Origin: Parelaphostrongylus tenuis
Taxonomy: Eukaryota > Nematoda > Chromadorea > Rhabditida > Metastrongylidae
Reading direction: 5' to 3'
Assembly: GCA_019055375.1 (NCBI GenBank)
Contig: JAHQIW010005527.1
Location: 1-64,000, forward strand
DNA: 64,000 nt
The number at the start of each line of letters is the position of its first letter. The stretch's first letter is position 1. The translations under genes were made by a program, and so were the position numbers. Shown piece after piece: positions 1 through 64,000 of this stretch. Below the pieces are notes generated by a model. The model did no database searches. It was not told the origin of the DNA and saw only the letters and a program-made list of their open reading frames with translations.

Positions 1-690
1 GGAGTGGTAAGCATTCACAAAGCCCAGCGAAGGTTCGTCGATTACAAGACCAAGATGATTGCACTCCGATGTCTTATCGGTACCTACAGCTTTCAGATGG
101 CTATAGAGAAATAATCCACCAGTACTACTTAGATCTCTTCGCTAGCCATATCCTCTTACAGTCATATAAATTGAAAGAGGATGAATATATCATTTCTACC
201 GGCCCTCCTTTTCGAAATACGACATGTTATACCATTGGTGAAGAACAACACCAGGTCAAGACAGAAGTAGACCGGAGCACCTAAAGAACCTGCCGCGAGT
301 TTTCGTCAACAACCCTGGCTCGGCTCTTCACTCGCTACCTGTCAGAATGCAAGGTTGCTGTTCAAATGGAAAACCAACAAGACCGTGTTTTTGTTTAAAA
401 AAGGGGTACCGTCACGACATAGGCAATTATCGCCCAATCTGCCTGTTGTCTCGTTGTCTATATAAGCTCTTCACTCGAGTCATCCTGAGCAGGATTGAGA
501 GAACACTGGACGAAGGACAATCATGCGAACAAGCAGGGTTCAGAAAAGGATTTAGTACCATGGACCACATCCACACGATCACAAGACTCATTGAAGTTTC
601 GGGCGCGAGTACAAACAACCACTCTGTCTCACTTTTATCGATCTGAAAAAAAGCCTTTGATTCAGTGGATAATCTTGTGCTACCAGTGGT
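1..690 (+). mobile_element. RTE-clade non-LTR retrotransposon relic (linker and start of RT)
   Basis: This is the middle part of an RTE-type ORF, cut by the left window edge. The plus strand reads a KAQRRFVDYKTKMIALRC stretch at about 16-90, a decayed version of the KNRTTPGPDRIRPEHL segment near 240-290, then RT text including HDIGNYRPICLL (about 412-445), LFTRVILSRIERTLDEGQ (about 468-522), EQAGFRKGFSTMDHIHTITRLIEV (about 528-597) and a frameshifted KKAFDSVD near 648-672, which is the start of RT motif A. Stop codons (near 110, 131, 170 and 645) and frame changes mean it cannot be active. The RTE family normally encodes an apurinic-type endonuclease followed by RT. Neither the endonuclease nor the YADD-equivalent FADD block is present. 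Similarity ends around 690. A short RTE 3' tail at 1545-1640 may be the remainder of the same insertion. The clade call is confident; the exact family is not. Confidence 0.85.
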
Positions 691-1544
691 TTCTATGTCG
701 TAAGTATAGTTTTTGGATGCAACGTAATATCCACTTGAATATTGTCGACTTTTTTCGGTTTCAGTGAATTTAGTCCGCAAACCTATATAAGAGTCTTCGT
801 GGGTGTTCCAACCTGCCCTCGCACCTGCTTAGTAATTCAATTGCGAAAATTCACGGACGTATTAAAAAGAGCAAATCCTTAAAAAACTCCATTGTGGCTA
901 TCTTTGAACGACGCATGTCAATTTGTGGCACCACTTATCTTTCTGTCGCTCACTGATAGAGTTGACTAGAATTTCAGTCTCCATTCTACATTCTTGTGTA
1001 AGAAAGTTTTTCCAGAGGTTGTAATCTCTGTTTGAATGCGAAATGGGTATTTGTCGTTCAAGCTGAAGTCTGACCGTCATTCCATCGCTCTTTCTATTCC
1101 ACGAAGAGCGAAATACTTACTGCTTTCTACCCAGTGATTGCCAATAAACTTCAAAAAGTCTGATATCATTGGCTTTTAGCCCATTTCGAGTAGGGAGCAA
1201 TTTCTGTTAGCGGGCAGTTTGTGCATTTACAAAGTGAGAACGGCGACGTATGATCTGATGATTCAAGTAGGAAACATGGCAGTTCGTGTGTCAAACTTGA
1301 TTTTCATTGATATTGATAATAGTTTCAGCGGTCATAGAACGACGGAAATGCTATTTGAGAGACTTCAAGAAATCCTTATCTGTTTGAGACAACGTCAATT
1401 CTAACACGCCGTTTTTGACATTCCTGTAGTATGAGCATGTGGGAGGACTCTTCGAAATGTCGAGAATGTGACGAACAACAGTAAAAAGCACCGATCCAAT
1501 GTTCTGATTTTCCCAACAAAAGGCCTGAAAGAATGATTTGGCTA

Positions 1545-1640
1545 GCAGACGCACAGGACACTCTTCACGTAATTATAGCAAATGGAAGGCTCACTGATGC
1601 TCGTTCAAGTCACTCAACGATCGACGAGACGACGGAAAAT
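1545..1640 (+). mobile_element. RTE 3'-terminal fragment (plus strand)
   Basis: A roughly 95 bp stretch matches, with many substitutions, the reverse complement of the 3' coding end of the RTE relic at 8410-8520. Both contain the pattern AAATGGAAG...CTCG/CTCA...AGTCACTC(A/G)ACGATC followed by GACGACGG/GACGACAGG, which in RTE elements encodes the C-terminal DDQRDDR end. Reading frame is not preserved here. It lies 850 bp downstream of the RTE fragment at 1-690 in the same orientation, so both may be pieces of one insertion with the centre deleted or overwritten. Confidence 0.55.
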
Positions 1641-2799
1641 GCAGGTGGCTTCAGTCCACATAAATCATGCTGTGAAGCAGTTGCTGGTTCAAATGATCTT
1701 CAGCTAATAGTTTTACAGAAGCAGCGTTCCAAAATTTGCAATCTGCTTAAACATTATACCAAGAGTGCAGGAAAGAATACCGCAGAACTTTCCACCGCTC
1801 AATGATTGAACTAAGACGACACAAAGGGCGACAAAAATACGGAACTACACATCTAATTGAAACACGGAACTAATGCAACACGGAACTACTTATTCAGCTC
1901 CAATCATCGTTCGTAAAAAGCATAACACAGGCGATAAATTTGCAGTGCTGGCGGTTGCCTTTACTTTATCATTGCCGACAAAGAAAAACAGAAATTATTA
2001 CTTTACATCGATCACTACTGAGATGAGACTTGTCTTAGTGAAAGATATGTTTGCCGAGAATTTTCCAGTTCCTTGGAGGTGCAGTCACCACTCAAGATTT
2101 TTTCTTTCCTGAAATTCAAACGTTCACTCTAAAGTGTGCTGACCCACCCTATGAACTGAAAACTGATTTCTGCTCCTCCACTAGCATATAAACTGAAATC
2201 ATACTCAATCGAGTTTTGAGAAGCAATTTTTATTATTCTTTCATTTTCTGTTACAATTCTACCAAAATAGTATGTCAGCAGCCCCTGGTGGAAAAGCCTC
2301 AAAACTTCGTACTATGGAGAATTTGTGATTGTTACACAACTGAGATTCGTATAATAAGGTACTCTCAAGTAATTATGTTTCTATGCCCGTCTGGCAGAAA
2401 GTGCTTAGAATCGAGGGTTTTATAAGCATCTACTTGATGAGAAGTTGATGAGAAGAATGTTGGACCGTTGATAAGAATCGTCTCAGTTATAGCGTCACCT
2501 AACTAACACTTTAAGAGCCTAACATGCGTTCTCATGTCGTTGTACTGCCAATCCTATGTTATAAGATCCTTGTGCTCCAGATAGACATCTAAATCCACTT
2601 GTTTTCTCTCGGCCAATTCTGACACCCTTTCCCAGTATCTTCTTCGTATTGTTGATTCTAACCATAAAGAAACGACGTGTACCAGCTGACGTGCACGAAT
2701 GTTTGAAGGCCTTTCTCAGTGGACAAGACTTTTTCTCAGACACTTCATCATTCAGAAGCTTAAATCTCTGCGATTTCAATGATTCGTTTGATCTTTGGT

Positions 2800-3170
2800 T
2801 GGAAAAAAAAACATTTTCTTACGTTGTATCAGCTAAATTAGAATTATGTTTCACACTCAATTTGTTACATTTGTTCGGCTGGGGCTTTGATATGACTCTT
2901 CACCAAAGTTTTACTAGTCATTGGATAGCCTGTATCACGAGAATTCTAATGGTATAACCTACTTTTCTCAAAGTCTATCGTAGAAGACCGTAAGATCCAA
3001 TAAAAGATTGCATTTCACGCCTAAAATTTTACCCTGCCGCTTGGACATCATAGTGGTTCACTGATAATCAAAGTAGAGTTCATACGCCAAAGGTATCTTG
3101 TCGTTACATAAAGAATGGAATTTTACAATTTAATCCTTTATGAAGGTTTTTTATATGAAAAGGGACTAGT
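2800..3170 (+). repeat. Diverged direct repeat of 11970-12240
   Basis: Both intervals contain, in the same order, an ACGTTGTA(T/C)CAGC block, a TTACACTCAAT-like block followed by a CATTTG(T/C)TC block, then a (G)CGCCAAAGGTATC / GCGTCAAAGATATC block followed by CGTTAC(A/G)(T/C)AAAGAATG and a CTTTATGAAGG / CTTATAAAGG block. Several indels separate the copies. The second copy lies just downstream of paralogue 1, so this could be the flank of a lost fourth unit of the tandem gene family, or simply an interspersed repeat. Confidence 0.4.
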
Positions 3171-6159
3171 TCTTTGAAATCCTTCATTTTTCAGCAGTGA
3201 TACCACGTCCTTGTGAGGAAAGATAAACAAACTTTCAATCCTTATTATGCATTCGTATCGCCTGTCTGGAGCACGCAACTTGAAAGCACATTTCTGCATT
3301 TAAAACACCTCTGATAAAGGTCTATGGAGAGGTAAATGTGGGGGGTGAGTACCGAGAATACTTGGAGACAGTTATTCCTGACCAATGGTTTGCATAATGC
3401 CGATGTTCCAAGCCCGTTATTCGAACAATAGTGTCCCTTTCCGCTCAGAATTCTCACTTGTCTATAAGTTCTCAACTTTTTCACACATGCGTGGACTCTG
3501 AATAATTTGAAACAAGCGGATAATTGATATAGAATTGGTTATGGTGAAAGCTATCGCATATCGCAATATTATTGTGTAATGAACTGGTATCGATGAACCA
3601 TAAATTACTTACTGTTCTCCATTTTTCTATGGGATGGTTTTGGGTCTTGAACAAAGCTAGAGAAGATCAAAATTGAAAAATTCTTTGTGATTTATTTGTA
3701 CAGTGCATTAGCAACTCACTGAATGCTAAATCCAGTAAGATTGCACAGTAAACCAGCATTTTCTCTACACAGTTCCTGCACATATAAATCATATGTGCGA
3801 GTGGAGAAAATCTTGCTCTATCAAAGTAATAGAAGAAATGCAAAAATTTTTGGAAGATAAACAAAAACCCTTTATCAAACAAAGAAAGTCGCTCAGTTCG
3901 CTCTGCGTGCATCGATTTTTTTAGCTGTACCTTAGGGGTCAATGCTATCCAATTTCCTTCATGTTTCAGTGACGTGCATTGAAATTTCGTATACGTTTTT
4001 GTTTTTTCAATCATTTGACCTCTTTATTGACAAGGAATTTTACAGGCGTATTATATGAAAGCTGTTCATGAGGGAATCGAGGCTCAACTGACGTAGTTCG
4101 GGCTTCCTAGAAATTCGTCGCCAAACACTGGTTTTCTTATGTTATACAGGGACAAATAAAAAAGTGTAACATCGACCGGGTGTTCTCACTATCCACTCCG
4201 CTGGAAACACAACAAGCACATGAATGTGTAGAGGAAATCTTTTATGATCGAGTCACAAGTTTTGACTGCAGATTCTTTCGAGTGAATTGAAAGATTCGAA
4301 TTCCAATAGCAATTTTTCAACTCCGACATAGGGCGTTCAACCGCGACACCGATGCAGTTGGCCGTAAGTGAATTCACGGTTAGCATCCTCTGCCTACTGC
4401 CAGCCCACACGCTAATCGTAAAAACAGCACCGCGTATGTAAAACGCCATCTTTATTTTCCTGTTACTACTCTGTAGTGAAACGGTTCTCTACAGGAAAAA
4501 CGTTGCAGTTTTAGTCATTGAAACGTATGCTATTTAATGGTCATAGTCATAGTTCCCGGAAGCAGTTGTGTACTCTGAGAGAAATGATGCGTTGTGTGAT
4601 ATAGTAGATTGTCACAAGTATCTGCTCTATGTCACAGAGTTATAAAAATGCTTTTTTCGAAAAAAAAACCACGTAGCGCACTACCCAAAGATTCGAATTT
4701 CAAATGATTGTAAACACTCCCAAAGAAAAGCTTTTGTCCAGCAAAATGGACTGTTTGCTTGTCATTTGTCCCAGGTAGCGTGAAAGTACCCAAGAACTTT
4801 CCGCACCAAAATTGTGCTACATCTTTTGAATTCGATATCTTACTTATACAGATTTCCTTTGAAATAAGATTATAACATCAGTGCTTATTTGATGTGAATT
4901 TTTATTTGTGCAAAAAGTCATGGATTTATATCGTTGGAATCACAAATCAGATGGTGGTGATTGAATTCAAGCAGTATACGTGAGAGTCAGCTGTATTAAC
5001 CAAAACTTTTTTCAAACTCTTTCAGTATCACGAGTACCATTGATGGTACACAGCGTCTTTGTATGGCTTCTCGTCAAGCACAGAATTTTCAGTAGAGTCA
5101 TTCGATAGCCGAAGAAATTGGAATACCAGACCAAGATCTTCACTAAAGTCAGTAGTATTTTCGTAAGTTGTAAGAGTTGTGGTTCGAATACTGTGTTAAT
5201 TTCCGAAAGTTTTTTTTTAGTGAATGTAGCAATAAGCGATCTTGTTTTTTTTCCCCAATGAGTATAGTGTAATTTTGCACTGTGTTTGGTGAACTTTTCA
5301 TCAGACAAGGCTTTTTACAAAAGTTTTCCCAAAAGTCATTTAATAGTTTGAAAACGGCGTATCAACTGTAAGCTTGATTTTCAAGCAAAGATTTTTGTTA
5401 CGCTGTAGTAACGACGATGAAATATTTCGCTTCGGCGTTTTCCTTTCCTAGCGATTATACTAACGTGACACCTGCCTTTTGTGGCTTACTCGCCGTTCAT
5501 TAAGATTTTAAGTGATCTTATTATGGACAGCTCAAAACTCTACATTCGAATAGTAAGCTTTCTTCATTAAAAGGCTTCTTCCATGTGCTGTAATAAGGAG
5601 AGAAGAATACGATCCGTTCTGCGGAGTGAATATGTGTCGTCCAGGCTTGTACTTATTTGACTTTTTTTTCTGAACATAATATTCCATTAAAATTTCTAAA
5701 TTTTTCGGATAGCTTGAGATGGGCAGTTCTATTACTAAATTTCTTCATAAAAGTCTTTGGAATGTGTCGTTTGCAACAAGGAAAAAAGAAGTTTTAACGT
5801 TTTCTATGTCCATCGCTGCCTTTGAGCGTGCTTTTGATGAATATTTAGTGACGATTAGTTAAACTTTCGACAGAAGAATCAGAATAATTTCAAGTTTCTG
5901 CTTGAATTTAAAAAGACTTCATGGAGTGCTGTGAGGGTGACGAAAAGATTGCGTTTTTTGTGCTCCAATTAGTTAGCCAATTTTTTGAAATTTAAAGCAT
6001 GTTTATTTGTTAAATAAAGTGAAAATTAATAGCCATGTATCTATAGAACAACAAAAACAATTTCTTTTCTTTATCCCGAAGTGCTTTGTTTAGACCACGC
6101 TCAAATTTCAATATATCCTTTCATCATTATTTGAGCCAACATGTCATGTGGTCTGGTAA

Positions 6160-6223
6160 GGGCTCTTGTACCAGCCCGAGACACGTGTTTCGTCCTTACA
6201 GACTCATCAGCCGGGCAGAACCC
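6160..6223 (-). ncRNA. Type I hammerhead ribozyme (family A)
   Basis: On the minus strand the sequence reads outer stem I GGGUUCU, inner stem I GCCCGG, core CUGAUGA, stem II GUCU-GUAA-GGAC, core GAAA, a very short stem III (A-U plus C-G, loop ACGU) and cleavage triplet GUC, then inner stem I UCGGGC, an unpaired run (UGGUACA) and outer stem I AGAGCCC. All catalytic core bases of the hammerhead consensus are present. Predicted self-cleavage lies between plus positions 6180 and 6179. Compared with sister copies it has one extra base in the stem I internal loop. The short stem III is typical of retroelement hammerheads, which often cleave best as dimers. Confidence 0.88.
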
Positions 6224-6680
6224 GTCGTCTGTCGATCTTTTCATAGCCAGTTCTCTCGGGAGCGTCACACTCCTTATATATAGTTATCGACGACGTTCGC
6301 TTTATACTCTATGTCCAGGTGAAACATTCACCTAACCACCGAGTGTTGCGCACTCGATTGCTCATTGGCTGGTACTTTTGTCATAATTATACCTTTATCT
6401 CGAGCGCTTTGTTTAGACCACGCTCAAATTTCAATATGTCCTTTCATCATTATTTGAGCAACATGTCATGTGGTCTGTAAGGGTTCTTGTACAGGTACAT
6501 AAAAAGATAAAGTGTATAATTATTGACAAAAGTACCAGCCAATGAGCAATTGAGTGCACAACACTCGGTGTTAGGTGGATGTTTCACCTGCATAGAGTGT
6601 AAAGCGAACGTCGTCGATAACTATATATAAGGAGTGTGACGCTCCCGAGAGAACTGGCTATGAAACGATCAACAGACGAC

Positions 6681-6743
6681 GGGTTCTGCCCGGCTGATGA
6701 GTCTGTAAGGACGAAACACGTGTCTCGGGCTGTACAAGAGCCC
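6681..6743 (+). ncRNA. Type I hammerhead ribozyme (family A)
   Basis: The ribozyme has outer stem I GGGUUCU (6681-6687) pairing AGAGCCC (6737-6743), inner stem I GCCCGG (6688-6693) pairing UCGGGC (6725-6730), CUGAUGA at 6694-6700, stem II GUCU/GGAC closed by a GUAA loop, GAAA, a two-pair stem III with ACGU loop, and triplet GUC with predicted cleavage after 6724. The asymmetric six-base bulge UGUACA in stem I opposite loop II is the arrangement that supports the loop-loop contact of natural hammerheads. All core nucleotides are conserved. Confidence 0.9.
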
Positions 6744-7124
6744 TTACCAGACCACATGACATGTTGGCTCGAATAATGATAAAAGAATTTCTTTTCTATA
6801 AATACCCCTAAATTATAAATCCATCCAGAACGGTGAGAGGTTTTGTTAATAAGTAACAAAACTCCATCTGAATTCATTTTATTTGACCACTTTTGGCAGT
6901 GGTAAGATGTTACAATATACCAAATATCACTTTTTCTCATTGAGTAAATTTAAACATCTTATCACCGCTAAGGCGGTCAAATAAAATGATTCCTGATTGA
7001 TTATTGATGTTCAGTATCTGTCAGCATAACTGGGTTCAATGTCAATAGTGAGTGCCCTCGCCAGAAACGCTGACAGTTGGCTGCTGACAAATGCTTTTTA
7101 TTGTGGTAAGAGTGATGTCAAAAC

Positions 7125-7205
7125 GGGTGTCGGTAGTGCAGCTGTTCAGCACGCGCGTCCGGATAGGGTGAAATCTGGGTTCGAATTCCAGCTAACGCGA
7201 ATGTT
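7125..7205 (+). repeat. tRNA-derived SINE-like sequence
   Basis: The segment has a box-A-like GGTAGTGCAGCTG and a box-B-like GGGTTCGAATTCC with a plausible T-arm (CTGGG/TCCAG), preceded by a run that could form a degenerate anticodon arm. There is no seven-pair acceptor stem, so this is not a functional tRNA gene. Related tRNA-like heads recur elsewhere in the window (for example 35360-35470 and 36400-36500 on the minus strand), which fits a pol III-derived SINE. Confidence 0.5.
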
Positions 7206-7373
7206 TTGCGCATCACTCTTTTTCACTAGTGAAATCGCGTATTTTCGGAATGGCAGGAGAAATCACTGCGCGTAGCACTATCAGAGGGAAAACAATTTTC
7301 AATATTTATTCAGAAACTTCTCCTCTGTTGCAAGAAAATGTTCAAATTTTTGCGACACCTTTTACCGTGAGCA

Positions 7374-7375
7374 TG

Positions 7376-7413
<38 letters not shown>

Positions 7414-7436
7414 ATAATATATATATGTATATATAA
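7374..7436. repeat. TA dinucleotide microsatellite
   Basis: A roughly 60 bp run is composed almost only of alternating T and A, with two phase slips and a palindromic TATATATA centre. It may extrude a cruciform. The open frame that crosses it is an artefact. Confidence 0.9.
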
Positions 7437-7886
7437 GAATCTTTGAGAGTGAAATGTAAGTCTCTTTATACTCTTACAGCAACCCACGAAGAGCTTTTTG
7501 ATGTGAAGATTTGATTTTAGAATTGCCATGATTTATGCCAGCAAATGGCTTTCAAACTTTGCATGAAAAGCTATTCACAAAGTACTTCACTCCTGTTGTA
7601 CCAGCGCAGTATACATATAATATATTTTTCCAAAGCCAGATAACTACTGTGATTGTCTAGAATTGAGCTATCTGATGAGTACTGAGTCTCTGGCTTAAAA
7701 GCTTCTCCTGTGAAAAAAGCATGGTCCCGAAAAGGTTTTCTACGCTTTTTTGTTAGCGACCTGGCATCGCATCCACTGTGAAACATCATTTTTGACGAAC
7801 TATCTATTGCTTAATGGCAAATACACGCTCAAAATATTTTCGAAAAAAAAAAGGATGTTTGAAGTTTAAGCGAGGTTAAAACGCCA

Positions 7887-7935
7887 GGGCCATACACATG
7901 TGTTTCGAAGGTCTCGTCCTTCTCGTCAGTGACCC
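7887..7935 (-). ncRNA. Type I hammerhead ribozyme (family C)
   Basis: On the minus strand: stem I GGGUCA, core CUGACGA, stem II GAAGG-ACGAGA-CCUUC (five Watson-Crick pairs), GAAA, a self-complementary stem III CACAUGUG, U16.1 and A17 (triplet GUA), then stem I UGGCCC, which pairs all six positions with GGGUCA (one U-G). Compared with the family member at 44939-44987, the second stem II pair is A-U instead of G-C, a compensatory double change. All core bases match the hammerhead consensus. Confidence 0.85.
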
Positions 7936-8131
7936 ACCCCCACATTAAGCTCTGCACTCTAGCAAAGGGAGGCGTATGTGGTGACGGCACAGTGTACATT
8001 GACAATGTGTCATGAGCACTTCACAGTAGATGGATCTCGGTTGGTAGAACAAAATGGTACATGACATCGGCATGTTCCACCAGTCGAGATCCATCGACTG
8101 TGAAGTGGTGATGGCACAGTGTCATAGTACA

Positions 8132-8180
8132 CTGTGCCGGACGAGGAGGGCGCGACCTCCGAAACACGTGTGTATGGCCT
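8132..8180 (+). ncRNA. Decayed family C hammerhead
   Basis: This is the mirror arm of 7887-7935. Stem II (GGAGG/CCUCC with loop GCGCGA), GAAA, stem III CACGUGUG and the GUA triplet survive, but the first core strand reads CGGACGA instead of CUGACGA. The invariant U4 is therefore lost and the ribozyme should be inactive. Confidence 0.6.
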
Positions 8181-8409
8181 TGGGTACCAACTTCGTATAG
8201 ACTTCAAACATTCTCCTTTTTTTTGAAATTATCCATTGCTTTCTGATTTCAGTTATTACGATATCTTTTGAGTATTGCATATAATGATACACATTGATCT
8301 GAGAGATTCATACCACGATTTTCTTTGTACAACTTATATAATACGGGAGAATTATAAGAACAGTAGAATGCGTAATGTGTGGGAGCTTCTTAGCCACACA
8401 TCACCTTTA

Positions 8410-9488
8410 TCACCTGTCGTCCCGTTGATCGTCGAGTGACTCGAGCGGGTACCAGCAACTCTTCCATTTTTCCCTATCGCGTGCAAGAGTAGCCCAGTGG
8501 GTCCTCCTTGCTCTAGGAATTCGCTGAGCATCATATCTTTCTTCCATCGCTTTCGTGAAGAAATCGGACCAACGGGTCAGTGGTCTCCTTTAGAGCGCTT
8601 GACGTCCCGAGGAATCCAGTCGGTAACGGCTCTCGTCCATCGGTTGTCGTTGAAGCGCATCACGTGTCCGGCCCACCTTATTTTCGATATCCTGGCGTGT
8701 AGAACGGCGTCTCTGATTTTCGATCGTTGACGTAGGTCGGAAGTTCGGATCCTTTGTCTCATTTGCGAAATACGGGATACTCCTAGCATCGACCTTTCGA
8801 CTGCGCGTTCGATAACGGCAAGTGATCTTTCATCCTGCTTACGTAGCGACCAGGTTTCTGCTGCATACGTTAGGGCAGGGATAATTGTCGAGTCGAAAAG
8901 GTGGGCACGGAGTCGGATGTTCTTTGTCCTCTTCACTACATCTTCGATGCTCTTAAACGTTCCCCAAGCCGCTCGTTTCCTCCTGCTCAACTCTGGGGCT
9001 AGGTCGTTCATCATGTTGATTTCACGACCTAGATAGATGTAACTGGAGCATTCGGAAATTGTCGTTCCGTTGAGCGTGAATGGGGCATTAGAAACCCATC
9101 CGTTCCTCATGAACATTGTTTTCGTTAGATTCAGTTGAAAACCGATCTTTCCACAGGCGTTGTCGAAATCAGTCAACATTCGTTCCGCTTGGCTGATGTT
9201 TGGTGTTATGAGAACGATATCGTCAGCAAAGCGAAGATGGTTTAACTGTCGACCGTCAATTTTCACTCCCATTTCGTCCCATTCTAATGTTCGCATGACG
9301 TTTTGTAGGGTGGCAGTGAATAGTTTTGGCGATATTGTATCGCCTTGTCGAACCCCTCTTCTTACTTCAATGGTGATATTGTTGTAGAATGGAGATATTC
9401 TGGTCGTGAAATCTTTATAAAGCTCACGAAGGATCATTATGTACCGAGTAGGGGCGCCCTGGTTATCCAGAGCCTCTATAACACACAT
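8410..9488 (-). pseudogene. RTE-clade reverse transcriptase, 5'-truncated and frameshifted
   Basis: This minus-strand frame of about 303 codons (9488 to 8577) covers RT from just after motif A to the C-terminal region: ISPFYNNITIEVRRGVRQGD (motif B area, about 9400-9340), LRFADDIVLI with both catalytic aspartates (about 9240-9211), LNLTKTMFMRNGW, the YLGREINMMNDLAPELSRRK block and IRWAGHVMRFNDNRWTRAV near the end. Around 8580-8590 the frame slips; the conserved [20 protein letters not shown] text continues in another frame to a DDQRDDR ending and a TGA at 8410. The endonuclease and first half of RT are missing, so it is a 5'-truncated copy, the usual outcome of target-primed reverse transcription. 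It is the best-preserved RTE fragment here and sits 500 bp upstream of host paralogue 1. Confidence 0.92.
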
Positions 9489-9987
9489 AAGAGTTATATC
9501 TACTCCAAAAGCATACAGATTTGTGGAGATAATCGAGAAGTATCAAATCATTGCAGGAAATCTAGAATTATTCCATAAAAGAGAAAAAATTTTAACTTAT
9601 TATCAAATTTCGCGCGTCATATGCGAATCGAGCTGCATGCGGCGATTTCTACCGTGGTCTGGAGTGGGTTGAAAGGTATTTTCATTGACCCAATTTTCTT
9701 TGAAAATTTGGCATGCATTCCTTCTCAGCCAATTCTTCTGTTCTCTGGAGATTATATCGCGAAACTTACATCGAAAGGTCTCGCCCAAAACTGAGCGCAT
9801 AAGAAATGACTAAAGTACTTTGAGAAGTGGAGGAACTTCCACGCCGGCGTCATCCACATATGGGGCTGAGTGACAAGTTCGCTTTTATCTTGTAATTGAA
9901 CTGATGCAAAAATGGGCAATTTGGTTTTAGCTAAGTCTACTTTGATTGTTTAGATTTTTGGCGATAAAAATCAATATTCCTACATAA
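9489..9987. other. Spacer between the RTE copy and paralogue 1; no gene seen
   Basis: It contains short open frames only. The minus-strand frame at 9603-9800 (65 codons, REQKNWLRRNACQIFKENW) lacks recognisable domains. This interval should hold the promoter of paralogue 1, but I see no clear core promoter or trans-splice motif beyond AT-rich stretches. Confidence 0.4.
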
Positions 9988-11565
9988 ATGGCAAACCCTC
10001 TGTGCAATCCTTTCATGATTTCACTGATAGCCATAATCTCAACAGTGCTGGGGTGTGGAGTTATGCCTGCAGGTCAAGGTAAAGAACAGAAAATTTCTAT
10101 GAAAGCAAAAATAATTACAGTACCAAAATTTTTGTAAAAGCAGAAATACTTTCATTGAGATAGAAGTTCATGAACCCACATCTGAACGAGAGTATATGTT
10201 ACATGTTGTGTAGTCTACCTGGTATTCCGAGGCTTTTAGTGAAGGGACCACTAGTTTAAACCACCGTTCGAGAAAGATAAGAATATTGAATAATATAATT
10301 ATTAGTGTTTAACTAGTCAAAAAGTAACGAAGCTTTCCTGCAGCGAACACTCGGATCTTCACCGTCACCGGCTTCACTTTGCCTGTTGCGATGGTCTACA
10401 CTGGAGAAGCCACAGTTTCTAGTCAGGTTTCTGGCATTGCAAGTAACAAAGGAGGAGCTCAGACATTAGTCAGACGTCTTGTGATGCAGGCAGTAAGTTG
10501 TTAACTCTTATACTTCGAGTGTTTTTTCTTTTTCGCCATTTTTGGAAAGTGCGAGAGGTGCGCACCACATTTCTACACATTTCCCCAGCCTCTTATTGCT
10601 AACATGACTTACACAGCTTCACATAAATTCATTCATTGGATGTAATGCAAAATAAACTTTTTGAATTATGCCAAAAACCTCTCTCTTCAGGTCTTTGACG
10701 TTCTCGAAAGCCAAGCTCGTAGCGTACTTCTATCTGATGCTGTGATAGCTGCCATTTTGGGTCAACTTACTGTGAATATCGCTTACGAACCACTTGAATG
10801 CAAGAAAGTTGCTCTCAAGCCAGACACGGATATGCGTTTGTGTTCCGTATTGATTGACTGCTTTGATGAATTTAAGGAAATATATCAGGCATCGAAAAAG
10901 CAGAACTGTGATTGCTTACGTTTTGAAAAACAAAAAATTTCTGAAAAATTACTGGAATTTATACTCGAATTAGAGGGAAATGACATAGTAGCATTTATGC
11001 TGGAACCTCTGAAATTAGTGATATTTTTTGCAATGGTTTTCCTACGTCTTTTTCTTGTGTAAAAATGACATGATGATCTACGTATCAACTGATGATTCAG
11101 AAGATTTTGCCAGTATGAAAGAAAAATGATAGCTCGTAATTGTCTTAGCATTCTCACTTTATTTGGTTATTCTCAGCTTTGGAAGGTGTCTTTCTGAGAT
11201 TCATGATTTCTTACAGAAGACAGGATGGACAATAAATGTATTATTGTCAGCAACACGGTGGCGGGAATTTGCAAAATGATGGCGGTGGGGCAGATGATGG
11301 AATGTAATAAAGCCATGGCGATTACGCCTATTCCTCCGCAGCACTTGACAGTTGGAGGAACTATCTCGGTTTGAACAGCTTTCTATTTTTGAGCGAGTCT
11401 CGTCTTCTGAAGAGAAAAAATTGTGTAGACCACAAACATCATCATGGCGAACTGGTCAAGAACGATGTGGCAAAGTGTTAGCGAACAGAGCTGTTCGAAA
11501 TATTGGCATCGGGTCCGTTCCGCTCAAACTTCTTTGCAGCATCTGCCATTGTCAGCGGAAACTGA
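9988..11565 (+). pseudogene. Secreted-protein family paralogue 1 (five exons, damaged)
   Basis: Exons by alignment to paralogues 2 and 3: 9988-10078 (ATG, hydrophobic leader MANPLCNPFMISLIAIIS, ends at CAAG|GTAAAG), 10344-10492 (FTVTGFTLPVAMVYTGE... ending MQA|GTAAGT), 10691 to about 10829/10835 (VFDVLESQARSVLL...ILGQLTVNIAYEPLEC), 11217-11368 (CIIVSNTVAGICKMM...HLTVGGTIS) and 11429-11565 (TTNIIMANWSRTMWQSV...). Phases match the other copies. Two lesions are visible. The exon 3 donor, GT in the paralogues, is AT at 10830-10831 (a nearby GTTTGT at 10836 keeps phase and could substitute). Exon 5 carries two single-base insertions, near 11479 and 11495, that garble the segment between MWQSV and SNFFAAS. 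A poly(A) signal AATAAA is at 11634-11639. It is probably a pseudogene unless the shifts are assembly errors. The family is unrecognised; an N-terminal signal peptide suggests secretion. Confidence 0.7.
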
Positions 11566-11639
11566 ATTTCTATTGCGATCTATAGACACAAATCTTTTCA
11601 TTCTATGGACATCTACTGTAGCATTAGAGCATCAATAAA

Positions 11640-14600
11640 CTCGTGAACAACTTGGTTGATAAATAGTCAAAGTAATGCAAAGTACTACAATGCGATATGT
11701 CATCTATTGCAATGTTATCGACAATTCTGCAACTAGAAATTTCCGAAAAAAGCTCTTCTTTTCTTACAATCCGAGAAAATACATTTATTTTAGGGTACTG
11801 AGTATGCAAAGGTGGTATGCAGAAGATCCCAAGCGAGAATTGCTCACTGCCATTAGAGCTTCACAACTAATGACAAAAAAACTTGCAGAGAACGATTATA
11901 GATATAAAAAACAATGAAATGTTAAGTTCTGAATGGTTTGGCTTCTAAGAGAGCACGTGTATCAAGCAAGTATGATACGCAAACGTTTCAACTTTCACTA
12001 CGTTGTACCAGCAAAAATGAAAATGTGTTACACTCAATAAGCTTCATTTGCTCACAGAACTGTTCAAGAGCAAAAAGAAGATACAATTCACTCCTGAAAT
12101 ATTGTCGCGTCCGTTGGACGCCAAACGTGGTTTGTGGTAATTATAGATAAATTTTACGCGTCAAAGATATCCTATCGTTACGCAAAGAATGAGATATCAT
12201 GAATGAACCTCTTATAAAGGTTCTTCTGTTGATAAACAGCAGTGTGTTTTAATTTTGAGCTCTTCAGCATCAAACGTAAACATTTACTTCACCTATTTGA
12301 GAAACCAGCGGTGCTGCTCTTTTCTGATTGGCTAAAATTCTCTAACTGACATAGTAGTCTATTGAATGAGAAAGGAGAACGCCACTGCGATTCTGCTCGC
12401 CGCTTTGCAATTCAGTTATTACGACGCAAAAACCCTTATTCAGCTATATTCAACTTTCATAATTCTCATTAAAAAGATAACGTTTTGGACGTGGCTGACT
12501 GTATTTCGGTTTGCCTCTGTCTTACTCGGGCAGAAAAAGCGTAATTTTTCATGTTCCGCGTTGATGAGCTCTCGTTAAAACACTGAATCTAAAAGAAATA
12601 TTCGATTTCATCATTATTTAATACTGCTCATATTAAGATTTGGAAGCTTAGGCGACAAATGTCATTTCTCACCTATGCAACACTGGATGAAAGCTTAAAG
12701 TAACACGGCAGAAGCATCGTCTTCTGACACTAGTTCTGTCAACTAACTGTTGTATTCCTGTAAAAATTAATATTTAAAATGTTGCAGTGATAATGAACGG
12801 TTATTTATGTAAGGGAGCACCACCTGGTGCGTATGAGCGGCTGAAATCATGTAGCAAAGCTTGTCAATGTTTTGCACCGTACTATTCTGAAAATAACAAA
12901 ATAACCTTCACTTGCGATCCGTATTTAATCTCATTGGAAATTGTTAATATTTTCTTAATGATGATCAACGTAAAGTTTTTATCCAACTTATGGCTATCAT
13001 TCCGGCGGTTTCATCTTCTACAAAGTCACCGTGGCCTGAGTTGAGTTTTCATAGTTTTGATTTTATAGCAATGTCTACCACGGCCGTCGCATTGATATGG
13101 GTCGACTATGGTGAAGTACCCCTGCTAGCAAAGTAGTATTAATAACACAGCAATGCACATAAACGCCGGGAAACACCCCTGTTCACATAATCTCCGATAA
13201 AAAAAATATTTTTGGTTATTGGGAAGCATTATTCAACCATTTGTAGACTTAGTGTTCCCGCTTTTCCTCAGACATTCAGTAATCATTTGAGCAGTTCCTT
13301 TTCAATACTACAGTTTTTTGAAGCCTCCTTAGAGCATTGCAACAGCGAAAGATAAGGTCAAGTTTCACATCTAGCGCACACTTTTTTAAGTTTGTGCTCA
13401 GATTTTTTGCAATCGTTTTCTGTATTCTGCAATATTTAGAGCCCGGTAACTCTAGTAGTGTACTTGGTCATTTAAAATGCCTTCTTGAAGCATCATAAAG
13501 CGAAAGTAAAGTTGATTTCACACTAAGCGCGCGTTTTTTTATCGCCTAAGAGGTATGGCATGGAGAAATTAGATAGAAAATTATAGAATCTTCCGACTTA
13601 GTGCAATTTCGTATTCACAGTTCAATAATGCTGCAGCAAAGCTGTTTTTGCTCAATAGTTCGGCTGAATCAACACGGAACCGCTACGTTACCAATTGGTA
13701 GAACGCGGAACTTTTAAAAGGCGGAGTGCTTACTTAGTCCGAACGGGGCTCATAAAATATTTTATAACTACAGCTCTGACGGTGCTTTTGGTTTGTCATT
13801 TGTGGAACAGCCAGAGCAGAACTAGTTTGCTCGTGTTGTACTTCTCCCGTTACTGAAATTAAGATACACCTTCTTATGTTTACTGCATCTGTCATGTAAC
13901 TCAAATGGAAACCCGGGAGCCATCCGTTCTAACTCTCCTGTAGACATTCTCAAGCCGGCCTTTTCAGTATAGCAATTGTGAGAAGTGGCAAATAAGTTCT
14001 TCTACTATCTAATAGGAAAATTGTTGAAGTACAAACGATTTGTGGTTAATATGGTAGATGCATGTGGGACGCCTTTAATTCTCCGTGATTTCTTCACGAT
14101 ATGGAGCAAAATTTCTTATTGCATATGTCGTTCACTCAATTCTTTTTCAATTATGTGAAGGTAGTACGCTCCTTAGCTCTATATCTATAGGCTCTACTGT
14201 TTCAAAAGACATTTGAGTTAGCTGTATTACTATTGCAATTTGGAAGTGGTCATTCCGACTGACGTCATATCTTTAGTTTAGCAATTGATCTTAAATAAAG
14301 TAAGCGATAGAAATCCGTCGATTCCTATTCGTCAGATCCCTCTGACTACAAAATTGAGCCACTGTGGTCATACCAATCAATTCGGTTCACCTAAGAGCGG
14401 GAAAATTCTTGGTATTATACGTCAATAGAAGCGGTGCACAACCTATCCTTTCATTTTGCTCATTTTCAAAACCTTTCAGTGGCAATATTCATCTAGACAC
14501 AATTCGCTATTCGCTCAGACTTGCTTCGCAACGCAAAGATCCTTCCTCCTTGTATTCGGGAACTATAAGCGATTCGCAGAAATCTTATGTATGAAAAAAG

Positions 14601-15215
14601 AATGGTCCTATCAATATCTAAGGGCAGAGTAAGGGCTTAAAATTTTCGTTTGAAACGCCTTAGGCGGAAGATACGGAACAAATCACGTGGCGAAGGGTTG
14701 CTTCCACTGGTCAAAACGAAGGAGGATACTCATAGGAAGTATTTGGCCACAAGGTCCCCGTTTCACATTGGACGTCTAGATGTGAACACATAGGAGTGAT
14801 AAGGAGAGGTGGGAATTTGATTGGACGCATGGAACTGTCATAAAGGTATTCAGCTAAAAAAATTACGTAGAGGGCGTAGCCGCTAATATTCAGTGGCGCA
14901 ATCACCACGATAAAATGTTTTCGTAGCACTGAATAAAGGTGAGTAATGAAAGATTGACACCCACAGAATGAACTCTCTTTGTCAGTGAGGTTCCAACCCT
15001 TAAAGTTCACTAATAATAGAGAAACTATTTGAAGTTATTGATGAAGTGGCATCTTACGCGGAGCAGGTTTGGCTAGGGCGCTTCCAAGAATAAAAGAAAA
15101 TGATTTGTATCTTCTTCTGTTTAGCCGCCCGAGGTGTTATTAATAGTATCTATTGAATATCAGCGAAGCATATAACGATACAGTTAATAATGCAGCACGA
15201 ATGCTCCAACAGTCG
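11640..15215. other. Gene-poor stretch downstream of paralogue 1
   Basis: I see no supported complete gene. It contains a diverged repeat of 2800-3170 (at 11970-12240) and two related direct segments near 13330-13390 and 13490-13550 (each with AGCGAAAG(A/T)(A/T)AAG, TTTCACA and GCGC followed by a T run). A minus-strand open frame at 14711-15010 is listed separately as a possible exon. Confidence 0.4.
14711..15010 (-). CDS. Possible isolated exon, unknown product
   Basis: This is a 99-codon minus-strand open frame with balanced composition and a hydrophobic stretch HFIVVIAPLNISGYALYVIF followed by a cysteine-containing tail (PMCSHLDVQCETGTLWPNTS). I recognise no family. No neighbouring exon could be linked to it, and no strong acceptor or donor defines its ends. 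It may be a chance frame or an exon of a diverged membrane protein. Confidence 0.15.
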   Translation of the reverse strand: MNFKGWNLTDKESSFCGCQSFITHLYSVLRKHFIVVIAPLNISGYALYVIFLAEYLYDSSMRPIKFPPLLITPMCSHLDVQCETGTLWPNTSYEYPPSF

Positions 15216-15219
15216 TGTT

Positions 15220-15256
15220 GGCTTACGTTCCGGCAAGGTTCGCCATCTTCAGAGCC
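15220..15256 (-). ncRNA. Hammerhead-like motif at the PLE 3' end
   Basis: On the minus strand: stem I GGCU pairing AGCC, CUGAAGA (CUGANGA consensus), a stem II of at least three pairs (GGC...GCC), then GGAA in place of GAAA and a GUA triplet. It has the composition of the minimal hammerheads reported in Penelope-like elements, but the second core strand is mutated, so activity is unlikely. Confidence 0.5.
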
Positions 15257-15528
15257 TGGAAAGGTCAAATTGATTCGCAAATTATTAAATCAAAGGCCTT
15301 CATAACCCAACACAAAACGTAAGAGATTGATTTTTGAGTCGCATGGAAAAACTTCATCTCAAAAACACTCACCGCTTAGATGTTTTAGGTCATTCAATTA
15401 ATCATTGAAGACCTGCCACTTGGAGTCTATGATAATGTGAGACTGTACCTGGCTCAGGTCGGGAATATCAGCCTGAGGTATGGTGCTAGGTCACGCGTTA
15501 TTACGAGGCATTCCTCTTTGCGGTTCAT

Positions 15529-15795
15529 TTATGGGCCTTTGCTATGTATCTTAAAGGTTTCCAAAGTTTTACGCGTAGATTTTCTCGATTCCTGTGCAAG
15601 GACCGTAAATTTAACGTCAAAAACTGCTCCTCTATGCTTCTGTTCCTTATGCGTGCCTAGTGGGGTTTTTGGGTCAGAGTTACGTTTTCCAGCTAGGTGC
15701 TCTTTTACGCGGATGCAGAGTGGTCTACCCGTTTCGCCAATATACTCATCCACGCATGCCTCGTGAGAGATCAGGGAAATTGTAGCCGACCTCAT
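15529..15795 (-). pseudogene. GIY-YIG endonuclease domain of left PLE
   Basis: The 88-codon frame contains CVDEYIGETGRPLCIRVKEHLAGKRNSD, corresponding to the GIY-YIG nuclease fold (the YIGETGRPL segment) with its downstream arginine. In PLEs this domain nicks target DNA to prime reverse transcription. It is separated from the RT by a frame change between 15800 and 15877. The right-hand copy at 18873-19221 has a shift in the same motif. Confidence 0.85.
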
Positions 15796-15876
15796 GAAGT
15801 CGCCGTCTCTGCCGTTTGGGCAAGCTTTGCAGTCATTGGTTTCGCAGAGACGATCTTACAGTCGGTTGCGGACTAA

Positions 15877-16942
15877 TTAGCGTTTTAGTGTTTTTGGTGG
15901 TATCTCGACTACTGCTACGGAATTATCAAAACCTGTTCTTTTTAGGCAGCGTTTAATGGCTGCACTCACTTTGTCGGAAATAAAAGGCAAGATGAATGAA
16001 CCTTTAAACTCGCTAGACCTTCCGTACAGGGGCGCCAAATTTACTCTAAATTTAACTTGAGAATCTGCTATCGTGTTGTAGCCATTAGAGATGGCTATTT
16101 TTCGCGCCAAGCTCAGGGACTCTACGTTGTGTTCTTTTCCTGTGCACACATTAGCAGCTGTTCGAACATGTTCTTTATAAGTGCGCATTTTGTGTGTGAG
16201 GGATGAGCGGATAGGTAGTGAACCAGGACTTTGCGTTGCAGGAGTTTTTAGAGAGGTTAACTTGAACGTTTGAAAATGGAAGCCTATTTGCCTTAGGTTT
16301 CTCACGGGTGAACGTTATGTACTCTGACTGGCTATTTAGCAACTCAAAACATTTGTCCATCTCCTCTTGCGTTGAGCAGACGACAAAACCATCATCAATA
16401 TACCTACAGTAGAGTAATGGCCGGAGATCGATTATTGGTGCCCCTGCTCTAGACATAAAAGCGATGGCAAGGGTCGGAGCTAGTCGTTGTTCCATTGCCA
16501 GTCCTCTGATCTGCGCAAATAATTCCCAGACCATCTGAAGAATGAGCAGCATAAGCACTCTTTTAAGAGAGCCACGACCTGCCGAATGGAGAAACCATAC
16601 ATTTTCGTAGTTCGTTCGTGCTCCGTTAGAAGCTCGCATATGGCTTGCATTGCGGACTCATTCGACACGTTTGTATAAAGAGCGGTTACGTCGAACGATT
16701 CCATTACGTACGCGTTGTTCGGAGACGCGTTACGTAGACGATCCAAGAACATTTGGGCATTGGTAAGATGGGCTGAAATGTGTTTTAGTAGTTGGACTAG
16801 TATTACGTTTAAAAAACCACCTTATTCTATCCGTTGGCCCGTCTACACAGCTGATGATGGGTCTAACTTTGAATTTTGATGGATCAGTAGACGCAAGATC
16901 GTGAGTACATACCAACTTATGAGTCTTGATAAGTAAGTACAA
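15877..16942 (-). pseudogene. Reverse transcriptase region of left PLE (multiple frames)
   Basis: RT text is spread over overlapping minus-strand frames at 16730-16942 (KVRPIISCVDGPTDRI), 16480-16752 (VMESFDVTALYTNVSNES, motif A with its catalytic Asp), 16175-16639 (LLYCRYIDDGFVVCSTQEEM, motif C with both aspartates) and 15877-16305 (FILPFISDKVSAAIKRCLKR). Catalytic residues survive but at least three frameshifts break the protein. It reads toward the GIY-YIG domain on the same strand. Confidence 0.85.
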
Positions 16943-17640
16943 GATGGGGCGTGAATGGTGGACTAAGTTTTAGTGAGAAATAACGGGATTTTAAATCAGC
17001 CGAACTTGCTATTTTTACCCATTCACTATTCAACTTTCGATATTGTTTTTGAAATTCTTTATTGGATGATGGACGATAGAGTGTAGTGTCCTCTAGGTGT
17101 TTTTTTAGTTATCTCAACATCCAACTTATGGGGACTACCACAAACTCTCCTCCCTTATCACTAACTGATAGTCGAATGGTTTTAGACTTTATTAGCTCCC
17201 GTGTCTGACGTATACCGATTTTCTGCGTTGATGTTAGGTTGGAGCTAGACTTTTTGCGCGATAGTGATTAAGGATTCTAGGAGTTTCGCCCGAAATGCGA
17301 AAATTGATATCCACTTTATTATTAGGGCCTTGTTGTCTGAAGAACGGTAGAGGAAAAGGAGGTGTTGGCAATGCCCCTACATTTTCCTGCTGTTCGTGCC
17401 TGTTGGGTGGTTCTAGTGTAGCTTTATAACGGAGCCGATCTTAAGGTCTTGCAACTCGCTTGCGATACTACACATGGTTTCCTTAGAAATGGATTGCGCT
17501 GGTGAGAAGCTTGGGCCCATTTCTAAGAGCGAGCGCGCACTATCGGGGAGAGTCATGCCTCCTAACACAGTGATCCTTGATGTTCCTGGCACATTATTGA
17601 TGTTAGTTAGACTCTTAGGGCTTTCACGAGCTTAGGGAAA

Positions 17641-19530
17641 AAACATCTAGAGGACACTATGCTCCATCGTCGATCATCCAATAAGGAATTTCAAAAACAA
17701 TATGGAAAGTTGAATAGTGAATGGGTAAAATTAGCAAGTTCGACTGGTTTGAAATCTTCCGTTATTTCTCGACTAAGACTTAGTCCACCATCATGCCCCG
17801 TCTTGTACTTACTTATTAAGACCCATAAGTTGGTATGTACTGATGTTTCTTGCGTCTACTGATCCATCAAAATTCAAAGTTAGACCTATCATCAGTTGTG
17901 TAGACGGGCCAACGGATAGAATAAGGTGGTTTTTAAATTTAATACTAGTCCAACTACTAAAACACATTTCAGCCCATCTTACCAATGCCCAAATGTTCTT
18001 GGATCGTCTACGCAACGCGTCTCCGAACAACGCGTACGTAATGGAATCGTTCGACGTAACCGCTCTTTATACAAACGTGTCGAATGAGTCCGCAATGCAA
18101 GCCATATGCGAGCTTCTAACGGAGCACGAACGAACTACGAAAATGCATGGCTTCTCCATGCGCAGGTCGTGGCTCTCTTAAAAGAGTGCTTATGCTGCTC
18201 ATTCTTCAGATGGTCTGGGAATTATTTTGCGCAGATCAGAGGACTGGCAATGGAACAACGACTAGCTGCGACCCTTGCCATCGCTTTTATGTCTAGAGCA
18301 GGGGCACCATAATCGATCTCCGGCCATTACTCTACTGTAGGTATATTGATGATGGTTTTGTCGTCTGCTCAACGCAAGAGGAGATGGACAAATGTTTTGA
18401 GTTGCTAAATAGCCAGTCAGAGTACATAACGTTCACCCGTGAGAAACCTAAGGCAAATAGGCTTCCATTTTCAAACGTTCAAGTTAACCTCTCTAGAAAC
18501 TCCTGCAACGCAAAGTACGACCTGGTTCACTACCTATCCGCTCATCCCTCACACACAAAATGCGCACTTATAAAGAACATGTTTCGAACAGCTGCTAATG
18601 TGTGCACAGGAAAAGAACACAAGCGTAGAGTCCCTGAGCTTGGCGCGAAAAATAGCCATCTCTAATGGCTACAACACGATAGGAGCTTCTCGAGTTAAAT
18701 TTAGAGGAAATTGGCGCCCCCATACGGAAGGTCTAGCGAGTATAAACTTCCATTCATCCTGCCTTTTCTTTCCAACAAAGTGAGTGCAGCCATTCAACGC
18801 TGCCTAAAAAGAACAGGTTTTGATAATTCCGTAGCAGCAGTCGAGATACCACCAAAAGCACTAAAATGCCAATTAGTCCACAACCGGCTGTATGATCGCC
18901 TCTGTGAAACCAGCAATTGCAAAGCTTGCCCAAACGGCAGCGACGGCGACTGCATGAGGTCGGGTACAATTTACTTGATCTCTTGCGAGGCATGCGGGGA
19001 TGAATATATTGAGCGAAACGGGTAGACCACTCTGCATACGCGTGAAAGAGCACCTAGCTGGGAAACGTAACTCTGACCCAAAAACCCCACAAGGAACGCA
19101 TAAGGAACAGGAGCATGGAGGAGCAGTTTTTGACGTTAAATTTACGGTCCTTGCACAGGAATCGAAAACATCTACGCGTAAAACTTTGGAAACCTTTAAG
19201 ATACATAGCAAAGGCCCATAAATGAACCGCAAAGAGGAATGCCTCGTAATAACGCGTGACCTAGCACCATATCTCAGGCTGATATTCCCGACCTGAGCCA
19301 GGTACAGTCTCACATTATCATAGACTCCAAGTGGCAGGTCTTCAATGATTAATTGAATGACCTAAAACATCTAAGCGGTGAGTGTTTTTGAGATGAAGTT
19401 TTTCCTATGCGACCCAAAAATTAATCTTCTACGTTTTCTGTTAGGGTAATGAAGGCCTTTGATTTAATAATTTGCGAATCAAATTGACCTTTCCAGGCTC
19501 TGATGGTCAATGCCGGCGAAAACTCAGAGT
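17641..19530 (+). mobile_element. Penelope-like element, right copy (plus strand, 5'-truncated)
   Basis: This is a plus-strand mirror of the left copy, starting abruptly inside the N-terminal region at the text equivalent to HLEDT(T/M)LYRP (about 17645) and running through RT to GIY-YIG and the 3' end. Landmarks: LLIKTHKLVC (about 17808), FKVRPIISCVDGPTDRIRWFLNLILVQLL (about 17873-17960), SFDVTALYTNV (about 18045), YIDDGFVVC (about 18339), and GIY-YIG text around 18960-19100. The sequence is nearly identical to the left copy, with scattered substitutions and indels. Frameshifts near 18170, 18310 and 19010 inactivate it. Together the two copies form a 1.9 kb inverted repeat without a spacer. 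Confidence 0.9.
19496..19530 (+). ncRNA. Decayed hammerhead-like motif at right PLE 3' end
   Basis: GGCU followed by CUGAUGG, a CCGGC segment, GAAA and ACUCAGAG corresponds positionally to the motif at 15220-15256 in the left copy. The last core base of the first strand (A9) is changed and stem II is poorly formed, so this is a relic. Confidence 0.35.
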
Positions 19531-22500
19531 GACTGTGATTCGTTAGAAATGACAGTTTTCATTCAGCCTATATTTCTTGTAGCATTACAGCAGCAACAAA
19601 CTGGCAAATTACTTGGGAGTCCATTAGTCAGAGTAGTGTATAAACTACTATGAAGTCCGTCGCATAGATATCAACAACCCGTTCCGTCATTCCCTTATGA
19701 TTGATTACAAAGAAACTGATCGGAAAAGACAACATTGATGAAAGCAACAAAAGCACTCTAGTAATAATGATCACCAGTACAATATTAGATCGCTCTATAA
19801 GTTTTAGCATTAGAGTAATAAACATCTAATTTATTCATCAGAATTGATTAAAAATGAATGATTCTGCTATCGTTCAATTGTGCATTTTCTTGCAAATTTT
19901 GAAATACAACATACTCATATTTATTTCAATATGGAGCTGTTATGGGACTAAATTCGCTTGTCATACACGTACATTCTCATGCGAATGCCGAGTATAGGAA
20001 ACTAATAGTAAAGAGGAATAACGGACCTTCTTGTGGACGGCGCGAACGCGATTGGCCCTCCAGACTATTCTCTCCAGTTTTGACTTTCGCGAATCACTTG
20101 CTAGTAGCCCTTTCTGTGACCGTATCATCGCCTCAGACTCCCTTTATCTTGTACGCCATCTCACTAGAAATTTCCCCTACGTGTCATTCGTGAGTGAGTA
20201 TCAGGCAAATCTGTTCCGAAGACGGCTCCATCTTGAAGCAAATATGGGCAAGTTGTATACTAAAATGTTCACAAGGATATACACAATTGAACGATATTAA
20301 AATCATGCAATTTCAATTACATCTGGTTAGTAAATCTGGTTTGTATTGCTCTAGTACCAAGAGTTATAAAACGACCAAACATTACATAATAATATAATGC
20401 AATCACTGCGATGAATTCAATCCCTAACGGTTCTTGTTTATCGGTTGCTGTACTCATGCATTCCGTGCGCAGCTCACCTGATTTTCAACATTTTGGAGCG
20501 TGAATGGCGCCTCCGATCTTCAACGTTGACTTGTATAGAATTTTCGTACTTCCTTCCGCGCTTATACGATGGAGTACTCTTTTATCATTGTCGTCTCGAC
20601 TCCACGTGATCGCACTTACGTGACACTATTGCGATAGAGGTGTCACAGAATCCTTCTGGATTTCATCAACAGCCAATGTAGAGTCTCTTCACTCTCAAGT
20701 TTTGATCGCTACCGTTGAGCATACCTGCATTTCGCACTTCAAAACTTGTATCTGTGTTAGAATACTTCGGCGGCATTTCTACCTCCCTAGTTGGTAATGC
20801 GAGTCTCAGCATAAATTCCACTAATTTCTCCCTTGTGCAACCATTCACGATGATGGTCTGATCTATAAATTACTTCATTTTGCGAATGTAGATGGATTCT
20901 GTTAGCTGCAATGACTTCGTCTAACTTTGTTTGGTCTGCTAATCGGACTCCTGCATTTTCATAGAGTCCACTCTATTGTTCGACTCTAATCTGTTATCCG
21001 GCAGGAAATTGTGAAAGAGAATTCCCATTTGAACATTAACTTTCCAATGCACTTCCGATTACTGTTCGAAAACTCAAATCTCAGGTTCCACTGCAAGCAT
21101 TAGTTTTTGAGAAAGCCCTTCACAGTGCTGTAACATTCAAATAAAATCACGTTTCACAAATGTTGCGCGATTTTTTTCGCATTTCGCTCTTTTTTAGCAT
21201 GATAAAATTTTTTTCTCAGGCTGATGGCGTTGAATAGCACACTATTGAAAAATCGAAGGCTGTGTTTGCTTTTCAGAAACACTCGCTTACATCACTGTAG
21301 CAAAGGAATAAGATTTTCGTTTTATGCACGCGTATTTCTCAAAGGCAGAGTTCTTCTTTTAAATCATAAGTGACCATTTGATAGCGTAAGTTTGGCCATT
21401 TCAACACCATGCTTGAATTTTGATATGACCACTTCATTATAGCAGCAACATTAAGACTGAGCTTCAGACACGCTGTGCAATTCTTTCCGGCTAGGTTGCA
21501 CGAATAGTGTCGATCGATAGCGACGATCGATAGACCACGAAGGCGCTATTCACATGTAGAGTGCGAATTTTTGTTACTGAATCTAGGATTCTACTCCGCT
21601 TAGCAAAATGTCTGTGAAGAACATATGATTCCGATATCGATATAATTCAAATGTTACGAATCCAGCTCATCATCTGCTTGGAAACTTCGTTGTAAAATTT
21701 TAGTATAGTCTGTGAGAATGTTAACAGCCTTTTCGAGATTGGTACGTCAGTGATTTACGTACGATTCGGCTTACATACTCTCTGTCTTTGCTATAAAGTG
21801 AGGTTCATTGTGGAGCGCGTAGTTTTTAATGAAGCGGGCGATGCCGCCGGAAGGTGCGTAAGCCACCGACGTACCTACCTTCAAAAGGCCTCGAACATTC
21901 TCTCAGAATATATTGAGTGTTAGGAATCGTTGGTAAAAAATCGGACGTCCCTGAAAGCTTGCGTGTAGAGCATAACATCAAAGTTGTATTAGGCAGTGAA
22001 ACAGGCAAGTGTTGCACGAGCAATGCTGTTTTCAAGATGCCCTCAAGAATTTAAACGTTCTGAAGACGTGGATTTAAAGTAAAGCACTGCCACCACTGGC
22101 CACCTCTTGAAGAAATTTACTGCAGTAGGACCATGCAGAACGGTCTGGTGGCAGGTGAAACGAGACAGATAAGCTAAATAGAAATGACTAGGAAAATGAT
22201 TTTTGCTAATTTCAAAATTACAATAATTAGTCATAATCAGAACACTCATATCAACCTCTCCGGAGCTTTGAAAAGCTTCCACAGAAATCATTTCTCTGGA
22301 GAGTGTTGAATTAAATTGACCATCGTCGTACGAATTTTGTGAAAATTGTGTGTTTCCACTAAAATATATATAGAAACTTCTATCAATTGCTTTACTTCTA
22401 CCTTCAGACCACTTCATCGTAACGGATGTAGTGAAAACCATCATATTCGATTGCTGCAGCCTTGAGAATTTTACAGCTTCCCGTCGTTCTCGTTAGACAT

Positions 22501-23530
22501 GAGTGCAACTCTTGCGTTTTGAGAACAACTTCAGTTGAGTTCTACAGCAACTGTTTTTTGGCGATCTTCACAGCCGCCACATTGAGGCGAATCGAGTGCC
22601 CAACGACTGCTGGAATGAAATAGTGCTCTAATCTGCCTTTTCGTAATGACCACCAACCATGCTGAAATGACCTGACGCTTACTGCACAGTAACTCACACA
22701 AAATGACTCTGTCAACCATTCCTGTGATAATGAACTCTGATAAAACGATTTTATAAAAGGCTAGGTTGAAATCCGCGAAGTACTGCACTAAAGAGTATGT
22801 TGCATAATCTGCAGCAAAACTGCCCCCCTGCAGCAAATTAGTTAAAACAACGCGAGACTGCTATTTTACGGCGTTGTTTTATTTTTGCTTCATTTCTGTA
22901 CAAAAAAAACATATTGTAGCTGACGGTGCTTTCGAATTCTCGTTCGCCAAAAGACAAAACAGATTTGTTACGTTCCGAGTCAGAGTATTCTTGCTAACAC
23001 AGCAGAATTGAAATGAACCTCTACTTCCTTCCACTATAATTGCCAGTTTAATTAAACTGAGATTCAAAAATATCCACTACTCCTTGCTTGCAGAAATGTG
23101 AAAAAAGGATTTTCTGAAAAAAACATGCCTAAGCCGCCGTTTTCCGAAAGTAAATATGTGAGCTGACTAATAGATTCTTTCACTTCTAATTTCCAAGCTA
23201 ATGGAATAATAATGAACGGCCACTGATATTAGTAGACACCTCTTCGATCGCTCTAACAGTTGAAGCCATGAAATGACATAGCCAATACTATGCCGTTTGT
23301 TTCTATACAACAAGCAAAGGTATTCACTTTAGAACATCGTTTTGGAAATCGCTCAAATACATAAAAGCTTAGATTTGTGGACAATATAACCAAGCAATGA
23401 CTTTTCCTGTCGTCAGAGAAATTCATTTGAACTGTAAAACCATATCGGCCTGCCGTGGTAATCAAAAGGATACCTACTGTCTGACATAAGAGAAATCGCA
23501 TGATATGATACCTACTGTCTGACATAAGAG
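19531..23530. other. Gene-poor stretch between the PLE pair and paralogue 2
   Basis: It holds no recognisable gene. Minus-strand frames at 22043-22444 (133 codons, hydrophilic with an NxS/T-rich first half) and 22531-22836 (101 codons) are the longest but match nothing I know and have no linked exons. The segment near 21115-21180 (GTGCTGTAACATTCAAATAAAATC) belongs to a dispersed repeat also seen near 37131 and 38817. A 38 bp tandem duplication starts at 23469. Confidence 0.4.
22043..22444 (-). CDS. Unassigned open frame, possible exon
   Basis: This 133-codon minus-strand frame begins MMVFTTSVTMKWSEGRSK and continues hydrophilic with several N-glycosylation-like sites and scattered cysteines. 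I recognise no domain. There is no clear neighbouring exon or signal peptide. It is kept because its length is above background for this AT-rich window. Confidence 0.15.
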   Translation of the reverse strand: MMVFTTSVTMKWSEGRSKAIDRSFYIYFSGNTQFSQNSYDDGQFNSTLSREMISVEAFQSSGEVDMSVLIMTNYCNFEISKNHFPSHFYLAYLSRFTCHQTVLHGPTAVNFFKRWPVVAVLYFKSTSSERLNS

Positions 23531-23544
23531 AAATTGCATGATAT
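23469..23544 (+). repeat. Two-copy tandem repeat, 38 bp period
   Basis: GATACCTACTGTCTGACATA is repeated exactly at 23469 and 23507, followed in both by AGAGAAAT(C/T)GCATGATAT. The two copies differ at one base, so the duplication is recent. Confidence 0.9.
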
Positions 23545-23840
23545 CTAATGCTCAGTTTATTTCTGAAACATTTAAGAGATACGGCATGGGGGGTCAAAAT
23601 GATTGCTCAGCTTACGAAAAAACTGCATTTTGTATTATTCAGGTGGCGCTTTTCGAACACATGAGGGAAAGAGACATCCTACCGAAGAGTTTGCGGTCAT
23701 TAACGAATGAAATGCGATTTCAGTACTCTTTAAGTGCGATGACTAAATTTTTGCATCGTTTGCATATCGTGAAAAAATTGCGAGTAATCGATAGCGTTTC
23801 ACAAACATCCACCTTGATGAGAAACTTGGAGCGTTTGTAA
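23538..23840 (+). CDS. Unassigned open frame upstream of paralogue 2
   Basis: This 100-codon frame has a TATTATTCAG acceptor-like site at about 23632-23641, after which it reads VALFEHMRERDILPKSLRSL and on to a stop at 23840. The stretch EHMRERDILPKSLRSLTNEM weakly resembles EMMKAKLMPKRLIELAHSQK in the frame at 46643-47002, which lies in the corresponding position upstream of paralogue 3. If real, it could be the last exon of a gene duplicated together with the secreted-protein family. Function is unknown. Confidence 0.2.
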   Translation: MISNAQFISETFKRYGMGGQNDCSAYEKTAFCIIQVALFEHMRERDILPKSLRSLTNEMRFQYSLSAMTKFLHRLHIVKKLRVIDSVSQTSTLMRNLERL

Positions 23841-24660
23841 ATGCTACGAAAAATACCTCAGCTGAGTCTTACGCCACTCGTGTTCCTTCCAATATCCACT
23901 TTGCTTTCTCATCATGCACTGCCAATGCTATACAAAGTAGCGTCCTTGTCTCTTACAAGGCTTAATGACTTAGTTTAATTCCTTTTTTCTGCGACCAATC
24001 CAAATACGGTTTCCTTTTTGCTCCTTCATATTGACGAATTCTGATGTCATCTCACTCCTAGTCCTTTTGAAAGCTTCGGAAATTATGTAGAAAAGCGCAA
24101 TAAGTGTGTTGAAGTCAAGGAGAGTAACAAAACCATCAAATACTATTTCTGATTCTTGGGAATTAATTAAAAGGAAGTCATAAGAAATCCATAAGTTGTG
24201 CTCCGTTTTCGTTAATGAATATCTCTTTTTTGATTTTTCATGCAAAAAACATTTCTGGCGCTGGCGGTTTTTCGTTGACGGATGCTTTATCTTTGAGAAA
24301 GTCGAACTTTTAATAGTCAATATCGGAATGGGGAATGAAAAGCGGAATCCAAATCATGTCTTCAAAAAAGCACAGTTTGTCACAATACTTGTTTTCAAAG
24401 TTTTCGTTCCAAATCAAACAAGTTAGGAAAACCCTAGAGCTGCAGGGAAGTCCAAAGTGCTGGGCAGACTGCTATTTTGCTGATGTTACTAACCCATGAA
24501 GCGTGAGTCTACTAAATCAAGCGATAGTCTATGAAAAGATCCTTAACAAAAAATGGAAAAAGCTCTTTCCATTTGGAGTTACAGTCATCTCTATGCCTAG
24601 ATTTTGGAAGCCATAAACGAAAATGCACGATTTTCGATCGGTCCAATAATTATTCTGCTG

Positions 24661-26783
24661 GTAAATACATTTCGACGGTGCTTGGATGTGGAATTATGCC
24701 TAAAGTTCAAGGAATGATTAACAAGCTTGTTATGGTTTTATAGTTTTTTCTATCATTGACGGAAGTTCGATAAATACAAAATGAATCTATGTGGTAGATT
24801 CATCAGCATTCAAAATTTTCGTTATCCAAAGCTTTCTAATGACAGAAAATTTGGTAGAAAAATTTCACCCGTTATTGAATGTCCGGAGTGGAGTCTGCAA
24901 GCACCAAGATATTTCCATTTTTATCCTATTGTGTGAAGAGCAACTCAGTGAATTCTCCACGCTTTAGGATTCGTTAGCGTACCATATCTCCCTTCCTACC
25001 TTTCCGGACCATCGGAATCATGTGATCTGCTGAGGTCGCTTGACATGTGGAAATTCAAGCACGGTTAAAGGCTACTCGCCCTCGTTGTTCTACGCCAGTG
25101 CACCTAGCATCGGAACCCCATACTGCCTTAAGTAATCACCAAATTCTGTTGCATACGTTGGGAGAATGGATAACCATGTCAAGTCGAAAAATTGCGTCGG
25201 AGGGTCAGATACTTCTCCACCCGCTTCACGCATCTTCGATACGCTTAAATGCGTGTCTCTCTCGTTTCTTCTGCTCAACTCTATAGAGACTAGGTCGTGT
25301 ATCATGTTGCTTCGCAACTAATAGACCCGATTTGACATCATTTTGGAGATATTCATTTCGCTGGAGAGTGAATGGAACATTCAAAAACCAATTGCTTCTC
25401 ATAGCAGTGACTTTCCTTAGAGCTGGAGACCAATCTATCCAGACGGCCTTGTCATATCTATCAATATCCGTTTCTACTGACTGATGCTTGTATTATGAAG
25501 ACATCGATGTCATTAGCTAAGCAAAGATGGCGAGTTTGTCGACCAGGGAAAAGTGATTAACATGGGCCGCATTCGTCTGTAATACGAATCAAAGAACGAA
25601 AATTGGCTCAACAAAATTTGATTTAATATTCTGATCAAATTATTTAGTAGAAAAAAATCACGTTGCAGCGAGGTCCAGTCCGTTCACAGTCAGCGGGTTT
25701 TCTTTACCTGTAGCAATGGTTTACACTGGAGATTCTGGTGTTTCTGCACAAGTACCTGGTATTGCGAGAGACATTGGAAGTGTTCGGACATTTGTACAAC
25801 GTCTTGTGATGCGAACTGTAAGTCGGTTTTTTATTCATTTCGATTTGGTTCAAAGTCTTTTCAATAGACTTTTCAGGCTAGTATGAGATCTTACTACTCA
25901 GGTATTTGATGTTCTCGAACATCAAGCTCGTAGTGCACTAATACCTGATTCTATAATCTTGACCATTCTGGGTCAACCGACTGTTAACATCACCTACGAA
26001 CCAATGGAATGCCCTGCAGTTGCTATTACTTTGAAGGAAAGGGGTGAGTGTTCATTAATCGTTGTTTATTTAAAACATTCCAAAGAAATATATTACAGAA
26101 ATTAGAGGGTCGGAAGTGCTCTTGTTATCGTTCAAAAAAAGCATACAATTCCTAGATACTAAATAGAAAATATCCCAAAATGTCGAAAAAGTAAGCAAAA
26201 TCGTTCTGAAATCAAGTTCTTAAAATCGACGAGATTTTGAACAAGTTTATGTCATATCTTTTTCTGGAAAGCATATAGTGTATATTCATAGTATTCAATG
26301 TGTCAGGTGACTTTTATAAAGACGATTAGTAGGAAATAAAATCTCAAAAATTTTACTCCAGTTATTAATTTTTTGTAGTAGAAGAAGGTTCCTCTATGAG
26401 TCTCCAAGTTTTTTTTTGCAGTGCAAATGGCACGGGGAATGACTCCACCGCGCTGCATCGTTGTCGGAAACACGGTGACGGGGATCTGTATTGGTGACGC
26501 GACCGGTGGAACGTGTGATAAGCCAATGGACATGAAAGTGGTTATCACGCCTGTAAACACAAATTACACATCATTTGCGGGAACTCTTTCGGTTTGAACA
26601 GTTCTGTTCTTCTTACAACTCGGTTTTTGCTAAAAAAAATCTCTGTAGATCACAAATATCGTCATGGCAAATTGGTCGAGGCAGATGTGGTTAGATGTAG
26701 TGAACAGAGCGCTTCAAATGCTGGCCTTGGGTCCTTTTGGATCGAATTTCTTTTCGGCAAGTGCCACTGTCGGCGAAAACTGA
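24661..26783 (+). pseudogene. Secreted-protein family paralogue 2 (exons 2-5 intact, exon 1 decayed)
   Basis: Exon 1 is recognisable only as ISTVLGCGIMPKVQG (about 24667-24711); its donor is GA instead of GT and no start codon with signal peptide remains in frame. Intron 1 contains an antisense RTE fragment (25047-25560). Exons 2-5 are clean: 25669-25817 (FTVSGFSLPVAMVYTGDSG...MRT|GTAAGT), 25902-26043 (VFDVLEHQARSALI...NITYEPMEC, donor G|GTGAGT), 26422-26591 (CIVVGNTVTGICIGDATGG...TSFAGTLS|GTTTGA) and 26649-26783 (ITNIVMANWSRQMWLDVVNR...SNFFSASATVGEN, stop TGA). Lengths 149, 142, 170 and 135 give phases 1-0-1-0, identical to paralogue 3. A poly(A) signal is at 26842-26847. Exons 2-5 show no inactivating change, so an alternative first exon remains possible. 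Confidence 0.75.
25047..25560 (-). mobile_element. RTE 3'-half relic inside intron 1 of paralogue 2
   Basis: The minus strand carries a decayed copy of the RTE C-terminal region. TTTCTTCTGCTCAACTC followed by GACTAGGTCGTGTATCATGTTG (25263-25306) matches TTTCCTCCTGCTCAACTC...GCTAGGTCGTTCATCATGTTG in the RTE relic at 8410-9488. The flanking 25100-25560 region follows in order with heavy divergence. It is older than the other RTE fragments. Confidence 0.75.
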
Positions 26784-26849
26784 AATTTCCTATGATATAC
26801 TTGATAAGCATTTTTTGACCGGTGTTTATTGTATCAACGTCAATAAATT

Positions 26850-29230
26850 GGTAGGTCACATGGGTGCTAATTTGTCAGTGCAGTGGATCACTTGAAAGCA
26901 TGTATGTTGAATTTGCATTTAGTGCTGTCTTCGAAATATAACTGAAAAATTTGCATATGCAAAAACTCAGAAAGAACTCTTCTCTACTTGTCAACCCAAA
27001 AAGTCCTCATCATTCTCTAACTACTGGCGATTAACTAACTGCAACTAGCAAAATGGCAAAAATAACAAGATCTGGAACACGGAACTTGATTGAGATCTAT
27101 TATGGCAACTTCTTTGTTGCTACTTTATCATTCCTTTAGCTTACAACGCCAGACCGACAAACTGACCTTTGGGTACAATGTTCATTAACCACTTCAAAGT
27201 AGTGCCCTCCTGCTCTCTTTGTCGTTTCACTCAGGCGCTCCACTGGTTAAGCAATCGCCACTTTGAATCTACTCGTTCAACGATTGGTGTGATAACTAAC
27301 ATGCTGCTGTCTCTATTTAAGGTCGCAAAGTTGTTGTTGTGTATTGTTTTGCTACGTAGAACTTCACTGTTATGACACGAGATCACTTTCCACAGTGGCG
27401 GAACACATCGCAATATGGTATGCGTTGTCCACCACCAAGAGCAAGATATCCAATATTTATTCACCAATCACAGCCCCGATGCAGGTTAACATGGTACAGC
27501 TGATCCTTTGACCTTTGTGTACCAACATGCCTGCTGAATAGAGCCCGTGGTGCAAACCTTTACGAGGCACATTAAAAAACATTCCGCGCTCCGCCGCACG
27601 GTAGTGTCCCTTCGCCAGCCTGACCGTATACGGTTACTGCATAATCATTTAATCGATGCCACCACATATACTGCATTCTTGTTACTTTTGGTTACATTTT
27701 TGTTGTTGTCTTTCACTCTTATTACACAATACTAATCATAACCAGTTCATCGTATCGTCGCCTCGTCACACAGCATATTGTCACACAACGCTCTCTGCCA
27801 CAGTCGCACTCATTTCTTACTGTTCGTACCTTTTGAGTATGGAAAATAATCGTTCATTTCTATTGCATAACATTGTATAACCTCTCGTCATTATTATACA
27901 TATTATTCCTACAATATTACCACTATAATGTTTACAAGTTGTTCGCTACGGAGTACTCAATTGCTCTTTTTGAAAAGCTAATTAACGCTTTTGTAGTACA
28001 GTCAATTAACTTTTTCACGCCGGCCATTGATAAGAGGTGCGCGACAGTCGGTGCGGTCGACTTCATGATTGGAGCACGTAATTTTCACAATGTTATGACT
28101 GTTTAATGAATTCAGACCTTTCTCAATAAAAAAAAATTTTATGATAGCAGAGGTTGGAATTCAAAAGGGACACTTCGAAAAGGCTATTCATAGTTTGAAA
28201 AAACCGAAACAATCACAAAGTAATGAGATGTTCGTCAGAAATGGAAATTTCACTGCACATTGCAATATTCATTTCATCGATAATTAGGAGGGACTTTCTA
28301 TTACTACTGCACTTTAGGAGCTGAAACTTCTATAGAGTTGCGGAGAGGTTCGTACTATTGTCTTATGTGTATAAGCCTAAATATCCCCTTATACTCAATT
28401 ACGAATATTATTCATGACTGCAACATGGAAGCAACGCCGATGCTTTTTTTAAAAGCTCGAATTTTTATAGGAAAAAGTCGCATCCATGCAAAAAAAGTCA
28501 TGTTTCGAAGTATCATTGGACAATCCTAGGCCACTTTATATATTCAGTCATATTTCAATAATGATTATCTTTCCTTTTTTATGTCATCAGCGATTCACCT
28601 TTGTTCTCTGCCACATATAAATAATAGTCAAATAATCCACTATTTTCATTCTGCACTTCTGTAATCGGATATTGCGACGCAAATCTTCCAGTTTTGAAAT
28701 CTTTCAAATCAATACACAATTGAAAATTTCACACTGCTTTTAAATTAGAAAATAGTGAATGGTTTATGAAGAACGACGATGTTCACCATGCAAATAACAC
28801 TCACCGAAAACTTCCAACATTCGAATTATTAGTGTCTTTAACAAGCTGGAACCTGCCAGCTATAAAAACATTTTATTTGATCGTTCTAGGAATGCGAGTA
28901 CTTTCTTATATACTTATTCTTTGCTGAGAAATTTATTATCGCGAGTCTTCCCACTCAATATGCATATGAATTTTACCTGACCCACGTGTTTCTTTTTTGT
29001 TGAGCGCTCTCAAGACGATTACTTGTACTTTGTTAAACTCCAAATTCTCCAGATATCTTCACTCTGGCCATCTGCACCCTGTTGTACCTCCGTGCAACAG
29101 TAATTTATTGTTTCGTGGCAAAAGTTTGCTTATAATCAAAATTCTACTATATCATACCAAGATAATTCGCAGTGAAGTTGAAGTTACTCATTCTAAATGC
29201 GAAATGTTTTATTTTTTCTGTAAGTAAAAC
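26850..29230. other. Gene-poor stretch downstream of paralogue 2
   Basis: Only short frames are present. The composition is AT-rich with T-rich runs around 27660-27940. I see no domains, repeats or RNA genes that I can support. Confidence 0.4.
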
Positions 29231-29234
29231 GCAG

Positions 29235-31130
29235 TGTGAAATAATTGTCCAGGTTCTATCAGTCTTCCTTAGGATGAGTCGAGTGAAGAGTTTACAGAGG
29301 CGGATAGCAAGCGGATTGGACGATGATTTCCTATGTCGTGAACGTCTTCTTTTTTGAACAACAGCACGGTCTTGCTGGTTTTCAACTGAATGGGAGCCTT
29401 GCATTCTGACAGGTAGCGAGTGAAGAGCCGAGCCAAGGTGTTGATGAGATGGCGGTGGGCTCTTCAGGTGTTCTGGTCTAATCCTGTCTGGACCGGGTGT
29501 TGTTCTGTTTTTCACCGACGATATAGCATATCGGATTTTGAAAGGGAGGACCGGTGGGACAACATATTCGTCCTCTTTCAATTTATATGACGGTAAAACG
29601 ACAAGGTTAGCGAAGAAATCCAACTAGTATTGGTGGATGATTTTCTCCATAGCCCTTCTGGAAGGTGTAAGTGTCCTGTTATGGTATCGGAGTGCAATCA
29701 TCTTTGTCTTGTAGTTGGCGAAGTCTTACTGGGCTTTGCAAATGCTTTTTCCAGCTTCTGCAGTTCTGCCATAACTGCTGCTCGTCTATCTTTGAGGTCT
29801 TCTTTGATCGCTCTTCTGCAGCGTTTCGCAAGTTCGGATGTAAGGTTTCGATTGCCTGTATTGCGATTCCACGTTGACGTATCAGCTCGAGTGTTTACGG
29901 AGACAAGCGTTTCTTCGTGACCTTAGGTTTTTCGGCTTCCATCGCACTAACGTGAAGATATTAACGAGTTGATCTTATTCTTTGTCAATGTTGTCGACAA
30001 CGATATCTTCCCAGGAGCTGACTAATGATTAGAATACATCCCAGTTTATAATAGTTCTAAGGCTTCGTTGTTTAAATTTAGCTGCTTTCTCTCCTCTCCG
30101 CGAAAAACGGAACGTTGAGCGAAGGAGGCGATGGTCTGATCCCGTGTAAAACTTAGGAACAACAGCGACAGCGATCGGGCAAAATCTTCGATTTACTAAG
30201 ATGTGGACTATTTCGTTATGGTACTTTCCATTGGGAGACTCTTACGTCCATCGCTCAGAGTGAGGCTTTTGGAATTGTGAGCTACCATGGATGGTTTGGG
30301 TCGTCATGATGAACTCAGATAACCTCTCAACCTGCTCATTTCATTCCAGTTCGTTTGTCTCAATGTGACGTTCTTCAAACGTTCTTCTAAGTCCACTTTT
30401 TGCATTGAATCTCCCACAATGACCTTGATGAATGTATGATCTTCTCTGAAGAATTTTTCGAGGTTCATATAGAACGCTTCGACTCCGTCTTCGTCATAGC
30501 TTGATGTTGATGCGTAAGCAACAAAGATTGTTAAAGCCGGCATAGAACCACGTCTTGCAACCGTAATCGTCCGATACGAGTTGTTAGTTGTTCAAACGAA
30601 TCGATGTTCACGGTTCTCCAGTGCCATAAACAGCGTGAAAAGGATGGTGCCTTCTTGTCTCAGCCAGGCCAATGACGTCGTACCTTGTCGTTCTTGCTTG
30701 AATCAATAGATCTTCTACAGCGGATTCGTGAGCAAGGGTTCTTGCATTATTGGTACAGATCGTCATTTCAGCCCATTTCGATCTTGACAGCCTGGTTTGG
30801 TCATGAGATTTTGAGGTGGAAGAGAGAAAAACTCGGTGAATGGGTACAGGTAATCAACGTCGTTCGAATCGATTTTCACTAGGTCAACGAGAAGCTACAA
30901 CTCCACATCCAGATCGATTTGTGCCAACTATGCTCATCATCTTCTGGGACCGGACCGGGGCCGATTCACTGGGACTTGCTTTCACCCAAGGCGACTATCA
31001 TTGCAAAGCGCTACAGTGAGCATCGGAGCCGCTGCGAAAGCCCTTTCACGTCGTCGTCGCTGAATCTTATTTGCTTTAAAACTAGGCGAGGTTGCATGCC
31101 GCCAGGTTGGCAAAGAGGAAGTTGACCGAA
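29235..31130 (-). mobile_element. RTE relic: endonuclease to start of RT (minus strand)
   Basis: Read leftward from about 31130. N-terminal text includes RLVLKQIRFSDDDVKGLSQR (about 31090-31030). The endonuclease follows: NARTLAHESAVEDLLIQARTT-like text near 30760-30680, YDVIGLAETR just after, MPALTIFVAYASTSSYDEDG at 30543-30484 and FFREDHTFIKVIVGDSMQK near 30460-30400, where the family has a catalytic GDFN. A linker spans 30300-29640. RT entry text SVKNRTTPGPDRIRPEHLK lies near 29515-29460, and LCKLFTRLILRKTDRTW ends about 29250. Frameshifts and stops are frequent. The 3' end of the element (RT core) is missing, unlike a normal 5' truncation, so the copy was later rearranged. Confidence 0.85.
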
Positions 31131-32374
31131 TTGGGTTGGGATCTCCTGAATCGTCCTACGCATTGTCATGGCTTGTCAACATTTAAGTATCATAGCTTTC
31201 CCGTCACTGGAATACTTCCGGAAAAAGAAGAAGTTATAAGACATCAATCATATGCTCGAGGAGTAAAGCCTCTTTTGAATTCAAAAATGACGAGTTTTCT
31301 ATTAGCGCGGTATTGACTTGTTGCCTGAGAGATAGTAGAAATGTGCTCAGGCTAACGAAGCTTATTGAGAATAGTGTTTATAAGCAATTCTGATTAATTC
31401 TGGTCAAAATGCTTGGTGTTTATCTCTTCAGTGCCAAGTAATGCGAAGACTTAATATTTATGAACAGAAAAACCTATAAAATCGTACGTAACGACTCACA
31501 GTCGCTGATCTTAGTAAATCACCCTCAGCTCCAGAACACGTGAATTTGCAAAGTAAGGGTAGCCAATGCTCCGTTTTGTAAGTATTAGATGACAAAAAAG
31601 CTCTCAGTTCCGTTTTTTTATCAAACATCGTTATAATTGATCAGTATTCCTTCCTAAACCGCGATGACCCATGTCTAGTGTGGAAGCATTAGGTGTCCCT
31701 TGGCCGTGAGTAAGGTAAATCACCTCTTTAGATAAAGAATCATCTCTAATGCTGCCATTTTATATTCTACCCCAATCGCGTTGAAAAGCTGCGATCTTAT
31801 CCATAACCTCACTACCTCTCAATGCTTCTTTCAAAATTATCACTTTTTTCGTTGATAATTCATGCTGTATGTTCTAATTAGTATTAGCTAACACAAGCAA
31901 ATGAGCAAAGGTAGTTGCCTTATAGCGTTTACCAAAAGAATATTTTATGAGTGCATTAGAGACTCATTGTTAACAATAACATTTTCCCACAGCATGATTT
32001 CTTTTCTGCGTCGCAACAGTGGCCAGCCTTCTTATTCGAGCAGTGAGGGAGCTATCAAATGTCTAACAGAAAAAAACATTGAATGGTTATCATATGGCTT
32101 ACCATTCTCTCCTGTATTTACGAATACGAAAGTGGTTACTTTTTTCGAATATCACTGATTTACATGAAACTGTAGCCTGCAACTGGTGGAAAACCGAGTT
32201 TCTGCTGCAATCACAAATTTAAATTTGAAACACAATGATACCAGATGATCCCAAGATCGAACAACTGTTCAAAAAATTAACCTATGAAATAGTAATGTGC
32301 ACTTGACATTCAATGGACAACTCGAAAGACCGACTTTCTTGAATTAATAATATAAAACTTTGCAAATGAGAAGA
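31131..32374. other. Spacer; no gene seen
   Basis: The short frames here (for example 31901-32158 plus) have no recognisable domains. No repeats were identified. Confidence 0.4.
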
Positions 32375-32478
32375 AAAGCTTAGAAAACTAAACTTCATTT
32401 GAAGCTTCACAAGGTTGGTATCCTTTTCCCCAGTCGATTGCTTTTCTTTCCGGTCGATGGGCTCTCGCGTTTGTTTGT

Positions 32479-32514
32479 GACTGACATTTCGGCGGACACG
32501 CCTTCTTCAGAGCC
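32479..32514 (-). ncRNA. Penelope-type minimal hammerhead-like motif
   Basis: On the minus strand: stem I GGCU/AGUC, CUGAAGA, stem II GGCG-UGUC-CGCC with four perfect pairs, GAAA, U and triplet GUC. There is an unpaired A between the first core strand and stem II, as in other motifs of this kind here. Stem III would be nearly absent in a monomer, so cleavage would need a dimer. Confidence 0.6.
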
Positions 32515-32579
32515 TGAACGTATTATTCGTTGTAGCATTATTTATATGACTATATGCTGTAAGGGAAAAGAAGAGAATA

Positions 32580-32668
32580 AATTGAAAATCTACGGTGTTG
32601 AATGTAGTATTGTAAGGAGAGGTTTTCCCTGGATCAGTTATCGCTTATCAACACCGTAGATTTTCAAT
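32580..32668. repeat. Perfect inner inverted repeat
   Basis: Two 21 bp arms containing GAAAATCTACGGTGTTG and its reverse complement are separated by about 47 bp. They can form a stable hairpin inside the larger foldback at 32375-33170. Confidence 0.85.
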
Positions 32669-32689
32669 TTCTTCTTCCCTTTTTCCAGC

Positions 32690-33000
32690 ATAAAGGATAA
32701 AGGCTAAAGCTCTCGGCGTTGATCAATCCCTGAGGGATGCGCCATGCATTCGACTTCAATTTTTAAGTTCGTTTGAAGTGATTGAATGCACATCTGGCCT
32801 TTACAATGACTCGCGGAGGCCTCCCGCTGAACCGAGTCAGTGCTGCTTATCCTCCCAGACAAGTCTGAGACCTGTCTGGTACCAATTTACCAACCCCGGA
32901 GGGATGGATGGCTTGGTGAGCCATGAGCGCGAGATCGAACCAGTTACCTCGTGTGCGACGCAGGGCACCTCTAACCACTGCGCCACATGCGCTCTTTTCC
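32690..33000 (-). repeat. tRNA-derived SINE, family 1, near full length
   Basis: The 5' tRNA-like head lies at 33000-32917 on the minus strand: GCGCATGTGGCGCAGTGG, then GTTAGAGGTGCCC, and box B GGTTCGATC. The body continues through ACAGGTCTCAGACTTGTCTGG to a tail at CGCATCCCTCAGGGATTG. A diverged full copy is at 51632-51936 in the same orientation, and a head fragment is at 40930-41035 on the plus strand. It is not a tRNA gene because the T-arm and acceptor do not close. Confidence 0.75.
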
Positions 33001-33044
33001 AGCATATAGTCATATAAATAAAGCTACAACGAATAATACGTTCA

Positions 33045-33080
33045 GGCTCTGAAGAAAGCGTATTCACCGAAATGTCAGCC
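33045..33080 (+). ncRNA. Penelope-type hammerhead-like motif, decayed
   Basis: GGCU, CUGAAGA, a weak stem II (AGCG...CACC), GAAA, U, GUC and AGCC are present. Stem I pairs perfectly (GGCU/AGCC) but stem II has lost pairs that are intact in the mirror arm at 32479-32514. Confidence 0.45.
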
Positions 33081-33784
33081 ACAAGCAAACGCGAAAACCC
33101 ATTGACCGGAAAGAAGAACAATCGATTGGGAAAAAGATACCAACCTCGTGAAGCTTCAAATGAAGATTAGTTTTCTAGGCTGTTTTTCTCATTTTCAAAG
33201 ATTCAATGAGCAGTTTCGTAAAGGCACTGTTTGAAACTCGCTGACTCTGTACACGCTTGTACTAGAAGCGCAATAAATATACTGTAAGGTAAGTAATCGT
33301 CTTTCGGCAATTCATATATTGCGATGCAAAAGTGCTACACGGAATGTATCACAAAGCGAAACTGCTACATCACAAAACTGCTTCAAGGAGGAAATATTGA
33401 GACACGAATCGGCTTATTCAGCTTTCACCAGGGTGTGCATAAAACTCATAACCACACCAGTGATTCTGCAGCTTCAAAAGTACTTTCGATTTGACATTAG
33501 CTAAGCAAACAGAACGAGAATTAATATGTATCAAGTCAGAGTATTTGCCAACTTACAAAACCTAAAAGAATTATCCAGCTTAATATACTGCCTTGATCAC
33601 TGCTGTAATATCACTTACCCAGTGGAAGAGATATTTCCAGAATGATTCCACCTTGAATTAGGTGCTTTTGCAAGTAAAGAGTTCTTTGAAATTCATTGGC
33701 CAAGCCACTCCTTGTTGTGAAGTAGTTTTATCAAGTGGAACAAATTCTATATGTACCCACTGACAAAAATGTTAGGATTATACC

Positions 33785-33935
33785 GTTCTTTTCGAGTGTT
33801 TTCTTGAGATCACGCTCAAATTTCAACACATATCGGAATTATTGTTTGAGCCAACATGCCATGTGGTTTGTTAAGTCAGCCTATTTAACAGGCCACATGA
33901 CATGTTGGCTCAAATAATAATTACGAATTGTTAGA
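33785..33935. repeat. Family A terminal palindrome without ribozyme
   Basis: TTTGAGCCAACATGCCATG and its mirror CATGACATGTTGGCTCAAA face each other around a 25 bp core. These are the end blocks of the family A foldback elements, together with the upstream GATCACGCTCAAATTTCAA block. The whole ribozyme interior is missing, so this is a deletion derivative. Confidence 0.7.
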
Positions 33936-34309
33936 ATTGTTTCAATTTACACTTTCAGGCAAATCATTTTCTTGTGTGGTACAGTAGTGTTCGCTTTCAA
34001 ACGCTTTGGTGGTTGTATATCCCGACCGCAGACGCCTGAAGGGCTCAAGGAGTGAAATTGATCACTTAGTATAAAAAACAACACTTCGCACTTGTAGATT
34101 GATTGCTTTCATCACTTTTGCAGAAGTGAGATATGCCGCTAAAGAGGTCATCCGCCACACAAATAGAATGAAACTTTACAATAGAAATTGCAAATATTAG
34201 GTTTAAGTTTGTTTATACATAGTGGGAAGTGTGAAGTTGACGACGTTCCACAAACAACTTTCCTAACTTTCCTAAGATAAGGATATGCATATTTTGAGCC
34301 ATAGGTCTA

Positions 34310-34357
34310 GTGCTATATAGGCGCCTATTTCGTCCTATTGGGACTCATCAGTAGCAC
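34310..34357 (-). ncRNA. Type I hammerhead ribozyme (family B)
   Basis: On the minus strand: stem I GUGCUA pairing UAGCAC perfectly, CUGAUGA, stem II GUCC-CAAUA-GGAC (four pairs), GAAA, stem III UAG...CUA around a GCGC centre (palindromic UAGGCGCCUA), then U16.1 and A17. The cleavage triplet is AUA, an allowed NUH. All core nucleotides are present. Confidence 0.9.
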
Positions 34358-34759
34358 CCTCCCTCGGTTCCGTCGATCCCTTGAGGTGAAACAATCCTCC
34401 AAAGGAACCGACGCCGAGTAAAATCAAGCACCCAAAGTAGGATGATGTTATTACCTGACTTTGTGGTGACCGGCAGTCGAGCTTACGGCTTTCAAAATGA
34501 ACTATACTTCTGCTATCGACTGCTTTTTTACAGACCCGCTCAAAATGATTTAATCTGATAAGGATATGCATATTTTGAGCCATAGGTCTAGTGCTATATA
34601 GGCGCCGCGCTTAGTTCATTTTTAAAAGCCGTGAGCTCGACTGCCGGTCACCACAAAGTCAGGTAATAACATCATCCTACTTTGGGTGCTTAATTTTACT
34701 CGGCGTCGGTTCCTTTGGAGGATTGTTTCACCTCAAGGGATCGACGGAACCGAGGGAGG

Positions 34760-34807
34760 GTGCTACTGATGAGTCCCAATAGGACGAAATAGGCGCCTAT
34801 ATAGCAC
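34760..34807 (+). ncRNA. Type I hammerhead ribozyme (family B), mirror copy
   Basis: It is identical in core and stems to the minus-strand copy at 34310-34357: GUGCUA at 34760-34765, CUGAUGA at 34766-34772, stem II GUCC/GGAC, GAAA, palindromic stem III, predicted cleavage after A at 34801, and UAGCAC at 34802-34807. The sequence CUGAUGAGUCC...GGACGAAA is very close to hammerheads described in other animal retroelements. Confidence 0.9.
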
Positions 34808-35359
34808 TAGACCTATGGCTCAAAATATGCATTTCCTAAGATACTTAAAACTTATAATATGCAGTGTGCGCGAGTCTCAACTCGGTGTCACGTCAGTGGC
34901 GTTCTTATCAACGCCCATTCAATTTTTCATTTCGATGCATTGTAAGCCCTATAAAGTGTAGGATTCTTGGACCTCACAACAAGACTTGACCCCTTGTGCT
35001 AATTGTTTCTCCTTCTTTCGTTTCTGACGTGGTTTTTCTTTTCCTCCCTCATATTGGCTTTTCGTATATCATCTCACTCGCCTCCTATTACTGTATCCTT
35101 CACTAAAAATGAGCAAAATCTCATGCTTTGGCAATCAGTCGTCCTATGCGTACACATAGTATCTGATAGGCACAAGAAATGGGAGAGGATACTTCTTGAG
35201 AAATTGGCGTCGATTCTTGCAAATGTGGAGTGGTTCAGCCATGACGCAATACTTTCTCGTTAGTGAAGAGCTTCGACAAACAAGCACCAGCTCGACAAAT
35301 CAATCGCTCAGTAAACTTTGGAAGGCATTTTTCTCAGTGATATAGAGTGATGTGCAAAT

Positions 35360-35470
35360 CTTTTGCGTCAGGCAAAACTTATCTTACTCTCTCAGGGAGC
35401 GCGCTTTCTAAACCGTTGCACTACTGGTGCCCGTTTTATCATCGCCCTTTCCACGCTTTAACGCATCTAC
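35360..35470 (-). repeat. tRNA-derived SINE head, family 3
   Basis: The minus strand shows a box-A-like GGGCACCAGTAGTGCAACGG followed by GTTTAGAAAGCGCGC. It aligns with 36400-36500 (GGCGCCAGTAATGCAACGGG) and 53055-53160. None of these closes into a cloverleaf with a proper acceptor stem. Confidence 0.5.
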
Positions 35471-35579
35471 TAGGTTATAAAGAGAGCTCTGGGGCACGTG
35501 TGAAAAAATGAAAATTTATGCATGGTTTTCAAACAAAAGCAGCAATAACTATTATTCATCATAAAGACCATCATTTTCT

Positions 35580-36240
35580 ATAACCTTCTTTATCGGTTAG
35601 CCAAGCTGCAGATCTGTTCGAAACACCCAGTTCTCGTCCGAAATCACGAAATCGCAATGCGTTCCCAAAATCAGTCATTCAATGGACTGTAGAACAGCTG
35701 GCGACAAATATCTACTCTTATAGCGACTTAAGCTTCATTGAGCTCGTTCGCATTTTGTCGTGGCTTTTTGTGGACAAAGCTAAGTTGATGATGAGCTAGC
35801 ACTGTTTGAGAAACATCAACTTTGGTGCCAGATCGCGACGAGGGTCCATCATTCGAAGCAGCAATTGAATATTAGTTGTTCAAATTTGTTGCACGTCCGA
35901 ACGAGTCTTGTCTTCGAGGTCAAGATTTCCAGCAGTAAAGCGCTGAAACCAGTACCCAGCAGCAGATTTGCTTGTTGTGCCTTCCCTTTCATCTCTGCAG
36001 ATTTCATCGATTAGTGTTCTCTGTGAAAGACCCTTTCCAAGTGATGCAATAAAAACAAACTTCTATCGTATTGTTAGACATGACAAAGGCTTGTAACAAG
36101 GTGAAAATAAAGACGAATAATACCTAAGCCTCCAGTGCGAAAATCATAGATAAGAAGCTGTAATATTCCCATGAAATGGAGGTGAGTTATCTCACTCTTA
36201 TAAGAGTGCCCCAAAACTTTCTTTTCAACCGTAGTATCTG
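35580..36240 (-). mobile_element. Mariner-type DNA transposon relic
   Basis: The minus strand begins near 36236 with a terminal segment GAAAGTTTTGGGGCACTC and an ATG (MSNNTIEV) near 36080. It continues GLSQRTLIDEICRDEREGTT, then SAAGYWFQRFTAGNLDLEDK, the helix-turn-helix end and linker of mariner transposases, then a stop. Further left, decayed catalytic-region text includes ANELNEA, VDICRQL and SDENWVF (the region that carries the first DDE aspartate). The DDD triad is not intact. The second relic at 55600-55985 has the same terminal sequence, so they belong to one family. Confidence 0.7.
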
Positions 36241-36399
36241 TCAGAAACCAGCCGTCAATGGTTTGGCACAGATAGTCGGTATCGACATTTAACTCAGTCA
36301 CGCTGGCAGATTCTAGGTATTGGATGTTCAAAAAGAATTCTTTTTATTTAATCTTTCTAGGCGGGGCTATGATGTTGCAGATAAACCCAGTGATGTAGT

Positions 36400-36500
36400 G
36401 TGCGAAACTTTTCTTGAACCCACACCTCGCTCTATCCTGAAGCGTGTGCTTTAACCCGTTGCATTACTGGCGCCCGTTCCGTCACCATCCTATTCCATTT
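36400..36500 (-). repeat. tRNA-derived SINE head, family 3
   Basis: On the minus strand GGCGCCAGTAATGCAACGGG (box-A-like) leads through AAAGCACACGCTTCAGG to a box-B-like GTGGGTTCAAG. It lies just beyond the mariner relic's left terminal sequence. Confidence 0.5.
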
Positions 36501-37129
36501 TTTTTCTTTCATCCTTTTGCCCAGACATGTGATCAGGAGAGATATTCTGGCTGCGCAGCGTTAGACTATTTTTGACAATATTTCGGACGCACTACTTGCT
36601 GAAACTGAGCTTCCATTTTGCGCATCGCACGCTACGGATTTCGCTGTAATTGACAACGAATCTTATGAATCTTCACAGGAGCAGAAGATTTTGAACGGTT
36701 TTTTAGAGAACGGCCTTGATTTTCCAGTATTTTCGGAATGTTCCACGATTTTGAAGACACTTTCTGTTCCAAAATTTCAATTGATTCTAACAATGTCGGT
36801 AGTTGCCATCGATCTTGCGCAACTTAAATACTGCCATGCGTTCATATTTTGCGATTCAAAATCTAACCCTATTTAAGCGCAACTTAAATAGACAAATAAA
36901 TAAAGCACGTTCGAAAACATAATCAAACAAGAAATTCAACAATAATATTATAGTTAATAAAAGCCACATGATGACAATGCTGAAATGGTACTTATCCGCT
37001 AGGTAACACAGATTTATAAGCTTATATCTTCCGCCGGGTAAGAACTTTTCATGAAAAATGTTAGCAATCATTCGAAAGCTTGAATCCTTACTAGTGCTAC
37101 ACCTAACCTTTTATTGAAAAATTCCTTTC

Positions 37130-37735
37130 ATAGCACTGTAGCATGCAGAATAAAATCATGTTTTATATGCACCGTACATTTTCCTTTTTACCTCATTTGA
37201 ATTTCGCTGGGCAAATTTCTTTCCTTAAAGTGCTAGTACTCCTTCGATTGCACAAATTTCGAAAAACCAAAAATTTTGTCTAGTTATTTAGAGATCTTCT
37301 TTGATGACTCTGTAAGAGGGAAATCATTCGTGCTTTACTGCCAACCTGACAAAGCTCTTTCTTTATGCTAAGTATTTATTCAGTAGCTTATGTATCAGTG
37401 ATTCCATCGTTGTGCTTATTTCCTTGAGAGGCCGTTTCACTGCAGTGCAATTGGGAAAATAAGGCGACTTTCAAATTTTCGACGAGCTTGTTTATCTGCT
37501 AGTTCTCAAGCAGGAGGCGGGACGATCAATCGATGGTCTGACGTGTTAGGCATGTGAAGTGCAGCTCGCTATTCAATTGAGAATTGTTTATCCGTTCTAA
37601 AAGAAATTCCAGAAAAAAAAACGATTGACTCATATAATAGAAGATCTTCTCTAAACGACCATGTGCTTGTCGTGCTAGCGGCAAATTTTACGCATGATAA
37701 CAATGAAAGTGCCCTGTGGATGTGAGAAATAATTC
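37130..37735. repeat. Dispersed repeat, copy 1
   Basis: Blocks in order: AGCACTGTAGCATGCAGAATAA, GAGGCGGGACGATC region, TATTCAATTGAGAATTGTTT, and TTTACGCATGATAACAATGAAAG...GTGAGAAATAATT. The same series occurs at 38820-39385 with substitutions, and its first block occurs near 21115. The family A element at 37735 is inserted exactly at its end. Probably a non-autonomous DNA transposon. Confidence 0.5.
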
Positions 37736-37776
37736 TTTCATTATTATTTGAGCCAACATGTCATGTGGTCTGGTAA

Positions 37777-37839
37777 GGGCTCTTGTACAGCCCGAGACAC
37801 GTGTTTCGTCCTTACAGACTCATCAGCCGGGCAGAACCC
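37777..37839 (-). ncRNA. Type I hammerhead ribozyme (family A)
   Basis: The core and helices match the 6681-6743 ribozyme exactly: GCCCGG/UCGGGC, CUGAUGA, GUCU-GUAA-GGAC, GAAA, short stem III and GUC, with the UGUACA bulge and outer GGGUUCU/AGAGCCC pairing. Confidence 0.9.
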
Positions 37840-38108
37840 GTCGTCTGTCGATCTTTTTATAGCCAGTTCTCTCGGGAGCGTTACACTCCCTATAGAGAGT
37901 TGTCGATGACGTACGTTTTACACTCTATGTCAAGTGAAATTTTTACCTAACACAGAGTGTTTTCGCACTCGATTGTTAGCTGGCTAGTACTTTTATCATA
38001 TTATAACTTTCCTTCGAGTGTTTATTAAGACCACGCTTAAAGTTCAATAGATCCTTTCATTATTATTTGAGCCAACTTGTCATGTGGATAAAAAGATTGA
38101 CAGACGAC

Positions 38109-38171
38109 GGGTTCTACCTGGCTGATGAGTCTGTAAGGACGAAATACGTGTCTCGGGCTGTACAAGATCCC
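38109..38171 (+). ncRNA. Type I hammerhead ribozyme (family A), weakened stem I
   Basis: The catalytic core is intact (CUGAUGA, GAAA, GUC). Inner stem I is ACCUGG against UCGGGC, which loses the outermost pair and gains a U-G. Stem III starts A-U then U-G. It probably still folds but is weaker than its mirror copy. Confidence 0.8.
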
Positions 38172-38819
38172 TTAGCAGACCACATGACATGTTGACTCAA
38201 ATAATAATGAAAGGATCCATTGAAATTTGAGCGTGGTCTTAATAAAGCACTTAAAGTAAGGAAATATTTCTATTTTGAATTATAAAGTGTTATGGAAAAG
38301 ACTTCTTGAAAACTAGCATCGTGTCGCACTAGCTAAAAATTTGAGCTTTTGAACGATCAATAGCACTTCTTGTGAAAAGTTTTTCCTCAGCTTAAGGCCT
38401 GGGAATCTATGCTGCCAAACGGAAAAGTGGCGCCAAAATCAGTAAAATACAATATTATCACAACTATTTTCACACCCTGTGCACGAAGGTGCTTTAAAAA
38501 GCTTTGTTTCGGGAATACTAACACATCAAAATTGACATCAACAGCTCTATCGGAGTGACATAGTGACAGCACACGCTCACAAATGGAGCGACTGACATTG
38601 AGAAAAATCGAGAAATCAGGATGGAAACAATTAATTCATCCACCGTACTATTACAAGTAAATAAAAAAGTGACAAAAATCATGACAGAATCTAGTTTCTG
38701 ATAGGTTTATTGTGATTAAGAGGGAGCAAATAAAAATGCGAACTTATCCGCTGGAAGAAAATTTTCATGGGAGTGCTGGTGATCATTCAACACTTTTCCG
38801 GTTTTTCAAAAACCTCTTC

Positions 38820-39385
38820 AGAACGCTGTAACATTCAAAATAAAATCGAATTATATGAAAACATGTGTTTTTCTTTTCTTATTCCGCTTGCACTACGCTG
38901 AATAAAACTCCTTCTTCAGAGTGCCAGCACTCAAATTATAGCACATGTTCAAAGAGCTCAATAATGTGTTTGCTCTTTCTGGCCTTTCGATTTGTGCTTG
39001 AGCCACGCTGGACAGAGCTCATTCGACAGACCATTTGTAGTCATTCGATAGAGTAATGTTTCCTGAATCTAGCGATGCGCCCATTTTTTCGGAATACAGC
39101 TTGGCGAGGGAAATAATATCAAATTTTACGTTCTTGATAACGTTGTCTACAGGCTATTCGGCAAGGCGAGAGCCGTAGAAGGGGGCGTGGCAAGAGATGA
39201 GCAAAGCAGGGCTTTTATTATTCAATTGAGAATCTTTCCTTTGCTTTGAAAGGAACACCAGATAAAGCGACTTATTAGGATACTACCAAAATTTCTCTAC
39301 ACATCGAGTGGCTTTTCGGCTTCCAGCGATTTATATGCGTGATAAATATAAAGGCGAAAGGTGAGTGTGGAACATAATTTTTGAT
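38820..39385. repeat. Dispersed repeat, copy 2
   Basis: It aligns in block order with 37130-37735: AACGCTGTAACATTCAAAATAA at the start, a GGGGGCGTGGCAAG region, TATTCAATTGAGAATCTTTC, and TATATGCGTGATAAATATAAAGG...GTGTGGAACATAATTTT. Divergence is high between the blocks. Confidence 0.5.
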
Positions 39386-39853
39386 CTGGGTGTTGCAACG
39401 TTATTAAGGGGTGTTTTGAAAAAAATGACAACATGGGGCTATAGCCTCAAATCTCTGCTATGAAATGGTTGCTAACATTACTACGAAAATTTCCTACGTA
39501 GCGAATGGGGTCGTTTTTTCATTTGCTCTTTGATAATTAGAAATAGCCTCTGACATATATAATTATATTCTCTCGACATTTCTGCCCGATTTTCTTCAAT
39601 GCTAATCGTTACCGTTCAATTACTTCTTGTCCTGGAGGCTACTAATGGCGCCTTACCAGACCTCATAGAAGGCTTTAGACACCCTATCACACGATTTCCG
39701 TCATTTAGGGAGAGTAAAGATTAGAAGTATAGTGGCAAAGTCTGAAATACATAATGCTGACCTCAAGTGTCAAATAAGGAGCTCTCCGAGTGGACAGGTA
39801 TCCTTTTCCAAATCCTTAACTTTCGTACGACGACACTGAGCAACCTAATTAGT

Positions 39854-40162
39854 TCACGACATTGCATGTAACAGATTTATGTCATTTTGAAGAAAATAAG
39901 ATACAAAAAAGTGGGGAAAATATCGCAAACCTGCATCAGCGGCGGCAAGCCTACTTCTAATCTGAGTAGCCTTTCGCAATTCAAGTCCGAAGGACGATAG
40001 TTCGCTCTCGACAAATCCACTATAATTTTTCTTCATTCCCTCAAGCAGACTAGAGAGTTTAGCGCTTTTTTGGATTTCCAATCCAAGCCCACAATGACGT
40101 TTTGCTAGAAGAATTTGCATGAAATGGTAGGGAAAAACCAGTCCTGCAACGGAGTGGCTCAA
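39854..40162 (-). CDS. Possible host exon, unknown product
   Basis: The minus-strand frame is protein-like between an acceptor-like TTCTTCTAG (about 40110) and a donor-like GCAG|GTTTGCG (about 39935). It reads RHCGLGLEIQKSAKLSSLLE, then MKKNYSGFVESELSSFGLEL, then RKATQIRSRLAAADA. It is helix-prone and charged, with no family I can name. The frame at 40609-40806 on the same strand, 450 bp upstream, could be an earlier exon of the same gene. Confidence 0.3.
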   Translation of the reverse strand: MSHSVAGLVFPYHFMQILLAKRHCGLGLEIQKSAKLSSLLEGMKKNYSGFVESELSSFGLELRKATQIRSRLAAADAGLRYFPHFFVSYFLQNDINLLHAMS

Positions 40163-40608
40163 CTCATCTCACTACCCACTCATATCATCCCACTCGCTCA
40201 AGAAATTTGATAAGCAGCACATTGCTCCTATTTCTTCATTGACTTCGTTAGTAACTGCACAAAATAAACATATGAACTAGAATAACTTAGATCGCTAGGG
40301 GTGCGGGTCTTAGATGGACGATCACAGACTGCAGTATCACAGCAATTATCTTTTCAGTTCAAATTCGTGATTCCGAAAAGCAATAAAGGTCACCATGAAA
40401 GGTAAGCTGAGCAAATTATACTAAGTCTGTAATCAAAGATTATATGTTACGTGACACACAGGCTCTAAGTAGTTGAACATTCGACTTTTTTTACTATAAG
40501 CGTCTTGCTTCTCGAAGACAGCGTAACAAATAGCACCATAACCATGGACTGCATCGTATCGCAATAATGAACAAGTGCATCACAGCACAGAGCCAAGACG
40601 AGTACTTA

Positions 40609-40806
40609 CTACTCTATTTCACATTCATCATGATAAAGATTGTCTGAAATGAGGCTGGCATTCGCTACGTAAAACATCGAAAGATGTGCGGTAAAAATGT
40701 GATCGACGGTGAAACTAATAACGACTGTGATGTCTTCTTCAAATATGTGATTGGGTGTCGCCAACCACAACTTTAACATAGCAGTCAATGAATAGTTGGT
40801 TGACAC
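40609..40806 (-). CDS. Possible host exon, unknown product
   Basis: This 65-codon minus-strand frame (LKLWLATPNHIFEEDITVV then ISFTVDHIFTAHLSMFYVAN, ending DECEIE) has ordinary protein composition. It lacks recognisable motifs. Same-strand placement upstream of 39854-40162 is the only support for a gene here. Confidence 0.2.
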   Translation of the reverse strand: MSTNYSLTAMLKLWLATPNHIFEEDITVVISFTVDHIFTAHLSMFYVANASLISDNLYHDECEIE

Positions 40807-40929
40807 AAAGTTATTAAAGAAACTTCTCGAAATTTTGTGCCAACACGACGATGTGATAAGTATAGTTGACGAGATTTGATCATGTCTAAAGGACTAAATG
40901 TGCAGATTGCGCAATAATTTTCTTATTAA

Positions 40930-41035
40930 ATAAGGTGAAGCGCGTGGGTGCGCAGTGGTTAGAGGTTCCCTGCTACACACAGGTGACCGGTGGTCTGATT
41001 TTACTCCCAAGCTCATCTAGCTTATCGTGCTTTTG
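40930..41035 (+). repeat. tRNA-derived SINE head, family 1
   Basis: GCGCGTGGGTGCGCAGTGG followed by TTAGAGGTTCCCTGC aligns with the minus-strand head of the SINE at 32690-33000 (GCATGTGGCGCAGTGG...GTTAGAGGTGCCCTGC). The box B region is degraded. Confidence 0.6.
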
Positions 41036-42691
41036 GAGCCACTGGATTAGTATTAGACTTGCCCAAGAAAAATCTACACTGAACTGCTACGTTTCTAGGC
41101 CTTTTGAACACAAATTTGATGTTATAAAAACAACTATCTATTTCATTTAAACGACCCGCTATCACGACTTTTTCTATTTCGCGAATCTCACTAATGCTCT
41201 TATTCGATTTATTTCCGGCTTCTTCGCGAATGACTTGGAATACTGCGAGCATTCCTTTTTGCAATCTCGAAGTTATCCCGCTCTGGCATTCCAAAGGACG
41301 CTTGGCTGCAGGAGAGTGCTGGGGCTAGAAGTCAACTCCACACTTGTCGCGACGAGTATAACAACCGCTCGGCTACGGCGATCCTAATAGGAACAATATG
41401 ATCAACAAATTAAGGGTGTAATTCTCCTGCTCATTGAGTTTTACTCCCATGTTACTACATTCCAGCTCTTGTACAACACTCCCAATAGCAAACTCTAAAT
41501 AATTCGTATGAAATGTCACAAAATCCTAAAGCCTGTCTGATTGTACCAATAAAAATCACAAAGCTGATGCTGATTATACTGATTGTAGACTACTAGTATT
41601 GGTAATCATAGTAAGGAATAAGCAAGTTAGTAGTAATCACAATGTTGATGTCACCATTTAAAGTACCTCACTATTATTATTGTTAAAAGAGAAAGTATAA
41701 AGCGCATGTTTCCAGCTGCTCCCTGAAAGACGTGCCATGCATTCGATTCAATTCGCAACACGTAGAGGTGACGAAGTTCATATCTCTCCCAGTTATCAGT
41801 CACCCACAGACGGCGAGGTGATGAGAGGCTCGATTAACTCACGTTGCTGACGAACCAACGACCACATTTTATCCAGTATGATGTCTCTCAATTCACACAC
41901 TGTAGTATTATAAGTTTATTGGAACAGCAGTGCTTATCGAGGTATAGAGTGAAAAAACTATCGGGTCTTTCGTTAATGTGTCATTCTTCAGAAACTGCTT
42001 ATAACTGAGGTCTGCTCTCAGCAAATTTCTGCTCGCGTTCATCTTACAGTGGTTTTTTTGTGCTTTCCAATAAGAAATTCTCTCGAAAAAGTGACAGCTA
42101 TGAATAATTTTAGAAAGAAGGCCTATTAAAAAGTCTTTGTCAGATGTGTTGTTTCTCTGTTACTTCATTTCAAAAACAATTTGACTAGTTTTGACAGAAT
42201 GACACAATTATGTTGGAAATCAATGAACTTACCATTTCCAATCCATCGTGAACAAGTAATGTTACCAATTCTCTTTTTCTCAAACATTTGCTATATTGGT
42301 ATGTGTTCATCTTTACTATGATTAACGTTTCGGCAATTTCGCTTCCATCATAATTTTGGTAGATACCATATCAGATTGTCCACCAAATTTTGTATTTGTG
42401 GCCAAAATTCAATTTAAAAGTCAGTCAGAAATTTAATTTAATAAGAAAAGCCCATGGATATTTTTCAGCTTGAGTATGGTCAATAATGTGCTTTTTTCCA
42501 CACAATGAGCATTGAGTCTTGCTGCGGTCTCAAAATCAATCTGAGGTAAGGCGCCATATTAGGATAACGGTCAGACGATTCCCCTTTCGATAACTTCAAT
42601 CTTTTAAGACTTTTATAGGCATTACGAGCCTATGTGTCTCTCTTGCCGGTGATCTCCACTTGGATCATCCAGTGGAACACATATAAAAAGC

Positions 42692-42726
42692 GGCTCTGAA
42701 GAAGGCGAACTGTCGAAACGTCAGCT
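42692..42726 (+). ncRNA. Penelope-type minimal hammerhead-like motif
   Basis: GGCU, CUGAAGA, a short stem II (GGC...GUC), GAAA, CGUC and AGCU occur in order. The palindromic ACGU at stem III would allow dimer formation, as reported for hammerheads of Penelope-like elements. It is followed by AACACCTCG, a block shared with the ends of other foldbacks here (50090, 51430, 58570, 58690). No RT coding sequence is adjacent, so it is probably a solitary PLE 3' end. Confidence 0.55.
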
Positions 42727-44585
42727 ATCGAATAAAGTTTAATGTAACACCTCGTGTTCTGCTCAAAGAAGAAAATCAAGAATCTTTTAAGACTTTTAAG
42801 GAAATTCGTCAAGGCTTTACGCAACGTTAGTGAATTATGCTTTAAGACTGTGACTGCCACCTCAAAATGGTCACTGCTGTGCCTTTGTGCCCTATGTGTA
42901 CCTAAAGGATTATTATTTCAGCGAGTTTCTGACTTTCCATGAAGTGTTTTCCTATACGGACAAAAATCTACTGCTTACACCAATGTTTCATCACCACAAG
43001 TCATAAATATTTACACTACATCTAACCTTATACGGTTTGTTGTTAGATGGAAAATTACCATTACTCTTTTCCACATAGCCATATAGGAGGCTCTGAGCAA
43101 ATTGATGATGCAACATGCTGAGTCGCATTTATATCGTTACCACAGAGTTTTGTTGAAGTTTCAGAAAGTTAAACCTTCGAAGTAGAGTTAGAGATCTAGC
43201 CAAAACAATGGAGTAGCGAAGTAATTAGATTGGCCGCAGATCACCACAAACTGGCTTAAACCTTTTGCTCATGCGATTTTGGCTTAGTGAGATGCTTCAA
43301 GCTTCTTGTCGGTCCAACTTCTGAGCTAGTCATTAAACCAACTCTGCGCTATAGGTTTGCTAGCAATTTTCGGAGAAATGTGTGGTTGATGTTACGAGTT
43401 GTCTCTGTTGGTTAAAGGTTAAAGAGCTATTTTGAGATAAGAAATGAAGCCGCATCACTTTTGCAGCAATCAACATATCATAGTCTAGAATAAATATAAA
43501 ATAAACATTTAATAAAACGTCAAGTGACAAAACATGGAACTAAAAATGCACATTGAATTGATATATAACATAGCCACGCTTATTGGAGAATTATTGCAGC
43601 ATGAAGCGGTAATTTTCAACAATCTCTAGGCAGCCAATGCTTTTGCATCAACCTAGTATTTTACGCTAAGAATAAAACACTTTTCACTAACAATTAATAT
43701 TAAGAAAAATCCTCGAATTCTTCTTACATTAGTGTGATGTACTCACTTAGAGACGCAAACACTTTACCCAGCAAAGTTTCGCTGCTCACATGTGGAACCC
43801 TGAGTGAGAGGCTTTCGTGAATAACATACCCAAGCCATCGCCTTCCGAATAACAATATTTTGAAGTAACGAATAAGGTGCTCTGTCATTATATGGTAAAA
43901 ATGTTGTAATGGTGATGAGAGGATGAACATTCATTCGAGTTAGAAACAATCAAATAAACTAGCTCCCCAATGTTGCCATTACATATTACTCAAGCCACGC
44001 TATAGCAAACAGGCATTACACAGGATATTTCGCAGTCCTCGGGGGATTAACACTAGATTTACCAGCTCTTTGAGTGAAAATCCATCAGCAGTAGCCAGAT
44101 TAGCATTAGCTGACATTTGAGCGACGAGCAGCGGTATTTGCAATGCAGCGTCGTCCAAAAAACATCTATGTACATCACCAAACAAACCTTAGCGATAACA
44201 ATTCTATACGGCGCAGTGCCAGCTATCAAATCGACTTTGATAGTACCGCAGCAGTCGTTCAATTCTGTATTTGGAGGGATTCACTAACTGGCAGACAGTA
44301 ATCCCATGAATGCCCACATCATGGCTCACTGTTCTTCTTGTCTGCTTTGATTACAAAAGTGGTTCTCTTTTTCAAACTTCAGAAATAGTTTTGCTTGAAA
44401 ATGATGTGCATTCAGGAAATGAACTGAGTGCTTGTTGACTTCAAAGCTTCCCAAATTAGATCATAACAAAACTGGTACGATTAACGGGGCGACTGATTCA
44501 ATAAATGTAGCAGTTGCACAAAGTAACTTTGTGAAATACTCATATTTACACATAAAATCGACTTTTTAAAACTCCGCAATAAACA
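42727..44585. other. Spacer; no gene seen
   Basis: Open frames here are short and AT-rich with no domain signal. I found no clear repeats. Confidence 0.4.
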
Positions 44586-44644
44586 TTCAAAGTAATTCCA
44601 AAAAAAAAATGAATGTCCAAAGCCTGAAAGAGGTTGGTACGCCA

Positions 44645-44694
44645 GGGCCACACACCGCTGTTTCGGAGGTTTCGGCCTCCTCGTCAGTGAGTCC
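44645..44694 (-). ncRNA. Hammerhead ribozyme (family C) with a changed cleavage site
   Basis: The core CUGACGA, stem II GGAGG-CCGAAA-CCUCC and GAAA are intact, but the base at position 17 is G instead of A. This gives a GUG triplet, outside the NUH rule, so cleavage is expected to be lost. Stem I is also weaker than in the mirror copy. Confidence 0.7.
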
Positions 44695-44938
44695 AGCTCC
44701 ACATTGAGTCCTGTAATGTAGCAAGGAGGGAGACGTATGTGGTGATGGCATAGTTTTTTTTGAATTGTTTTGAATGTTTATTGCGAGGTTTCAAAAACAG
44801 TCGACCTTATAGGTCAGTTTTGATCTAACAGCCGAAATCCATCTACTGGAAAGTGGTGATGGACCAGTGTCATTGTACACTATGCCGTCACCACAAACGC
44901 CTACCTCCTTGCTACAGTGCAAGGCTCAATGTGGGGCG

Positions 44939-44987
44939 GGGTCACTGACGAGGAGGCCGAAACCTCCGAAACACCGGTGTATGGCTC
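44939..44987 (+). ncRNA. Type I hammerhead ribozyme (family C)
   Basis: Stem I GGGUCA (44939-44944) pairs UGGCUC (44982-44987) with two wobbles. CUGACGA is at 44945-44951, followed by stem II GGAGG-CCGAAA-CCUCC, GAAA, self-complementary CACCGGUG, U, and A at 44981 before predicted cleavage (GUA). All consensus core positions are present. Confidence 0.85.
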
Positions 44988-45379
44988 TTGCTTTCCCACC
45001 CTTATTTAGGCTTTAGACATTCGTTTTTTTTTGAAATTACTCATGTTTACAGTTGTGTAGTTACATCTATTGAAATTGCTATCGTCATTGAACAGATATT
45101 CAACATGCGATGTCCAAGTCAATTATTGATGCAAAGAAATTTTATGAGCTAAAGAACGATTTACATAATTATTCATCAACAAAAATGTCGGAATCGTATA
45201 GAATGCAGTTCCACTCAGTTATTTTGCTATATGCTACAGCAATGTTCGTCTTCGAATGCTACTTTGAGTCCAAAAATCAGGTTTGCTCCAAAACCTAAGA
45301 CAATGAATGGGTCAAATGGATTAATTTGTTTTTTCTTTAAGCCGTCTTCACAGTTGTTTTTTAGTGTACCAATGCTGAT

Positions 45380-45590
45380 ACTTCCAGCATTCAATTCTAT
45401 TTTTGTTTTATTCATGAGTATCGTAGAACACTGGTTGGGCATACCTACTTGCAATGTCGACATGTGCCAGGCTGTTGTGGCATTTCATAGGTCAATCGTT
45501 ACTGATAGCCGGAAAGTGTTGGGGTTGTGGCTCAGCTCCGCTCTTTGATCAATGAACATCATAACACTCGGCCACGGCCAACTGATCACC
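45380..45590 (-). repeat. tRNA-derived SINE, family 2
   Basis: On the minus strand it starts at about 45590 with a tRNA-like GTTGGCCGTGGCCGAGTG, which resembles the 5' half of a class II tRNA, and runs through AATGCCACAACAGCCTGG to CAATTGAATGCTGG-type text. Related copies are at 61190-61390 (minus) and, more decayed, at 41200-41395 (minus). Confidence 0.6.
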
Positions 45591-45751
45591 AGTTATTGAG
45601 ATAACGTTTCGTACTTTTACATAATTCCTTTAAACAGGTGCAGATTTGAGGTGAACCACTGTAGAGTCCATGATCTATACACAAATGCAATGAGACTTCA
45701 TCAGAATCCTTCTATTATTATTTGAGCCAACATGTCCATGTGGTCTGGTAA

Positions 45752-45814
45752 AGCCTCTTGTACAGCCCGAGACACGTGTTTCGTCCTTACAGACTCATCA
45801 GCCGGGCAGAACCC
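45752..45814 (-). ncRNA. Type I hammerhead ribozyme (family A)
   Basis: The core and inner stems are identical to 6681-6743. The outer stem I strand has one change (AGAGGCU instead of AGAGCCC). It should be active. Confidence 0.88.
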
Positions 45815-45975
45815 GTCGTCTAAAATACCAGCCAGCTAGCAATCGAGTGCGAAAACACTCTGTGTTAGGTGAATGTTTCACCTGACATAGAGTGTAAAGC
45901 GTAGGTCGTCGATAACTATATATAAGGAGTGTGACGCCCCCGAGAGAACCGACTATGGAAAGATCGACAGACGAC

Positions 45976-46038
45976 GGGTTCTGCCCGGCTGATGAGTCTG
46001 TAAGGACGAAACACGTGTCTCGGGCTGTACAAGAGCCT
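45976..46038 (+). ncRNA. Type I hammerhead ribozyme (family A)
   Basis: GCCCGG/UCGGGC inner stem I, CUGAUGA, GUCU-GUAA-GGAC, GAAA, short stem III, GUC and the UGUACA bulge are all present. The outer stem ends AGAGCCU. Confidence 0.9.
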
Positions 46039-46642
46039 TTACCAGACCACACCACATGACATGTTGGCTCAAATAATAATGAAAGGATCTACTGAAATTT
46101 GAGCGTGGTCTTGGTAAAGCACTCCATCAGGAAATGTACAACAATAACTATTTTTGCTTAAAGTTCGTGGAGAAAATGTGAGAATTTGACGGCGGCCCAC
46201 AACCACCTTGGTGAGAATTTGAAAGGTTGAAAAGGTGACTAAGGCTATCTCAGCCAAACGTCACCTTACATGCGTTATCAGCAGCATCAAATTTACTTTT
46301 GATTTTGATACATTATCAAAATTATAAAAATTTAGGAATCCTGTCCCAACTACGAGACATCGGATTTCAATGCAGTTGCTTTTCCTACGACCAGTTTTCA
46401 CATGGTTTCGTTTTTCTTTCCCCGTCTTGGTGGACGCTTGGTGCCACCTCATTCTCTACCGTTTCTACACCCTTCAATAAAATTCTATAGGTCTTGTTTT
46501 GGTAATTAGTCAATCACTCAGTTAACAGGGAAGATTTCATAGGCACAGTAATTGGTGGAATCTAAAATGAACATTAATGTTTAACTAAAGGTATCTAGGC
46601 TTCTCAAAACATTGTAGCCGAAAATATCTAGCATCGGAAGTT

Positions 46643-47002
46643 GTGTTATATTTTGATGAATCGATACCTCGACTTGCAAATATTCTCATACATGGGCACT
46701 TGCAACATAGACGTTTGAATTTTACGATTTTTTTTATTTTTGGGAAAGCTCTTACATTATGTCGCGGCATCATAAATGAGATGATGAAAGCGAAATTAAT
46801 GCCGAAACGCCTTATTGAACTAGCGCATTCACAAAAATTTCAGTTCGATCCTTTCATCGCTACTCATTCCATTGAAAACATGGCATGTATTAACGCTCAC
46901 CAACAGCTCCAATGTAATTCGGAATATCAGAAGTTGTTGCAAAATTTTCTCCGAAGGGTTCTGCCCAGAAATCAACAATTTGGGAATCACCAAGGAACCT
47001 GA
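46643..47002 (+). CDS. Unassigned open frame upstream of paralogue 3
   Basis: This 119-codon frame contains ILIHGHLQHRRLNFTIFF and EMMKAKLMPKRLIELAHSQK, and ends in NQQFGNHQGT. A weak match to the frame at 23538-23840 lies in the corresponding place upstream of paralogue 2. No domain is recognised. It could be the end of a gene that was duplicated with the family, or chance. Confidence 0.25.
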   Translation: MLYFDESIPRLANILIHGHLQHRRLNFTIFFIFGKALTLCRGIINEMMKAKLMPKRLIELAHSQKFQFDPFIATHSIENMACINAHQQLQCNSEYQKLLQNFLRRVLPRNQQFGNHQGT

Positions 47003-47169
47003 CAAAGTGAAGAAACTTTTACGCCGGCAATGATTTCGCATGAGTGCCGAGTGTCATTTCCGTTGTTGTTTTCTGGATGTTCTGAAGCAAACTATGAAAT
47101 ATTTGTCTTCAGTTGGATTTACATTATTTGACAGGATTTTTAGGAGGTAAAAATGAATTTCTTAAAAAG

Positions 47170-48991
47170 ATGGTGAATTCTTGGATCGATCTCTTGATGA
47201 CATCGCTTTTAACCACAATCACGACAGTGTTGGGATGTGGAGTGTTACCTGCAGCTCAAGGTGACGATCAGAAAATTGCTATAGTACTATAATTTTTCCT
47301 TTGTAGATAAAATCTCACAAAGTCTAATTGCAGTAGTCTAATTAATGTCATTAGTTTCGTTAATTTTTGGCAGCGTTGTGTTTTCTTAAATATCTATCAC
47401 AGAGTATAAACTGGTGCGCAAAAATTCGACCTCACACAGGACTTGAACTCGCGCGTCATCCTTATATACTGCGCGTGCTACCCAGACCATCGCTTTGTTA
47501 CCACTCTTTCTATAATATATCCAATCCTAGCTGTTAGCAAACACACTTTAACAGGTTTAGTTGAGTAAGAATCTTTCGATAAGCACGGCAGGTTTGGTCG
47601 GGTAAGCACCTTTCGATGTCACGGCATTTAATTCATCATGGCTAACAGCTTTTCATCTGTAACTTCCTAAAGTCGAATATTTACGCGCCACTCAATACTT
47701 TAAGGTCTAATTAGAGGGAGTGCTTTTAACACCTCATTATCACTCTACCGTAATCCGAACTTTCTCATGGGATTTTGGATTGTACTCATAAGAAGTCGTT
47801 CAAACCTGATAAATATATAAACATAGAGCTTTGGTTTTCAATTATCCATTACAAAAAGTTACAAAACTTCGTCGCAGTGAGCACTAGGGACTTCACTCTT
47901 ACCGGCTTTACCTTGCCTGTTGCCATGGTATACACTGAAACACTGGACGTTTTCGTTCGTGTTCCTGGTATTGCAACTAGCAAGAAAGGAGCTCAGGACT
48001 TTGTACAACGCCTTGTAATGCAAACAGTGAGTTCGAAACTTTGAGATATTGAGCTTTTTCTTCGCAAAGTCTGAAGAGGCATAGTAGGCGAACTCCAACT
48101 TCTTCACAATTCGTCAGCCCCGTAGTGCTGACGTGACTTGCACAGACATGATTTAACCGAAAACAACTCAAATAGCTCCTTCAGATAATAAGAAGATCCT
48201 TTTTATAGGTCTTTGATGCTCTCGAACGCCAAGCTCGTAATGCACTTCTACCTGATGGTGTAATCTCGACCATTTTGAATCAGCTTACAGTTAGCATCAT
48301 TTACGAACCATTACATTGCAAAAACGTCATTCTTTCAAGGACGGAAAAGTGTGGGTTTTTACTCTCAAACTTTCGTTTGAAAGATTCAAGGCAGAGGAGT
48401 ATGGCATGGTTTATAGAAGGAAAACTGCGTTCATTATTCTCTCAAGAACATATTATCAGAAATTTAGTGGAAATGTCTCAAATTGGGAAAAACTACCGCA
48501 ATGGTGTAAAGATAAAGCCTTCAAAAAAATGATACAGTATTCTATGTGTCAGATTTGAAGGCTGTTGAAGAAGAAAAGAGACTCAGTGCTCGGAACTATT
48601 TTTAACTTTTTGTTTTATACTGTAATAGAAGATGCCTTCACCGAACTCATAAGTTTTGCAGTCGACTTGGAACCACCGCACTGCCTCATCTCTAACAACA
48701 AAGTGGTGGGAAGTTGTAGTGAAAGGAGTATAGTCGCGAAGAGGTGTGTGAAATTCGTGCAGGTTCCCAACGAACACTTGTCATTCTCAGGAACTCTCTT
48801 GGTGAGGAATACTTTCTTTTAACCACTACTCCGTTTTTCAAAAAAAAATTCTGTAGACTACAAACATCGTTATGGCAAATTGGTCGAGAGAGATGTGGCA
48901 AAGTGTGGTGGACAGAGCACTTCAAATGTTGATATCAGGCCCATATGGATCAAACTTCCTCCGTGCAACTTCCACTGTGAACGGAAACTAA
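47170..48991 (+). CDS. Secreted-protein family paralogue 3 (five exons, intact)
   Basis: Exons: 47170-47260 (ATG, leader MVNSWIDLLMTSLLTTITTV then LGCGVLPAAQ), 47878-48026 (FTLTGFTLPVAMVYTETLDV...RLVMQT), 48209-48350 (VFDALERQARNALLPDG...LTVSIIYEPLHC), 48662-48801 (PPHCLISNNKVVGSCSE...LSFSGTLL) and 48857-48991 (TTNIVMANWSREMWQSVVDR...SNFLRATSTVNGN, stop TAA). Lengths 91, 149, 142, 140 and 135 total 657, giving 218 residues with phases 1-0-1-0. All introns are GT-AG (donors GTGACG, GTGAGT, GTGGGT, GTGAGG; acceptors TCGCAG, TTATAG, TTGCAG, TGTAG). The hydrophobic N-terminus suggests secretion. Conserved residues across paralogues include GF(T/S)LPVAMVYT, V(P/S)GIA, VFD(V/A)LE, YEP..C, NWSR.MW and GP(F/Y).SNF. 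The usual AATAAA is AATGAA here. The family is unrecognised and the function unknown. Confidence 0.85.
47440..47520 (-). repeat. tRNA-like SINE head in intron 1 of paralogue 3
   Basis: On the minus strand a box-A-like GGTCTGGGTAGCACGCGC leads to a box-B-like GAGTTCAAGTCC. There is no matching acceptor stem. It resembles the tRNA-like segment at 7125-7205. Confidence 0.45.
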
Positions 48992-49334
48992 AATTGAACT
49001 GTGATGTTTTTTGGCATGCACTTCTTTTTAATTGATTGTTGTTACTATGCAGCACCAATGAACTATCAAACTACATGGGTGTTGAATTGTTGGAAATGTA
49101 GTAAGTTGCGATGGATCTAGTGCTTTAAACAATTAATTGAAAGATAGCAAATAGAAAATCACACAATGGACTTTTTTGTTGATATTTTTAAAGAATGCTC
49201 CTATCGTTTTCTCCTTACTGGTCTTGAAAACTAACTGCGAAAAAAAATCAGAAAAAAGGGCAAAAACACAATTCAGAATAAAGAGCTGGAATAGGTGTAC
49301 TCTACTAGAATTTTTTTGCCGATTTTTAGCAGTG

Positions 49335-49754
49335 TTATGATGCCATAGATACATATTCAAAGACGTTGAAGAGCTTGCAAATCATTCAGCTCTAAGTCGA
49401 CGTTGTAAGCGCATTCCAGCTGTACAGAGAGCGCGTGCTGCCATACATATCCAAGCTGCAATTTCGCTACCACTGCTGCCTAATATAGACTATCGATGCT
49501 GTCAGCAAAAACAACCTACCGTAACCAGCCTGGATTCAGATGTTTTGCATAATTATATCGATAAATTTGCAACGTCCTTGGATATTAATAACATCATAAC
49601 ATTGCTGAAAAGCACTAAGTATAAAGGATTCAATAGATTACACATAATCAGTAGCTTCAGCTTAACCGTTCGAAGACCACCGTTGATAGGCATCTCCATC
49701 TCGTCGCCAACGCGGCAGTCGGTGGCGAGTCAATCGAGATTGCGATTGGAGTAA
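49335..49754 (+). CDS. Unassigned open frame downstream of paralogue 3
   Basis: The frame is open from about 49335 and includes DVEELANHSALSRRCKRIP, then AVQRARAAIHIQAAISLPLL, then LDSDVLHNYIDKFATSLDIN and NIITLLKSTKYKGF. It begins after an acceptor-like TTTTTAG (about 49320-49326). The first two thirds look protein-like; the last third does not. It could be a host exon or the decayed N-terminal part of the PLE that follows at 50088. No family is recognised. Confidence 0.25.
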
Positions 49755-50489
49755 ATAATATTTCCAGGGCCGTAGTTTCGCAGTGGTACAGGAATTTTTC
49801 GTCACCAAAGGGATTTTGTCATCTATAAGAGATAAAATTAAAATGATCAGACTTCAGTAAGACTTTCATTGCTTGAAACATGCAAAATAATTACAAAACA
49901 ATTCTAATTCTAAAATAATACTGCAAATTGTACTGCAAAGCTACTTCATCAACTACTCTTGCAAATTTTTCAGTCATTAGCACTTGTTCTCCAGTTCCCA
50001 AACTATCGAGTGCTTACTAATAGTCCGGGAGAAGTACAATTCCGTGAAAAGAAACGAAAGGAAATGCTTCTTTTTCTTAAGCGGGGCACGAGGTGTTGAA
50101 TCCAAACTTCATTTCAAACTATTAAATAGAAAACTATAGGGTTGGGAATGGGGCAGCGACTGGCGCGTAACCTAGCTATTGCCTTCATGTCCAGAGTAGA
50201 AGCTCCAGTGATTGATCTACGACCATTACTCTACTGTAGGTTTATAGGTGATTGCTTGCTCATCTGTTCGACTCAAGAAAAACTCGACAGATGTTTCATA
50301 TTGCTAGGTGAACAGTCAGAGTATATAAAATTCACCCATGAGGCACCAAAAGATGATTGGCTTCCTTTTCTGAACGTGCAAATAAACTTAAGTGATGAAG
50401 GCTATATAACAAAGTAGTGCCGAAAGCCAAGTAATGAAAATATCCTGCTTAACTATCTCTCCTCTCATCTCTCAAACATAAAAGAGGCG

Positions 50490-50981
50490 TTGATAGAAAA
50501 CGTGTTTCGAACAGCCATCGGTATGTGCACCGGAAAGGAGCATAGAGGAGAACCCGAAAAGCTAGCTTGGGAAATAGCCATTTCTAATAGCCCGATTAGG
50601 TTGAGTGGGAAGAACACGTCTTTGCGCGAAAGTTCTAGAGAAAGTAAAATCCCGTTCGTCCTCCCGTTCTTTTCAAACAAGATAAGTACGGCTATAAAAA
50701 GTTGCTTGAAAAGAGCAGGCTTAGAGCAACTGGTATCAGTAACAGAAATACCACCAAATACTCTTAGGCGCCAATTAATTTGTAATCGTTTATATGACCT
50801 CCTCTGCACAGCAAAAAACTGCCGAATGTGTCCTTACGGCAGAAACGGTGATTACATGAGCGTAGGCCCAGTGTACCTAATCTCTTGCAACGCGTGCAAC
50901 GATAAATATATTGGCGAAACGGGTAAACCGCAATATGCTCGCAGAGAAGAACACCTAGCTGACCTGCGCCAGACTAGATAA
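50490..50981 (+). pseudogene. PLE thumb and GIY-YIG endonuclease region
   Basis: This 163-codon frame covers the region C-terminal to the RT palm and the GIY-YIG nuclease (VYLISCNACNDKYIGETGKP, ending EEHLADLRQTR). It lacks its N-terminal RT in frame because of the stop at about 50415, and it loses its C-terminus at a shift near 50980. The nuclease motif itself is intact, including the downstream arginine pair. Confidence 0.85.
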
Positions 50982-51390
50982 AACACTCCCGTTAGGTATA
51001 CATAGAGGCCAAAAGCATGCCGCAGTATTTGATATAAAGGTCACCATCCTTGAGCAGGATCAAAAACATCAGCGCAAAAGATACTTTAGGCGTTCTGGAT
51101 GAACACGGCGAATACAGCAATGAACGGCACGAAAGAATGCCTTGTAACATGATATGAGTCAGTGTATAGGACTGTTGTTTTCAATGGGTATAGTGCATTA
51201 CTGGCCTATGTGATTACCGTCCCGTTGTTCTTCGCTTGTTCATTCAGTGGAAGACATATGATAACAGCGATGAGTATGTTAAAGGTTGACTTTGCGCTTG
51301 ATGCGATCGAAATCTAGGTCTGACAATTTTCTCTGAAGAAGTGATGGAAATGTTTGACTGATTGGATCATAAACAACTTTGACCTTTTGA

Positions 51391-51424
51391 GGCTCCAACG
51401 AAGACGACCTGCCGAAACTTTGGA
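51391..51424 (+). ncRNA. Decayed hammerhead-like motif at third PLE 3' end
   Basis: GGCU, a CGAAGA block, GACC...GCC and GAAAC are present in the order of the Penelope-type motif, but the first core strand (CUGANGA) is disrupted. Position at the 3' end of a PLE is the main support. Confidence 0.35.
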
Positions 51425-51631
51425 TTTGACACCTCGTGCCCCGGTTTAGAAGAAAAAACAAGAATTACTGAAACATGCCGAGGTTAACAGACAGTCGGTC
51501 TTGGGATTTGTTACAAGACGTGCCAACAAGGAAATACGACAGCATTCCACACAATGCGACTACATACCACATAATCGTAATAAAAAACAAGTTTTCACGA
51601 TACGTTGGCTTTTTCCGATTTGAAAAATAAA

Positions 51632-51936
51632 AAATAAAGGATGAAGCTCTCGGCTTTGATTAATCCCTGAGGAATGCGCCATGCCTTTGCCTAGAATATT
51701 TAGCTTCATTTGAAGTGACTGGATGCATATTAAACCTTTACAATGACAGAGAATCGCTCTCTCGCTGTATTTAGTCAGTGCTGATTATTCTTCCAGACAA
51801 GTCTATTACCACTTCACTACGATAGAGGGATGAGTGGCTTGGTGAGCATTGAGAGAAGGGGTCGTACCATCGCCCTTGTATGCAACACAAAGCACCTCTA
51901 ATCACTTCGCCACATGCGCTTTTTTCAATTAAGGAC
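51632..51936 (-). repeat. tRNA-derived SINE, family 1, near full length
   Basis: It aligns over its full length with 32690-33000: tRNA-like head GCGCATGTGGCGAAGTG on the minus strand (about 51930), body with AGTCAGTGCTGATTATTC on the plus strand, and tail TAATCCCTGAGGAATGCGCC. The copies are strongly diverged. Confidence 0.7.
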
Positions 51937-52189
51937 AAATGGGCATTTTTCCACTAGAAAAGGTTAGGCATTAGGCTCCAGTGGACAAAAGGTGAGGAGC
52001 CGGAAAGCGCAATCGTAAGTTTGAGGTCCAGCTTAAATGCTCAATTTTGCACGTATCTGAGCATTCTCGTGGATGCGTTTTGCATCCTCAGCCATGAAGG
52101 ACTAGGCGGCATTTGAAATCAGAACTATTCTGACACTTTTTCTGGATAAAGAGAAAACGATGGGCGTTACTACAGAGCTTTTTTCAGCA

Positions 52190-52224
52190 GCGGATGTTTC
52201 GGAATATTCCTCTTTTTCAGAGCC
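52190..52224 (-). ncRNA. Decayed Penelope-type hammerhead-like motif
   Basis: On the minus strand GGCU, CUGAAAA (G8 lost), a palindromic stem II GGAAUAUUCC, GAAA, C and AUC are present. Stem II is strong but the core is mutated. Confidence 0.4.
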
Positions 52225-53054
52225 TGTAAAGATCACGTTGACAAAATTGTAATAAACAGCCAAATATCACCTAAACCTCTACGGAAGCAAGCAACAAATA
52301 TTTCAATGGCAACACCCCAAAGAAACTTTACTTGGATTTTTTTCCTACTTACAACTACAAATACTAGAAGCTGAAGAATGCATGAGTTGTATTCGAGCCT
52401 TTCGGTGAAGAAAGTGAGAAGCTGGAGGGCCCAAAACATCGCGCAAACATTTTTAAAACAACAATCTATCAGCTCTGTTATGCAACAGAGTAGACAAATG
52501 ATAATTCGTCAGCACAAACGACTCTGTGCCTCACTTTCAGTGCATTTAAAAGGGCATAGTTTACAATATAACCAGCTTAGACAATGCTTAGCAGGAATGC
52601 GCATCTTTGAGATTTGGAAGGTATCCCATTTTGAAGAACAAGTTGAATGCACAACGACAGCGTTGCACAGATACTTGTCGTATAATGAGAAAACAGACAA
52701 CATATGAACAAAAATAGCAGTAGGATGTTTTTGAAAGCAATGCAAGGGCTGTCTCGGGAGGACACCTAAATCATTAGCGATCGCTTTTGAAAAGACACAG
52801 CTGCCTCGAAGACATCTGGAGCAGAGCTTTTAACTCCATTATTTGCCCAATTCTTTAAGGGTAGGATGAAATGTGAAATATAATCAAATTGTTGAGATGC
52901 GAGCAAAACCTGGAACTTGAGGTGGCTTCTAAGCAGCAATCGGCCTCCCCACGAACTCACTATGTTTTCTACTTCACATTGAGGCTCTGGGTCTGCTTTT
53001 CTCTCGACTGTTGTATTGGTAAATTCTAAAGTTTTCTAATTTTGCTGAATGACG

Positions 53055-53160
53055 TGCAGAACTCTGGGCGTCAGACGAGATTTCATGCGCACTTCACGTT
53101 TTCCGGAGACGCGTGCTAACCATTGCATTGCCGGCGCTTGTTCTGCAATTACTCTTTCTG
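53055..53160 (-). repeat. tRNA-derived SINE head, family 3
   Basis: On the minus strand GCGCCGGCAATGCAATGG followed by TTAGCACGCGTCTCCGG aligns with the heads at 35360-35470 and 36400-36500. Confidence 0.45.
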
Positions 53161-55599
53161 CAACACAGCTGTATAGATCTGATAGCAAAATTTGTCATCA
53201 CTCAAAAAAAGTAAACTTAATCGAAGTGAAGAAAAGTTCTGCAACGACACATTAGCATTCTGGAGTCTATAGCGCAATTTGAGAACAAAAACTACAGAAT
53301 GCAACTTTCTTCCACACTATTCGCTATGAAAAATGAAACTTCGAGAGATTGGGGCATTTTTTTATAAAAATATATTTATATGTCATATGTCCTTACAATA
53401 ATAATTTTTTTCAGCAAGAATATGTGCTTGGAATCAAGATTTTCCATACAATACCAAAAAATCTTGTGTGAAGTTGAAACAACACACCCCAAAAGTAAAA
53501 CAATATTTATTCATTTTTTGTTAGTAAGACATACTACGAAATTTTTTTTACAGGAAGCTGAGGCTCATAATGGGCATTACTCGAACCATCGAATCCACAG
53601 AACATTCAAGAGCTTAAATCTCACCTTACCGCGATATGGCCGACTTTCGAGAAGCTCTGCTATAACGGTGTGAGATTCAAAATAAATTGCGCTCTATAAC
53701 GGTAGCGCAATTTTACTATTACTTCGCTGAAAGCACTTAGAGCACATGGGCGTGAGGAAATCTCGTAGCATCAGAGCTGTTTCATAAAGATTTTCTTTCA
53801 GAACAGAGAAACAATCCTAATTAGATATCAAAGTCACGCTTCACTTGCAACACTCCGAAGAACGATCATTCGATGACATATTGAGATCGCGGCATCACAG
53901 CTTCGCTTGCGTCGTCCCCAGCTACGTAGATCAGCCCTGAACACACTCTCGCGTACTGAATAAATTTTATTCTCTCTGCTGCATTTTAGAGAAACCGTCT
54001 TTCCAGAATGCAAGGTTTTGTTGGATTGGAACGTTGAATTCGTTAAATCTTATGCTTTTGAATGATTATCAATAGTCTAGAGAGAGAGAGCTCTGTCTTG
54101 CGAGAAAAACGCATGTGTGAAACACAAATGTTTTCTTTTTTGAAGCGTTACAAAAAGACTTTTCGAAAAAAGGTTATGTATCGCGCTAGCTAGGAATTTA
54201 AGCTTTTGAATACTAACCCTCTTATAAAAGGTTCTTGTCAGCGAATGGGGTCGAATACTCACTTGTTACCAGATAACCGAAAAGTACTGCAAATGTTATA
54301 AAACAACTGGAATGCCTTGCTTTTCTGGAGAATTTTCCCTCCTTGAAGCATGCGATATTTTCTAGACTTATGAACGTTCTTTATTTTGGCATGAAGCCAT
54401 TACAGGAGTCTTTCTTGTAATACTAAATCATTTAGTAGTATCATATTCTCTTATTCCCTTGACAGCCACATGGAAATCTTGCGCGGCACGTGACGCGATC
54501 GCACTGCTGTTGCATCAAGCTACTATAATAACGTGGTAGTTTTTTCGATGAAATTAGGATTAGTTCCGTTACTAAGAATTCTTCTTCGTCAGGGCTAAAC
54601 TCGATGGAAGAGACTTCAATTATGCTCTTTGCAGTAGGAACAAAGCTGTCCCTTTCCTCTAAGTCATCAGGTTTTCGAAGGAAAAATCAAATACTGACGA
54701 AACGGCAACATTTCAAACTGTTATCAAACATTTTAATTTCAATATCATTTTATTCATATCCCTTTATTCATCCATACTTCAATCATATTTATCTTTCACC
54801 TTTTACAACAACAATAATTTACTCATACACAATTCCACGAATGATTGATAGTTGAATAATCAATTTTATCATTTTGTACCTCTGAATTTTTCATGGCATG
54901 AATTTCAGTTTTTATACAAAGCTATTCAAATAGTACACAAAAGTTATTATAATGATTGAAAATTGCAAGACCTGGAATATTATGGCAGAAATAATGTTGT
55001 TCAGTGCCTGCGATGTCGCTTTATCGAGAACACTCGATAACCTCATGAGTATTGGTGTACTTCACAAGCTGATGCGTCCATAGAATAGTAGAAAAGCTTT
55101 TGTTCAAGCGCTAAATGGGTGATCACTTTATATTAATCACTTATACTTCACATAAAGATTATTCACCAATACAAGCTTTGCCACTGGTCAAGCTCAGTGA
55201 TTTTATGGGCACTCTGTATTTCATTTCTTGAATGTCTATAAAAGTTTCTGGCAGGCACTTGTTGTAGAAAATGTTGAAACTTTCTTGGGTATAAGTCATT
55301 CTTTGTGTTTTTTTGCTCATTTGAAAGCCCGTTTTCTCCCGTGTTCACTGAAATATAATGTATCGGGCTATTCTAATATGGCGGCGTCACTTGAGGCCAT
55401 TGGTAAAAACGTATTTTTTGCTTGTGCAAAACAGTACCAATTTATGTATTTATTTCAAAATGGAGTTAACAAGAGAGCAAAGTAGGTTGCTGATGATGCA
55501 CGAACAGCTGTGGGTTCAAAATATACGCCATCGTTTTCTACAACTTTCTGCTATCGGTCCGCCTAGTTTCGGATCCAGTCGAAGCACCATTCCTTTGAA

Positions 55600-55985
55600 A
55601 TCAACTTAAAGAACTCTTGACATGCCTCTTTATCTTCATCGAACGATTCAGACTTTGTCGGCTGCCCTGAACGAGGTTGTCTTCGATGTCACGATCTCCG
55701 GCACTGAAGCAGCAGATTTCCTTTTCTGCTTTCCGCTTCAACTTTGTTGATTTGATCGACTGCAGCTCGATACGAAAGATCCCTTCTTCAATGATAACAG
55801 AATAAAATATGAAGTTTGATTGTATCTCTGGACATGACGGAAGCTTGTAACAAAGTGAAAATAAAGGCGAATAATGTCCAGGCCTTCAATTGGAAAACCT
55901 CACATAAGAAACTGTGAAATTCCAATGATCTGCATGGGAGTTATCTCATGCTTATCAAAGTTCCCAGAACTTTCATCCCAACTGT
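55600..55985 (-). mobile_element. Mariner-type transposon relic
   Basis: The minus strand starts with a terminal segment TTGGGATGAAAGTTCTGGGA (about 55981-55962), matching the start of the relic at 35580-36240. An ATG frame MSRDTIKL lies near 55840, and later CCFSAGDRDIEDNLVQGS corresponds to the YWFQRF.AGDRDLEDKPRSG region at the end of the mariner DNA-binding domain, followed by a continuing open stretch to about 55610. The catalytic domain is missing. Confidence 0.65.
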
Positions 55986-57544
55986 AGTATCACATCGAAG
56001 GTCTACTGGAAGTCTGAGGGAAGGACGGAAAATGTCTCTTGCTCAAAGAGTTGAAATATGCATCCTGATAACAAGATTGCAGCGATAAAGGCAGAAAGCA
56101 GTTATCAGATGAATTTTATAGTGGATTGAAGATGAAGGAACTGATTGCAATCTTGTTTTTATGCCTAGGATTGCGAAAAATAATGCAATAGCTACGTTAT
56201 GATTGAGTAAACAGCAATAATAAGTTTGTAAGTGATCTCAAATGGTTCAGGCGCAACACTGCAATGAAATAACAATCTTACGTCTTTCAAATTATAATGA
56301 TCATATGGGTTTTCCTTGTCAAGCATACGATAACACAGCCAACAAAACATAGCGTCGCAGTTAGAGCGTTGCACTTCATTACATCCACCAGAATTCTGAA
56401 CAACACAATCCCTAAGATATATTACATGTTGCGGATGTAAATGAAGTATCGGAGAATGTAAACCTCAATTTGAACGCGGCATCGCAAACATGGTTTGCTG
56501 TTCCCTTCGATCCATCCCTTATTATGTACTGTATCCATTACTTCTCAAAATGGGATAAAAATTATCAGCATCGTAAATGAACCAAGGAAGAACGTTAAAT
56601 GAACATTTGTAAAGATACTCCCGCATTATAAGATAAACAACATTTATATGTTCATGTCACTAACATCTATATGACACGTTACCACAAATTACTATGCGGA
56701 TTTCAACACGTCTTAGCACGCAATTTTTTGGCTGAGCAAAAACGTTTGGGAGATCTTCAAAGGTTTTATTTATATGCGCAAATTAACAACAAAAATAACA
56801 ACAACTGCTCTTCGAAACATAGAACACTATTGTGCAGGTCTTCATGCCATTCTTCTTCCTCTTGTTCTTACGAACAAAGTCATTCGTGCAACTTGTTGAG
56901 AACACTCCGCTGCAGACCACCAAGCTCTTCAGCCCAATCACAATTGCTCAGTGAAAGCTAGGCATCCAAAGCGACTTTCGAGTCACCTTCATCCACAGCA
57001 GATGCCCAGCCAAAAGGAGGCATGTCTTCGTCATCAAAATCCGTCGTTCAGTTAGTCAAACCATGTGTCCATAGTCGATTTTGTCGCACTTTAACACCTT
57101 CACCCTCATTAATCTCATCGACGGCTTTAAGGATCGTTAAACTTTTTTAATGGTGGAGCAAAATAGGCAAATCATGCTGCTAACTTGTTGATTCTGCGGA
57201 CCCACGCTGGGCGTGTTCACCAGCCTCACTAGTCTCCACCTCCTCTGCGCGATTAGTCGCCAACTACAGTACTGCCTTTCGTCTGAAGACTCGCAGCCTA
57301 AGTTTTGGACTGATGCACGTGTGGTCTTGCAATTAAAAGTAGTACTATACTCAGCGAATAATAGAAGCAAGAGAGGTGGAGTCGTTTCCACGCTAGCGGA
57401 CACGTCCAGCGAATGTTTATGGAAGCGAACCGGTTAAATGGGCATTTTAGAGCTGAAATTAATGAACTGGGTAAATACATATGCAAAACTACCATTAAAA
57501 AGCTGTAGAGAGACATCACAAAATAAAACTTTCAAAAAATTCCC

Positions 57545-57572
57545 AGAACTTTCTGATCAACCTAATAGTTTC
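57545..57572 (-). repeat. Mariner-like terminal sequence
   Basis: On the minus strand CAGAAAGTTCTGGGAA matches the terminal sequence of the relics at 55985 and 36236. Sequence internal to it (toward 57300) shows no transposase text that I can recognise, so it may be a MITE-like end. Confidence 0.4.
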
Positions 57573-57798
57573 CTGCACTCATCCCTGTAAGCTTTAAACA
57601 CTTCTCGTGTCGTTTCTGATGCTGCTTCAATATTTCGTCTTCTTTGTGACTGTCGTAGAATGCTGGTCGAGGTGACGTTCTTGCAACTCTAAGGTTGAAG
57701 TAGTCTAGGTAAGATGTTCCGTAGGCGGTCCTTGACTGATTATAAGAGTGTGTCAAACCATTGCCTTGCCTATAACATTGTTTCCCAATACACGGCAC
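57562..57798 (-). CDS. Possible terminal exon, unknown product
   Basis: A protein-like minus-strand frame follows an acceptor-like TGTTATAG at about 57774. It contains GNGLTHSYNQSRTAYGTSYL, ARTSPRPAFYDSHKEDEILK and HQKRHEKCLKLTGMSAGNY before a TAG. The stop lies at the junction with a mariner-like terminal sequence, so the natural C-terminus may have been altered by insertion. No family is recognised and upstream exons were not identified. Confidence 0.3.
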   Translation of the reverse strand: MPCIGKQCYRQGNGLTHSYNQSRTAYGTSYLDYFNLRVARTSPRPAFYDSHKEDEILKQHQKRHEKCLKLTGMSAGNY

Positions 57799-58553
57799 TA
57801 CTAACCAATATGCTACCCACTCCCCATACTACATGTTTACTAAGGAATTTAAAGACAAGGAATCGAACTGTTCCAACGAGTTCTTCAATGTTTCTGTAGA
57901 TTTCATTTCATTAAACATCGAAATTTTCTTCGAATTTACATCGATATTACATTTGTACCACCGTCCATAAATTATTAGTCTATGATGACTGCTTGAGTTC
58001 AAAAGTGGGTCAAAACAGATGGGATGCACAAGATCAGGCTCGGAGTTTTAATGATGAATTTCAGCCAATGGTTCTCTCTCTTCACGTTTGATTTTCAATA
58101 GGAACCAGTAGCTTCATGGCTGCTTTTCGATAGCTGCCACTTTAACGCATTCACTTTGAGTGAGGTAAAGGGCTTTTTCCGGGATTGCATATATGTGGCC
58201 TTATCTGCGATCTTGAACGTTTAAGCACATGAGAGGATTTCAGCAATCCGACACATGACCTTCTCATCAATTATCACTATAAAGTCCCCCATGAAATAGT
58301 TTTTCTTAAGAGTCATTCTTCAAAGGAGCGCAGAAAAACATCGATTTTTTTTATTAACAAACAGTTATGCTGCATACAGATTTTCCAGGCGTAGATCGAG
58401 GTAAGAAGTGAATGTCCAAGAAAATGTTCAAAGATTTGTTTTTTATTCTCTATACAAAGCCCACCATGCTCTTACATTCGATTCAAGCCGATCATGGAAT
58501 CTGTTATGAAACTCGGTTGCCCATCATGTTGACCTCTTCATTAGGACAAGCAC

Positions 58554-58728
58554 ATATCAGTAGTATTTCTGTTCAGCAGCTCCGAGGTGTTAAATATATA
58601 TTAAGCAGCCACGATTGTTGTACTATTTATGCTGTACCTATGCTTCACTGTGTTGTACTGCATTACCAGTACTCAATAAATACTACATTTAACACCTCGG
58701 GACTGCTGAACAGAAATACTACTGATAT
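58554..58728. repeat. 42 bp inverted repeat (foldback)
   Basis: Arms 58554-58595 and 58687-58728 are near-perfect inverse copies (CAGTAGTATTTCTGTTCAGC / GCTGAACAGAAATACTACTG plus GAGGTGTTAAA / TTTAACACCTC), separated by about 91 bp. The ACACCTCG block is shared with PLE-associated ends at 42745, 50090 and 51430. The plus-strand open frame across it (58412-58750) is therefore unlikely to be a gene. Confidence 0.8.
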
Positions 58729-59289
58729 ATTCCTACTACGCCGAGGTTAATTGAACGTCGGAAATGAGAGTTACTTCAAGACAAGCACAGCTAAAGCATT
58801 CAAAAATTGTATTGACATGATACCTGCAGATTGTTCATTTCAAAAAATCGCTGAAGCCATTTGTAAGCATTCTGTTCCGTCTGCTGAATTCCACTTCGCA
58901 ATCATCCGTTGTTTATCTACTGCAATAGTCAAGTGTCGTCTAAGCACGTTGAATGACCTATAAAACATTTCACCCCTAACAAGAGTCGAATCCGTGTTTT
59001 ATCCATGTCAATTGCGCAAGTACCATCATTCCACCATGGCCACCGCATTGCTTCCACTTCTTCTTTGCTGTAACCCTTCAGAGACCAGGAGGGCTTCCTT
59101 AATGCTCACCGGGCAACGTCAAATCTCACTCAGCTACCGTAGTGGCAGCGTCTTGTTTCGTGGGAAAGCGCGCAGACAGCCATACATGTATGCTTAGACG
59201 TGTAAATGCCGCCTACCTCTCAACCGTGGTCCTCAAAATGATAAACCATTGATGTGTGAGCGACCGACCCTCAACGGCTTTAGTCTGGT

Positions 59290-59365
59290 AAGCGGCGGCC
59301 TCGGTGGTGTAGTGCTAGTACACGCTCCTGGTGTGGATGAAGCGCGGGTTCAACTACAATCAGGG
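59290..59365 (+). repeat. tRNA-like SINE head
   Basis: CTCGGTGGTGTAGTGCTAG is box-A-like and GCGCGGGTTCAACTAC is box-B-like at about the right spacing. There is no acceptor pairing, and the element is not followed by a recognisable SINE body. Confidence 0.45.
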
Positions 59366-59433
59366 GTCGAATGTGCATATCACCCAGCATTCTCAAAGGT
59401 ATAATAAGAACATCGTAACATTATTGAAAGGCA

Positions 59434-59763
59434 TTAAATCGACGACAATAGTCGCATGTCATTTGGAACAGAGAGTTCTATAAGAATTAAACAATTTTGA
59501 ATAACGAAATAGAAGTGAGTCAATAAAGCGATGTATAAAATCACCGGTTTAGAAGTGGCATCCATGTAATTCATGGTAGGCACGAAAGCAAAGAGCACGG
59601 AAGTAATAACCGCACATTCCGCAGCTAGCCAAATTGGTAAAAAATAGTTTAAAGATAGGACTTCGACGAAGAAAAGCAGCAAAAGAAAGATGGTAACAAG
59701 ACAGAAAAGCAACCAAGGCTTGCTCAAGAAATATGCGTTCACATCGCTTGTATTCTGTTTCAA
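59434..59763 (-). CDS. Possible membrane-protein exon
   Basis: This 109-codon minus-strand frame has three strongly hydrophobic segments: WLLFCLVTIFLLLLFFVEVL (residues about 18-37), a second near VITSVLFAFVPTM (about 53-65) and a third VILYIALLTHFYFVIQNCLI (about 74-93). It starts with MKQNTSDVNAYFLSKP. Such spacing could be part of a small multi-pass protein. AT-rich DNA can produce hydrophobic frames by chance, and no linked exon was found. Confidence 0.3.
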   Translation of the reverse strand: MKQNTSDVNAYFLSKPWLLFCLVTIFLLLLFFVEVLSLNYFLPIWLAAECAVITSVLFAFVPTMNYMDATSKPVILYIALLTHFYFVIQNCLILIELSVPNDMRLLSSI

Positions 59764-61189
59764 CTACATTGCTAAATCATGCGAATCAACAAATATCAGA
59801 CGGTTCATGCATGATGTATTAAGTTGGTTTAAAAATAATTGTGGCCCCACATGGTAACTTCGCCTAAAAAGTGCTTTTGCAGAAACCTAAAATTGTTATA
59901 TAGAGCATAATTTTCAGTACATATCTTCTCTGTGATATCTGGAATAACCTGCTGAGAAGCCGCCGCACTGCAACAAGTGGCTAAACAACCTAGGGGTCAA
60001 ATTTCAAATTAGGCACTTTCCTACGCAAATAGTAAGAAAGATAAAAAAAAAATCTCCTACCTCTTGGTTATCCAGAATCTCGAAAAAGTAGGCAGCAACA
60101 CACTCCTTACAGAATGTATGCTGACACGGTCTGAACTGTAAACACTGTTAACCCGTCTTGTTCTAAAAGCAGACCTAAACAAAAGGCTTTTGTCTCTCTT
60201 TTGAGGGAAACCTTTCGCCTCTTACCGACCTCATAGTCATATCAACTCGACCGAAAGTGAAAATCTCTGACTGAGCACTAGGATTAGCTACACGTCGTAA
60301 CGATTCAATACTTTGTGTGTTCTGAAATAACAAAATAAGGGAGCTCAAGCAAGTTTTACCTTCAAAATATTTGGGAATTGAAAGGAAACTCTATAGAAAC
60401 GTAAATTTCACCCCATAGAAGGTATCATCAATGCAAAGCTTCGTCAATCAGGAAGAATGCTCCTAACAATATCGGCGATTGCTTCACAGCAAAAAAAGTA
60501 GAACACCCATACCAAAACTCTTAATGCAAACTTCTTCAAGCTTGCTATTTATAATTGAGATCTGAAAGAAAAGACGTTAGCCGATAAGCCCTGTACACAA
60601 AAATCTACGGCAAGCTTTCTATAGAAAGTGCATTATCAAGTAAAACTCATGGTTTTGTTTTGTGAAAAATCGAAAAAGCCGCTCACTGCATTTCGGTACG
60701 CAAGATATAAAGCAGAAATATTTTACAAACTTTTCTTATATGCGATGGTCGCTCGACGTAAGTAGTCTCAAGACTACGAAAGGCTCTGTAGGCTAAATCA
60801 TCGAAAGGTCTGTCAAACGATTACAGAAGAAGACACACTGAGCTCAGGGCGCGTGCAGCGTTCTCTGCGAGGAACGTGGTCGACTAATCGATCCCGCACT
60901 CGAGGCTCACAAAACCTTCGATCTCTTCAGGACCCCGAATTGGTGCCAGTTTTGTCAGGGAATGTAGCAGCACTGACCCTAAAGTTCGGCAAGCCACGGA
61001 GATTTATGACATCTCAACGATGCTTGAATAAGAAGAACACATGGCGCATCCGACAGGGACTGCTCATCATCGTGAGCGTTATCCTCTATTTTTCATATTA
61101 ACATTTTACTTGATCTGTCATCGCAGTGCTTTTCTTTTCATCACTGCGCGGATCCCAGTACTTCTACCATTCAATTCGTTTTTCGTCTT

Positions 61190-61390
61190 CTTCTTGAGTG
61201 GTGTAGAATACCAGTTGAGCGAGTTTTCCTGCAGTCTCAAGGATAGCCTGGCTGTGGCATTCCATAAGACGTTGCTGTTGACTGCCTGAGAGAATAGGGG
61301 ATGGAGCTCGGTCCACGGATACCGCGACGTTAATCACAATCACTCGGCCACGGTCCTCCACTAATGCTAGCCAGTTATAAAATTTCCTCG
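61190..61390 (-). repeat. tRNA-derived SINE, family 2
   Basis: The minus strand reads GGACCGTGGCCGAGTG (about 61360-61345) with a class-II-tRNA-like start, continuing through CGCGGTATCCGTGGACCG, TCAACAGCAACGTCTTATGG and AATGCCACAGCC. It aligns with 45380-45590 and more weakly with 41200-41395. Confidence 0.65.
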
Positions 61391-61575
61391 ATGTCCACTT
61401 CGGGAGAAGGGCGCCGACCTGTGTCGCTAAGCTAGATAGCGCATATTCTAATGACGGTCTGAGACGCAAAAAGAAACAAAAAAATCCGCGTTCCGCATGT
61501 TTGAAACTTAATTCTGAATTGATGTATGTTAATGAACTTTGAAGATTATGATGGAGAAACTTAAATTTATCAGTT

Positions 61576-62025
61576 GTGATGCATGCGGACTACATCCACA
61601 CGATTACAAGACTCATCGAAGTTTCACGAGAGTACAAACAACCACTCTGTCTCACTTTCATCGATCTGAAGAAAGCCTTTGATTCAGTGGAAACAGAAGC
61701 AGTTATAGAGGCTCAGGATAACCAGGGCGTCCCTACTCGGTTCATAATAATTCTTCGTGAGCTTTATGAAGATTTCACGACTAAAATATCTCCATTCTAC
61801 AACAATATCACCATTGACGTAAGAAGAGGGGTTCGACAAGGCGATACAATCTCGCCAAAACTATTCACTGCCACCCTACAAAACGTCATGCGAACATTAG
61901 AATGGGACGAAATGGGAGTGAAAATTGACGGTCGACAACTGAACCATCTTCGCTTTGCTGACGAAATCGTTCTCATAACACCAAACATCAACATCAACAT
62001 CAACATTTTTGTGAATTTTTTGTGA
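61576..62025 (+). pseudogene. RTE reverse transcriptase fragment with altered catalytic site
   Basis: This 149-codon plus-strand frame covers RT motifs from IHTITRLIEVSREYKQPLCL and FIDLKKAFDSVETEAVIEAQ (motif A) through ISPFYNNITIDVRRGVRQGD and TISPKLFTATLQNVMRTLEW to LRFADEIVLITPN. Motif C FADD has become FADE, losing the second catalytic Asp. The fragment ends in a short ATCAAC-rich microsatellite (61987-62008) where RTE similarity stops. Both ends are truncated, so the piece is inactive. It is close in sequence to the minus-strand RTE at 8410-9488. Confidence 0.92.
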
Positions 62026-62554
62026 AGCTGCAACTTGTCTCATGGAAGGCCTTCATAATGATGATAAAAAATTGTAGGTATTTTGGACGTTTCAATCTGT
62101 AGGTCTGCAGTTTTGCGGGTTGGGTCGTGCTTATAGGAGAATGAGAAACGATTTTCAGTTGCGTTAATATTCGAAACAGCGATTTTGATATTGTAGCGCG
62201 AGAAAAAAGAATGCCTCATATCGAAAAAAGAGTGACAGCAAAGTGTGACCTCGGTGATTAGGGTAGCGCCCCAGGTATGAGTGGAAAACTGGTTCAACTC
62301 TGTCTGAGATCGAATATGCTACATATCACTCAGCATTCCTGGATATATAATTACTGCTCCATAACAAGACCTTTAGAGAGGTAAAATGAAGTTTCCTTGA
62401 ATATTATAAGGCATAGAATTTTTTTCTTCCAATCACATATCTTATTCAACTTATTTACTGTAAACTGGGCATTCATAACTGATCTGTTCTTCAGTAACAT
62501 CTTTCATATTAGATTAAGCCAAACAGAGATATCATACCGTACGTTTGCGAGTGT

Positions 62555-63125
62555 TCTCCAATTACACGCTCTAATTTCCATATATCTCATAATTGCTATT
62601 TGAGCTAGATGTCATGTGGTCACTGACTGGGTTCTTGCACAGCCCGACACACGAGTTTTCGGCCTTGCAGACTCTGTCGGGCCTTCGTCTTTAGCCAGTT
62701 CTCTCGGTGACTCCCATACCCTTATTAAAGAGTATGCGACGACGAACGATTTGCACGTGCTCAAGAGCCCATCCACAGACCACGTGACATCTTGCTCAAG
62801 TGGTAATTATATATATATATATTGAAATTTGTGCGTGATCTTTGAAAAAACACTCGAAAAGTGCTGTATAACATTGCAAAAATACCAGCCACTATCTACT
62901 AAGTTTGCATCACTGCCGACCAAGTAATTTGTTTCACTTGACAAGATGTGTAAATTGTTCGACGTCACCTACCCTTTAAATGGTGATGGAGAACACCCGA
63001 GAAGATTGGCAAAAGACGAAAGGCTTGCCTGACTGACGAGGCTGCTCAAGGCCGAAACATACGTATCGGGTTGTACAAGAGCCCATTAACAGACCACATG
63101 ACATATAGCTCAAATAACGATTACG
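62555..63125. mobile_element. Family A hammerhead foldback element, copy 4 (old)
   Basis: This is a diverged foldback with end blocks ATTTGAGCTAGATGTCATGTGG (left, about 62599) and CCACATGACATATAGCTCAAAT (right, about 63096-63117). It has an internal fragment of the unit at 62770-62850 (GACCACGTGACATCTTGCTC). The left arm ribozyme (about 62636-62698, minus) has lost its CUGANGA strand. The right arm ribozyme (63027-63071, plus) keeps a full core with compensatory stem changes. It is the most diverged family A copy. Confidence 0.7.
63027..63071 (+). ncRNA. Type I hammerhead ribozyme (family A), diverged
   Basis: Stem I GCCUGA (63027-63032) pairs UCGGGU (63066-63071) in all six positions using wobbles. 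CUGACGA is at 63033-63039, stem II is GGCU-GCUCAA-GGCC (63040-63053), then GAAA, stem III A-U and C-G with loop AUAC, and triplet GUA with predicted cleavage after 63065. Relative to the consensus copy, stem II pair U-A became G-C and stem I changed on both strands without loss of pairing. The outer stem and UGUACA-like bulge (UUGUACA) also survive. Confidence 0.8.
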
Positions 63126-64000
63126 GGAAATAATGTAATTTCCGACCAATGATAAAATTTTGTTAGTTGCACCATTTTAATGCTTGTATGATATTCTGGA
63201 GTGGCTGTTAGATTTATTCCCTCAATTGTATGGGTCTTGCCAAACCTCTCCGTCAGGTTGAAAGTGGTTTAATCATGAGTATATTAAGAACAGAGTTTCC
63301 TCCTGCCTCATCATTACTAATCAATCATGTTTTTCTTTGTGGATTTAGCCCGCGACATATGAATAATGATTAGAAATTTATTCGGCTGCCTTTGCGACAC
63401 ATTTTGTCTTCTTCAGAGAGAATGGTTCTTTGGAGCCGACTCAAGCAAATATGTATAGTCATTCGTCCTCGTGTGGCCCTCATCTTTGTCTCGTTTAGGT
63501 CGAATCTTCTTTGGCTTTGGTGGATCACCTTTAGAATAAAGAACCTTGCTCGACGATATTCTCATATGCAGAACAATGATTGGTTCTAATGATAGCCCGC
63601 TGATAACATATGGTTTCTCAAATTTTTTCATCAACCTCTCGTTGTTTGGTTAGCCGCTTGGGAACCATGCGGGTCATATTTATCCATGGCTCATTTCGCG
63701 TACCAGAGTTTTAATCGGTGCACTCATAAAAAGTGGAAATTTGGGGATGATACTTGGGAAATTAGGTTTCCAAGAAAACATCATTAAAGACTTTTTTCAA
63801 CAAGAGAAACCAAACTTTTTCAAAAACGAACACATTTCCAACCGTTATTTACAATGGTTTTCTTTTTTTGACTCGTAATTTTATAGTCGTTTCCGTTTGA
63901 TAGCTTGAAAAGTAGCGATTTTCGTGGTATGCTTGGCTTGTAGTTCGATTTTCATACCACGTTTTCCTGACCACCAGAATAGAAGGTTTTGCAATCATAG
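63126..64000. other. Window end; no supported gene
   Basis: A short minus-strand frame at 63413-63634 (GDPPKPKKIRPKRDKDEGHT) is charged and unrecognised. A CUGAAGA-type motif with a GACA...UGUC stem at about 63386-63420 on the minus strand could be another hammerhead-like relic but lacks GAAA. Confidence 0.35.

Follow-up and report, generated by a model that had tools for sequence, protein, structure and literature searches.

Foldback insertions of hammerhead retrozymes in the nematode Parelaphostrongylus tenuis bear insertion marks published for Penelope-like elements

Cervera and de la Pena (2020, PMC7229834) described metazoan non-LTR retrozymes as small repeats with type I hammerhead ribozymes, expressed as RNAs of roughly 170-400 nt. 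What moves them was treated as an open question, and Penelope-like elements (PLEs) acting in trans were put forward as a strong candidate (PMC7229834). Insertions of PLEs are marked by head-to-head inverted pLTRs, one optional 31-bp tail and a target duplication of 8-10 bp (PMC3846280). With a purified PLE protein, both strands are cut and extended, and synthesis begins at two neighbouring internal sites, by which the tail is defined; PLE transposition is still relatively little known (PMC11167929).

The window analysed here is a stretch of 64,000 nucleotides of P. tenuis (contig JAHQIW010005527.1), and the coordinates of its features are collected in Table 1. A small element had been placed at 6075..6784 by the original prediction; the element was confirmed, and its limits were moved to those of the insertion proper (E1, 6071-6785), which is a single insertion bounded on both sides by exact 12-bp target duplications. 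The left arm starts a few nt past one hammerhead cleavage site and runs through a full unit and the hammerhead of that unit to a long end ("tail"), and the right arm starts with about 10 nt of unassigned filler and runs from u102 through the hammerhead to a short end. Over their three longest inverted segments (142, 62, and 47 nt), the arms are complementary at 98%, 92%, and 96%, respectively. Within the window, the arms of E1 (96.8% alike) and of E4 (97.4%) are closer to each other than to other copies, and those of E3 (93.8%) are not.

Table 1. Coordinates of retrozyme and PLE features in the 64-kb window
Feature	Position	Strand	Remarks
E1 left target-site duplication	6059..6070	.	AATTTCTTTTCT
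E1 left arm	6071..6494	-	family A
E1 type I hammerhead	6174-6216	-	Rfam RF00163, 34.9 bits; predicted cut between 6180 and 6179 (read from sequence)
E1 internal copy of tail stem-loop (predicted)	6415..6476	-	AGACCAC..GCTCAAAT / ATTTGAGC..GTGGTCT
E1 right arm	6495..6785	+	family A
E1 type I hammerhead	6688-6730	+	Rfam RF00163, 34.9 bits; predicted cut after 6724 (read from sequence)
E1 right target-site duplication	6786..6797	.	AATTTCTTTTCT
E8, family C foldback	7813..8229	.	duplication TATCYATTGCTT; core 7929(-)
Decayed PLE insertion, foldback	15098..19503	.	arms 15249-17105(-), 17638-19503(+), 94.6% identical
PLE-like pLTR foldback	32308..33208	.	possible 8-bp duplication ATTCAATG; minimal-hammerhead-like motif 32510(-)
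E6, short family A foldback (remnant)	33777..33921	.	hammerhead absent; one end long, the other short
E2, family B foldback	34280..34831	.	exact 12-bp duplication TTTCCTAAGATA on both sides; both ends short
E2 hammerheads	34310-34357, 34760-34807	-, +	29.5 bits each
E3, family A foldback	37728..38252	.	left end short, right end long; hammerheads 37790-37832(-), weaker 38103-38150(+)
E7, family C foldback	44552..45037	.	duplication TACTCATRTTTACA; cores 44687(-), 44945(+)
E4, family A foldback	45705..46124	.	two hammerheads, 45765-45807(-) and 45983-46025(+)
E5, old divergent family A foldback	62545..63141	.	hammerhead core 63033(+); no clear duplication

Two complete type I hammerheads had been predicted in opposite arms of E1, and both were matched by Rfam RF00163 above its gathering cut-off of 34 bits (E 5.5e-5). 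The core bases, short palindromic stem III, and stem II closed over GUAA are visible as predicted, as is the stem I bulge, which consists of six bases on the 3' strand; the fold energy by itself is ordinary (z -0.87). RF00163 likewise matched the minus-strand hammerhead of E3 and both hammerheads of E4, the weaker plus-strand match of E3 was scored as type III (E 0.13), the matches in E2 were weaker, and the cores of E5, E7, and E8 were added by a core-motif scan. The Rfam search proposed in the original prediction gave matches above the cut-off in the genome as well as in the window, with at least 31 RF00163 matches genome-wide and at least 20 of them above the cut-off; this count is a strong undercount because scoring covered 74 of the 119,811 first-look candidates, a list from which the copies of the window itself were absent. 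In 14 control genomes RF00163 gave no match.

Three families with outward arms are present in the window, designated A (unit 320 bp), B (unit 285 bp), and C. The related copies predicted at 37.7, 45.7, and 62.6 kb are real (E3, E4, and E5), and those at 33.8 kb (A remnant), 34.3 kb (B), and 7.8 and 44.6 kb (C) had been overlooked. Copies 94-96% identical to an E1 arm over most of its length were found on many contigs, many of them with exact duplications. Other copies are head-to-tail tandems of the A or B unit, of which one (L043) has a 320-bp period and 3 hammerheads above the Rfam cut-off, and another (L023) a 284-285 bp period and 4 hammerhead matches, one above the cut-off. Tandem copies with these two periods firmly link families A and B to the metazoan-type retrozymes. 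In circular trimers the longest ATG frames were 102 codons in A (antisense) and 18 codons in B, and even from stop to stop no frame of either unit exceeded 146 codons; the units were therefore rejected as PLEs in their own right, being too short for a reverse transcriptase (RT) and a GIY-YIG endonuclease.

The families share a small repeat size, type I hammerheads, tandem copies, the lack of LTRs, duplications longer than 4 bp, and co-existing PLEs with the published metazoan retrozymes (PMC7229834). In the parts of that paper used here, by contrast, the hosts named are rotifers, platyhelminths, annelids, crustaceans, insects, and others but not nematodes, neither foldback insertions nor a PLE tail are mentioned, and circular RNA is shown, whereas the present families are known from DNA sequence. 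Plant LTR retrozymes are likewise non-autonomous and hammerhead-bearing with a circular-RNA model, but have type III hammerheads, LTRs, and 4-bp duplications in place of the type I hammerheads without LTRs found here (PMC7229834). No nematode retrozyme and no foldback retrozyme appeared among the open-access papers listed.

The survey of family A comprised 27 young insertions (2826 A candidates were obtained in the genome first look). Foldbacks made up 19 of the 27, a share possibly inflated by the two chances of a match that two arms offer, and the remaining 8 were in one orientation only, some of them with several tandem units. Dropped from the A counts were L042 (mirror of L041, yet kept among the 28 insertions of the duplication test), L044 (= L043), L049 (= L048), the older nested copies in L052, L053, L054, and L062, and the 47-nt middle piece of L047; in family B, L012 is the mirror of L011. 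The 3' ends pointed outward in 19/19 foldbacks. Target duplications in A were mostly 11-15 bp: a flank match score of at least 10 was obtained for 17 of 28 insertions vs 0.66% of 756 mismatched flank pairs, and 10 of 28 scored 7 or less, inside the control range. Duplications of 8-14 bp were present in 11 B insertions, which were picked for having one. Weak cases are L038, an AT repeat that says little, and the B insertions L013 (9 bp) and L019 (8 bp).

The centres were different in all 19 foldbacks. The arms overlapped by at least 3 nt at 6/19 joins (null 4.5%, a rough test in which BLAST overlaps are set against an exact-match null), and a gap or filler took the place of overlap at 8/19. The putative cDNA 5' ends lay within 6 nt of the cleavage site in 3/46 cases vs 1.6 expected. 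Their clustering at u76-112 (14/46, nominal P 5e-4) was discarded as evidence, P being 0.026 after all windows were scanned and the query itself having begun near u100. Variants were confined to single arms, with 1 shared among 37 + 62, so that the same-template test through variants shared between arms was uninformative and a common template for both arms is not shown by it. By a strict motif, no foldback held two intact hammerheads in one orientation, so unit release from a foldback lacks what such release would need. The original prediction of a nematode retrozyme-like family with an inverted-arm architecture thus stands as regards a small type I hammerhead repeat family with 320/285-bp tandems; the inverted layout as the architecture of the element is not supported, because the centres differ throughout, 8/27 insertions are single-orientation, and by the strict motif the foldbacks lack same-orientation pairs of intact hammerheads. 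In the best reading, the foldback reflects how copies insert and is not itself the mobile form.

The outer ends of the foldbacks cluster at two positions in the unit that are separated by about 45 nt (short and long). Both ends could be classified in 15 of the 19 A foldbacks, with 14 short + long, 1 short + short, and no long + long, and in the other 4 an end lay outside both classes. The B foldbacks delimited by duplications (n = 8) gave 7 short + long and 1 short + short. One short and one long end were thus combined in 21/23 pooled A and B foldbacks (P 3e-5; long + long 0/23), where the class limits were drawn after the ends had been seen and L026 (u56/u74) is borderline; this figure supersedes an earlier 25/28 from BLAST ends. 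Six B foldbacks in which no duplication was clear (L010, L011, L014, L015, L016, and L017) were left out of the 7/8, and by BLAST ends they comprised 4 short + long, 1 with two short ends, and 1 with an end outside the classes. Counted from the cleavage site, the two putative start sites lie some 65 and 115 nt downstream, the short one within the loop of a predicted stem-loop and the long one past its 3' side. This hairpin (GGCTCAAA..TTTGAGCG.GGTCT), whose pairing is predicted from folding, including that of the E4 copy, is carried by the retrozyme units, and its motif recurs in A, B, and three further divergent repeats; of eight unassigned motif matches, five seem to be due to chance or to a divergent B copy with its mirror. 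Covariation of the stem-loop was not scored, as the automatic A/B alignment misaligned its 5' side.

Head-to-head arms, a one-sided tail, and a target duplication are the published marks of PLE insertion, and E1 is therefore read as a non-autonomous metazoan-type retrozyme insertion (family A) made by a PLE RT-endonuclease acting in trans and priming on both target strands, with a probability of roughly 0.7. In the mechanism that we infer, tandem copies would be transcribed and the RNA cut into units by the hammerheads, each unit probably being closed to a circle. The RT-endonuclease of a PLE would take up this RNA and nick the two target strands about 11-15 bp apart, and each free 3' end would prime its own cDNA at one of the two start sites. 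Two cDNAs growing inward from the flanks and joined midway would leave arms with the RNA 3' ends outward, one end usually being short and the other long. The likeness to endonuclease-bearing PLEs extends to the hammerhead in the terminal repeat (PMC3846280, PMC11167929) and to start sites downstream of the hammerhead cut (PMC11167929). PLEs differ in encoding an RT and a GIY-YIG endonuclease and in having minimal hammerheads, whereas the present units lack such a frame and their hammerheads are fuller; the distance of about 45 nt between short and long ends in family A compares with published PLE tails of 30-40 nt, and duplications of mostly 11-15 bp with 8-10 bp in PLEs.

PLEs are abundant in the genome, with at least 150 RT matches among the best scored of 7112 first-look candidates. 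Opposite-strand RT pairs within 5 kb, judged by eye among the matches listed, pointed outward in 8/8 cases, two of which, on C1811, are possibly mirrors of each other. The RT and endonuclease pieces of the decayed PLE in the window also read outward, its left arm being traced to 15098. Several results count against the main reading. No clear duplication flanks this window PLE, whose two ends differ by about 100 nt instead of a 30-45 nt tail. Units A and B had no match in four PLE stretches, which covered the surroundings of the 5' coding region and the 3' end of two copies (C531 and C834), so that a partner PLE sharing the RT-start stem-loop was not found there. C531 appears to be 5'-truncated, and C834 is itself a foldback at that place. 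The one-of-each rule is not predicted by the PLE work, in the consulted part of which no strand difference in start site appears (PMC11167929), and the arm-private variants, out-of-class ends, low duplication scores, and gapped or filled centres given above are also to be counted here.

The second arm might instead arise in PLE-type movement by self-priming (snap-back) on one cDNA or an antisense template, a route suggested for the inverted repeats of rotifer PLEs, which have palindromes where the repeats join (PMC3846280). The arm starts lie 7, 12, 20, and 26 nt apart in the unit in 4/19 foldbacks, which fits such priming, but they are 43-123 nt apart in the other 15, and the simple form gives identical outer ends where 21/23 classified foldbacks have two different ones; we regard this as an unlikely route, though the best placed of the alternatives. 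Outward arms are also yielded by twin priming, and a LINE, for example one of the window's RTE elements, could have moved the retrozymes with the foldbacks as its ordinary products. RTE reverse transcriptase frames are present in the window, one of them matching a P. tenuis protein at 99% identity along 93% of its length; the ends of A and B, however, fall at two fixed internal positions around the predicted stem-loop, lack poly(A), and include the one-sided tail that marks PLEs, and the LINE route is accordingly held to be unlikely.

A foldback DNA transposon or MITE with an acquired hammerhead, its palindrome moved or copied as DNA, would share long inverted arms and target duplications with these insertions, but is very improbable in view of the absence of any fixed palindromic structure among the 19 different centres, the single-orientation insertions, of which some have several tandem units, and the two kinds of ends in place of one terminal sequence. 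Equally improbable is a decayed satellite or rearranged PLE pLTRs without independent mobility: the PLEs here do carry a minimal-hammerhead-like motif, so that retrozymes may descend from pLTRs, but the close copies on many contigs, many of them with exact duplications, and the hammerheads, which differ from the PLE motif in having a stem III and a stem I bulge, speak against it. The label "minimal hammerhead" for these PLEs is based on the motif and on what is published for PLEs, as Rfam gave no score at E up to 1 in L065 and L066 or up to 10 at 32.3-33.3 kb.

PLE insertion marks on retrozyme copies make the link between retrozymes and PLEs directly testable in vitro, and nematodes are added to the hosts named in the cited papers, as far as these were consulted. 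The one-short, one-long rule would constrain PLE transposition. At about even odds, we put forward the broader proposal that animal retrozymes are trans-mobilised by PLE machinery and that in each foldback insertion the two target strands started cDNA at two different fixed sites round one stem-loop, one short and the other long, never both long. If this is true, the two RT protomers would cooperate on a single RNA recognition hairpin in a two-strand target-primed mechanism, and the foldbacks would be dead-end by-products, with the rarer tandems as the sources.

The Rfam hammerhead search that the original prediction had proposed was run on the window, and both motifs of insertion E1 scored 34.9 bits, over the curated threshold, confirming that two type I hammerheads lie in opposite arms of one element. 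The E1 arms showed 92-98% complementarity across the three longest inverted stretches, and the extent of E1 was defined by its target duplications (AATTTCTTTTCT). A palindrome-like stretch adjoining E1 on the right (6870-6990; GACCAC..GTGGTAAGATG / CATCTTATCACCGC..GGTCAAATAAAATGA) is possibly a MITE.

Coordinates of the E1 features and reverse transcriptase frames in the window
Feature	Position	Strand	Source
E1	6071-6785		Target duplications
E1 hammerhead	6174-6216	(-)	Rfam
E1 hammerhead	6688-6730	(+)	Rfam
E1 target duplications	6059-6070 and 6786-6797		
RTE-type reverse transcriptase frame	8577-9542	(-)	
RTE-type reverse transcriptase frame	61552-62025	(+)	

The 64-kb window contains eight insertions of this kind: family A accounts for five (E1, E3, E4, E5 and E6), family B for one (E2) and family C for two (E7 and E8). 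E1, E2, E3, E4 and E7 contained two hammerhead cores each, with the minus core left and the plus core right in 5/5. The host genome (481.5 Mb) was then searched, and 20 stretches around 21 of at least 31 Rfam hammerhead matches were read. Family A occurred at one locus (L043) as a tandem of three hammerheads with a 320-bp period, and family B at another (L023) as a tandem of four, one of them above the Rfam cut-off, with a 284-285-bp period; family B foldbacks (two inverted arms) lay at other loci. When the unit is circularised, its longest ATG frame spans 18 codons in family B and, in family A, 102 codons on the antisense strand. An extra hammerhead-core sequence (CTGATGAGCCTGGAAAGGCGAAAC) outside A, B and C was located at L020 718(+). 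In small tandem units, type I hammerheads and absence of LTR, families A and B agree with published metazoan retrozymes as described in the consulted part of PMC7229834, and judged by sequence they would be real, multi-copy retrozymes of the metazoan type in a nematode.

Using one E1 arm as query, at least 72 matches were obtained, with 40 of 2826 first-look candidates scored; 30 family A loci were excised, and removal of three duplicates left 27 insertions including E1, namely 19 foldbacks, all with outward-reading arms (19/19), and 8 single-orientation copies. The centres of the 19 foldbacks were all different, the arms overlapped by at least 3 nt at 6/19 joins (4.5% expected), and a gap or filler was present at 8/19 centres. 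Copying of the foldback as a ready-made palindrome was made very unlikely by the differing centres and join overlaps, and each foldback therefore most probably formed separately, during insertion. Thus, from the original prediction of a nematode retrozyme-like family with inverted-arm architecture, the retrozyme family stands (tandem type I units, no LTR) and the architecture does not, the foldback being best read as an insertion product. Variants shared by the arms were sought; those observed were private to each arm and lent no support to a common RNA template. By a strict motif, only 3/27 insertions, each of them single-orientation, carried at least two intact hammerheads in the same orientation; because 0/19 foldbacks held such a pair, foldbacks are predicted to be dead ends unable to release unit RNA, and tandem copies are likely the sources.

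Flank match scores of 10 or more were obtained for 17/28 family A insertions (one mirror duplicate being included in the 28 and an AT repeat in the 17) versus 0.66% of 756 mismatched flank pairs, and in the initial set, made up of window copies plus loci mainly of family B, scores of 8 or more for 17/30 versus 6.4% of 870. Outer 3' ends of family A, where classified, fell at unit positions u60-74 (short) or u108-122 (long), counted from the predicted hammerhead cleavage site, and those of family B at u16-56 (short) or u74-94 (long). Family A foldbacks were short+long in 14/19, short+short in 1/19 and long+long in 0/19, with an end outside both classes in 4/19; family B foldbacks with duplication-defined ends were short+long in 7/8 and short+short in 1/8 (E2), six additional foldbacks without clear duplication being excluded. 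Pooled, short+long accounted for 21/23 (P = 3e-5 versus even chance, with class limits fixed after data inspection). The 8 single-orientation family A insertions had a long end in 5 and a short end in 3. PLE-type movement in which the second arm arises by snap-back copying of one cDNA is unlikely, since it predicts equal outer ends and such ends were rare.

The best explanation, to which we assign a probability of about 0.7, is that the retrozymes were inserted in trans by the machinery of Penelope-like elements (PLEs), with both target strands priming and with cleavage and circles presumed. Three marks published for PLEs (head-to-head arms, one-sided tail and target duplication) are shared by the retrozymes. 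An unrelated gene is also reported to have been moved in trans by pLTRs (PMC3846280), and purified lizard PLE protein cut and extended both target strands, with reverse transcription starting from two neighbouring internal sites between which the tail lies (PMC11167929). In family A, a predicted hairpin (AGACCAC..GCTCAAAT / ATTTGAGC..GTGGTCT) has the short site inside its loop and the long site past its 3' side; its motif recurs in family B, which otherwise had no match to A at E 1e-5. The hairpin (GGCTCAAA..TTTGAGC-like) was also detected outside good A/B matches in divergent repeats (L045 2116(-), L060 715(+) and L054 1901(-)), possibly further families sharing one mover.

Decayed PLEs were present in the window, one a 1.87-kb foldback with arms 94.6% identical, and in the genome at least 150 PLE RT matches were scored, of 7112 first-look candidates, with open frames up to 840 aa. 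Opposite-strand PLE pairs within 5 kb, inspected by eye among the matches listed and including the window pair, were outward in 8/8. On contig C1811, outward pairs at 8122-11041 and 42410-45333 were mirror images of each other, which may reflect a large inverted duplication or an assembly effect; both are among the eight. PLE 3' ends bear AGGCTCTGANGA.GGC....GCCGAAACGTYAGCC, resembling minimal hammerheads reported for PLEs, with no Rfam score. Similar motifs with variable stem II letters were seen at window 42692(+) and 32510(-), L029 8655(-) and L052 3011(-), and in L040 at 1231(-)/1351(+), minus left and plus right as elsewhere. A PLE-like pLTR foldback (window 32308-33208) had a possible 8-bp duplication and one end about 46 nt longer; a repeat nested in it (32690-32999) recurs at 51627-51926.

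No PLE carrying the retrozyme hairpin was found, with 0/2 matching among two PLE copies read in part. The window PLE had no clear duplication and an end difference of about 100 nt versus the short tail expected, which slightly lowered the probability assigned to insertion by PLE machinery. In the consulted part of the lizard study (PMC11167929) start sites were alike on both strands; the one-of-each rule is therefore new or peculiar to this system.

Elsewhere in the window, the RTE frame on the minus strand, with 99% identity to an annotated P. tenuis protein, is for that reason perhaps a recently active LINE, and the same identity marks the host as a nematode. An alpha_tmRNA match below the Rfam threshold (36143-36391(+); 18.7 bits versus 50, E 0.16) is almost surely chance.

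A search of the open-access literature returned no report of a nematode retrozyme or of a foldback retrozyme insertion, and 'nematod' was absent from the main text of PMC7229834 and PMC7761336 as far as consulted. What appears new at the sequence level is retrozyme insertions with PLE marks in a nematode, a variant of known metazoan retrozymes. PLEs are a strong candidate for mobilising metazoan retrozymes in the portion of PMC7229834 consulted, and the question of what moves animal retrozymes gets a testable answer.
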